Part shown: positions 1 to 36,018 of the stretch, in pieces
Layout of the letters: every line of letters begins with the position of its first letter
How positions within the stretch are numbered: the stretch's first letter is position 1
Source: an uncultured Lactobacillus sp.
Lineage (GTDB): Bacteria; Bacillota; Bacilli; Lactobacillales; Lactobacillaceae
Direction: 5' to 3'
Assembly (NCBI RefSeq): GCF_944327175.1
Contig: NZ_CALVGT010000041.1
Location: forward strand, 1 to 36,018
DNA length: 36,018 nt
Notes under the pieces: generated by a model
The model's database searches: none
What the model was told of the DNA's origin: nothing
The model's input: only the letters and a program-made list of their open reading frames with translations
Made by a program: the position numbers and the translations under genes

Positions 1-56
1 ACGTTAGACTTCCGGCTGCTAACATCAATACCAAAAACAGTTTTCAATAAATCCAT
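1..56 (-). CDS. IS110-family transposase, N-terminal fragment cut by the window edge
   Basis: The ATG at 56-54 opens a frame of 18 codons before the window ends. The peptide contains FGIDVSS about eight residues in. This matches the first strand of the RuvC-like DEDD domain of IS110-type transposases, where this Asp is the first catalytic residue. A GGAGG lies about 8 nt upstream of the start. Only the extreme N-terminus is visible, so neither completeness nor the IS end can be judged. IS110 enzymes recombine DNA under guidance of an RNA made from the non-coding end of the element. An actin/RuvC-fold protein of another kind is the main alternative. Confidence 0.6.
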   Translation of the reverse strand, partial: MDLLKTVFGIDVSSRKSN

Positions 57-250
57 AAGAATAAACCTCCGCTTTACTTGGAGATGAGCTGCCTCCATCT
101 AATCCAATCAGATCTAATTTTCTCAACAGGACTTTAACAGCCAACATACTTAGACGAGATTCACAATTGAATGGTGAAGCTGCCAGTTTTGTTTACGACA
201 TCATGTGTCCAAAGCAGTCACGGCATTGGCTTCATCTCCACTTTACATAG
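57..250 (-). other. Leader of the IS110-like gene, possible bridge-RNA region
   Basis: About 190 non-coding bases lie between the transposase start and the terminator of the next gene. In the IS110 group the guide (bridge) RNA is encoded in the non-coding end upstream of the transposase, so this is where it would sit. Read on the minus strand, the stretch GTGGAGATGAAGCC around 245-230 is partly echoed by CAGCTCATCTCC around 95-80, which could form long-range stems. The assignment rests on position and family knowledge; no guide loops were verified. Confidence 0.3.
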
Positions 251-300
251 TAAAAGAAAAAGTGTTGAACGACTACTCCGTCGAGTAATCATCCAACACT
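251..300 (-). terminator. Terminator of the 152-aa membrane protein gene
   Basis: AGTGTTG at 261-267 pairs with CAACACT at 294-300, with a partly paired interior. On the minus strand the stem is followed by TTTTTCTTTT (251-260 on the plus strand). It lies 25 bases past the stop of the gene ending at 325. Confidence 0.75.
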
Positions 301-324
301 AGATTAGTATGTTTCGTTTGCGGT

Positions 325-783
325 TTAGTTGTTTCCCCCGCGGTTAGTAAATTTTTCCGTCAAGGCAAAAGCAAAAATAACTACGATAGCAAGCAAGAGC
401 AAGTTAACAAGAATCGTCCATGTTTGCTGACTATCGTAAACCCGCATAGTCAGTGACGAGGACAAGCCCAGGCAAGCTAACTCATTAATTATCAGCTGCA
501 AGAACCAGCTAGCCTTCTGCCAAACTTGTTTTATCTTATCTTGCTTGAACTCAAAAAAGTAAGTCAAAAGAGCGGCCACCACGATCAGCACTAGCAAAAG
601 CAGGTAGACCAGGGAGAGCGGCCAGGAAACACTTTTGGCCACCCGGTCCATGAAGCCGAAAAAGCCATTGGCTGGTCCGGACAAGCGCCATTTAGGAGAA
701 TTGTCTACAATCAAGCGCAAAGGCCAGGTAGCAAAGTAAACATTAGCAATCAGCTGTAAAACAAAAACAATTTTCTTTTTCAT
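325..783 (-). CDS. Hypothetical membrane protein, 152 aa
   Basis: I do not recognise this protein. It starts MKKK and has a hydrophobic N-terminal segment (about residues 4-24), a strong helix at about 55-77, a weaker segment around 92-110 and a strong helix at about 122-143, giving three or four membrane spans. The C-terminus is short and charged. Its stop is followed by a good terminator, and a TATAAT-like box lies about 45 bases upstream of the ATG (around 825-830 on the plus strand), so it is probably monocistronic. A weak AGAAAG serves as ribosome binding site. No enzymatic motif is visible. Confidence 0.7.
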   Translation of the reverse strand: MKKKIVFVLQLIANVYFATWPLRLIVDNSPKWRLSGPANGFFGFMDRVAKSVSWPLSLVYLLLLVLIVVAALLTYFFEFKQDKIKQVWQKASWFLQLIINELACLGLSSSLTMRVYDSQQTWTILVNLLLLAIVVIFAFALTEKFTNRGGNN

Positions 784-875
784 TCTTTCTGCCTGATAAA
801 AATCACATTTTTCTCTTTGAAGTAATTATATACGCAAAAGTTTGTTAAAGACTACACTTTTTTCACAAATGAATC

Positions 876-906
876 AAAAAAGGCTTCCGCGGCGCGGAAG
901 CCTTTT
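876..906 (-). terminator. Terminator of the GGDEF/EAL gene
   Basis: GGCTTCCGCG at 882-891 is repeated inverted at 893-902. The stem is flanked by AAAAAA on one side and TTTT on the other, so it can act in both directions. It lies 16 bases past the stop at 922. Confidence 0.85.
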
Positions 907-921
907 GCTTATCTTCTTTTC

Positions 922-3747
922 TTACTTGTCCAGGCCTTCAAAGGTGTAGACGAAGGCGTCACGTTGACTCTTTTGGTCATGTGCCAGGTAGCGGACTTCA
1001 AGCAGGAACTTCTTACCCCTGAAGTCGAAGATCCGGCTGACCGGACCCGGCTTTCCCTTGCTCTCCTCCATCAGTTCCAAGATAGCTTTCTTAAACGGAT
1101 ATTCCAGGTTGGCATCTTCTTCCCAGCTGGCTACTGGATAACCAAAGGTCTTGAGCACCTGCCGGTAGCTCTCATTCATGAAGCTGAAGCGAACAAATGC
1201 ATCTGTCCCCTTCTCCAGAATGCAGATCGGCAGCTTAATGCCCACAGTCTGCTGGCTGCCCCGGTCGATCATCGGGTCAAAGAGAACGTTAACCTGGCTG
1301 ACTGTGTCATAGTAGCTGTTGCTGTCCGGGTCTTCCAACTTGGCCTTGGCCAGTTTGGCCAAAAATTCTTCTTCCGGAATCGGCTTGGAGAATAAGTAGC
1401 CCTGCTGGCGCTCGCAGCCAATTTCCCGCAAGAAATCCGACTGCTCCTGGGTCTCCACCCCTTCACAAAGAGTGTGCATCCCCAGCTTTTTAGCCATATC
1501 AACCACGATCGCCAGCAGAGTCTTGACCTTGGCCCGACTGTCGAAGTCCCGCAAGAAGACCATGTCAATCTTCAAGAGGTCGAAGTCGTACTCATCCAGG
1601 TTGTTGAAGTTGGAATAGCCGCTGCCGAAGTCATCCATCCAAACCTCATAGCCGCTGGCATGGAAGTTAGCGATAGCCTGCCGCAATTCCTGTGGCTTGC
1701 TGGTCACCGTTGACTCCAGGATTTCAATCTTCAGCAGGCTGGCCGGCAGCTTAAAGTAATGGCGGATTTTTTCAATCTCGGCAAAAATGTCGCAGACCTG
1801 GAAGTCCACCCGGGAAAGGTTGACCGAGATCGGCACCAAAGGCTGCTGCTCCGCTCTTCTTCTGGCCAGCATAGCACAGACTTGGCGGATGATGGCCAGA
1901 TCCAGCTTGTGAACCAGGTGGGCCTCTTCCAGCACTTCAATGAAAAAGCCCGGTCCCAGGACCCCGTATTTCGGGTCAACCCAGCGGGCCAGGGCTTCCG
2001 CCCCACAGATCCGCCCGGTCAGGCTGCGGCTTTCCAATTGGAAGTATGGCCGGATCCAGCCTTCATCCAGGGCCTTCTGGAAGTTTTCCAGGACATAGCC
2101 CCGTCTTTCAAAGTCCTGCTTGACCTCCTGGTTGTAGACCTGGTAGACCACAGCCCGGTTGTTGTTGAGGTAGCGCAGGGCCCGCTTGGCCTTGTCGACC
2201 GCCGTCATCACGCCCTCACTGATATTTTTATAGCGGTAGACTCCGGCCCGGATGCTGGCATCTGTTTCCTTGCTGATTTCCTCAGCCGCCCCTTCCAGGC
2301 TCTTTACCAGGTCGGGTGTATCTGTCGCCAAGAGGAAGTTGTCTTCCGCGAAGCGGACCAGAACTCCGTCGTCAAAAAATTTCTGCAGGAGCTGGGCAAT
2401 CTGCGAAAGGAGCTGGTCGCCTTTTTCAAAGCCATAGCGGTTGTTGTAGGCCTGCATGTTGCTGACGTTGATCAAAACGACGGCGGGTATGTTAGCTTTT
2501 TCCAGGCAGGACTTGAGGTAGGACTTGGCAAAACTGCGGAAGTAGTTGGTGTTGGGCAGGCCAGTCACCTTGTCGACGAAGAAGTTGTTTTCCCGGACTT
2601 CCCCATCCAGGTCCCGCTTCTGATGGTAAATCTTCTCTTCAGCGATCCGCAGTTGGGCTGTCATATCCCCGTCTGCCATGTCCAGACAAACGGCAGAAGT
2701 TACCAGATGGGGCACGACCGGCAGGCCCTGGATGCTGGCCAGGTGCTTGACTTCTTCCTGCAAGTCATTAAAAAACCGCTTGCCCGCGGCAGAATCTTCC
2801 AATTTGACCACGGCTAAAAATTCATCCCCGCCATAATGGCAGCTGAAGCCGTGCATCTTCTCAGCCAGCTGCTCAACCGCTTGACTGACCACAAAAAGGA
2901 CCTTGTCCCCTTCTGAGCGTCCGTAGATGTCGTTGATCGATCTGAGGCCGTTCATATCAACTAAGAGGAGGTAGTAGTCGCTGCTGGCTCCCCGCCGCTG
3001 GATACTCTTGAGATAGGACTTTAACTTTTCCCTTCCCTTGATATTGCTCAAGCTGCCCAGGGACACGGTGTCAACCAGGGTTCTGAACTGGTAGACGGCC
3101 AGGAACAAGAGGCAGGCCGTCGCCACGTAGGCATAGAAAGGAAAGGTGCCAACGTAGATATCCAGGCCCCCGAAGATGACCAGCAGCATCGGCCAGCTGG
3201 CCGTAGTCAGGTAAAACTGCCGGATATTTTTAGAGGGGCTCTGCCGAATCCCGTTGATGGCCAGGCCAATGGCGGACAAAGAATATAGAAGGGGAACCAG
3301 CAAAAGCAGGATGTTGTAGAGCAGGGTTGGCTGGAGCTGGGCCGTCAAGAGCCAGCCGGGATTGATCAAGAGCACGAGCAGTTCAAAGACCCCATTAAGC
3401 AAGGCTACTGAACAGACCAGGAGCCGCTTGGACCAGCTGTCGGCCAGGCTGAATTCCCCGCATTGGTCAATGTAGAAAAAGACCGCCAGACTGACGAAGT
3501 CCAGCATCCACAGCTTATATGTTCCGGTAAAAAGCAGACCCGCCTGGCTGGCCGGCAGGACCCCGCCTAGTTGCAGCTTGTCCAGGGCGTCACCCAAAAA
3601 GTAGAGGGTTTCGCTGACCAGCGATGCCGCCAGCCATTTTTCCCTTTTCCCGTAATTTGTAATTGGCTTTAAGGCACCAGTCAAGATCAGCATGATTGCC
3701 ATGCAGAAGAATTCTCCCAGCGCGTAAAGCATAGCCGTATTTGTCAT
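922..3747 (-). CDS. Membrane GGDEF-GGDEF-EAL protein (cyclic-di-GMP turnover)
   Basis: The 941-aa protein has seven or so hydrophobic helices in residues 1-225. A diguanylate cyclase domain follows (about 235-385) with an intact YGGDEF at 305-310. A second GGDEF-like domain (about 390-540) has AEDNF at 467-471 in place of GGDEF and should be inactive. An EAL phosphodiesterase domain (about 555-800) keeps the expected residues: EAL 583-585, Asn643, Glu675, Asp705-Asp706, Lys726, Glu762 and the QGYLFSKP end. A C-terminal 120 residues, possibly PAS-like, follow. Such proteins make and degrade c-di-GMP at the membrane. They are uncommon in lactobacilli, and no c-di-GMP receptor or polysaccharide gene is adjacent. 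The start is an ATG with GAGG about 11 nt upstream. The net activity cannot be predicted. Confidence 0.92.
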   Translation of the reverse strand: MTNTAMLYALGEFFCMAIMLILTGALKPITNYGKREKWLAASLVSETLYFLGDALDKLQLGGVLPASQAGLLFTGTYKLWMLDFVSLAVFFYIDQCGEFSLADSWSKRLLVCSVALLNGVFELLVLLINPGWLLTAQLQPTLLYNILLLLVPLLYSLSAIGLAINGIRQSPSKNIRQFYLTTASWPMLLVIFGGLDIYVGTFPFYAYVATACLLFLAVYQFRTLVDTVSLGSLSNIKGREKLKSYLKSIQRRGASSDYYLLLVDMNGLRSINDIYGRSEGDKVLFVVSQAVEQLAEKMHGFSCHYGGDEFLAVVKLEDSAAGKRFFNDLQEEVKHLASIQGLPVVPHLVTSAVCLDMADGDMTAQLRIAEEKIYHQKRDLDGEVRENNFFVDKVTGLPNTNYFRSFAKSYLKSCLEKANIPAVVLINVSNMQAYNNRYGFEKGDQLLSQIAQLLQKFFDDGVLVRFAEDNFLLATDTPDLVKSLEGAAEEISKETDASIRAGVYRYKNISEGVMTAVDKAKRALRYLNNNRAVVYQVYNQEVKQDFERRGYVLENFQKALDEGWIRPYFQLESRSLTGRICGAEALARWVDPKYGVLGPGFFIEVLEEAHLVHKLDLAIIRQVCAMLARRRAEQQPLVPISVNLSRVDFQVCDIFAEIEKIRHYFKLPASLLKIEILESTVTSKPQELRQAIANFHASGYEVWMDDFGSGYSNFNNLDEYDFDLLKIDMVFLRDFDSRAKVKTLLAIVVDMAKKLGMHTLCEGVETQEQSDFLREIGCERQQGYLFSKPIPEEEFLAKLAKAKLEDPDSNSYYDTVSQVNVLFDPMIDRGSQQTVGIKLPICILEKGTDAFVRFSFMNESYRQVLKTFGYPVASWEEDANLEYPFKKAILELMEESKGKPGPVSRIFDFRGKKFLLEVRYLAHDQKSQRDAFVYTFEGLDK

Positions 3748-3820
3748 TTTCCCGCGATCCTCTGTCCTAATCCAAGAATTGGCTTACCCTAAATTTCGTA
3801 TTTTGCCTATTTTACTTTAG

Positions 3821-3826
3821 ATTATA
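3821..3826 (-). promoter_or_regulatory. -10 element for the GGDEF/EAL gene
   Basis: The minus strand reads GGGC-TATAAT-C, about 75 bases upstream of the ATG. No convincing -35 hexamer lies 16-18 bases upstream, so this is a weak or activated promoter candidate. Confidence 0.4.
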
Positions 3827-3829
3827 GCC

Positions 3830-4061
3830 CATACTTGCCCGGAAAAAAGCTTTTTTGAACTGATAGCTTATCAATTTATATCAAAATCACTATAGATATA
3901 TAAAAGTAATTTTAGCTATATTTTCCGAACAATTATTATTCTGCTTGTATAAAAGCACTTGTAGAGGCTTTTACTTCAAAAAGCCAGGCAACATTATAAC
4001 AAATATAAAATCAAAAGCCGAGCGATTATAAATAAAATAGTACACTTTTAATTATAGCCAG
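3830..4061. other. AT-rich intergenic stretch, no gene seen
   Basis: Between the promoter of the GGDEF/EAL gene and the terminator of the LysM gene lie about 230 very AT-rich bases with runs such as TATATAAAAG. No open reading frame with a ribosome binding site and no clear hairpin was seen. Confidence 0.5.
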
Positions 4062-4098
4062 GCAAAAGAAGACAGCGCCAGCCGGCTGGCTGACGCTG
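4062..4098 (-). terminator. Terminator of the LysM-NlpC/P60 gene
   Basis: The minus strand has CAGCG, a short bulge, the self-complementary CCAGCCGGCTGG, then CGCTG, followed by TCTTCTTTT. It begins about 30 bases past the stop at 4129. Confidence 0.75.
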
Positions 4099-4128
4099 CT
4101 TAAACTGTTTGATATCGATGAGAAATTT

Positions 4129-5340
4129 TTAGCCTAAAACGCGGACAGCGAAGCTTGGCGTGTATGAGGACACGCTGCCAGTCATCACGTTTTGGCCTGG
4201 GGCTGGCGCCATGACGTATTGGCCGCCGCCCAGGGCAATGGCTACGTGGTAGGCTGAACCGTATGAACCCCAGAAGTAGAGGTCACCAGCTTGGGCGCTG
4301 GCCACGCTGATCTTGGTGCCGGCGTATTGCTGGGTGTAAGTAGTCCGGCCCAGGTTGATGCCGAAGTGGCTGTACACGTATTGTACAAAGCCGGAGCAGT
4401 CAAAGCCGCTTGGCGTGGTCCCGCCCCAAACGTAAGGCACGCCCAGGAAGTTCAAAGCGTATGAAGTAATCGCGCTGGCACTGGCTGAGGCAGTTGAAGT
4501 TGAAGTTGAACCAGTTGGTGCCTGGCTGACTGCTTGACTGCTGCTTGCTGCAGTATTGGTGCTTGAAGCAGTGTTGGTGCTTGAAGCAGTGTTGGTGCTT
4601 GAAGCAGTGTTGGTGCTTGAAGCAGTGTTGGCAGTTGATGCAGTGTTGGTGCTTGAAGCAGTGTTGCTGCTTGAAGCAGTATTGGTGCTTGAAGCAGTGT
4701 TGGTGCTTGAAGCAGTGTTGGTGCTTGAAGCAGTGTTGGCAGTTGATGCAGTGTTAGTAGTGGTACTCTTCGCCTTAGTAGTCTTCTTCTTGGCCTTTGA
4801 CGCTTGGCTGGAAGCAGTCATGCTGGTTGATGAAGCAGTGTTGGTGCTTGCGGCAGTTGAGCTTGAGCCGGTAGTTACGCCGTTTACCCCGTAAGTAGTC
4901 ATGCCAGCCCGCAGGTTTAAGCTTTGGCCGATCAAGATAGTGCTGCTTGACAGGTTGTTAGCCTTCATCAAAGCACTTACTGAAACGCCGTACTTCTTAG
5001 CCAGGCTCCACAAAGTGTCGCCCTTTACGACCGTGTGGGTCGTTGAAGTAGTGTCAACAGTACTTGCACTAGTAGTCTTAGTTGCCTTAGCAGCCTTGAC
5101 TGCCTTGGTTGACTTAGCTGGGATCTGCAGCTTCTGGCCCACGTAGATCAAGTGGCCGGAAACGCCGTTAGCCTTCTTCAAGTCGCTTACTGAAACACCA
5201 TACTTCTTGGACAAGTCCCACAGGGTGTCGTTCTTAACAACAGTGTAGCTGTCAGCCAAGGCGCTGGCCCCAGTAGTTAAAAGGGCGCCAGATGCACTCA
5301 GCGCTGCCAAAGTAGTCATCAACAGGTTCTTTTTCTTCAT
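4129..5340 (-). CDS. Secreted LysM-LysM-NlpC/P60 peptidoglycan hydrolase
   Basis: The 403-aa protein starts at the ATG at 5340, preceded by AAAGGAG; an upstream in-frame GTG would overlap that site. Residues 1-29 form a signal peptide (KKK, hydrophobic core, ASALAD). LysM domains at about 31-75 and 102-146 bind peptidoglycan. A Ser/Thr/Asn/Ala linker (about 150-290) leads to an NlpC/P60 endopeptidase (about 288-403) with FDCSGF (Cys315) and YHVAI (His365). Enzymes of this family cut stem peptides of the wall. The third catalytic position, usually His/Asn/Gln, appears as Met377 in YVMAPAPG, a variant I believe is tolerated in lactobacillal paralogues. A WalR-like box lies upstream, fitting a WalRK-controlled autolysin. 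The linker is encoded by an 18-bp tandem repeat. Confidence 0.93.
   Translation of the reverse strand: MKKKNLLMTTLAALSASGALLTTGASALADSYTVVKNDTLWDLSKKYGVSVSDLKKANGVSGHLIYVGQKLQIPAKSTKAVKAAKATKTTSASTVDTTSTTHTVVKGDTLWSLAKKYGVSVSALMKANNLSSSTILIGQSLNLRAGMTTYGVNGVTTGSSSTAASTNTASSTSMTASSQASKAKKKTTKAKSTTTNTASTANTASSTNTASSTNTASSTNTASSSNTASSTNTASTANTASSTNTASSTNTASSTNTASSTNTAASSSQAVSQAPTGSTSTSTASASASAITSYALNFLGVPYVWGGTTPSGFDCSGFVQYVYSHFGINLGRTTYTQQYAGTKISVASAQAGDLYFWGSYGSAYHVAIALGGGQYVMAPAPGQNVMTGSVSSYTPSFAVRVLG
4553..4750 (-). repeat. Eleven 18-bp tandem repeats coding the hydrolase linker
   Basis: Eleven 18-bp units run without gaps, mostly identical to GTGTTGGTGCTTGAAGCA (plus strand), encoding six-residue units of the type ASSTNT. 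Units 5 and 11 share a variant (GCAGTTGAT), units 1 and 8 share GTATT, and unit 7 differs by one base. The shared variants show a higher-order duplication of a block of four to five units. Each unit is a whole number of codons, so copy-number change alters linker length without breaking the frame. Confidence 0.95.
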
Positions 5341-5403
5341 GAAACGTCTTTTCTCCTTTAACACGTGGTTTGTTTGATAACGATCTATAGTATAACTTTC
5401 AAT

Positions 5404-5420
5404 TGTTACAGGAATGTATC
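5404..5420 (+). promoter_or_regulatory. WalR-box-like direct repeat upstream of the LysM-P60 gene
   Basis: TGTTAC-AGGAA-TGTATC matches the WalR consensus TGTWAH-N5-TGTWAH at 11 of 12 positions. It lies 64-80 bases upstream of the ATG at 5340, on the strand opposite to the gene. WalR is encoded in this window. Orientation and the single mismatch leave the direction of regulation open. Confidence 0.4.
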
Positions 5421-5435
5421 GGTCTGATTACAAAA

Positions 5436-5471
5436 CAAAAAAAGCGCTGCAAGTTGTCCTGTAGCGCTTTT
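5436..5471 (-). terminator. Terminator of the HNH gene
   Basis: AAAAAAAGCGCTGCA and TGTAGCGCTTTT form a stem around an 8-base loop. T-runs exist on both strands, so it may be bidirectional. It lies 100 bases past the stop at 5570. Confidence 0.75.
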
Positions 5472-5569
5472 GTAAACTTTGTAAACCTGTACATTCTAGA
5501 GAGTTTTTCTGCAAAAAGCTTCCTGGCCTAACTTTTAATACCCTCTCCATAAGATTTAAGTTATCAAAA

Positions 5570-6481
5570 TCAGATGATCTCCTTGTCCTGCTGGGTCAAA
5601 TAGAGCTTCCAGCCCAGCTTGAAGTGGTCCTCGCGCAAGCGGCGGGCCGCGTCATAGTCGCTTTCTAAACTGTCAATGGCATCCCGCAGGCGCTTGTTTT
5701 CCTTGCGGATGGCGGCCAGTTCCGGGTCATTCACCACGCCCTTTAGATGCACCTTGGCCGCCAGCAGATTCCGCCGGTCCTGGAATTCTTTTTCCAGAGG
5801 GCCCAGGGCGTTCTCATACTTGACCAGCTTCTTGTTTAAAGGCTGCAGCTCTTCATTCAGCTTGACGAAAAGGTCATAGGGCATGTTGGACTTGATCCGG
5901 TTGCACTCGCTGCAAGACAAAATCAGATTGTCCAGGCTGTTATCGTGCGAGACAGAGACCGGGTCCTTATGGTCCACGCTCCGCCCCCGCCGGCCGCAGT
6001 ACTGGCAGCGGTACTTGTACTTGGCCCTAATCCGCTCCCGGTCGATATAATCAACCTCATTTAACTGGAAGTCAACGCTGAGGCCCAGGGCCTGGAGTTT
6101 TTCCGCGAAAGGGAGTTTCCCTGGCAAGAAGAAGCCGGGATCATCCTCAGCCTTGATCACAGCCTGGTTAAAGTCCTCTCTGGGCAGCTGCTGCTTGGCC
6201 AGAACATTGCCGTCATAGTCCTGCATGAGAGCCTCGTAGGACCGGCGGATTTTTAAATCCGGCAGTAAAAAGTCCCCGTTTGCTTCTCCGTCCTTGCCTA
6301 CAAAGGCATAAAGGAGGTTGGCCGCGAATAGCTTGACCACGGGATTGGGGTAAGCTGCCGGATCCAGCCCCCGCTGCCGGCAGATGTCACACAAGCTGGC
6401 CAGGCGGTCATTGACCAGGCCGGGCAGCTTGAAATGCAGGGATTCCAGTCTTAAACCGCAGCTGCTGCACTGAAACTTCAT
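5570..6481 (-). CDS. HNH endonuclease with N-terminal zinc knuckle and coiled coil
   Basis: The 303-aa protein starts at an ATG behind AAGGAGG. Residues 5-34 hold two CxxC pairs (Cys5/Cys8, Cys31/Cys34), likely one zinc site. A central HNH nuclease core spans about 156-200: Cys159/Cys162, Asp170-His171, Asn182 and Asn185, Cys190/Cys193 and Asn194, the beta-beta-alpha-metal fold with a structural zinc. Residues 205-280 are charged and heptad-like, probably a coiled coil. Such proteins cut DNA, but no methylase, phage or restriction partner is next to it, so the role is unknown. It is flanked by terminators on both sides and looks monocistronic. Confidence 0.85.
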   Translation of the reverse strand: MKFQCSSCGLRLESLHFKLPGLVNDRLASLCDICRQRGLDPAAYPNPVVKLFAANLLYAFVGKDGEANGDFLLPDLKIRRSYEALMQDYDGNVLAKQQLPREDFNQAVIKAEDDPGFFLPGKLPFAEKLQALGLSVDFQLNEVDYIDRERIRAKYKYRCQYCGRRGRSVDHKDPVSVSHDNSLDNLILSCSECNRIKSNMPYDLFVKLNEELQPLNKKLVKYENALGPLEKEFQDRRNLLAAKVHLKGVVNDPELAAIRKENKRLRDAIDSLESDYDAARRLREDHFKLGWKLYLTQQDKEII

Positions 6482-6565
6482 TTTTGCCTCCTTATTTCTT
6501 TTCTCTTTGTTTCTTCTTTCTCAACTTGCCTCTTAGCTTTTCCCTATCATAAGGCAAAAAGCGGG

Positions 6566-6600
6566 CGAAAAAAAGACCCTGACCAAAAGCCAGAGTCTTT
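6566..6600 (-). terminator. Terminator of the 44-aa gene
   Basis: AAAGACCCTG at 6572-6581 pairs with CAGAGTCTTT at 6591-6600 with one wobble pair. The minus strand continues into a T-run. It lies 20 bases past the stop at 6621. Confidence 0.8.
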
Positions 6601-6620
6601 ATTGTCTGTTTAAAAACAAA

Positions 6621-6755
6621 TTACTTGTTTTCGTCCTTAGCTGCTTGGTTCAGGAAGCTGATCACAGCAGCGGCGTGGGCAACGCGTTCCTTAGCGTTGG
6701 AAGCGTTACGTGGACGACGGTGTGGGTTGATACCCGTGTGGATATTTCTTGACAT
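6621..6755 (-). CDS. Small basic protein, 44 aa, function unknown
   Basis: An ATG at 6755 with AAAGGA upstream opens a 44-codon frame starting MSRNIHTGINPHRRPRN and ending AKDENK, followed directly by a good terminator. The N-terminal half is rich in Arg/His/Asn; the second half (about 21-40) should be an amphipathic helix. Codons are those of highly expressed genes in this genome (AAC, CGT, GCT, AAG). A TATAAT with a TTGCCT at 18-bp spacing lies upstream. I do not recognise the family. Its size and basic N-terminus would suit an RNA- or ribosome-associated protein, but that is a guess. Confidence 0.75.
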   Translation of the reverse strand: MSRNIHTGINPHRRPRNASNAKERVAHAAAVISFLNQAAKDENK

Positions 6756-6795
6756 GTCTCTTCATCCTTTCATCGATTTTCGAAAATCAGTAGTA

Positions 6796-6825
6796 ATTAT
6801 ACCCCTCTTTCCCCATGTTAGGCAA
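6796..6825 (-). promoter_or_regulatory. Promoter of the 44-aa gene
   Basis: The minus strand has TTGCCT, 18 bases, then TATAAT (6801-6796), about 40 bases upstream of the ATG at 6755. The -10 is a perfect match. Confidence 0.6.
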
Positions 6826-6829
6826 GCCT

Positions 6830-7249
6830 TTTCGGCATTTCTTTGCCCCTGGGGGGCTTTTTCGGCAAAAGCAAGCGGAAATATCTTCAAGCTGCAAGGT
6901 TAAATAGATTTAACAAAAATGTCCAAGGCGGATTTTTACCTGATCGCTGCTTCTTGTTTCTGTTTTCGACACCGCTTACATTATTTCAGAAACCAAAAGC
7001 ACGCTTTTGATTTTTTTGTGGCCGTGTAAAAAGTCGACACGTTTTAATCGCTTAAAAAAGGTAGCAAAGTCCATTTTTTGCCTTCTGGCATAAACCCTTT
7101 ATTTTCGCTATATAAACCGCTTTCTAAAATATTTTCTATTTTTTCCACAAGCTAAAAAAGCCGGATTTTTTACCTGTCGCGTTTTGCCAACATCCTTTCA
7201 ATAACATCTGTTCGTTAATTTTGTACTATTGAGATTTAGGGAAAAATGG
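6830..7249. other. Long intergenic stretch with several short inverted repeats
   Basis: About 420 non-coding bases separate two outward-facing promoters. I see CAAAAGC-AC-GCTTTTG near 6985-7000 followed by a T-run, CGTGT/ACACG near 7023-7042, TTTTAA-TCGC-TTAAAA near 7042-7058, and a diverged pair of GGATTTTTACCTG-like boxes (about 6928 and 7161) each followed by TCGC or ATCGC. No coding frame with a ribosome binding site was found. A small RNA is possible but no full promoter-terminator pair was identified. Confidence 0.45.
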
Positions 7250-7278
7250 TTGACAATGGAACTACACGAAAGTAAAGT
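7250..7278 (+). promoter_or_regulatory. Promoter of the anion permease gene
   Basis: TTGACA (7250-7255), a 17-base spacer and TAAAGT (7273-7278) lie about 70 bases upstream of the ATG. The -35 is a perfect match, the -10 matches 4 of 6. Confidence 0.65.
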
Positions 7279-7304
7279 TCATTTTCGCTTTTCGTTAACT
7301 TTAC
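7272..7304 (+). promoter_or_regulatory. Inverted repeat overlapping the -10, candidate operator
   Basis: GTAAAGTT at 7272-7279 and AACTTTAC at 7297-7304 form a perfect 8-bp inverted repeat with a 17-base spacer. The first arm overlaps the -10 box, as expected for a repressor site. Which regulator binds cannot be told. Confidence 0.4.
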
Positions 7305-7347
7305 GTAAATCTTGTAAACACCATTCTAGCTGAGTAGAGGATTTTAT

Positions 7348-8493
7348 ATGGAAGCCGCCAAAAGCAAAAGTTCAAATAATTTTTTGATCACCTTAAAGAA
7401 AATTTTTAGCGACCGAATTTTGCAGATCACCATCGTGATCACCATCATCAGTCTTTTCTTTGCCCGGCCGCGTAGCGCCGACATGAACTGGCACACGATC
7501 GAATCTGTCACGACCATGCTGGTCTTGATCCAGGTCTACAGCTACCTGCACGTTCTGGACATCATTGCCTATAAACTGACGGCGATCGCTGACTCCACCC
7601 GGAAGCTGATCCTCCTCTTTACTCTCTTGTCCGTCTTCTCGGGCATGTTCCTGGGTAACGACATCACCTGTTTGACCATGATTCCCCTGTACTTGAACAT
7701 CGCCAAGAAGTACAAGCTGCCAGAAATCCTGCCAGCCACTTTGATCGGGATGGGGGCCAACATCGGGGCGGCCTTCACGCCATGGGGCAACCCCCACAAC
7801 ATCTTCGTGGTCTCCAACTACCACTTAGCGCCTGCTATCTTCTTTAAGTGGACCCTGCCTTACCTGATCGCGGCCATGGTCGTCTTTCTCTGCATCTTCT
7901 TCTTTATCCCGAAGAAGAACATCCCGACCCAGGAAGTCGTTGAAATCGACGTCAGCTGGCCAACGACGATGATCACCACGGTCATCTTCTGCTTCTTCTT
8001 CGTCGGCGTCTTCAAGTTCGTTCCAATCTGGATGCCAATGCTGGCCTCCATCATCTGGGCCTTGATCGTCAACTGGAAGATCTTGCTCCACATTGACTAC
8101 TCCCTTTTACTGACCTTCACCCTTTTCTTCATCTTCATCAGTGACATCCAGCAGATTCCTTTTGTCGTGGCCCTAATCCACGGCCTGGTCGGCACTGAAA
8201 TGAGCACTTACTGGACATCCATCCTGTCCAGCCAGGTCATGAGCAACGTGCCATCAACCATCCTGGTCGGCAAGTTCTCCAAGTACGCTGAAGCCTTGAC
8301 CTTGGGTTCCAACATCGGTGGCTTCGGGTCACCAATCGGGTCCATGGCCAACATGCTGGTTATGCGGACCTTCTACGCCCACGCTTCCAAGGATGCCAAG
8401 AAGAAGTTCTTCCCGAAGTGGCTGGGCTACCAGATCGCCGGCTTGATCATCCTGTCCCTTATCGGCTGGATCATCGTCAAGTTGAACCTGTAG
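7348..8493 (+). CDS. SLC13/ArsB-NhaD superfamily anion permease
   Basis: The 381-aa, very hydrophobic protein has about ten membrane helices. Diagnostic stretches are GNDITCLTMIPL (about 112), ANIGAAFTPWGNPHN (about 144-158) and, in the second half, SNVPSTILVG with SNIGGFGSPIGSMANML. The paired Ser/Asn-Pro hairpins of the two halves are typical of the citrate/arsenite/Na-H antiporter-like permeases of the ion transporter superfamily. The substrate (a dicarboxylate, citrate or another anion) cannot be read from sequence. The ATG follows AGAGGA, the promoter has a perfect -35 and a possible operator, and a terminator follows. It is a single-gene unit. Confidence 0.85.
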   Translation: MEAAKSKSSNNFLITLKKIFSDRILQITIVITIISLFFARPRSADMNWHTIESVTTMLVLIQVYSYLHVLDIIAYKLTAIADSTRKLILLFTLLSVFSGMFLGNDITCLTMIPLYLNIAKKYKLPEILPATLIGMGANIGAAFTPWGNPHNIFVVSNYHLAPAIFFKWTLPYLIAAMVVFLCIFFFIPKKNIPTQEVVEIDVSWPTTMITTVIFCFFFVGVFKFVPIWMPMLASIIWALIVNWKILLHIDYSLLLTFTLFFIFISDIQQIPFVVALIHGLVGTEMSTYWTSILSSQVMSNVPSTILVGKFSKYAEALTLGSNIGGFGSPIGSMANMLVMRTFYAHASKDAKKKFFPKWLGYQIAGLIILSLIGWIIVKLNL

Positions 8494-8512
8494 CAAGACA
8501 TTAAATCTCTCG

Positions 8513-8539
8513 AGCGTCTCCTTATTGGAGGCGTTTTTT
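8513..8539 (+). terminator. Terminator of the permease gene
   Basis: CGTCTCC (8515-8521) pairs with GGAGGCG (8527-8533) with one wobble pair, then TTTTTT. Confidence 0.85.
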
Positions 8540-8572
8540 GCTTAAAAACTAGTGCTCAGTTGCCTTTTAATA

Positions 8573-8578
8573 TATAAT
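8573..8578 (+). promoter_or_regulatory. -10 element for lemA-htpX
   Basis: A perfect TATAAT lies 73 bases upstream of the lemA ATG, in an AT-rich stretch after the previous terminator. No good -35 was seen. The leader contains a GCCCC-TCA-GGGGC hairpin just before the GGGGAGG ribosome binding site, which could modulate translation. Confidence 0.45.
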
Positions 8579-8650
8579 TTACTAAAACGACCGGAAGTAT
8601 CTGGTCAAAGTTGATTTCGCCCCTCAGGGGCCTAGAAGGGGAGGCAAAAA

Positions 8651-9205
8651 ATGGCAGTCTGGATTATTGCTATTTTAGTCGTATTAATCGTTATTTTTTA
8701 CATTTCAGCCTACAACGGCCTGCAAAAGGCCAAGGTTAACACTGAAGAAGCCTGGAGTCAGATCAGCGTTCAGCTCAAGCGGCGCAACGACTTGATCCCG
8801 AACCTGGTGGAAACCGTCAAGGGCTACGCCAAGCACGAAAAGGAAACTTTGAGCAAGGTGGTTGAACTCAGAAACCAGCTGACTCAATTGCCAGCTGACG
8901 ACCACGAAGGGGCCATGCAGCTGTCCAACCAAATCACTGACAGCTTGAAGACCATCTTCGCCCTGTCTGAAAACTACCCGGACCTAAAGGCCAACACCAA
9001 CTTCGCCAACCTGCAGGAAGAACTGACCAACACGGAAAACAAGATTGCCTACTCACGGCAGCTCTTCAACTCCAGCGCGGCTGTCTACAACAAGATGCTC
9101 CTGGTCTTCCCATCCAACATCGTAGCCAACATCCACCACTTCACTAAGGTTGACTACCTGGACATCCCTGAAGAAGAAACCAAGGTACCAAAGGTATCCT
9201 TTTAA
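8651..9205 (+). CDS. lemA: LemA family protein
   Basis: The 184-aa protein has one N-terminal membrane helix (about residues 2-20) and a long helical domain with the family core [18 protein letters not shown] followed by [17 protein letters not shown], the usual LemA signature, and a C-terminal VFPSNIVA region. The length is normal for the family. The start is an ATG behind GGGGAGG. LemA is a membrane-anchored four-helix protein of unclear biochemical role, very often paired with the protease HtpX, as here: htpX starts 16 bases downstream. The pair is linked to membrane or envelope stress by context only. Confidence 0.95.
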
Positions 9206-9221
9206 AGGCTAAGGGATCGCC

Positions 9222-10121
9222 ATGCTATACCAACAAATTACCCAAAATAAGCGGAAGACGGCCGGAGTCCTGGTCGTCTTTGTCTTGATCTTTGCCCTGG
9301 TAGGCGCGGGCCTGGGCCAGCTGATGTGGGACAAGCCCCTGCCGGGCATATTGACCGCTGGCGTCATTGCCTTGATTTACTCTTTCCTGGTCTTCCAGGA
9401 TCCGGTCAATGTCGTCATGAGCATGAACCATGCCCAGCATTTAAATAAAGAGGACAATCCCCAGCTTTTTCATATCGTGGAAGACATGGCTTTAGTGGCC
9501 AATATTCCCATGCCCGAGGTCTACTTGATTCCGGACAAGAGCCCCAACGCTTTTGCGACCGGCCTGTCGCCGGACAAGTCAGCCATCGCTGTCACCCAGG
9601 GGCTGCTGGACATGATGAACAGAGAAGAGTTGGAAGGGGTCCTGGGCCACGAGATTTCCCATATCCGCAACTATGACATCCGCCTGTCCATGGTGGCCCT
9701 GGTTTTAGTCAGTGCCATCAGCTTTATCGCCGACTTTGCCCAAAATTGGGTCTGGTTTGGCTTTGGCATTGACCGGGACGATGACGACGACCGGGAAGGC
9801 GGGACGATCGGGATGATCATCGGCGTGATCGGGGTTATTTTTGTTTTGATCCTGGGCCCTTTGGCGGCCAGCCTGGCTCAGATGGCCCTGTCCAGAAACC
9901 GGGAATACCTGGCCGACGCCAGTTCCGTTGAGCTGACTCGGAACCCGCACGGCTTGATCAGCGCCTTGACTAAGATTGAAAACAGCCAGCCAATGCAGGC
10001 CGCCAGCAGCGCCAGCGCCTCCTTGTACATTGAGGACCCGATTAAGCGGCACAGCCTGAGTCACCTCTTTGACACCCACCCGGCAACCACTGACCGGATC
10101 AAGCGCTTGGAAAAGATGTAA
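9222..10121 (+). CDS. htpX: Membrane zinc metalloprotease HtpX
   Basis: The 299-aa M48 protease has two N-terminal helices (about 13-35 and 42-60) and the zinc motif HEISH at 143-147. Two further helices (about 155-175 and 195-215) follow, and the third zinc ligand Glu228 lies in RNREYLADA. An unusual DDDDD cluster (186-190) sits in the loop between helices 3 and 4. HtpX degrades misfolded membrane proteins at the cytoplasmic face. It shares a transcript with lemA and ends in a strong terminator. The ATG is preceded by AAGGG. Confidence 0.96.
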   Translation: MLYQQITQNKRKTAGVLVVFVLIFALVGAGLGQLMWDKPLPGILTAGVIALIYSFLVFQDPVNVVMSMNHAQHLNKEDNPQLFHIVEDMALVANIPMPEVYLIPDKSPNAFATGLSPDKSAIAVTQGLLDMMNREELEGVLGHEISHIRNYDIRLSMVALVLVSAISFIADFAQNWVWFGFGIDRDDDDDREGGTIGMIIGVIGVIFVLILGPLAASLAQMALSRNREYLADASSVELTRNPHGLISALTKIENSQPMQAASSASASLYIEDPIKRHSLSHLFDTHPATTDRIKRLEKM

Positions 10122-10123
10122 TT

Positions 10124-10184
10124 ATGCAAAAAGCTTCCAGATTTTTCTGGAAGCTTTTTTGCTCTGCCTAAATTTAAGTTATAT
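10124..10184 (+). repeat. Direct repeat, left copy (contains htpX terminator)
   Basis: It begins ATGCAAAAAGCTTCC, includes the perfect hairpin AAAAAGCTTCCAGA/TCTGGAAGCTTTTTT that terminates htpX, and ends CTCTGCCTAAATTTAAG-TTATAT. The same 60 bases recur at 15087-15146, differing only by one extra G here after the T-run. The two copies bracket the Rgg/YcaO/ABC island. Confidence 0.9.
10127..10161 (+). terminator. Terminator of lemA-htpX
   Basis: A perfect 14-bp stem, AAAAAGCTTCCAGA with TCTGGAAGCTTTTT around TTTT, ends in a T-run starting 5 bases after the htpX stop. It is symmetrical and may act in both directions. Confidence 0.9.
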
Positions 10185-10203
10185 TTATCTCCCGTCTTCT
10201 ATT

Positions 10204-10212
10204 TGCTATAAT
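10204..10212 (+). promoter_or_regulatory. Extended -10 promoter of the rgg gene
   Basis: TGC-TATAAT is an extended -10 element 52 bases upstream of the ATG at 10264. No clear -35 is present, which extended -10 promoters tolerate. Confidence 0.6.
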
Positions 10213-10263
10213 GCACGTATTAAATTACTGTTTTTTCAAAAAAGTGTATTAGAGGAAAGAAAA

Positions 10264-11103
10264 ATGTACGGACAATATTTTAAAAGACTGCGGAATTATA
10301 AGAAGATGACGCTAGGTGAAGCAGCAAAAGATATTACTTCAAGCCCTGCCTTGTCACGCTGGGAAAATGATGTCGATGATATTCGGCTCAAAAAGTTTTT
10401 AGCCTTATTAGACCGGGTGGGGGTCACCCCCCGGGAGTTTTTTGCGTATACGGAAGTCCAAGGAAATCTAGACAGCTCCTACTATGATGAGCTGCAATTG
10501 CTCATCCAGCAAAAAGACGGGCAAAGGCTTCATCAGATCTTTTTACGTCAAATCAGTAGCTTTCATCAAACAAAAGATCCAGATATTTTAGGAAAGGCAG
10601 TCGCCGCTGCCAACAGCTATTTCACCTTGACTAAAATAAACTGTTTAACAGACACTGACCTAGAGAGTTTTAAAGATTTACTGCTTGATAGCGAGTACTT
10701 AGATTTCAAAAGCCTGCGTTTTCTTGAAAATTCTGTTTATTTGATTGACTCTGACCTGCTCATTTCGTACAGCAGTAAAATCATCCACCAACTCAACCAC
10801 TTAGAACAGGTAGACTACGAACTATATTTAAACGCTTGGACAGCCCTAACCAATATTATTTTCAGCCTAATTCGTCAAAAACAAGCTTCTGCCGCAGACA
10901 GGATTCTAGACCGGCTGCTGCCAATCGATCTGCCGCAACAAATGGCTGCTTTTAAAATTAGAATCGTTTTTTTCAAAAAATTGCTGGCTTACCGGGAAAG
11001 CGGCGATGACCGGGAAATCAATGCTTTTTTAAAGTCTCTAACTGAAATTGGGCTAAGCAATTTGGTAAGTGAACTTTTGAATTATTGGGATAGCGTTTAC
11101 TGA
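10264..11103 (+). CDS. Rgg/GadR/MutR-type transcriptional regulator
   Basis: The 279-aa product starts at the ATG at 10264 behind AGAGGAAAG; the open frame extends upstream through the htpX tail and promoter, which is not the start. Residues 5-60 form an XRE-type helix-turn-helix (FKRLRNYKKMTLGEAA, then SRWENDVDDIRLKKFLALL with the Rgg-typical VTPREFF). The remaining 220 residues are a helical repeat domain as in peptide-sensing Rgg proteins. Rgg regulators bind short imported pheromones and control adjacent peptide or bacteriocin genes. The gene converges on ycaO and overlaps its end by 7 bases. It most likely controls the unit starting at 14987; no obvious pheromone gene is adjacent. Confidence 0.85.
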   Translation: MYGQYFKRLRNYKKMTLGEAAKDITSSPALSRWENDVDDIRLKKFLALLDRVGVTPREFFAYTEVQGNLDSSYYDELQLLIQQKDGQRLHQIFLRQISSFHQTKDPDILGKAVAAANSYFTLTKINCLTDTDLESFKDLLLDSEYLDFKSLRFLENSVYLIDSDLLISYSSKIIHQLNHLEQVDYELYLNAWTALTNIIFSLIRQKQASAADRILDRLLPIDLPQQMAAFKIRIVFFKKLLAYRESGDDREINAFLKSLTEIGLSNLVSELLNYWDSVY

Positions 11104-12287
11104 TAGCCGTTGCTACACAGCCTAGGCGTTACAATCTGACCTTCAAAAATCAGATTAAAGCGTTCAAAATGAGGTATTAACGACTGAACGAGTACAAAGT
11201 CCGGATCTTCTTTCACCACTCGATAATAAATTTTCCTGCCTTCTTGTCTAAGCCTTTCTCTCTCATAGCTGATCATTTGATCAACTTCTTTTGCATATAT
11301 ATCATATTGACGATATCTCATGCTAGCCAATTTTTTTGTAAAAGTTAGAGACAGCATCTTCTTCACAGGAGAGATTTCAGACCATATCAAGTTCAAACGC
11401 TTCCGCAATTGTTGACTTTCACTTTCCTCTTTTACGGATACTAATTGATATGCCTCCGTGAGCGACCTCATTATAGCGTATCGCTCATCTACTGAGCTCC
11501 CTGAACCGTAAATTGGGAGAATATCGCTACCTTGAGATAGAACAGCGGTAAAATAGGTCGGTATTTGATAGCTATTAATTACTTTTACCAGTATTACTTC
11601 TGCATCTGCCGTATCTTTTAATCCTAGATAGATTTTGTACAAATCCTTAGGCAAAGATTTAGGAATCATCTTAAATGCAGTTACCGAGTTTTCCTTAATA
11701 CCTAATCCGTATTTGATGATGAACCTTGAAATACTGTCTCTTTCAATCAATTCGTTAATGGAATGAAGCAAAGCTTCATTTACAGTTGATCCACTTGCAT
11801 AGCCACTATCAGAAGCATACTGGTAGGCATGAGTGTTTATCGAAACACTATCGTCTATGAAATTAACGTCGCTTAAAAAGGATGGATAATAGACTTCTTT
11901 TGAACTTTCGATATCGACAAACGAATCTACTGTCAGCTTTGTATTTTTTGAAAGTTGATTTAAAGCTGGATCATCCAAAAAATCGAGATCTTGTTCCATA
12001 ATCTGCGACACAAGCACTCGTCGCTTAGCCAAATGTGTCTGCGAGTTATAAAACAAATGCTCTATACTCTCGAATTCAGCTCCTAATACGGGCATATGAC
12101 CCATCCCTTTGCCCATTCCAACGGAAACTTGTTGCTTTTTTGAGTCGCTTAAAATACACTGAACAGTTTGCAAGGCTAGATTAGCAGAAACCCACATTCT
12201 ATAGTCAGCAGTTAAATGCAGTCGATTAATTAACTCAAGCCAATTAGTATGTGCATCAGCATCTGGCACTTCTCTCTCAATTTGCAA
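11097..12287 (-). CDS. Stand-alone YcaO-domain peptide-modifying enzyme
   Basis: The likely start is the TTG at 12287, behind GGAGGG, giving 396 aa. The YcaO ATP-binding core is visible: SG at 165-166, Glu171-Ala, Glu179 and Ile-Glu182-Arg183-Asp in the first motif, and GSGSS...RSLTEAYQ (Arg274, Glu278, Gln281) in the second. YcaO enzymes use ATP to activate a peptide backbone amide, giving azolines, thioamides or amidines. The C-terminus ends VTPRLCSNGYQ, lacking the PxPxP tail common in azoline-forming members. No fused or adjacent E1-like, TfuA or dehydrogenase gene exists. The gene follows the 50-aa peptide after a hairpin. It is AT-rich compared with core genes. The YcaO assignment is firm; the reaction is unknown. 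Confidence 0.85.
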   Translation of the reverse strand: MQIEREVPDADAHTNWLELINRLHLTADYRMWVSANLALQTVQCILSDSKKQQVSVGMGKGMGHMPVLGAEFESIEHLFYNSQTHLAKRRVLVSQIMEQDLDFLDDPALNQLSKNTKLTVDSFVDIESSKEVYYPSFLSDVNFIDDSVSINTHAYQYASDSGYASGSTVNEALLHSINELIERDSISRFIIKYGLGIKENSVTAFKMIPKSLPKDLYKIYLGLKDTADAEVILVKVINSYQIPTYFTAVLSQGSDILPIYGSGSSVDERYAIMRSLTEAYQLVSVKEESESQQLRKRLNLIWSEISPVKKMLSLTFTKKLASMRYRQYDIYAKEVDQMISYERERLRQEGRKIYYRVVKEDPDFVLVQSLIPHFERFNLIFEGQIVTPRLCSNGYQ

Positions 12288-12306
12288 ATCTTTCCCTCCA
12301 TAAAAT

Positions 12307-12360
12307 AAAAGATCACGCAATATTGGCTTTTCTAAAAGGTGCCATTAGCCGTGATCTTTT
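12307..12360 (-). terminator. Readthrough hairpin between the peptide and ycaO
   Basis: On the minus strand an 11-bp perfect stem, AAAAGATCACG with CGTGATCTTTT, encloses a further TGGC/GCCA and CTTTT/AAAAG pairing. It is followed by ATTTTA and then directly by the GGAGGG of ycaO. It starts right after the peptide stop. This layout typically lets much more peptide mRNA than enzyme mRNA be made. Confidence 0.8.
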
Positions 12361-12365
12361 CTACT

Positions 12366-12518
12366 CTACTTAACTACTTCTGTTTTAACATTGTTTAATT
12401 GGTCAGATAACTCTTTCGGACTGCTCATTAAAGCGTTGAAGAAGTTCAATTCTTCATCATTTAAGCCTTCTACAAGAAATGGTCCGCCTTTTGTTAATTC
12501 AGTTCTAGTACGTCCCAT
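12366..12518 (-). CDS. Putative RiPP precursor peptide, 50 aa
   Basis: The ATG at 12518 has an excellent AAAGGAGG site; an upstream in-frame start would lie inside it. The peptide starts MGRTRTELTKGGPF, continues with an acidic helical middle (DEELNFF), and ends with SSPKELSDQ and TEVVK. It has no cysteine; Ser32, Ser33, Ser38 and Thr46 are the only hydroxyl residues in the C-terminal half. A Gly-Gly occurs at 11-12 but without the usual double-glycine leader spacing. The FFNALMSSPKELSDQL stretch loosely resembles Nif11-type leaders. It lies between an exporter and a YcaO enzyme and is followed by an attenuating hairpin, so a precursor role is inferred from context. Confidence 0.7.
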   Translation of the reverse strand: MGRTRTELTKGGPFLVEGLNDEELNFFNALMSSPKELSDQLNNVKTEVVK

Positions 12519-12550
12519 ATCACAACACCTCCTTTCTAGATAATCATTTC

Positions 12551-13315
12551 TCAATTAGCCGATGAATAATGCCTCAGCCCCCATTGCCAAAACTTGACCG
12601 AGAGCCAGTAAAGGATAGTCAGAAAAACCAGAAGATATATGAGCAGACTTTTTCCCCGTCCTAGCAGCCAGTCCACCGGCAAGTTGCTGACTAGCAAAAG
12701 TGGAATAATCCATGTAAAAAGCTGTTGAATAACTCGCGGAAAAATCTGTTTTGGCCGTCCGGCCAAGCTGACCAGATCTTCTACAATCCCTCCCAAAGCC
12801 GTCAGTCCTTCAAACCAAAAAAGCAAAGTTAAGCACAATTGGTTCAAAATAAAAATCAAGGCTGCAGGTAAGACGATCATGCAATTGATCAGCATGATCT
12901 GGCCAAAACTTGCCCCTTCGCGAATAAGGTAATAAGCCAGTAGTCCAAGCGAAAGCAGTAAGTTGAAAAAACTTGGAATATCCAAACTTCTGCCAACAGC
13001 CAGCCAATAACTTGAGCTTGGCCGAACCAGCAGATAGTCGAGATTGCCTTCCAAAATATCTTCACCTAGTCCTTCATGGCCTAAAATAAAAAACAAATTG
13101 TAAAGATAAGTCGCGCTGTTCATGAAACTAATCATGATAAAATAACGGTTTGCCGTCCAACCAGCCAGATTCTCCCTCTGACTAAAGTAAATCTGCCCCG
13201 TAAACAGCTCAATCAGCAGAAAGACAGCTGCCAAAACAAAAGTAATAATGCTAGTACCGCGGTAGATCATAAACTCAGCTAAGCTTTGCCGCCAAATAGC
13301 CTTGATCGTTCTCAT
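12551..13315 (-). CDS. ABC-2 type permease subunit (DUF990-like), second
   Basis: The 254-aa protein has six predicted membrane helices and the stretch GLGEDILEGNLDYLLVRPSSS, which resembles the conserved segment of DUF990-type ABC-2 permeases. Its ATG overlaps the stop of the preceding permease by 4 bases (ATGA), so the two are translationally coupled and probably form a heterodimer. The stop lies 32 bases before the peptide gene. Probable role: export of, or immunity to, the modified peptide. The transported molecule is inferred from context only. Confidence 0.82.
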   Translation of the reverse strand: MRTIKAIWRQSLAEFMIYRGTSIITFVLAAVFLLIELFTGQIYFSQRENLAGWTANRYFIMISFMNSATYLYNLFFILGHEGLGEDILEGNLDYLLVRPSSSYWLAVGRSLDIPSFFNLLLSLGLLAYYLIREGASFGQIMLINCMIVLPAALIFILNQLCLTLLFWFEGLTALGGIVEDLVSLAGRPKQIFPRVIQQLFTWIIPLLLVSNLPVDWLLGRGKSLLIYLLVFLTILYWLSVKFWQWGLRHYSSAN

Positions 13316-14058
13316 GCTCCTGCCCCCTCAAAAGTTTTAATACCTTTTTGGAATAAAGCCTTTTCCAGCAGCACACTAAAGAGCAGCCAACAACAAGCGG
13401 CAAGGCAATTTGCAAAAAAATCACGCTGGTCTGCTGATCCTGTCAACAAGCGCGCTGGAAAATCCGTTACCAGAGAAAAAGGATTGTACTTCAAATATTG
13501 GTAAGCCGGACCCAGGAGTTTCAAAGGAAAATATAAGCCGCCTAGCAGCAAGTAAACCGCATTGATCCCACTTCTAAGCGGCCACATATTGATCAGCCAA
13601 AAGCTGAGCATGGCTAAAAGCATCATTAAACTGAAAAACATCAGACTGCTCAAAGCCAGGTAGATCAAGAGCAAAAGCATTAAGCCAGCGCTTTTTACTA
13701 AAAAAAGGACCAAGAGCAGGTATAGCAACAAAAGCGGAGTCTGCAGGCCTAAATTGTAATTGAACAGGTACCAATACAAAGATAACGGCCTCGTTAAATA
13801 GAGGGATAGATTCCCAGTTTTTACCAGATCCGCAAACTGAAAAACTGGCCCAGTCGTAAAAATCAGACTAATCAGATTGGTTGCCAACAAGTAGCGAGCC
13901 ATTTGCTGAAAGTTGCTGGACTCTGCCAAAATAAACTTCCATATTAAAACGGTAACCAGCAGACTTACCAGTTGCAAGGCCAGCTTCATAACCGTATTGG
14001 CCCGGTAGATCAAACTGTTTTTTAAGCCAAGATAATAAACTGGCAGATATTTTCTCAT
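13312..14058 (-). CDS. ABC-2 type permease subunit (DUF990-like), first
   Basis: The 248-aa protein has six predicted membrane helices and the segment FADLVKTGNLSLYLTRPLSLYW, the counterpart of the VRP segment in its partner (a KTG-L-x-x-L-x-RP pattern). The ATG overlaps the ATPase stop by 4 bases. The one ATPase plus two dissimilar permeases layout is that of heteromeric ABC-2 exporters of the DUF990 group, which often serve antimicrobial peptide efflux or self-protection. Confidence 0.82.
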   Translation of the reverse strand: MRKYLPVYYLGLKNSLIYRANTVMKLALQLVSLLVTVLIWKFILAESSNFQQMARYLLATNLISLIFTTGPVFQFADLVKTGNLSLYLTRPLSLYWYLFNYNLGLQTPLLLLYLLLVLFLVKSAGLMLLLLIYLALSSLMFFSLMMLLAMLSFWLINMWPLRSGINAVYLLLGGLYFPLKLLGPAYQYLKYNPFSLVTDFPARLLTGSADQRDFFANCLAACCWLLFSVLLEKALFQKGIKTFEGAGA

Positions 14059-14987
14059 TTTTTCTCTCTTTGATATATTTTCAAGATAACTTCTTCAATT
14101 GATATCCCATTTTTGCTCAAATAAATGATCTGTTCCGGCTGAAATGCTTCCATCCTTACAAAGAGTTGCTGAGGATCATGAATAATTTCTTCGCGGACAT
14201 CTGCCTGGTCATTGACCCAATACTTCAAGCAATAGCTATCAGCTTGATCGATTTCTAGCGGCAGCTTATTCAAACTATCATCAAAAATCAGCTCCCCCTT
14301 ACTTAAAATTAGCAAGCGCTGGGCTAAGGCCTCAATGTCACGGACATTGTGCGAAGTTAAAATAATCGTCGTCTGATGTCGACGGTTTTCAGTTTTTAAA
14401 AAATCATAAATCTTCTCTTGCGTCAGCAGGTCCAGGCCAATAGTTGGCTCATCCAGAAACAGATAGCTTGGTTCATGAATCAAGGAGCAGGCAAGTTCAC
14501 AGCGAATCCTCTGGCCCAAAGATAATTTGCGGATCGGCTTTTTTACGATCTCGCAAATATCCAGCAAATCACACAATTCTTGCAGCCGGCTTTGGTAGCG
14601 GTCTGGCTTTAATTGATAAATGGCCGCCAGCATATTCAAAGTGTCAACAGCAGGCAAGTTCCAGGACAGCTGCGACTTTTGCCCAAACATGACCCCAATC
14701 TGCCGCAATAGTTCCTTTTGGCGACTTCCCGGAACTATCCCAGCCACTGTCACTTGACCGCTGCTCGGCTGGATAATCCCAGTCAGTAGCTTGGTTAGGG
14801 TCGTCTTTCCTGCTCCATTTGGGCCAATCAAGCCAATAATTTCACCATCTTTTATAGTTAAATTCAGATCTTTCAAGGCAGGCACCAGCTGGTATTTCCG
14901 GTGGAAGATATCTTGCAGAGCTCCCTTTAAGCCCGGTTCCTTGCTGAAGGTCCGGTAATCAAACGAAAGCTGGTCAATTTCAATCAC
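14055..14987 (-). CDS. ABC exporter ATPase of the peptide island
   Basis: The likely start is the GTG at 14987, with AGGAGG six bases upstream; the ATG at 15002 would lie upstream of that site. The 310-aa product has Walker A GPNGAGKTT (55-63), a Q-loop at about 103, a signature written LSLGQR (155-160), Walker B YLFLDEP (about 175-181) and the switch His in LTSHN. The N-terminal insertion before Walker A and the C-terminal 90-residue extension match the NatA/DrrA-like ATPases that pair with DUF990 permeases. It is the first gene of a unit running through two permeases, the peptide and ycaO. Confidence 0.88.
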   Translation of the reverse strand: MIEIDQLSFDYRTFSKEPGLKGALQDIFHRKYQLVPALKDLNLTIKDGEIIGLIGPNGAGKTTLTKLLTGIIQPSSGQVTVAGIVPGSRQKELLRQIGVMFGQKSQLSWNLPAVDTLNMLAAIYQLKPDRYQSRLQELCDLLDICEIVKKPIRKLSLGQRIRCELACSLIHEPSYLFLDEPTIGLDLLTQEKIYDFLKTENRRHQTTIILTSHNVRDIEALAQRLLILSKGELIFDDSLNKLPLEIDQADSYCLKYWVNDQADVREEIIHDPQQLFVRMEAFQPEQIIYLSKNGISIEEVILKIYQREKK

Positions 14988-15024
14988 TCTTCTCCTCCTC
15001 ATATGTTGTTAATAATTGCTTAAT

Positions 15025-15079
15025 ATTCTAGTGCTAAAACTGCTCCTCCATCCTCATTTTTCATATTTGAAAATTTTCA
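15025..15079 (-). promoter_or_regulatory. Promoter region of the ABC-peptide-ycaO unit with a palindrome
   Basis: On the minus strand a TAGAAT -10-like box (15030-15025) lacks a -35. A perfect 12-bp palindrome, TGAAAATTTTCA, lies at 15068-15079, centred about 55 bases upstream of the expected transcription start. A poor core promoter with an upstream palindrome suits an activated promoter; Rgg is the obvious candidate activator. No site has been demonstrated. Confidence 0.4.
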
Positions 15080-15086
15080 TCTTCTC

Positions 15087-15146
15087 ATGCAAAAAGCTTC
15101 CAGATTTTTCTGGAAGCTTTTTTCTCTGCCTAAATTTAAGTTATAT
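15087..15146 (+). repeat. Direct repeat, right copy
   Basis: This is the second copy of the 60-bp sequence that follows htpX, with the same hairpin AAAAAGCTTCCAGA/TCTGGAAGCTTTTTT and the same CTCTGCCTAAATTTAAG tail, one base shorter. Here the terminator hairpin does not follow any gene; the neighbouring ATPase gene is transcribed away from it. This suggests it arose by duplication at an insertion. Confidence 0.9.
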
Positions 15147-15371
15147 ACGCGTGGCACTAGTTAAAGAAGTTGAATCCATACCTCTGTAGGATGTAGCTGA
15201 TATTGTAAGTTAATACAATTATGGTTCAGTATAAATTCCTGAGTTAGCCGGCTGCATCGGCATCAAAGTGAGAAATGAAAATATGAAAAAGATTACCAAA
15301 TCTGCAATTTTTGTGATTTTTTGAACTATATCTGGCAAAATTTTTTAAGATTACGAGTTAGGAGGAAAGAA
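15147..15371 (+). other. AT-rich leader with a 13-codon hydrophobic mini-ORF
   Basis: The gap before the secreted-protein gene contains ATG at 15283 opening MKKITKSAIFVIF and a stop at 15322-15324, weakly preceded by GTGAGA. It resembles either a short hydrophobic pheromone or a decayed signal peptide. No convincing -35/-10 pair was seen. Confidence 0.3.
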
Positions 15372-15986
15372 ATGAATAATCTTAAGAAATCAAATATTTT
15401 CAAATTGTTAGTAGTTGCAGCCATTGCATTATCCTTTAACATGTTATATTACATAAATAAGGAGAACCTTAGTAGACTAGTTGTAAACGCGGAAGAAGGA
15501 GCTATTACCAAGGAATTCGATAGATCGTATGAAAAAGTTAATGATATTGATTCTAACAATTTATCTGCTGATGAAGTAGAAGAACTGAAAACATATGTTA
15601 AACTAGCACCTAAGGTTATTATTGCGGATGCTAACGAGGATTTGCCAGATGGAGAAATTCCAGGTGGCGATACTTTAGACTTATCTGAGGAAGTTGATGC
15701 AAGCGTAGCCAGTACAATTGGCAAGAAATTAATTAAGAAATTTGGCCAAAAATTTGTAACCAAGAAATTGCCACGAATAATCTATGGCAAATTGCCAAAA
15801 GCTGTCATCAAAAAAATCACATTAAAGAAGTTCGAAAAAGTTTGGAATGATCTTTTCTTAGGTAGTGTAGCAGGAAAAGTCAGCGAACAGGCATATAATT
15901 ATATGGTGAAGAACCATGTGCCGAAGTGGGCGGCAAAATCAGCAGCTGCTGTGTTATATGGTATAATTTGGCATTATCTAAATTAA
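15372..15986 (+). CDS. Secreted or anchored cationic protein, possible bacteriocin/toxin
   Basis: The start is the ATG at 15372 behind TAGGAGGAAAG; 204 aa. Residues 5-27 form a signal peptide or membrane anchor. An acidic stretch (about 40-115, rich in Asp/Glu) is followed by a strongly basic region (about 118-165: many Lys pairs such as KKLIKKFGQKF) and a helical end finishing GIIWHYLN. An acidic propart before a cationic, amphipathic C-terminal half is the layout of some secreted antimicrobial proteins, but I recognise no family. The gene is AT-rich, unlike core genes here. The next gene, 13 bases downstream, is a small two-helix membrane protein, fitting an effector-immunity pair. Confidence 0.7.
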   Translation: MNNLKKSNIFKLLVVAAIALSFNMLYYINKENLSRLVVNAEEGAITKEFDRSYEKVNDIDSNNLSADEVEELKTYVKLAPKVIIADANEDLPDGEIPGGDTLDLSEEVDASVASTIGKKLIKKFGQKFVTKKLPRIIYGKLPKAVIKKITLKKFEKVWNDLFLGSVAGKVSEQAYNYMVKNHVPKWAAKSAAAVLYGIIWHYLN

Positions 15987-15999
15987 GATGGGAGAAAAT

Positions 16000-16212
16000 A
16001 TGGATAAGCTAAAAAAGAAAATGCCGAAAAATAAGTATGCAAGAGCTGCTATCTCATTGACAATCTTTTTTGCCTGCATTCTGCCAATCCAATACTTATT
16101 TGAGAAATTGTCATTTAGTACATTTTGGTCAAACTTTCTCGGCTTAACTATTGGTGTGTACCTCTTTCGGAAAATCATCGTTGCTTTGGGAATTCAACGA
16201 CACAATTTTTAA
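16000..16212 (+). CDS. Small two-helix membrane protein, possible immunity protein
   Basis: The ATG at 16000 is preceded by GGGAG, better placed than the in-frame ATG at 15988; 70 aa. The N-terminus is very basic (KLKKKMPKNKYAR), followed by two membrane helices at about 17-35 and 41-60. It lies 13 bases after the secreted cationic protein and ends at a terminator. Small two-helix proteins of this kind are typical bacteriocin immunity proteins, but this role is inferred only from position and size. Confidence 0.65.
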   Translation: MDKLKKKMPKNKYARAAISLTIFFACILPIQYLFEKLSFSTFWSNFLGLTIGVYLFRKIIVALGIQRHNF

Positions 16213-16243
16213 AATGTCACTTTATTTAGTGGCATTTTTGTCT
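16212..16243 (+). terminator. Terminator of the cationic protein operon
   Basis: AATGTCACT and AGTGGCATT pair around TTATTT with one wobble pair, followed by TTTTTGTCTTTTT. The stem begins right at the stop codon at 16210-16212. Confidence 0.8.
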
Positions 16244-16255
16244 TTTTAGCTTAGT

Positions 16256-17104
16256 CTACAAATTGATCCCCTGCTGGCGGAAGAGCTCTTTGCGTTTAGC
16301 CGCCGGCGACATCCCGTAATACTTGCCGAATTTTTCATAGAAGAAGGACTTGCCCCGGTAGCCGACCAGGCCGATGATCTGCTTGATCGACAGGTCTGGC
16401 CGGGCCAAAAGGCGGACTGCCGCCTCCATCTTCTGCTCGTCAACCAGCTCAATAAAGCTCTGCCCAGTCTTCTTTTTGACCAGGTCGGAAAAGTAGTTGG
16501 GACTGAGCTGGTAGTAAGCCGCGGCGCCCTTCAAGCTGGTCGAGACGTAGTTTTCGCTAATATAGCGGCGGATCTCCCGCTCACTCAAGCTGCCCGTCTC
16601 ATTCAGCGTCCTTTGGGCAAGCGCTAAGGCAGTCAGCAGCTGACTTTTGAGCAAGACTGAAGCTAAGGAATCGCTAGTTTGGTACTCATTCAAGGCTGCC
16701 AGGAATGCCTCCCCGGCCGGTCCATCAACCGCCACCCGGCCGTGGGTCCCCACCTCTTCAGCTTCTCCCAGCATGAGCTCCTTTTTCAAGTCCTGCATGG
16801 AAAAAGCTTCGGGCAAGACCAGCTGGACCAAGAGCCCCTCTTTTAGACTGGCCTTGCAGTCCTGGCCAGCTGCCAGGAAAAACCAGTCGCCGGGCTTGAC
16901 CTGCCACTTTTGCTGGCCAGCCCGGAAGCGCCCCGTCCCCGCAAGCAGCAATAACGCCGTCAAAGAGTCAGTCTTCCAGCCTTCAGCCTTGTCGCCTAGT
17001 AAAACAAACTGACAATCAGCAGTCTGCCCCTTCCCTTTAGTCAGCGGTAGGGCGGCATCCCCAGCTTCCTGCAATTTTTTCCGCAACTTGGCAATTTCAG
17101 TCAT
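16256..17104 (-). CDS. AraC-family transcriptional regulator
   Basis: The 282-aa protein has an N-terminal cupin-like sensing half (about 20-100, with QVKPGDWFFLAAG) and a C-terminal double helix-turn-helix (about 175-272). The second half carries the familiar SPNYFSDLVKKKTGQSF (201-217) and the GYRGKSFFYEKFGKYYGMSP stretch. The gene starts 25 bases after the MFS exporter stop, so the two are cotranscribed. It probably activates the exporter operon in response to a small molecule; the ligand is unknown. Confidence 0.92.
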   Translation of the reverse strand: MTEIAKLRKKLQEAGDAALPLTKGKGQTADCQFVLLGDKAEGWKTDSLTALLLLAGTGRFRAGQQKWQVKPGDWFFLAAGQDCKASLKEGLLVQLVLPEAFSMQDLKKELMLGEAEEVGTHGRVAVDGPAGEAFLAALNEYQTSDSLASVLLKSQLLTALALAQRTLNETGSLSEREIRRYISENYVSTSLKGAAAYYQLSPNYFSDLVKKKTGQSFIELVDEQKMEAAVRLLARPDLSIKQIIGLVGYRGKSFFYEKFGKYYGMSPAAKRKELFRQQGINL

Positions 17105-17128
17105 CGGCTTGCCCCTTTCCTAAAAAAC

Positions 17129-18604
17129 TTACCGTAACTTGGCCAATTTTTTCTCCCGCCAGCGGGCCCAGATGGCCAAAAGCAGAGACAGGAAGACCAG
17201 TATAAAGGCGGCCCAGAAAATCGCGTGAATAGCCCCGTAGAGGATATTCTCCATCTGGCCCAGGTTCTGCTTAGGCAGGCTGGCCCGGGTCTTGGCGTCT
17301 GACAGGTGGTTGAGCATGGACAAAGTAATTTTGCCTCCGTTGGCCTTGACCCCTTGGGCCAGATGCTCATTCAAAATGACCCCAAAGACGCTGGAAGAAA
17401 TGGCCATGGCCAGCATCCGGATCAGGTAGGAAAAGGAAGTAGCGACTGGCACGTCCTTGCTTTCCGCGTCTTCTTGCACCTTAACCTGGAGCTGGTTGAA
17501 CATGACCCCGTTGCCCCAGCCCTGCAGCATCCCGGCCAGCAAAATCCCCCAGTAAGGGAAATAGCGCGGGGCCACGGCCATGGCCAGGTAGCCCGCCGCC
17601 AAAATCCAGCAGGTGGCCAGCATGACCTGGTAGGCCGACCAGCGCCGGCGCATTTTTTCAACTGACAAGGAACCCAGCATGTCGGTAAAGGCCCCGGGAA
17701 TCTGGGTCATCCCTCCGACCAGAGCAGTCGTGGCCATCAAGCCTTCTGCCCACATCGGCGCATAGACGCTGTAGGCCGACATGGCCGCCCAGATCAAGAC
17801 GAACAAGATGAAGTCAACGACCAAGGGGATATTTTTAAACAAACGGCCCGGGATAATCGGGTCTTCCGCCCGGCGCTCAATAATGACCAAAAGACCAATA
17901 AGAATCAAGGCGGCCGCGAAGATCAAAAGTGCCGTGGCCAGTCCGGCTGCCTCCAGCAGCTGGGTCCCCAGCAAAAGGGCCACCACCCCAAAGGACAGGC
18001 AGATAGCCCCGCCTAAGTCGACTTTGTGGACCGACCGGGCTTTTTCCTCTTCCTGGAAAAAGATCTGGATCAAGACGATGGAAATCAAGGCAAAGGGGAT
18101 ATTAATATAAAAGACCCAGCGCCAAGACAAGACGTCAACAATCCAGCCCCCAAAGAGTGGCCCTAAGATGGTGGCCGTGGTGAAGAAGGCAGACACCATC
18201 CCCAGCACCTTTAGGCGCTTGTAGGCGTTTGGATAAAGGTCAGAGTAGATGATATAAGGAAGCGACACCATCCCCCCGTTGCCGATCCCGGCCAACAGGC
18301 GGAAGGTCAAGAGAAAAGACATCTGCTGGGCGCAGCCCTGGAGCAGTGCCCCCAGCAAAAAGCAGGCGGCTGACAACTGATAGGCCAGTTTATTTCCCCG
18401 CCGCTCACCCAGCTTGCTCCAAAGAGGCGTTGACACAGCCGTCCCCAATAAGAAGATGGCTACCAGCCAGCCGGTATATTCAATCCCGTGCAAATCGGCA
18501 ATGATCCGCGGCAAGGCGGTGTTGATAATCGTGTTGTCCAAACCGGACATGACATTCGACAGCATCAAGGCCACGGTGATTACGCGTCTTCGTTGATCTG
18601 ACAT
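17129..18604 (-). CDS. MFS drug exporter, DHA2 (14-helix) family
   Basis: The 491-aa protein has about 14 membrane helices. The N-terminal LDNTIINTALPRI (22-34) is the DHA2 helix-1 motif, KLGERRGNK (64-72) is motif A, GPLFGGWIVD (148-157) is motif C, and SWRWVFYINIP (160-170) is typical of EmrB/QacA/LmrB proteins. These exporters use the proton gradient to extrude lipophilic or cationic drugs. It heads a two-gene unit with the AraC regulator. The ATG follows GGGAG. Substrate unknown. Confidence 0.93.
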   Translation of the reverse strand: MSDQRRRVITVALMLSNVMSGLDNTIINTALPRIIADLHGIEYTGWLVAIFLLGTAVSTPLWSKLGERRGNKLAYQLSAACFLLGALLQGCAQQMSFLLTFRLLAGIGNGGMVSLPYIIYSDLYPNAYKRLKVLGMVSAFFTTATILGPLFGGWIVDVLSWRWVFYINIPFALISIVLIQIFFQEEEKARSVHKVDLGGAICLSFGVVALLLGTQLLEAAGLATALLIFAAALILIGLLVIIERRAEDPIIPGRLFKNIPLVVDFILFVLIWAAMSAYSVYAPMWAEGLMATTALVGGMTQIPGAFTDMLGSLSVEKMRRRWSAYQVMLATCWILAAGYLAMAVAPRYFPYWGILLAGMLQGWGNGVMFNQLQVKVQEDAESKDVPVATSFSYLIRMLAMAISSSVFGVILNEHLAQGVKANGGKITLSMLNHLSDAKTRASLPKQNLGQMENILYGAIHAIFWAAFILVFLSLLLAIWARWREKKLAKLR

Positions 18605-18706
18605 TTTTTCACTCCCACTAAAAACTAAAAGTCCTTGATTTTAGGATACAGCTAAAAAATTGTTAGTAAAAGCTTCTTCCAAGATTATTTTAAGAAAAAT
18701 GCTATG

Positions 18707-18727
18707 AACCGGTTTTTTCAATCGGTT
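18707..18727 (-). promoter_or_regulatory. Inverted repeat upstream of the MFS exporter
   Basis: AACCG at 18707-18711 and CGGTT at 18723-18727 bracket an 11-base AT-rich centre, in the gap between the exporter and the riboswitch promoter. It could be a regulator site for either divergent unit. Confidence 0.3.
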
Positions 18728-18743
18728 TGGCCAAAGTTTAAAT

Positions 18744-18772
18744 TAGACAGATTTTAACAGATCCAATATAAT
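18744..18772 (+). promoter_or_regulatory. Promoter of the TPP-riboswitch operon
   Basis: TAGACA (18744-18749), a 17-base spacer and a perfect TATAAT (18767-18772) lie just upstream of the riboswitch. Confidence 0.8.
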
Positions 18773-18797
18773 GAAATAAGAATCAATTAGACGAATC

Positions 18798-18863
18798 AAA
18801 GGGGTGCCGGAAGGCTGAGATGATACCCATGGAACCTGGCCAGGTAATGCTGGCAAGGGAAAA
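18798..18863 (+). ncRNA. TPP riboswitch aptamer (THI box)
   Basis: The conserved landmarks occur in order: GGGGTGC (18801), GGCTGAGATGATACCC (from 18813), GAACCTGGCCAGGTAATGC and GGCAAGGGAA. This is the thi-box consensus that binds thiamine pyrophosphate. It places the following transporter genes under TPP repression and marks them as thiamine- or thiamine-precursor-related. Confidence 0.95.
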
Positions 18864-18876
18864 TGCTGTCGCTTAT

Positions 18877-18906
18877 GGTCACCCCGCTTTTGAGGTGACT
18901 TTTTAT
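18877..18906 (+). terminator. Riboswitch expression platform terminator
   Basis: GTCACC (18878-18883) pairs with GGTGAC (18894-18899), followed by TTTTTATTTT. The 3' arm contains the GAGGTGA ribosome binding site of the next gene, so folding would both stop transcription and mask translation. CACCCC at its 5' side is complementary to GGGGTG of the aptamer (18801-18806), a likely antiterminator pairing. Confidence 0.8.
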
Positions 18907-18907
18907 T

Positions 18908-20263
18908 TTGCAAGCAGAACTGACAATTGACCACTTAACTTTTTCCTACGGGGACCGGGAGGTCATCCGGGACCTGTCCTTGACCCTGCCGGCAGGAACC
19001 TTTTCCCTCTTGATCGGGCCGACTGGCTGCGGGAAATCCACCCTCTTGAAGATCATGGCCGGCCTCTACCCGAAATACGGGGGCCAGCTGACCAGCGGGC
19101 AGATCGATTTGGGCGGGCGGAGTCAAGCCATGATGTTCCAGGAAGGCGGCGAACAGTTTACCATGGCCACGCCAAGAGAAGAGATTATTTTTGCCATGGA
19201 AAACCTGGGCAAGGATAAGGAAGAATTTGCACACCAGCTGCAAAAGGCCAGTGAATTCGCGGAAATCAATTCCCTTTTGGATCAGAAGATCGTAACCATG
19301 TCCGGCGGGGAAAAGCAGCGGGTAGCCTTAGCTGTCCTAGTCGCCATGGACGTGGACCTCTTCTTATTAGATGAGCCCTTTGCCAGCGTGGACCCGGCGG
19401 CCCGCCGCTTCTTGATCAGCCGCTTGGCCAAGCTGAAAGAGCAAGGCAAGACCATCATCATCACCGACCACCTTTTTGACGACTACCAGGGCAAGGTGGA
19501 CGGGGTCTACCGCTTCAAAGGCGAGCAGGTGGACTTATTGACTAAGGATGAACAGGCGCTTCTCCTGGATACTGAGCCAATCGACCTGCACTTCCCCCTG
19601 CCGGAGAACGAACCGGCGGCTTTTGTCATGAAAAATTTTGCCATCAAGCAAGGGCGCCCTTTGATTGAACAAAAGGAATTATCCATCCCCAAGGGCAAGG
19701 TGACCTTGATCACGGGGCCAAACGGCAGCGGGAAGAGTTCCCTGTTTAAGGCCATGACCAAATTGCTGGACTACCAGGGATCACTTACCTGGGAGAGCAA
19801 GGAAGTGGCCAAGCTCAAGGAACGGGCTTACTTCCAGCATGTGGCGCAGATTTTTCAAAATGCAAGTGACCAGTTCATGGCGATTACTGTCAAAGAGGAG
19901 CTGGCTTTGAGCAAAAAGCACGCTTCGCCCTACTTCACTCCGGAAGTCTTGGACCAGGCCCTGGCTGACCTGGATTTAGCCGACCACATGGACCAGGTGG
20001 TCTATTCTTTATCAGGCGGGCAGAAGAAGAAGCTGCAGATCCTCTTGATGCTCTTGTCAGGCCAGGAAGTGCTCTTGATCGATGAGCCTTTGAGCGGCCT
20101 GGACCAGAAGTCAATTGAGCAAGTCGTGAGCCTTCTCAAAAAGTGCCAGGAAAAGAGCGGGCAGACCATCCTGCTGATCAGCCACCAGTTCTACGGAATC
20201 AATACTTGGTGCGACTACCATCTACGCCTGGCCGGCAGAGAGCTGGCTTTTGTCCAGGATTAG
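18908..20263 (+). CDS. Double ECF transporter ATPase of a thiamine-type uptake system (YkoD-like)
   Basis: The 451-aa protein starts at TTG behind GAGGTGA and carries two fused ATPase domains. The first has Walker A GPTGCGKST (37-45), signature MSGGEKQR (131-138) and Walker B LFLLDEP (151-157). The second has GPNGSGKSS (270-278), LSGGQKKK (about 368-375) and VLLIDEP (about 388-394). Fused EcfA-EcfA' proteins drive ECF vitamin importers. With the TPP riboswitch directly upstream and an EcfT gene 9 bases downstream it resembles ykoD of ykoEDC, the importer for thiamine or its hydroxymethylpyrimidine moiety. The usual S component gene (ykoE) is absent. Confidence 0.93.
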   Translation: MQAELTIDHLTFSYGDREVIRDLSLTLPAGTFSLLIGPTGCGKSTLLKIMAGLYPKYGGQLTSGQIDLGGRSQAMMFQEGGEQFTMATPREEIIFAMENLGKDKEEFAHQLQKASEFAEINSLLDQKIVTMSGGEKQRVALAVLVAMDVDLFLLDEPFASVDPAARRFLISRLAKLKEQGKTIIITDHLFDDYQGKVDGVYRFKGEQVDLLTKDEQALLLDTEPIDLHFPLPENEPAAFVMKNFAIKQGRPLIEQKELSIPKGKVTLITGPNGSGKSSLFKAMTKLLDYQGSLTWESKEVAKLKERAYFQHVAQIFQNASDQFMAITVKEELALSKKHASPYFTPEVLDQALADLDLADHMDQVVYSLSGGQKKKLQILLMLLSGQEVLLIDEPLSGLDQKSIEQVVSLLKKCQEKSGQTILLISHQFYGINTWCDYHLRLAGRELAFVQD

Positions 20264-20272
20264 GAGGAAAAA

Positions 20273-20941
20273 ATGACTAAAAGCAAAATGAATCCCAGCT
20301 TAAAATTCCTGCTGACCTTGCTTATTTCACTAGAGTTATCTTTTAAGGTCAGCCTTGTCAGCAACATCATCGTCATCGTTTTAGCCTTAGGCTACCTCTT
20401 ATACCGGCGGATCAAGCCTAAGGCCCTGGGCGGAATGCTTCTGGCGACAGGTTTAGCGGCAATTACCGTCTTTTCTTCGGGCTACATCTTCAGTGACCAC
20501 CGCGACCTCTGGTATGCTTTGGATATTTCCAGCCGAGTTTTTGTATATACCTTCACCACGGCCTGCCTGACCATTTCAACCACGGCAGAAGAGATGGCCC
20601 GGTCACTGGAACAGAACTTACACTTGCCAAGCAAGTTTGCCTACGGGACTTTGGCGGCCTTGAACATCATTCCCCGCATGCAGGCCGCGGTCAAGCAGAT
20701 CCGGGTGGCAGGGATGATGCGGGGAGTCTACCTCTCCTTTTGGTCCCCGGTCCTCTACTTTAAGGCAATTTTGGTGGCTTTAAACAGTGCCGACAACCTG
20801 GCCCAAGGGATGGAGTCTCACGGCTACAAAGAAGGTGCCCCGCGGTCGGTGATCGTCGAAGTGCCGCTGACTAACAAGGATTGGCTGCTCTTTATTTTTG
20901 CCATTCTCCTTTTGAACCTGGGGGCTTTTTTACTACCGTAA
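20273..20941 (+). CDS. ECF transporter transmembrane subunit EcfT (YkoC-like)
   Basis: The 222-aa protein of the CbiQ/EcfT family has about five membrane helices and a long cytoplasmic segment (about 105-160) containing ALNIIPRMQAAVKQIR and GMMRGVYLSF, the coupling helices that contact the ATPases. The ATG follows AGGAGG nine bases after the ATPase stop. Together they make an energising module for vitamin uptake that needs a substrate-binding S protein, not encoded here. Confidence 0.88.
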   Translation: MTKSKMNPSLKFLLTLLISLELSFKVSLVSNIIVIVLALGYLLYRRIKPKALGGMLLATGLAAITVFSSGYIFSDHRDLWYALDISSRVFVYTFTTACLTISTTAEEMARSLEQNLHLPSKFAYGTLAALNIIPRMQAAVKQIRVAGMMRGVYLSFWSPVLYFKAILVALNSADNLAQGMESHGYKEGAPRSVIVEVPLTNKDWLLFIFAILLLNLGAFLLP

Positions 20942-20976
20942 AAGTTGCAAAAAATTTTAGTAAAAAAGTTATAAAA

Positions 20977-20990
20977 TTGACCTAGATCAA
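20977..20990 (+). promoter_or_regulatory. FNR/CRP-type box
   Basis: TTGACCTAGATCAA matches the FNR consensus TTGAT-N4-ATCAA at 9 of 10 positions and lies in a perfect inverted repeat, AAATTGA-N6-TCAATTT (20974-20993). Its centre is 41.5 bases upstream of the start expected from the TATAAT at 21013-21018, the position of a class II activator. Lactobacilli carry Crp/Fnr-like proteins (FLP) that could bind. Confidence 0.6.
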
Positions 20991-21012
20991 TTTCTTTTGC
21001 CTGGAGAGGTCC

Positions 21013-21018
21013 TATAAT
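21013..21018 (+). promoter_or_regulatory. -10 of the flavin split-barrel gene
   Basis: A perfect TATAAT lies 56 bases upstream of the ATG. No -35 hexamer is recognisable, consistent with dependence on the upstream FNR-like site. Confidence 0.7.
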
Positions 21019-21073
21019 ACTAAGTATCAAGAGAAAAATTGTTACTTTAAGTTAAAAGAAAGGAATTACCATT

Positions 21074-21442
21074 ATGAAGAAATTAGACGCTACTACTTTG
21101 ACTGCTGACCAACAAAAGTTCTTTAACGACGCTTTGGCATTCGTTGCTTCCGTTGACAAGGACGGCAACCCACAAGTTGGTCCTAAGGGTTCATTGACTG
21201 CTTTGGACGACAAGCACCTGGTATGGAGTGAAGTTACTTTCTCCCACTTGTGGGAAAACATCAAGAACGGCAGCAAGGTTGCTGTTGTAGTTGCTGACGT
21301 GCCAAGCCACACTAACGTACGTGTAGTCGGTAGCGTGACTGTCCACGAAGGCGACGACTTTGCTAAGGAATACGCTGCTAAGGTTGGCAAGCCAGAAACT
21401 GCTGCTGCCGTAGTAGTTGAAGTTGAAGAAATCTTCGCTTAA
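21074..21442 (+). CDS. Pyridoxamine 5'-phosphate oxidase-like flavin protein, 122 aa
   Basis: The protein is a compact split-barrel domain with the family pattern FVASVDKDGNPQVGPKGS (28-45), followed by a WSEVTFSHLWENIKNGSKVAVVVAD stretch. Members bind FMN, F420 or heme; this length and the N-terminal strand pattern suggest an FMN-binding reductase-like protein, substrate unknown. Codon use is strongly biased to the preferred set, indicating high expression. A possible FNR-type activator site precedes it, pointing to redox- or oxygen-linked control. The ATG follows AAAGGA; a strong terminator follows. It is monocistronic. Confidence 0.85.
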   Translation: MKKLDATTLTADQQKFFNDALAFVASVDKDGNPQVGPKGSLTALDDKHLVWSEVTFSHLWENIKNGSKVAVVVADVPSHTNVRVVGSVTVHEGDDFAKEYAAKVGKPETAAAVVVEVEEIFA

Positions 21443-21470
21443 TCAATCTCAAAAGAAGCTCCAAAACACT

Positions 21471-21512
21471 AACCCCCTGGTTGATTTTCATCCAACCAGG
21501 GGGTTTTCTTGT
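21471..21512 (+). terminator. Terminator of the flavin split-barrel gene
   Basis: AACCCCCTGGTTG (21471-21483) pairs perfectly with CAACCAGGGGGTT (21493-21505), followed by TTCTTG. It may also serve the minus-strand gene ending at 21525. Confidence 0.85.
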
Positions 21513-21524
21513 CAGTTATTCAGT

Positions 21525-21917
21525 TTAGATTTTTTGCTTAACTTCTTGCACGTGGACAATTATGACCTTCCGCAACCAAGGCAGATCGGCTTTCATGAGG
21601 TCAAAGTACTTACCGGCTTCAACGAATTCTCCAGTAGCATAAACGTGGTAGCCGCGGCCTGGACCTTCAGTACCTTCAAACTTCATGGAGCCGAAGGTTA
21701 GAATCAGTTGGCTGTTTTGAGTCGCTATATCTGCTTCAATTGACCGCATCCCAGCAGCAGGCACGAGGAAGGTTGAGTCATCAACCACCTTGATGTAGCT
21801 GCTCCAGGTGTTGACCACATGGGCTGGACTGGCTTGGTAGGAAACGATCGTTACTGGTTGTGGATCGCTGATTACCTCCAAAAAGTTTTGACTTAAAGTA
21901 GTGCTTTCTTCTAACAT
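21525..21917 (-). CDS. Pyridoxamine 5'-phosphate oxidase family protein, 130 aa
   Basis: A second small split-barrel protein, with VNTWSSYIKVVDDSTFLVPAAGM (about 35-57) and the ending strand GYHVYATGEFVEAGKYFDLMKADLPWLRKV, as in FMN-binding PNPOx-like proteins. It is not closely similar to the 122-aa neighbour. The ATG follows AAGGAGAG. It is divergent from a WYL regulator, with an inverted repeat between them, suggesting that the regulator controls it. Substrate unknown. Confidence 0.8.
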   Translation of the reverse strand: MLEESTTLSQNFLEVISDPQPVTIVSYQASPAHVVNTWSSYIKVVDDSTFLVPAAGMRSIEADIATQNSQLILTFGSMKFEGTEGPGRGYHVYATGEFVEAGKYFDLMKADLPWLRKVIIVHVQEVKQKI

Positions 21918-21960
21918 ATTTAAACTCTCCTTTTCTTCTTGTTGTAGATATCATAAAATG

Positions 21961-21987
21961 AAAAGGTGACAATTAACGGCACCTTTT
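21961..21987. promoter_or_regulatory. Inverted repeat between the flavin protein and the WYL regulator
   Basis: AAAAGGTG (21961-21968) and CACCTTTT (21980-21987) form a perfect 8-bp inverted repeat with an 11-base spacer, exactly one helical turn plus. It sits in the 90-base divergent intergenic region, the expected place for the WYL protein's operator. Confidence 0.5.
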
Positions 21988-22008
21988 AACCAAAAAAAGG
22001 AGAAAAAA

Positions 22009-22935
22009 TTGCAAAAATCTGAGCGGCTCAATCAAGAACTGATTTTTTTAAGCGACAAGAAGCGCTTTAACCTGCGGGACCTAATGGACAACTTTCAGAT
22101 TTCCAAGCGGACGGCCCTAAGGGATATTGCCAGCCTAGAGGAACTTGGCTTGGCCTTATATGCCGAAGCAGGCCGGGCTGGCGGCTATTCACTGATTCAA
22201 GAGGACCTGCTGACCAAGATTTACTTCAATTCAGATGAAGTCGCCGCGATATTTTTCGCGCTCAAAGCCATGGAGCAGCTAAAAGAAACACCATTTAACG
22301 AATCTTTCCAGATGATCAGCCAAAAGCTGCTCAAGAACCTGGCAGCGAGCCGACAGCAACAGGTCTTAGCCTCACAAGCAGCGGTTTCTTTCTTCAACAC
22401 CCCAGCAGTTCACCACAACCCTTACTTGCGCCTGCTGATGGAGTCAATCCTGCACGATTCCCTGGTCCGGGCCAACTTCAAGGGCCAGCAAGTCTTGCTG
22501 CAGCCCTGCCAACTCTTTTTTAGGGACGGCAACTGGCTGTTTGCGGCCTATGACTTGCTGGGCCAGGCCTTTTGGAACTACCGCTGCGACCAATTGCAGA
22601 ATTGTACTGAGCAGGCTGCCGTTCCTAATAAGCTTAGTTTAGCTGAATTGAAGCAAAAGCAGCTAGAGTTTGAGCATGACAATTCAGGCCAGGAATTTAG
22701 AATTCTCCTCAACCACCGGGGCCAGGAACATTTTTTGAAAAATCGCTACCCAAATATGCAGCTTGAGCATGAAGGCGAGATTACTTATTTGACCGGCTCA
22801 TATACGCCACGCACCTTTGAGTACTTAATTGACTATCTCTTGACTTTTGGACTGAATGCGAAAATCATCACGCCAGAAGAGCTAAGAAGGAGCTTTAAGG
22901 AGCGGCTGGCTGCCATACTTGACCAATACAACTAA
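22009..22935 (+). CDS. WYL-domain transcriptional regulator (YafY/DeoR-type HTH)
   Basis: The 308-aa protein starts at TTG behind AAAGGAG. Residues 3-60 are a DeoR/HTH_11 winged helix (RFNLRDLMDNFQISKRTALRDIASLEELGL) with the AGGYSL turn. The central WYL-like region (about 150-210) has QPCQLFFRDGNWLFAAYDLLGQAFWNYRCDQL, and a C-terminal WCX-type domain follows. WYL proteins are ligand-responsive regulators of metabolic or defence genes. Divergence from a PNPOx-like gene is a common arrangement and suggests it is the target. Confidence 0.88.
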   Translation: MQKSERLNQELIFLSDKKRFNLRDLMDNFQISKRTALRDIASLEELGLALYAEAGRAGGYSLIQEDLLTKIYFNSDEVAAIFFALKAMEQLKETPFNESFQMISQKLLKNLAASRQQQVLASQAAVSFFNTPAVHHNPYLRLLMESILHDSLVRANFKGQQVLLQPCQLFFRDGNWLFAAYDLLGQAFWNYRCDQLQNCTEQAAVPNKLSLAELKQKQLEFEHDNSGQEFRILLNHRGQEHFLKNRYPNMQLEHEGEITYLTGSYTPRTFEYLIDYLLTFGLNAKIITPEELRRSFKERLAAILDQYN

Positions 22936-22979
22936 AAAGCCCCTAATTGGACTATATTCCAATCAGAGGCTTATTTTTT
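22934..22979 (+). terminator. Bidirectional terminator after the WYL gene
   Basis: AAAAAGCCCCTAATTGG and CCAATCAGAGGCTTATTTTTT pair with two mismatched or wobble positions around a short loop. It overlaps the end of the minus-strand remnant at 22971. Confidence 0.75.
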
Positions 22980-23355
22980 CGCCCATAAAAGGCCACAGGC
23001 TAAGGCCGCGTAAAGCAAGTACCAGATGCCAATTGAGATGTACTCATGAATATTGAAGACAAAAATTAAGACGATAACCGCTAATGCTGCAGCAATTACG
23101 TAGCCAGCTGCCGGACTGAGCTTGGTCAAGGGCACGATGCCCAGAAATAGGGTTAACACTGTGATTGCAATCATACCTGCAATAGCCCAAGATACTGGCC
23201 CCGGGTTGCCTAAGGCAAAGATCCACTGAACTGCCATAAACAAGGCCAAACAGATGCCGGACAGCCAATAGTTAAAGATTGCCTTCCCCCGCCATTCCCT
23301 GCTGGATTAGACCCAAATCTATTCTCGTCTGCTTAAGTAAATCACAGATCTCCAT
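22971..23355 (-). pseudogene. Broken XRE-type regulator with C-terminal membrane domain
   Basis: An ATG at 23355 behind GGGGGAG opens a 27-codon frame containing LLKQTRIDLGLIQQGMA, the first helix of an XRE helix-turn-helix, and stops at 23272. In another frame the sequence continues without any ATG into a three-helix membrane region (FNYWLSG..., then NPGPVSWAIAGMIAITV to the stop at 22971). XRE regulators with C-terminal membrane helices are common in lactobacilli. The most economical reading is one gene that lost most of the DNA-binding domain and linker and shifted frame. The 92-aa membrane frame could alternatively be expressed from a TTG at 23249, but it lacks a ribosome binding site. 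Confidence 0.6.
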
Positions 23356-23421
23356 TTTATATTCAGCTCCCCCTGGTAAAACACTTTCACCCTAGATTCT
23401 AGCACTAGAATAATTCGTATA

Positions 23422-23458
23422 CAAAAAGCCTCTCCTGCTGACTTCACAGGAGAAGCTT
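23422..23458 (-). terminator. Terminator of rlmH
   Basis: On the minus strand AAGCTTCTCCTG and CAGGAGAGGCTT pair around a 9-base loop, followed by TTTGT. It lies 13 bases past the stop at 23471. Confidence 0.75.
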
Positions 23459-23470
23459 ATACTTTCTATT

Positions 23471-23950
23471 CTACTTGTGGTATGGACTACCAGAGTTGAT
23501 CATGAAGGCCCGGTAGATCTGCTCAATCAAAACCAGCCGCATCAATTGGTGGGGCATGGTTAGCTTGCCGAAACTGAAGAGGTCGTTGGCCCGCTTGTTA
23601 ACCGCGTCACTGGTCCCCAGGCTTCCCCCAATCACGAAAGTAATGTCGGAATGCCCGTAGGTCCCCAGGTCCTTCAGTTCCTTGGCGAACTCTTCACTAG
23701 GCCTCTCTTTGCCCTTAATGGCCAAAACGTAGACGTATTCCTTGTCCTTGATCTTGCTCAAGATCCGCTCGCCTTCCCGCTTCTTGACCTCCTCCATCTG
23801 GGCCGGGCTGAGGCTTTCCGGCGCCTTCTCATCCGGCACCTGCACGATCTCCACCTTGGCAAAGCGGCTCAGCCGCTTCTGGTACTCCGCGATCCCGTCC
23901 TTAAAATACTTCTCTTTCAATTTTCCAACGCAAACAATTTTGATATTCAT
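23471..23950 (-). CDS. rlmH: 23S rRNA pseudouridine-1915 N3-methyltransferase
   Basis: The 159-aa SPOUT methyltransferase begins [16 protein letters not shown], has the SAM-binding knot [13 protein letters not shown] (about 105-117) and ends [11 protein letters not shown], all signatures of RlmH (YbeA/YydA). It methylates pseudouridine 1915 in helix 69 of 23S rRNA. The length is standard. It lies downstream of walRKHIJ-htrA on the same strand, the usual lactobacillal order, but is separated from htrA by a terminator and 490 bases. Confidence 0.97.
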
Positions 23951-24010
23951 AATGCCCCTATTTTACCATTTTTGCTTCTATCCCCACAATTAACAGTTTA
24001 TCAACCGCCC

Positions 24011-24313
24011 TTTTCCACAGCTGTGGAAACTCCTTTTCTAGATCTAGTGGTCTAGAGCAGAATTCTATCTAGGTCTAGCTTTTTGCCAAAAATTTTCAAA
24101 AATCCCGTGTAACCATTCCACATTTGCCCTGTGGACTGGACCTTTTCACAAACAATCACTGAAAAAGCCCGGCCAGCCGCCTTGAACAGACGTTTTAACA
24201 TGACTTTTGCCCGTGGAACTTACACACAATCCACAGCTTATCCACAGCTCTCCAAGGGCTTTTTACCCCATTTTTTACACAATTCACAGTCTTTTCCACA
24301 GGATTGGGGATAA
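24011..24313. other. Cluster of DnaA-box-like sequences between htrA and rlmH
   Basis: The gap holds a perfect DnaA box TTATCCACA (24238-24246), two TTTTCCACA one-mismatch boxes (24011-24019 and 24292-24300), a reverse-strand TTATCCCCA (24305-24313, one mismatch) and a weaker CAATCCACA (24227-24235). A TTTTCCACAGCTGTGGAAA palindrome surrounds the first. No gene is present. It may titrate DnaA or assist replication control; no dnaA or dnaN is in the window, so I do not call it oriC. Confidence 0.55.
24036..24080. repeat. CTAG-rich palindromic cluster
   Basis: Five CTAG tetranucleotides lie within 45 bases, including the perfect palindrome CTAGATCTAG, then TCTAGA and CTAGGTCTAG. CTAG is usually rare in bacterial DNA. 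Role unknown; it directly precedes the main DnaA boxes. Confidence 0.5.
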
Positions 24314-24385
24314 AGTCTCTTCAAAAATTTTCCTTGACAAGAAATATATCCGAACTTTACTTTGCTTTTACCCTGTTTTCGTTTC

Positions 24386-24434
24386 GAAAAAAGCAAATAA
24401 TCCAGCAGATCTGCTGATCCACTGGATTATTTGT
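24386..24434 (-). terminator. Terminator of htrA
   Basis: AAATAATCCAG (24395-24405) and CTGGATTATTT (24422-24432) pair perfectly. The minus strand continues with GCTTTTTT. It lies 8 bases past the stop at 24442. Confidence 0.9.
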
Positions 24435-24441
24435 TCTTAAA

Positions 24442-25731
24442 TTACTTGCCTGCCTGCAGGGTTACCGTGAAGGTCATGGCCTTGCCATTCCGGTTGACCG
24501 TAATCTTTACCTTGTCACCCACATTGTGGCTGTACAGGATGCTGTGCAGGGTAGCCACGTCGTTGACCGTCTTGCCGTCAGCAGCTGTAATCACGTCGCC
24601 CTTCTTGATCCCAGCACTGGCTGCCGCGCTGCCTGAAGTTACGCTGACCACGTACAGGCCCTTCTTCAGACTGGTTGAAATGCCCAACTGCTTCTTGTAG
24701 TAGCTGTTCAGTTCAGCAATCGCCGCTACCTTGATGCCCAGTTGCGGCCGGGTGATCTTCCCCTTCTTGACCAATTGGTTGACGATCGTCACAACTTCGT
24801 TTGACGGAATCGCGAAGCCCATCCCTTCGACTGAGTCGCCGCTGCTGGAGCTGGACAGCTTCATGGAGTTGATCCCGATAACCTGGCCGTTAGAGTTGAC
24901 CAGGGCACCACCGGAGTTACCGGAGTTGATGGCCGCGTCAGTCTGGATGACCGTCATCTGGTTGGAGTTGTAAGTAATCGTCCGGCTTGGTGAGGAAATG
25001 ATCCCTTGCGTTACCGTAGACGCGTATTCAGACCCTTCTGGTGAACCGATGGCAATCACAGTCTGACCAGACTGCAGGCTGCTAGAGTCACCAAATGACG
25101 CGGTCTGGGTCACGTACTTGGAGTCGATTGACAGAACTGCCAAGTCGCTAGTTGAGTCCTTGCCGACAACCTTAGCGGAAATCGTCTTCCCGGAAGCCAG
25201 GATGACCTTCACCTTGGCTGCCCCGGAAATGACGTGGTTGTTAGTGACGATGTATCCCTTGCCGTTGGCCGTCGTGTAGATGACCCCGGAACCTTCAGAG
25301 TACAAAGTCAAAGACTTCTTGGAGCTGGATGAGCCAGAGCTGGATGAATCCGAATCACCATAGCCAAACAGGCTGTAGATGTCGGAGCTTGATGATGAAC
25401 TGGAAGTGTACTTGTAGTTCAAGACTGAAACAACAGCGTTCTGCACCTTCTTGTAGGCAGAAGTCATCGTCCCGCTGGTGGTCGTGGACTTGTTGACCTT
25501 GGTCGTGCCGCTGGATGAAGTCGTTACTGACCCGGTTTCACCAGTGTTGCTACTGCTTGAGCTGGCCGTGGATGATGAAGTATTGCTATTCAAATTAGCT
25601 GCTGACAAGCCGCCGTAAGCAATCCCCCCGCCCAAAAGACCGGCAACGACCCCAATGATGGCCGCTTTAGTTAACAAACGGTTATTTTCCTTCTTGCGCG
25701 CGTTTCTTTGCTTATCTTGTTCTTCAGACAT
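24442..25731 (-). CDS. htrA: Membrane-anchored serine protease HtrA (DegP-like)
   Basis: The start is the ATG at 25731 behind AAGGAGTG, giving 429 aa; an upstream in-frame start is poorer. One N-terminal membrane helix (about 22-45) follows a charged cytoplasmic tail. Then comes a long Ser/Thr/Gly linker (about 48-135), the trypsin-like domain with His166 (NNHVISG), Asp196 (SDLAVLS) and Ser273 (GNSGGALV), and one PDZ domain (about 330-425). HtrA degrades misfolded exported proteins at the cell surface. It follows walJ on the same strand after 90 bases with its own promoter-like sequence. Confidence 0.97.
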   Translation of the reverse strand: MSEEQDKQRNARKKENNRLLTKAAIIGVVAGLLGGGIAYGGLSAANLNSNTSSSTASSSSSNTGETGSVTTSSSGTTKVNKSTTTSGTMTSAYKKVQNAVVSVLNYKYTSSSSSSSDIYSLFGYGDSDSSSSGSSSSKKSLTLYSEGSGVIYTTANGKGYIVTNNHVISGAAKVKVILASGKTISAKVVGKDSTSDLAVLSIDSKYVTQTASFGDSSSLQSGQTVIAIGSPEGSEYASTVTQGIISSPSRTITYNSNQMTVIQTDAAINSGNSGGALVNSNGQVIGINSMKLSSSSSGDSVEGMGFAIPSNEVVTIVNQLVKKGKITRPQLGIKVAAIAELNSYYKKQLGISTSLKKGLYVVSVTSGSAAASAGIKKGDVITAADGKTVNDVATLHSILYSHNVGDKVKITVNRNGKAMTFTVTLQAGK

Positions 25732-25821
25732 GGTTATCACTCCTTATCGTTGCCATTATCATATCCAAGCTTTTTGAAGTATATATGAACAAAAGGTATT
25801 AAAAGCTTTAAACCCTCTATA

Positions 25822-26619
25822 TTATAAACTAATTAAAGAACTCGGCGTCATGGGTTCGGTATCGTGCAATTCCAGGTCACTGGCCATATCGGCGTCTCTA
25901 GCCGCCAAAACCTCTTCCGCCACGTCCCGGGCCAAATAGTTTAAATTGTTCTGCTGGCTGCGGTGGGCCATGAAAACATGCTTGGTTTTAGAACTGATAA
26001 CCCTGGCCAGAGTCTCAGCCGCCTGCTCGTTTGACAGGTGGCCGTGGTCTGACCGGACCCGCTGCTGCAGGCTCCAGGGATAGGGGCCGCTTCTCAGCAT
26101 CAAGTCGTCATAGTTGAACTCGAGCAGATAAGCATCCGCGTCTTGAATCTCATATTCGACTTCTTCAGACACGTAGCCCGTGTCCGTCAGGCAAGCCAGG
26201 CGCTTGCCCCCGCTGGAAAAAACGTAGTACTGGGGCTGGGCTGCGTCATGGCTGGTGGCAAAAGCCGTCACTTCCAAGTCCCCATAGCATTTGGTCTGGC
26301 CCGGCTCAATCACGTTGATCTGGTCTTCTGGCAGGCGGCCAATCTTCCCGGTCTCCTCCAGATACTTCCAAGTGCCCGTGTTGCTGAAGGCATTCAGCTG
26401 GGGATAGCGGCGCATAAGGACTCCCATCCCCCCGCTGTGGTCGCCGTGGTCATGGCTTAAAAATACCATATCCAGATCCTCAATTGCCACGCCAACCTTG
26501 GCCAAAAGCTCCCTGGTCTTCTTGCCAGAAAGGCCGGCGTCCATCAAAATCTTGTGCTGGTCAGTCATCAGCAGGCTGCAATTGCCCGCTGATCCGCTTG
26601 ATAATACCGCGAATTGCAA
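25822..26619 (-). CDS. walJ: WalJ (YycJ/VicX) metallo-beta-lactamase-fold nuclease-like protein
   Basis: The likely start is the TTG at 26619, 19 bases after the walI stop and behind AGGAAGGG, giving 265 aa. The protein begins MQFAVLSSGSAGNCSLL and has the metal site SHDHGDH (His56, His58, Asp60, His61), later CLTDTGYV and SNEQAA-type motifs of the YycJ subfamily. WalJ is a 5'-3' exonuclease-like protein linked to wall and replication coordination. It is the last gene of the walRKHIJ run. Confidence 0.94.
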   Translation of the reverse strand: MQFAVLSSGSAGNCSLLMTDQHKILMDAGLSGKKTRELLAKVGVAIEDLDMVFLSHDHGDHSGGMGVLMRRYPQLNAFSNTGTWKYLEETGKIGRLPEDQINVIEPGQTKCYGDLEVTAFATSHDAAQPQYYVFSSGGKRLACLTDTGYVSEEVEYEIQDADAYLLEFNYDDLMLRSGPYPWSLQQRVRSDHGHLSNEQAAETLARVISSKTKHVFMAHRSQQNNLNYLARDVAEEVLAARDADMASDLELHDTEPMTPSSLISL

Positions 26620-26638
26620 ATTTATACCCTTCCTGCCC

Positions 26639-27439
26639 TTAATCGTCCAATGTACTGTTCTGCAGCAGCTGGCCATTAAAGGCGTTGACCCGCTTCAAAC
26701 TGCTGCTCTTGCTGCTCTTGTTTTCGATCCAAACCAGCCAGGTCGGAACAAAAATCACGCTGCCCCGGACCTCGGTCAATTTGGTATAACCCAGCTTGAC
26801 CTGCATTACCTTAGAATTGTCAGGCAGTTCCCTGGTCGTATACAGGTTGGTGACTGCCCGCCAGGGGCTGATGGTTGTCTGCAATTCCCGGACGCTGGTC
26901 AGGTCGCTCAAATAAGTCTGGTAGTAGCCAGTGATCTTCCTGTTCTTGACATTGATCACTAGCTGGGCCAGGCTGCTGTAAACCAGGCCGTACTGGGATT
27001 TCTGCACATAAACGTAGCTGCTGTTGCTGGAGAGGTTCTTGGCATAGACATACAGCTTGCCGTGCGGCACGTAATTGCCGTTGTTTTTGAACTCGCTCAC
27101 CGTCATCCGGTCCAGCGAAATCGCGTTTTTCATGGTCGCGTACAGGGTCTTGTCGCTGTCTGAGTAGCTGCTAGTCAAATCGCTGCTGAGCTGCTTGGCA
27201 GCCTCCTTTAGGTTGCTCTTGCTTCTCGTGGCCAGGTAATAACCTGAATCTCCCTTCCTGGACAGGGAGGGAATCGTGATATTGTCCGACTTCATTTCAG
27301 CCTTCAAGCTGGTCGAGGTCGTCACTGAGCTGGTTGATGAGGTCAAAGTAACTGGCGCCCGCCAGAGCTCAATTAAGAGGTAGATGTCGACCAGGCAGAA
27401 GAGGATCAGAAAAAGCCATTCAATTTTGCGATGATCCAT
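26639..27439 (-). CDS. walI: WalI (YycI) regulator of WalK
   Basis: The 266-aa protein has one N-terminal helix (about 8-28: WLFLILFCLVDIYLL) and an extracellular domain with the family YSSLAQLVINVKNRKITGYYQTYLSDL region and a GRxx-like ending. It starts immediately after the walH stop. YycI and YycH associate with the WalK membrane segment and tune its kinase activity. Assigned from position and the weak but characteristic YycI pattern. Confidence 0.92.
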   Translation of the reverse strand: MDHRKIEWLFLILFCLVDIYLLIELWRAPVTLTSSTSSVTTSTSLKAEMKSDNITIPSLSRKGDSGYYLATRSKSNLKEAAKQLSSDLTSSYSDSDKTLYATMKNAISLDRMTVSEFKNNGNYVPHGKLYVYAKNLSSNSSYVYVQKSQYGLVYSSLAQLVINVKNRKITGYYQTYLSDLTSVRELQTTISPWRAVTNLYTTRELPDNSKVMQVKLGYTKLTEVRGSVIFVPTWLVWIENKSSKSSSLKRVNAFNGQLLQNSTLDD

Positions 27440-28993
27440 TTATTTTTCTCCTTCCTCTGAGCTGACTGAACTCGATGATACGGCTGAACTTGAGCTAGAG
27501 CTGCTGGAGCTGGAGCTGGATTCAGACGCGGGCTGACTGCGGCTGCTGGAATATGCTTCCTGGCTGTTTGCCGGTACCTGGCTGGAGCTGGAACTTGAGA
27601 TTGATTCGCTGCTGGACTGGCTGGAGCTGCTGGAAGACGCATAGCTACTAGAGCTGGAGCTGAACCCGTTAATTAAAATATCCACGTTTTCAGCCTTGGC
27701 TTTCTTCCAGCCGGCCAGACTGTTCCAGCTGCCGTCCACCTTGATGAAGTAGGTTGGCACCAGGGTAATCAGGTCGCTACGCTGCTTGTCGGCCTGGATA
27801 TGGTAGCCGATGGCGATTTTCTCAATTTTGCTCTCCTTAATGCCGATGCTGTCCAGCTCCTTAAGCAGGGTGGCCGTCTTTGGCAGGGTCTTGACATGAC
27901 CATCATAGGGAATCGGAATCTGCAAGTTCATGCTGCTGAAAGCCACACTGACGGATTCAGTCCCCATAGTTACCTGGGTCTGAGCCAGGGTGTCATTGGC
28001 AAAAATCGGATAGCCTTCAATATAGTTGATGTAGGACACCATCTTGCCGCTGCTTTCAAAAAAGCGCAGGTCCTGCTCAGCCAGGCCCAGCTGCTTGACA
28101 TAAGCAGCACTTTCCAGCCCCCGCTGGGTGGCCGTCCGTTCCTGGCTGGTCAGATAATTCTCGTAAAGATACTGGTGGTCGCTGCTTTTTCCCTCCTTAG
28201 GGATCTGCAGGTGCTTGGAATAGCCGGCCGTGTAAACCGTATGACCGTTCTTAGCCACCGACTTGCGGTAGCTGCTGCCCAAAAGCCGGGAAGCGTAGTA
28301 GCTGCTGGACTGGTAGCTGATCAGGTAGCTATATTCCTTGACCTTGACCGCTTTAGCGTAAAAGGGCACGTAGAGCTTCTTCAAGTGCAGGAAGCTGACC
28401 TCCTGCTTGTCTTGAGCACTGTTCACGTACTTGACCAACTGCTGGAAAGAATCGGACTTGATCTTTATCCGGTAAACCCGGCTGCCGCTGTCATTGCCAA
28501 AGTAGAGATAGCGGATCTTGCTCTTAACCGGGACAAAAATCCGGTTGAACTGCCGGCTGGAATTGGCTTGCTTCTTGCCTAAAAGCACCGTGAAATTGAT
28601 CTGGTCCGGGTAGGCAAACATAATATAGTTCTGATCATCCAGCAGCTTCTTGTAATCGGCAGAATCATCCGACACCTTCTCAATCGCTCCCAGCTTGACC
28701 TTTTCCAGGTACTGGACGAATTTCAAAGGCAGGTTCCGCTTGGCGTCATGGACCTGGTAGCGGACCCCGCCTTGAAAGACGTAAGTCTGGCCCGGAGCAT
28801 AAAAAGTCTGGACATTCCGGTAGTGGGTCGACAAAGAGGCTGAGCTTTGCGAAGAAGACTCATTGCTGATCCGGCTGAAGCGCTGGTCACTGGTCATCAC
28901 CGTAACCCAAAGGCCGATCGAAACCAAAATCACGGTCAGGGTCGCCAGGTGGAGGAGAAAATCATTGAATTTGAACTTGAATTTAAACTTCAT
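27440..28993 (-). CDS. walH: WalH (YycH) regulator of WalK, with Ser-rich tail
   Basis: The start is the ATG at 28993, with GGAGG 11 bases upstream, overlapping the walK end by 11 bases; 517 aa. An odd KFKFKFKF stretch precedes a membrane helix (about 12-33), followed by the extracellular YycH domain (to about 440). Residues about 444-517 are an extreme low-complexity tail of mostly serine ending EEGEK. YycH proteins are usually shorter and lack such a tail. WalH acts with WalI as a modulator of WalK. Confidence 0.93.
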   Translation of the reverse strand: MKFKFKFKFNDFLLHLATLTVILVSIGLWVTVMTSDQRFSRISNESSSQSSASLSTHYRNVQTFYAPGQTYVFQGGVRYQVHDAKRNLPLKFVQYLEKVKLGAIEKVSDDSADYKKLLDDQNYIMFAYPDQINFTVLLGKKQANSSRQFNRIFVPVKSKIRYLYFGNDSGSRVYRIKIKSDSFQQLVKYVNSAQDKQEVSFLHLKKLYVPFYAKAVKVKEYSYLISYQSSSYYASRLLGSSYRKSVAKNGHTVYTAGYSKHLQIPKEGKSSDHQYLYENYLTSQERTATQRGLESAAYVKQLGLAEQDLRFFESSGKMVSYINYIEGYPIFANDTLAQTQVTMGTESVSVAFSSMNLQIPIPYDGHVKTLPKTATLLKELDSIGIKESKIEKIAIGYHIQADKQRSDLITLVPTYFIKVDGSWNSLAGWKKAKAENVDILINGFSSSSSSYASSSSSSQSSSESISSSSSSQVPANSQEAYSSSRSQPASESSSSSSSSSSSSAVSSSSVSSEEGEK

Positions 28994-30878
28994 CCCATTC
29001 ATCCTCCTCATCCATTGGTTCGTAAGACAGGGCAATATAGAAAGTTGACCCGTGCCCTTCCCGGCTGTCGGCCCAGATCCGGCCGCCATGGGCCGTCACG
29101 ATTTCCTTGGCGATGGCCAAGCCCAAACCGGTCCCGCCTTGGGCCCGGGACCGGGCCTTGTCTGCCCGGTAGAAGCGGTCAAAGATCTTGCCCAGGTCCT
29201 TCCTTGGAATCCCCAGACCCTGGTCGCTGATGCTGAGCAGGATCTCGTTCTGGTTCTGGGTCAAGCGGACCGTGATGGTCCCCCCATCAGGCGAATACTT
29301 GATGGCGTTGTTCATGATGTTGTCGATCACCCGCATCATCTGGTCGGTGTCGATTTCCACCCAAAGGGCCTGGTTGCCCAGGTCCCGCTTGATCACGTAT
29401 TCCTTGGTATCGCTCTGGGCCTCGCCCTGGTCATGCTCGACGATCATGTCAAAGCGGTTGAGCAGGTGGGAAACAAAATCGGTAAAGTTGACCCATTCCG
29501 GTTCCAGCTTGGTGGCTCCCCGGTCCATTCTGGACAAAACCAAAAGGTCGTTGACCATCCGGATCATCCGCTCTGTTTCCTTCTGGGTAACATCCAAAAA
29601 CTGGGGGGCAATTGCCGGATCCTTCCAGGCCCCTTCATTCAAGGCTTCAATATAAGCCCGGACACTGGTCAAAGGGGTCCGCAATTCGTGGGAAACGTTG
29701 GAAACGAACTGCCGCTGCTCATCTTCGTTCTTGATCTGCTCAGTCACGTCGTGCAAGACGCAGACGGCCCCGGACACAAAGCCCGTGATCCGCTTGATCA
29801 AGGTAAAGCTGGCATGCAGGATCATTTCATCATCTGTGCCGGCATTGACCGTAACCTGCATGTCACTTTGGTTGGAGATCAGATCCTGGGAAGTGTAGTC
29901 CTCACCCAGGCCCAAAACTTGGGAGATCGGCTTGTTGATCGCGTCTTCGGCCTTGATGTCCAAGAAGTCCTGGGCCATCTGGTTCATGATCGACACGTTC
30001 CCGTGCCGGTCAGTCGCGATCACCCCGTCGGTCATGTGAGACAGGACACTGTCCAGCCGGCGGCGCTCAGATTCTGACTGCTCATTAGACCGTTCGATCT
30101 TGGCAGAGAGGGTGTTGAAGGCCGCCCCCAGCTCACCCAGTTCGTCATTGGAGTAGATCTTGACCTGGGTCGAGTAGTCCCCGTCCGCCACCTGGATAGC
30201 CTGCTGGCGGAGCTCCTCAATTGGCCGGGTTATTGCCCGGGAAATAAATATGGAGGCAATTGCCGCCACGACTACGGCCAAAAGTGAGGCCGTCAAGAAC
30301 ATCATCGAGACATTTCGCAAGTTGTTGAAGACGTCTGCCATGCTGGCCCGGACATAGACGGCCCCGACGATGTTGGTGCCGCTGGTCAAAGGCACGATCT
30401 GAACCATGAAGCTGCCCTTCTGGCCGCTGGTAACCTGGGTCTTCCGCTGGCCGGAGTTGATCACTTCCCGGATATCGCCATTGTTGGACAATTGCCCGAC
30501 TCGATTCTTGTCGTTTAAATTGGACACGGCCCGTATCACGTTTTTATTGTCGACGACTTGGATTTCAGAAATAGCGTCGTTGCTGTAATCAGTAATGATC
30601 TGGTTCATCTTCCGGTCGGTGCTCTTGCCGTTCTTGACCAGCTGGGTAGTCAGCTGGTCGGTCACAATTGACTGCAGCTGAATCGTAGTCTGAAAGTTGT
30701 CGATGCTGGTCTGCTCCATTTGCCGGGTAAAGTAAGCCCCAATGATTTCAATCGTGGCCAGCAAAAGGAGCATGAAGATGAGGGCGATCTTGGTCTGGAT
30801 TGAGCCGACCAGGCGTTTAAGCCGGTGGGTCTGCTCCCTCTTCACTTTCTCCTTGCGAGCTTTTTTATCTTTCTTCAT
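28983..30878 (-). CDS. walK: Sensor histidine kinase WalK (VicK/YycG)
   Basis: The start is the ATG at 30878; an in-frame GTG at 30890 has no site. The 631-aa kinase has a basic N-terminus, helix 1 (about 31-50), an extracellular sensor domain (about 55-190) and helix 2 (about 192-212). HAMP (213-265), PAS (about 270-375), the HisKA box NVSHELRTPLTS with phospho-His397, and a HATPase domain with NIMNNAIKYSPDGG and FYRADKARS...GGTGLGLAI follow. WalK senses wall status (lipid II or muropeptides in relatives) and phosphorylates WalR. It overlaps walH. Confidence 0.97.
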   Translation of the reverse strand: MKKDKKARKEKVKREQTHRLKRLVGSIQTKIALIFMLLLLATIEIIGAYFTRQMEQTSIDNFQTTIQLQSIVTDQLTTQLVKNGKSTDRKMNQIITDYSNDAISEIQVVDNKNVIRAVSNLNDKNRVGQLSNNGDIREVINSGQRKTQVTSGQKGSFMVQIVPLTSGTNIVGAVYVRASMADVFNNLRNVSMMFLTASLLAVVVAAIASIFISRAITRPIEELRQQAIQVADGDYSTQVKIYSNDELGELGAAFNTLSAKIERSNEQSESERRRLDSVLSHMTDGVIATDRHGNVSIMNQMAQDFLDIKAEDAINKPISQVLGLGEDYTSQDLISNQSDMQVTVNAGTDDEMILHASFTLIKRITGFVSGAVCVLHDVTEQIKNEDEQRQFVSNVSHELRTPLTSVRAYIEALNEGAWKDPAIAPQFLDVTQKETERMIRMVNDLLVLSRMDRGATKLEPEWVNFTDFVSHLLNRFDMIVEHDQGEAQSDTKEYVIKRDLGNQALWVEIDTDQMMRVIDNIMNNAIKYSPDGGTITVRLTQNQNEILLSISDQGLGIPRKDLGKIFDRFYRADKARSRAQGGTGLGLAIAKEIVTAHGGRIWADSREGHGSTFYIALSYEPMDEEDEWDEV

Positions 30879-30894
30879 TAATCCATCCACATAA

Positions 30895-30920
30895 AGAAAG
30901 CCACCTCAGACAGTGGCTCT
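30895..30920 (-). terminator. Hairpin between walR and walK
   Basis: On the minus strand AGAGCCAC and GTGGCTTT pair around TGTCTGAG, followed by CTTTAT, about 8 bases after the walR stop. A modest stem in an intercistronic gap would attenuate walK relative to walR. Confidence 0.55.
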
Positions 30921-30926
30921 AAAAAA

Positions 30927-31655
30927 TTATTCTTCTGTTTGCTGCTTGACGAAGTAGCCGACTCCCCGCCGGGTAACCAAAATCTTAGGCCGGACAGGGT
31001 TGTCCTCGATCTTTTCCCGCAAGCGGTGAACCGTTACGTCAACAGTCCGGACGTCGCCGAAGTAGTCGTAGCCCCAGACCGTCTGCAAGAGGTGCTCTCT
31101 GGTCATAACCTGGTCCATATGCTGGGCCATGTAGTAGAGCAGCTCGAATTCCCGGTGGGTCAGTTCGATCTTTTCCCCGTTCTTTTCGACCAGGTAGGCA
31201 TCCGGCTTGATCAGCAAGTTGCCAATCTGGATGTCATTGCTTTCCTGTTCTTTTTCCTTTTGCTGGTTGACCTCCACTGCCTTCTTGACAATATCCCGGC
31301 GGCGCAGGTTGGCCTTGACCCGGGCCACCAGTTCGCGGTTGGAGAAAGGCTTGGTCACGTAGTCGTCCGCCCCCATTTCCAGGCCGAGGACCTTATCAAT
31401 CTCCCCGCCCTTCGCGGTAACCATGATGATCGGCATGTCGTGGGTCTGGCGGACTTCCCGGGCTACTTCCAGCCCGTCTTTCTTCGGAAGCATTAAGTCT
31501 AAAATCATTAAGTCAGGGTTGTATTCTTCAACCTTCTCGACAGCTTCCTCGCCGTCATAAGCAGTCTCTACATCAAAACCCTCTTTGGTCAAGTTAAACT
31601 TGATGATATCGGAAATCGGCTTTTCGTCGTCAACGACGAGAATTTTTTTAGGCAT
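30927..31655 (-). CDS. walR: Response regulator WalR (VicR/YycF)
   Basis: The second of two adjacent ATGs (31655) has the better spacing to GGAGG, giving 242 aa. The receiver domain (2-115) has the acidic pocket DDE at 9-11, phospho-acceptor Asp53 and Lys102 in TKPFS. An OmpR/PhoB winged helix (about 140-238) follows, with [33 protein letters not shown] and RGVGYFV. WalR binds TGTWAH direct repeats and controls wall hydrolases; it is essential in most Firmicutes. It heads the walRKHIJ operon. Confidence 0.98.
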
Positions 31656-31678
31656 CATAGACCTCCTTCACTTTCCCT

Positions 31679-31684
31679 ATTATA
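31679..31684 (-). promoter_or_regulatory. -10 of the wal operon
   Basis: A perfect TATAAT on the minus strand lies 24 bases upstream of the walR start. A small palindrome, TTACA-ATTAA-TGTAA, lies about 35 bases farther upstream. No strong -35 is present. Confidence 0.6.
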
Positions 31685-31781
31685 CTTGATTTGTTCGCGA
31701 AATTAAAAAAATTACAATTAATGTAAAAAAGAAGATTGCTTTTGCTGAGATTTATGGCATAATAAAAGTGTTAGTTGACAC

Positions 31782-31854
31782 GGGTCGTTAGCTCAGCTGG
31801 CAGAGCACCGGACTCTTAATCCGGGTGTCCAGGGTTCGATCCCCTGACGACCCA
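31782..31854 (+). tRNA. tRNA-Lys (anticodon CTT)
   Basis: The 73-base sequence folds as a cloverleaf: acceptor GGGTCGT/ACGACCC, D-arm GCTC-AGCTGGCA-GAGC, anticodon stem CCGGA/TCCGG with loop CTCTTAA (anticodon CTT, reading AAG), T-arm with GGTTCGATCC, discriminator A. CCA is not encoded. A CATAAT/TTGCTT promoter-like pair lies about 15 bases upstream and a terminator follows. Confidence 0.97.
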
Positions 31855-31862
31855 TCATCCCT

Positions 31863-31891
31863 AAGCACTGCATCTGCAGTGCTTTTTTATT
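31863..31891 (+). terminator. Terminator of tRNA-Lys
   Basis: AAGCACTGCA and TGCAGTGCTT pair with a 2-base centre, followed by TTTTATTTT. Confidence 0.88.
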
Positions 31892-31913
31892 TTACAGCAA
31901 GCGGAGACTTTTT

Positions 31914-32690
31914 ATGAGCAAAAAGACCTACTATTACCACAGCGAAAGCGAGGACCTGGTCAGTTCCGCCCAGCAAGACTTCCAGCTCCCGGACGATTAC
32001 CAGGTCTTCCGGAAAGGAATGGCTTGGCGGATTTGGAGTGGTTTAGTCCGCAGCCTGGCCTGCGCCTTTGCCTAGCTCTATTCTCGCCTCTTTTTGCTGG
32101 TTAGGGTCAAAGGCAAGAAAAAATTGCGTCCCTTTAAAAAGCAGGGCTACTTTGTCTACGGCAATCATACCCAGATGCTGGGCGACCCCTTCACGCCCAT
32201 GACCATCGTCAACCCCTACCGCTACTATGCCCTGGCTGCCCAAGCCAACTGGGGAATTCCTTTTTTAGGCAAATACGTGATCCCGGCAGCTGGCCTACCG
32301 GTCGGGAAAAACATCAAGCAGTCCATCAGCCTGCTTAAAGACGTCAAATACGCCTATGAAGAAAAAAAGGCTGCTATCGTTATCTACCCGGAAGCCCATC
32401 TTTGGCCCTACTACACCAAGATCCGTCCTTTCCCGGCAACCAGCTTCAACTTCCCGGTCAGCTTAAAAGCCCCTTCTTTTGCCATGACAACCACTTACCA
32501 GCCCTGCCGCTGGCGCCAGCGGCCGAAAATCACGGTCTACATCGACGGTCCCTTTTACCCAGATAAGAGTTTGGGCAAGAAGGCAGCCCAGGAAAAGCTG
32601 CATGATGATATCGCCAAAAGCATGCGGGAGCGAGCAGAACTGAACACTTGCGAATATTGCTCGTATGTTAAAATTGACAGTAAGAACTAG
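31914..32690 (+). pseudogene. Lysophospholipid-type acyltransferase with an in-frame amber stop
   Basis: An ATG at 31914 behind GGAGA opens a frame that stops at TAG (32073-32075, codon 54) and continues in the same frame to 32690, 258 codons in all. The part after the stop has the PlsC-like acyl acceptor motif FVYGNHTQMLGDPF (a spaced H-D pair), a GIPFLGKYVIPAAGLPVGK segment and the IYPEAHLWPYY motif. The part before it matches the N-terminus expected for such a protein. A single base change would restore it. Downstream translation from an internal TTG at 32094 is possible but would lack the N-terminal 60 residues. Neighbours suggest glycolipid acylation. Confidence 0.8.
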
Positions 32691-32718
32691 GATTTTTTCT
32701 ACTAAGGAGGCAAAAGCC

Positions 32719-33543
32719 ATGAACTTTCTTTTTTGCGGTGACCACAACGCTGAAAGAGGCGTGCTGATTGCCGTCTTATCCCTGCTCAAAGCCGAATGCG
32801 GCGAAGAGGTTCACGTCTACATCCTAACCATGAGGGCCAAGAGCAAATCTAGGTCCTTCAAGCCTTTCAGCCAGCACGCGGCTGACTTCATCCGCTCCCT
32901 CATCGTGGCTGACAATCCTAACAGCAGCCTGGAACTGATCGACTGCACCGAAAACTTCATCAAGGAGCCGCCAACTGCCAATATGGGCACCCGCTTCACC
33001 CCATACGCCATGCTCCGGCTTTTTGCCGACGAACTGCCGCAGATTCCTGACCAGATCCTCTACCTGGACGACGACGTGATCATCCGCCGGCCGGTTGACC
33101 AATTCTACACCCAGGACTTGACCGGAACTGAACTGGTTGGGGTCCTGGACTACTTCGGCCGCTTCTTCTTCCACAATCAAAAGAAGCTTTTTGACTACTT
33201 GAATTCCGGGGTCCTGCTCTTGAACATGCCGGAAATCAAGCGGACCGGCCTCTTTAAACGGGTCCGTCACCTAATGCAGGTTAAGCAGATGTTCCTGCCT
33301 GACCAGACGGCCATCAACAAATTGGCCAAGGAAAAGCGGATTGCCCCGCGCAAGTACAATGAGCAATACGCCCTCCAGGACGACACGGTCATCCAGCACT
33401 TCACCACCAGCTTCCGCTTCTGGCCCTACTTTAGAACCCAAACGGTCAAGCCTTGGGACGTGGAACGGGTCCACAGCGTCTTGCACTTGCATGAGTACGA
33501 TGACTTGTTAAACGAATATCTCAAGTTAAAAGATCAACTATAG
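32719..33543 (+). CDS. Glycosyltransferase family 8 protein
   Basis: The start is the ATG at 32719 behind AAGGAGG; the open frame extends upstream into the acyltransferase. The 274-aa enzyme has an N-terminal nucleotide-binding half with CGDHNAERGVLIAVLSLL, the metal-binding LYLDDDVII (Asp117-119), NSGVLLLNM (162-170) and LPDQTAINKL, all GT8 hallmarks, and a C-terminal His-containing HSVLHLHEY. GT8 enzymes add galactose or glucose from UDP-sugars with retention. It lies between two acyltransferases, suggesting a glycolipid or wall-polymer lipid anchor. The acceptor is unknown. Confidence 0.9.
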   Translation: MNFLFCGDHNAERGVLIAVLSLLKAECGEEVHVYILTMRAKSKSRSFKPFSQHAADFIRSLIVADNPNSSLELIDCTENFIKEPPTANMGTRFTPYAMLRLFADELPQIPDQILYLDDDVIIRRPVDQFYTQDLTGTELVGVLDYFGRFFFHNQKKLFDYLNSGVLLLNMPEIKRTGLFKRVRHLMQVKQMFLPDQTAINKLAKEKRIAPRKYNEQYALQDDTVIQHFTTSFRFWPYFRTQTVKPWDVERVHSVLHLHEYDDLLNEYLKLKDQL

Positions 33544-33606
33544 TTACACGTGAAACTTACAGGTATCATAGAGGTTAAATGAAAAACAAATAGGAAGGTA
33601 TACAAG

Positions 33607-34476
33607 ATGATTATTGGTGACCACCGCCTGGACGTCATCCACAATATCGAGCTCGCCGCAAACAACCGCGACTTTACGGCGAAAACCGAAATCGGCGACC
33701 CGCAAATGTCTATGGAAGAGCGGGTTAAGCTGGTTGAGGACTTCTGGGCCAAGCAGGATAAGTTCAAGACTAAGGCAGAAGGCCTAGCCGGCAACCTGAT
33801 CTTGCAGGTTTTGACGCAGAAATTTTTTGGCAAGATTCAGGTAACAGGCTTAGACAAGCTGCAGCACCTGGCTAAGGGCGGGGCCATCGTGACCGCCAAC
33901 CACTTCAACCAGGTCGATGCCTTAGCCGTCAACCGCCTAGCCCAAAAGGCCCACCACCGGATGGAAATCGTAATTGAGGACACCAATTTGAAGCTGCCGG
34001 GCTTCTTCAGCTTCATCATGAACAATATGGGGTCCATTCCCCTGGTGCAAAGTCCCAACTACATTGGGCGAGAATTCATCCATCACCTCAGCCACGCCTT
34101 CAACAAGGGCCACTGGGTCTTGATTTTCCCTGAACAGGAGATGTGGTGGAACTATCGCAAGCCAAGAAAGCCTCAGCGCGGGGCCTACTACTTCGCGGCT
34201 AAGTGCAACGTGCCGATTATTTCAACTTTTGTGGAGATTCAAGACCTGCCAGAAGTTGAAAAAGATAACGAGCACTTTTACCAAACGCGCTATACCCTGC
34301 ACATTTTGGGGGTGCTGTATCCGGACCCAACCAAGTCGGTAAACTTTAACGCGACGGACTTGATGGAAAAGGACTATACCTTGAAGGTGCAGGCTTTTGA
34401 AGACTGCTACCATAAGAAGCTGGACTACGACTTCACTCCATGGGATATCGCCGGCTGGCGCGGTGAAGACGATTAA
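33607..34476 (+). CDS. 1-acyl-glycerol-3-phosphate acyltransferase-like protein (PlsC fold)
   Basis: The 289-aa protein has the HX4D catalytic motif in TANHFNQVDAL (His99, Asp104), GSIPLV (about 132-137) and FPEQEMWWNYRKPR (Glu176), the motifs of LPLAT acyltransferases. An N-terminal 70-residue extension (MEERVKLVEDFW) is not part of the core domain. No membrane helix is strong. Its paralogue at 31914 is interrupted, so this may now be the only working copy. Probably acylates a glycolipid or lysolipid; the substrate is inferred from context. The ATG follows GGAAGG. Confidence 0.88.
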   Translation: MIIGDHRLDVIHNIELAANNRDFTAKTEIGDPQMSMEERVKLVEDFWAKQDKFKTKAEGLAGNLILQVLTQKFFGKIQVTGLDKLQHLAKGGAIVTANHFNQVDALAVNRLAQKAHHRMEIVIEDTNLKLPGFFSFIMNNMGSIPLVQSPNYIGREFIHHLSHAFNKGHWVLIFPEQEMWWNYRKPRKPQRGAYYFAAKCNVPIISTFVEIQDLPEVEKDNEHFYQTRYTLHILGVLYPDPTKSVNFNATDLMEKDYTLKVQAFEDCYHKKLDYDFTPWDIAGWRGEDD

Positions 34477-34484
34477 TAAAATAA

Positions 34485-34523
34485 GCAAAAAACGCAGAGC
34501 ATCGAGGTGCTCTGCGTTTTGCT
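34485..34523 (+). terminator. Bidirectional terminator after the acyltransferase
   Basis: GCAAAAAACGCAGAGCA and TGCTCTGCGTTTTGC pair around TCGAGG, with T-runs on both strands. It also lies just past the end of the minus-strand ORF at 34526. Confidence 0.85.
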
Positions 34524-34525
34524 TT

Positions 34526-34828
34526 CTATTCAACTTTTTCTAGTAATTTACTGTCGACGATTTTCTCGATTTGCGCTACATCTTCGTTAGAAAGCTTGAA
34601 TCCTTTTTCCTGCAAGATGGCAACAATTGAATTAATGATGTTCTGCTTTTCCTGATCAGAAAAGCCAATCCGGCGGTACAGGGCAACGTAGTCTGCAAGA
34701 ACTTGCTCTACTATAGTAACAATTTGCTCTAGCTTTCGGTTCTTTACATGGATTCGCCTTAAGATAGTTAACAAGGCGAGGCTAGCGAGCCAGATGGCAA
34801 ACGCAATTAATTCTGGATATACACTTAT
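34526..34828 (-). CDS. Holin-like small membrane protein (LL-H phage holin type), start uncertain
   Basis: The frame ends at 34526 and codes a charged helical C-terminal half (EQIVTIVEQVLADYVALYRR, then SDQEKQNIINSIVAIL and KLSNEDVAQIEKIVDSKL) that resembles the cytoplasmic part of LL-H-type phage holins. A membrane helix (PELIAFAIWLASLALLTIL) lies upstream in frame. The only well-placed ribosome binding site, GGAGGTG, sits about 10 bases before an in-frame ATA at 34828. No ATG or GTG is in frame; a TTG at 34774 would remove most of the helix. No other phage gene is nearby, so this is either a remnant, a domesticated holin, or a gene with a non-standard start. Confidence 0.5.
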   Translation of the reverse strand: MSVYPELIAFAIWLASLALLTILRRIHVKNRKLEQIVTIVEQVLADYVALYRRIGFSDQEKQNIINSIVAILQEKGFKLSNEDVAQIEKIVDSKLLEKVE

Positions 34829-34899
34829 ATGCTTTTCACCTCCGTCCTTTTTAGAATGTGCTAAAATTAGAATATAAATTATTTTTCTAAGAGGTACTT

Positions 34900-35469
34900 A
34901 TGGATACTACCGAGAGCATAACATTTACTAGCAAGCTAACATTCTGGGATAAGTTTAAATGCTTTTATTTGCTGCACCTTTACAGTCTTATTTCTTTATA
35001 TAACATAAAAAAATGGCAAAGAATATTAGGGCATCTAATTTACATTTTTATTTGTATTATCGTAGCTATCACACTTTTTTCAGACGCTGACCTTGGCCCG
35101 AAACTTTTCGATATTTTCTGCTTTCTCTCTTTTTTCTGGATGCCCGCAATAACATCGTTTAAAGTTGCGAGAAACATTCCTAACAACGTACAACTTATTC
35201 TTACCCCGGGAAACGCAACTGAGACCTCTAATACCCCAAGTTTAAAGGTTCGTTATTCTGATACCAGAATTGACCGCTTCAAAAATGCAATCTTATTTGA
35301 CACCACTAATTTCTACATCATCATATACTACAACAACGTAGCAAATAAGAGAGTGCAATTAGTATATAGCATAATTTCTAAAAAGCAAAACAATAACATA
35401 TTGGCAAAATTCAACTTTGTTAAAACAATTTCTCCAGACCTTAAAAAAATAATCAAACTGCATATCTAA
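34900..35469 (+). CDS. Hypothetical two-helix membrane protein, 189 aa
   Basis: The ATG follows AGAGGT. The protein has two membrane helices (about 43-60 and 66-85), a positively charged first cytoplasmic segment and a C-terminal domain of about 100 residues rich in beta-type sequence (LKVRYSDTRIDRFKNAILFDTTNFYIIIYY), a layout seen in YcxB-like proteins. The gene is very AT-rich with Asn/Ile-rich composition, unlike core genes, suggesting recent acquisition. A TATAAA box lies about 27 bases upstream. Neighbouring mini-genes suggest an accessory or bacteriocin-type locus, but function is unknown. Confidence 0.6.
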   Translation: MDTTESITFTSKLTFWDKFKCFYLLHLYSLISLYNIKKWQRILGHLIYIFICIIVAITLFSDADLGPKLFDIFCFLSFFWMPAITSFKVARNIPNNVQLILTPGNATETSNTPSLKVRYSDTRIDRFKNAILFDTTNFYIIIYYNNVANKRVQLVYSIISKKQNNNILAKFNFVKTISPDLKKIIKLHI

Positions 35470-35492
35470 ACATTGTTATTACCGATTCAATA

Positions 35493-35666
35493 TTATTCTA
35501 CTGCTAGTGCTCCAGAGGAAAATAGTAGCTGAGCAAGATACAATAATCCTGCAGCAGTCCCACCCGTAGAAATGGATAAACCCACAAATGCTGAAACTGC
35601 GGTAACTACCAGAATCCCGGTTAGAATAGCCCACGCATTTGTATTAGTCTGAAGCTTAAGTTTCAG
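35493..35666 (-). CDS. Hydrophobic 57-residue mini-protein, apparent CTG start
   Basis: A 57-codon open frame ends at 35493, just beyond the converging 189-aa gene. It has AAAGGA six bases before a CTG at 35666, and an in-frame stop four codons further upstream, so no ATG, GTG or TTG is available. The product has a basic start (KLKLQ), two hydrophobic helices (AWAILTGILVVTAV and AAGLLYLAQLLFSSGAL) separated by a Gly-rich SISTGGT turn, and ends AVE. This suits a small membrane peptide or an unmodified or circular bacteriocin. CTG starts are rare, so the call is tentative. Confidence 0.4.
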   Translation of the reverse strand: MKLKLQTNTNAWAILTGILVVTAVSAFVGLSISTGGTAAGLLYLAQLLFSSGALAVE

Positions 35667-35682
35667 AAAAATTCCTTTCTAT

Positions 35683-35690
35683 GCTATAAT
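35683..35690 (+). promoter_or_regulatory. Extended -10 promoter of a predicted small RNA
   Basis: TGC-TATAAT (35682-35690) is an extended -10 element. The transcript would start near 35697. Confidence 0.5.
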
Positions 35691-35696
35691 TAGGCA

Positions 35697-35809
35697 TAGG
35701 AAAATGCCCTTGCTGGAACAAGAGCCTTCGCAGAACCGTTAATAGCGGTGGCATTAATAATAATTAGCTAAAAAGCCGTGAACTTGCCAAAGTAATCAGC
35801 GGCTTTTTT
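35697..35809 (+). ncRNA. Predicted structured small RNA of about 113 nt
   Basis: After an extended -10 promoter the sequence can fold as a three-way junction: AATGCC (35703-35708) with GGCATT (35750-35755), CTTG/CAAG hairpin (35709-35722), ACCG/CGGT hairpin (35735-35749). It ends in a hairpin AAGCCG/CGGCTT (35773-35778, 35800-35805) followed by TTTTTT. No ORF lies within it. The terminator arms are also usable on the other strand, so a leader RNA for the minus-strand mini-ORF is an alternative reading. Type I antitoxin RNA is one possible role. I cannot name a family. Confidence 0.45.
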
Positions 35810-35986
35810 CTACTCTAAGTCAAGTGTTATCAACGATTTTAGGCAATTTTATTTTGAAATAAGGGCCTAATCGGGAAATAGCTCCTGGAGAATCAAGTCA
35901 AATATCTGATTTAGGGCATGATAAATACAGCCACCTTCTGTAATTTCAAAAAAGAGGCTGTTATAATATCTATTGGATCAATTTTT

Positions 35987-36018
35987 ATGACAAAAGTCTT
36001 TGGTTATGTTTGGCTACG
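35987..36018 (+). CDS. Start of an unidentified rightward gene
   Basis: An ATG at 35987 opens MTKVFGYVWL, running off the window. A TATAAT lies at 35962-35967. The VFGYV start recalls serine recombinases, but too little is visible to assign it. Confidence 0.25.
   Translation, partial: MTKVFGYVWL

Follow-up and report, generated by a model that had tools for sequence, protein, structure and literature searches.

A YcaO cassette with an MGxxR[TS]E precursor in Lactobacillus: evidence for a cross-phylum RiPP family and a possible N-terminal macroamidine core

For most standalone YcaO enzymes the function is unknown (PMC8442711). In bottromycin the precursor carries an N-terminal core with a follower behind it, Gly1 is thought to attack the carbonyl of residue 4, and the YcaO enzyme BtmF is assisted by the amidohydrolase BtmI, in whose absence only traces cyclise (PMC5103208); both bottromycin YcaOs are reported to act without a partner protein (PMC8442711). 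Streptamidine-type clusters, described from Actinobacteria and six Firmicutes, place the core between leader and follower, form a six-membered ring to the residue-2 carbonyl and need AmiB (with a predicted E1-like fold), a hydrolase and a dehydrogenase, and the C-terminus of their YcaO, AmiD, is proline-rich (PMC8442711). Azole-type (SagD) clusters have the same YcaO fold together with an E1-like partner, often a dehydrogenase, and a PxPxP tail, while the E. coli YcaO, again of the same fold, acts on uL16 (PMC13063428) and has no peptide cassette. An uncharacterised arginase-linked precursor type has been named 'MGXRRSSE' (PMC12703449).

The window (the whole stretch of DNA analysed, 36,018 nucleotides of an uncultured Lactobacillus sp.) holds at 10124-15146 an island of an ABC ATPase, two ABC-2 permeases, a 50-aa peptide and a YcaO, convergent with an Rgg regulator (Table 1), and all six genes were found at the place and in the orientation originally predicted. 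The bounds given then coincide with two direct repeats of about 60 bp which the prediction did not mention; at most, one additional base and a single substitution separate the copies, and in the sister species G439 a single copy stands at the same site and the island is absent. The permeases match PF06182 with E-values of 2.3e-32 and 5.7e-14. The regulator scores 33.1 bits against TIGR01716, below the cut-off of 36.9, and no convincing SHP-like pheromone gene was seen near it when the small ORFs were judged by eye. No protease or amidohydrolase is present among the island genes. The hairpin between precursor and YcaO is possibly a leaky terminator; hairpins at this junction are stronger in L012, L049 and L062 than in the window, and none is evident there in L005 or 3' of the precursor in L048. 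A phage origin of the island was rejected, as no YcaO relative was found in phages or in one viral_contigs scan (28 pattern-matching stretches, 0 confirmed).

Table 1. Features of the island, in coordinates of the window
Feature	Coordinates	Strand	Remarks
Left direct repeat	10124..10184	+	Bears the hairpin terminator 3' of the upstream HtpX-like (M48) gene; z -5.8
Rgg/GadR/MutR-family regulator, 279 aa	10264..11103	+	Rgg_C PF21259, E 1e-7; convergent with the peptide operon
YcaO, standalone, 396 aa from the likely TTG start	11097..12287	-	PF02624, E 1.1e-23; no RRE or E1 domain match
Hairpin between precursor and YcaO	12290..12368	-	-20 kcal/mol, z -2.9
Precursor peptide, 50 aa, MGRTRTEL...	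12366..12518	-	RBS AGGAGG; proposed core residues 2 to about 9, rest proposed follower
ABC-2 permease, 254 aa	12551..13315	-	PF06182; counterparts in related cassettes
ABC-2 permease, 248 aa	13312..14058	-	PF06182; counterparts in related cassettes
ABC ATPase	14055..14987	-	PF00005, E 5e-28; probable GTG start at 14987
Right direct repeat	15087..15146	+	Runs on into the right flank as at the empty site

The YcaO probably starts at the TTG at 12287, which follows GGAGG and gives a protein beginning MQIERE, and not at 12320, since its relatives start near there and residues 1-10 of the structure model have a pLDDT below 50. The model as a whole (pLDDT 84.8) has the YcaO fold, and its nearest folds include M. 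jannaschii YcaO. As had been claimed, the PxPxP tail is absent (the C-terminus reads ...VTPRLCSNGYQ), and E1-like, TfuA and dehydrogenase domains have no match among the six island proteins. The whole genome, in an assembly about 96% complete, contains one YcaO, no TfuA and one ThiF on another contig. This ThiF belongs to a RiPP-like operon of its own, in which a 42-aa peptide, an M16-like protein and an ABC exporter are also encoded; it scores 20.8 bits (cut-off 187.65) and 19.8 bits (cut-off 36.9) against TOMM models. A partner encoded elsewhere is unlikely given this separate operon, and no such gene was seen by eye in the other cassettes.

Scores place the enzyme nearest to BtmF. In a profile of three Lactobacillaceae YcaOs BtmF reaches 103 and 99 bits, one TfuA-type enzyme 57, azole-type enzymes 29-52, E. 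coli YcaO 7 and BtmE -0.1 and -1.6 (BtmE and BtmF being assigned to their ORFs from gene order and lettering); the Mycolicibacterium YcaO from a motif-bearing locus scores 54 bits, less than the TfuA-type enzyme. BtmF is 24-25% identical to the window YcaO, BtmE has no similarity to it by BLASTP or profile search, and with E. coli YcaO (E 0.15) there is no useful sequence similarity. Judged by sequence, BtmF is the nearest among the characterised YcaOs compared, which are those of bottromycin and of the TfuA, azole and E. coli types. In a tree of 42 rows the E. coli, azole-type and TfuA-type enzymes form a clade (100/99) that excludes the window YcaO; placement in an E. coli-type clade had been named as a refuting outcome, and both the scores and the tree put the enzyme outside. 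On the same evidence an azole-type or TfuA-type identity was rejected, and for the latter the genome also lacks TfuA. The deep branches are weak (45/69), and the placement near BtmF comes from the scores. The tree omits L073 (a 17-aa piece), the duplicates L047, L051, L061, L064 and L071, the weak matches L036, L040, L041 and L043 and the later finds G968 and G1260, and it represents L012 by its longer in-frame piece. G005 and the weak order- and class-level matches look azole-type by eye and were excluded from the family. G384 is a partial match (E 4e-4).

Near related YcaOs 13 distinct peptides start MGxxR[TS]E and diverge elsewhere (four first found by the motif pattern, the others picked by eye near YcaOs; a Pseudobutyrivibrio/Butyrivibrio peptide is counted once and the G1260 variant omitted), in Bacillota, Vibrio plasmids, Gardnerella, Mycolicibacterium and a Paceibacterota MAG; a fourteenth YcaO-adjacent peptide starts MGKASTE. 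Positions 2-9 share 4.44 of 8 residues, versus 0.53 (sd 0.08) in 200 shuffles, and positions 10-29 share 0.56 per 8. The Ser/Thr of the motif is invariant in 13/13 and in the G1260 variant. MGRTRTE is common to the window and Gardnerella, and Mycolicibacterium has MGITRTE, with YcaOs that lie far apart in the tree; a single clade of all MGxxR[TS]E-associated YcaOs was rejected by the AU test (p-AU 4e-46). The window peptide is Cys-free, as predicted, a trait which does not define the family: seven of the 13 precursors have one Cys, never within the first nine residues. The proposed followers range in net charge from -7 to +5 and are not uniformly acidic.

A loose form of the motif, run on ORFs below 130 aa of 73 collected loci, matched solely in YcaO cassettes. 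A genome_contigs scan with five YcaOs gave 27 loci from 115 stretches (an earlier one had confirmed 0 of 92), three of them in genomes already in the other set (G labels); 11 have an MGxxR[TS]E peptide, 12 another MG-start peptide upstream (two being bottromycin clusters and one, Herbaspirillum, doubtful), and at four none was found. MG-start ORFs make up 26 of 66 upstream versus 3 of 44 on the opposite strand and are present at 23 of 32 loci, with duplicates omitted and nested starts counted, at least one of the 26 being an internal start in the window permease. Run on its own against plasmids, the peptide returned three weak Rhizobium matches (E 3 to 9). Eight motif-peptide clusters have an ABC-2 exporter in common, its relatives being called by phmmer with the window proteins. 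The window island shows both traits of the family, a motif precursor near a standalone YcaO and, as in most of the Bacillota cassettes, an ATPase with two PF06182-type permeases. A conserved peptide beside YcaO homologues, proposed earlier as a test, does occur in other genera and phyla, and because gene set and peptide recur in other genera the island is more than a chance assembly. On sequence grounds its membership in a cross-phylum RiPP family is well supported.

A protein of the peptide-arginase type (PF12640) accompanies three of the eight exporter-bearing clusters. It was found in L044, L048, L061 and L062 and is absent among the window island proteins. Arg stands at residue 4 in 3/3 precursors with PF12640 versus 1/10 others (Fisher 0.014 from a hand-entered table, absence from the ten other clusters resting on inspection by eye and on Pfam searches of only some of the neighbours). 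These precursors, MGRRRTE, MGRRRSE and MGNRRSE, resemble the 'MGXRRSSE' type of PMC12703449 and would appear to be the same; the window island differs from that type in having no PF12640 gene and in its peptide, MGRTRTE. The word 'YcaO' was not found in the main text of that source, the literature search met 'MGXRRSSE' in one paper only and found none joining 'peptide arginase' and 'YcaO'. The original prediction had called the island undescribed, which holds in a limited sense, since an arginase-linked precursor type of similar motif has already been given a name.

The preferred reading is an N-terminal macroamidine RiPP, to which a probability of about 0.5 may be assigned as a whole. A housekeeping methionine aminopeptidase would remove Met and free the Gly1 amine. 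Attached to the follower, the YcaO would use ATP to activate a carbonyl of the backbone, for which Arg4, the residue ahead of the invariant Ser/Thr5, is the likeliest candidate; the Gly1 amine would attack this carbonyl, water would be lost (-18 Da) and a macroamidine would form. The follower would then be trimmed by a cell protease and the product exported by the ABC-2 pump under Rgg-type control. The parts of this reading differ in strength. Conservation of such peptides beside YcaO homologues across genera and phyla makes it very probable that this is a RiPP whose YcaO acts on the 50-aa peptide, as had been proposed; the N-terminal stretch is probably the core and the variable remainder the follower; an amidine at the N-terminus, suggested by analogy, stands at slightly under even odds, and Arg4 is named as its site tentatively. 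Neither a novel YcaO chemistry nor a partner elsewhere, one of which had been thought implied, is required, since YcaO chemistry without E1 or TfuA is described for macroamidine formation (PMC5103208, PMC8442711) and BtmF is the nearest enzyme compared.

With bottromycin the island has in common an MG-start precursor, a standalone YcaO without E1 or TfuA, and BtmF as the best-scoring characterised YcaO tested; the N-terminal core with follower is known there and proposed here. The island differs in having no second YcaO, rSAM methyltransferases, amidohydrolase or P450 and in its core, and the window peptide does not match NF033414, the bottromycin precursor model (control L065, 103 bits). That BtmI helps BtmF and the island has no such enzyme speaks against the amidine. 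Also counting against the preferred reading are the lack of a protease in the island, the low identity to BtmF, the weak deep branches of the tree, the spread of the motif-associated YcaOs over more than one clade, the low profile score of the Mycolicibacterium enzyme, the finding of the 13 peptides by pattern or by eye and the uneven charge of the proposed followers. Streptamidine resembles the cassette in its standalone YcaO, in a precursor core not rich in Ser/Thr/Cys and in the N-terminal amidine proposed here (PMC8442711); by description the window is set apart by the absence of a proline-rich YcaO C-terminus and of a cluster dehydrogenase. In streptamidine and klebsazolicin the amidine ring lies at other positions than the one proposed.

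Leaders are usually conserved and cores variable, and the conserved N-terminus could instead be a leader recognised by the YcaO, with the core in the variable C-terminus. This conventional layout appears unlikely: the conserved block begins exactly at residue 2, spans only some eight residues and persists beside widely separated YcaOs, the C-terminal parts of the 13 peptides have no common modifiable pattern, the PF12640 protein goes with an Arg inside the block, and MG-start peptides recur in relatives that include bottromycin, where the core is N-terminal. Similarly improbable is an N-terminal core on which a partnerless YcaO forms an oxazoline at the Ser/Thr (residue 6 with Met), also by loss of 18 Da; the invariance of this residue would fit, as would the proposal that BtmE forms the bottromycin thiazoline in a cluster without a cyclodehydratase partner (PMC5103208), but the window YcaO has no similarity to BtmE and no PxPxP tail, and the island contains neither an E1 partner nor a dehydrogenase.

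Thioamidation of the backbone near the core (+15.98 Da), with a sulfur source independent of TfuA, is more doubtful still. Thioamidation of ribosomal protein uL16 has been reported for the E. coli YcaO (PMC13063428), the nearest folds include the M. jannaschii enzyme, and in the profile the TfuA-type enzyme scores above the azole-type ones; the 46 bits obtained with the thioamidation model TIGR03266 are, however, far below the cut-off of 365, the genome has no TfuA and BtmF outscores the TfuA-type enzyme. Least probable is an ATP-dependent peptidase which splits core from follower with little other chemistry. The solved YcaO 7u58, titled with such an activity, matches the model, and the island has no protease; yet 7u58 is larger and distant (13% identity), and this role would leave the window without any modifying enzyme.

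Returning to the macroamidine reading, it can be extended tentatively to the family as a whole: MGxxR[TS]E peptides may be cysteine-independent N-terminal macroamidines of several phyla, in which a partnerless YcaO of the BtmF type joins the Gly1 amine to the carbonyl of Arg4, with residue 3 turned into ornithine by a peptide arginase in some clusters. Lactobacillus, Gardnerella, Vibrio and others retain a near-fixed core of about seven residues while the enzyme, the follower and the exporter vary, as would be expected if a single molecular target or receptor were conserved.

The window YcaO comes with a probable substrate whose motif is sharp and testable, with a minimal system of two genes and with a defined prediction of mass and site. 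If the proposal is true, macroamidine chemistry, until now linked to bottromycin and the tailoring enzymes of that pathway, would have a minimal version in lactobacilli, other Bacillota, Gardnerella and Vibrio plasmids, and the orphan precursor type associated with peptide arginases would be explained. A core so alike in distant phyla would then pose the question of its target.

The island is read, with a probability of about 0.9, as a RiPP cluster in which its 50-aa peptide is the substrate of the adjacent YcaO. The original prediction, which took the peptide for the substrate, implied a conserved peptide beside YcaO homologues in relatives, and such a peptide was found in other Lactobacillaceae and also in other genera and phyla. 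A scan of genome contigs with five YcaOs as queries gave 27 loci, 11 of which hold a peptide starting with the motif MGxxR[TS]E of the island peptide (MGRTRTEL...): Ligilactobacillus apodemi, Ignavigranum and Atopobacter (genomes found earlier), Tissierella, Paenibacillus, two Pseudobutyrivibrio, Butyrivibrio, a Paceibacterota MAG, Gardnerella and Mycolicibacterium iranicum. In Tissierella the peptide is the first of the cluster, 2.8 kb ahead of the YcaO. Another MG-start peptide lies upstream of the YcaO in 12 of the 27 loci (the Herbaspirillum one is doubtful), and two of these are the bottromycin clusters of Streptomyces scabiei (L060) and Micromonospora (L065); none was found in the remaining four (L056, L059, L070, L073). 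Two Vibrio plasmids, found through their YcaO, carry MGNKRSEIN... and MGKKRSEIN... immediately upstream of it, and genome G1260, found in the same way, carries the variant MGKASTEIS... upstream of the first of its two YcaO matches. No motif-bearing MG precursor was seen by eye near the YcaO of genome G968.

In a set of 13 different MGxxR[TS]E peptides, the mean agreement over residues 2-9 (Met counted) is 4.44 of 8, the shuffle control giving 0.53 (sd 0.08, maximum 0.81; 200 shuffles) and residues 10-29 of the same peptides 0.56 per 8. This agreement is partly a product of selection: a permissive search pattern (M, any of GASTKN, two unrestricted positions, R/K, T/S, E/D, then I/L/V/M) first brought up four of the 13 (Tissierella, Paenibacillus, Pseudobutyrivibrio, Paceibacterota), and the others were chosen by eye among the ORFs listed around YcaOs. 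Nevertheless Gly, Arg (over Lys) and Glu (over Asp) are not imposed by the pattern yet are invariant, and across 73 loci the pattern matched ORFs below 130 aa in YcaO cassettes only. MG-start ORFs with a ribosome-binding site, present in 23 of 32 loci, account for 26/66 upstream of the YcaO versus 3/44 on the opposite strand (Fisher 1e-4; nested starts counted, kinship ignored).

The predicted structure of the YcaO (pLDDT 84.8, pTM 0.87) matched 33 PDB chains at E <0.001 in a fold search, every one a YcaO or heterocyclase entry, including the YcaOs of M. jannaschii (TM up to 0.68 by target) and M. kandleri (0.70). Glu84, Glu87, Asn189, Glu190, Glu193, Arg194, Arg285 and Glu289, which probably include ATP and metal ligands, are invariant across ten members. 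In BLASTP the protein aligns over most of its length with the two BtmF bottromycin YcaOs (E 4e-24 and 3e-23, 24-25% identity); azole-type matches are weak and partial (3e-7 at best), E. coli YcaO gives 0.15 and BtmE, the other bottromycin YcaO, 2.4 or no match. A profile of three Lactobacillaceae YcaOs scores BtmF at 103 and 99 bits, the TfuA-type (a single enzyme) at 57, a Mycolicibacterium YcaO with a motif peptide at 54, the azole-type at 29-52, E. coli at 7 and BtmE below 0. BtmE and BtmF were named by gene order and lettering in the two bottromycin clusters, and since similarity was the criterion for collecting relatives, fair comparisons are those between BtmF and BtmE inside a single cluster and those that use the rows for E. 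coli, TfuA-type and azole-type enzymes.

Placement of the YcaO in the E. coli-type clade would have spoken against the original prediction. In a tree of 42 rows it falls outside the clade (100/99) that joins E. coli YcaO with the TfuA-type and azole-type enzymes, and it clusters with the YcaOs of G047 (a genome of the same genus) and L. apodemi (100/99). Support is low for the branches that separate the standalone types (45/69 at the root). BtmE sits on a long branch within the Streptomyces rows, and the YcaOs accompanied by MGxxR[TS]E peptides do not form a single clade. Because the deep branches are weak, the kinship to BtmF is supported by scores and not by a resolved tree.

In bottromycin, according to parts of PMC5103208, the Met is removed and Gly1 is thought to attack the residue-4 carbonyl, BtmF with BtmI making the macroamidine. 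Once Met is lost, the conserved Arg of the MGxxR[TS]E peptides stands at position 4, followed without exception by Ser or Thr at position 5. The portion of PMC8442711 on streptamidine places the amidine carbonyl (residue 2) directly ahead of a Ser that is conserved; a ring formed at this Ser is proposed there as an intermediate in streptamidine and klebsazolicin. The position comes from the bottromycin analogy and the adjacent Ser/Thr from the streptamidine one, and both fit the carbonyl of this Arg; by analogy, the YcaO would promote attack of the Gly1 amine on it to give a macroamidine. The predicted product, with Met lost, would be lighter by 18.011 Da (from 5463.798 to 5445.788 Da monoisotopic for the untagged peptide). 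The same parts of PMC5103208 state that bottromycin needs dedicated Met removal since the usual aminopeptidases are poor on MGP; Pro follows Gly in 0 of the 13 peptides. The island has no BtmI-like helper and no protease. It is quite likely that the core is N-terminal, while an amidine product is a tentative proposal, a little short of even odds.

Cassettes with an ABC ATPase and two permeases related to those of the window occur in G047, L. apodemi, Ignavigranum, Atopobacter, Tissierella, Paenibacillus and Pseudobutyrivibrio/Butyrivibrio, the gene order differing between them; their place is taken on both Vibrio plasmids by an ABC exporter with membrane and ATPase parts fused, and in Gardnerella and Alloscardovia by an MFS protein. 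A PF12640 (peptide-arginase-type) protein is also encoded by the cassettes of Ignavigranum, Tissierella and both Pseudobutyrivibrio, the Ignavigranum one scoring 117 bits with the NCBIfam peptide arginase model (cut-off 350). Passages of PMC12703449 report that PF12640 enzymes convert Arg to ornithine in RiPP precursors and list an uncharacterised arginase-linked precursor type, 'MGXRRSSE', which is very probably the PF12640-bearing subset of the MGxxR[TS]E precursors; 'YcaO' does not occur in the main text of that paper. Arg at residue 4 (here with Met counted) is present in 3/3 distinct precursors with a PF12640 gene versus 1/10 where none was seen (Fisher 0.014; small numbers, kinship ignored). 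The occurrence of the PF12640 gene thus tracks a position within the conserved block, an association which would suit an N-terminal core. One identical precursor occurs in three Lachnospiraceae genomes (L061, L062, L071) beside genes, located upstream of the cassette, that were judged by eye to be of mobilisation type, which suggests a mobile element.

The genus search gave a YcaO match in 3/61 genomes: the window's, G047 (41% identity, gene order as in the window, peptide MGSKRTEIN...) and G005, whose match resembles an azole/thiopeptide-type cluster. In the family search 5/397 matched, the window and L. apodemi being clear members, G401 holding ABC genes beside a decayed YcaO, and G005 and G384 being weak and partial. 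The order search matched 17/395 with four clear members, including Ignavigranum and Atopobacter; in the class search 101/398 matched at E 1e-3, only the window and G968 exceeding 100 bits, and in the phylum search 2/398 at E 1e-20 (the window and G1260). By these searches, the cassette family is widespread but rare.

The island is a 4.96-kb unit bounded by near-identical direct repeats, in which genes for the ABC ATPase, two PF06182 permeases, the peptide and the YcaO converge on a forward-strand Rgg-family regulator; no recombinase is among its six genes. Its G+C content is 37-44% (five 1-kb windows), with 45-54% in the 3 kb to the left, 33% in the first kb to the right and 51% in the next. 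In the sister species G439 the left flank is found at 92% over 1566 columns and, after a single repeat copy, the right flank at 79% over 295 columns (repeat included in both), similarity on the right stopping near window position 15374; island DNA is absent from this assembly (720 contigs, 7% contamination) except for an 80-nt match within the ATPase gene. Because G439 has both flanks and one repeat copy without the island, the unit either was inserted as a discrete piece or has been deleted from G439, of which the assembly is fragmented.

YcaO relatives start at about the same place as the preferred start (protein MQIERE...), and in the model of the longer reading pLDDT stays <50 over residues 1-10. 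A hairpin separates the peptide and YcaO genes (z -2.9), with stronger equivalents in L. apodemi (z -6.4), Paenibacillus (z -3.3) and Pseudobutyrivibrio (z -4.2); it is not evident in G047 (z -1.5) nor after the precursor in Tissierella (z 0.1). Where present, it would allow precursor in excess over YcaO.

Coordinates and observations for the window and for loci in other contigs
Sequence	Position	Strand	Observation
Window	10124-10184		Left direct repeat, 61 nt; the repeats include the htpX terminator
Window	15087-15146		Right direct repeat, 60 nt
Window	12287		TTG after GGAGG, most likely YcaO start; YcaO gene then 11097-12287
Window	12366-12518	-	Gene of the 50-aa precursor peptide
Window	14987		GTG, most likely ATPase start
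Window	15321-16212		AT-rich ORF pair (221 and 74 aa) just right of island; no Pfam/NCBIfam match above cut-off
L012, L. apodemi	8058-9241		YcaO frame split in two near an A-run; sequencing error or decay
L071, Butyrivibrio fibrisolvens			Several cassette genes with broken frames; sequencing error or decay
L013, G401	6146-8996		ABC genes intact next to decayed YcaO; perhaps only the transporter retained, for immunity
L006, G005	3241-13763		Thiopeptide/azole-type cluster (by eye), other species of the genus
L045, Atopobacter	2636-5405		Radical-SAM protein and ABC exporter, encoded on the opposite strand and adjoining the cassette; possibly another RiPP-like pair
L049, Paenibacillus turicensis	11727-12590	-	Pentapeptide-repeat protein (PF00805, E 8e-22) directly after the cassette, other strand; candidate immunity role
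L076, Vibrio sp. 16 plasmid	7607-9130		Annotated TcdA/TcdB-type glycosyltransferase domain protein one gene from YcaO
L111, G968 (Bacillota)	2547-8300		YcaO of 402 aa (283 bits); a nearby protein begins, as judged by eye, like the radical-SAM methyltransferases of bottromycin
L118 and L119, G1260			Two matches to YcaO, of which one is partial, next to HTH regulators
L115, window's own genome, contig C32	6755-10804	-	RiPP-like operon without YcaO: 42-aa peptide ending TTNWYFI with strong RBS, ThiF protein (372 aa), M16 peptidase-like protein, ABC exporter (by eye)

The island is of a known kind, a YcaO RiPP cluster. What is new, as far as the searched literature shows (mostly without subscription papers, so parts may be known), is that MGxxR[TS]E peptides of different phyla are accompanied by a BtmF-like YcaO lacking a partner, that the PF12640 gene is an optional addition, and that the core is probably formed by the conserved block. 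The adjacent Rgg regulator and the dedicated exporter would suit a bacteriocin or a signal.
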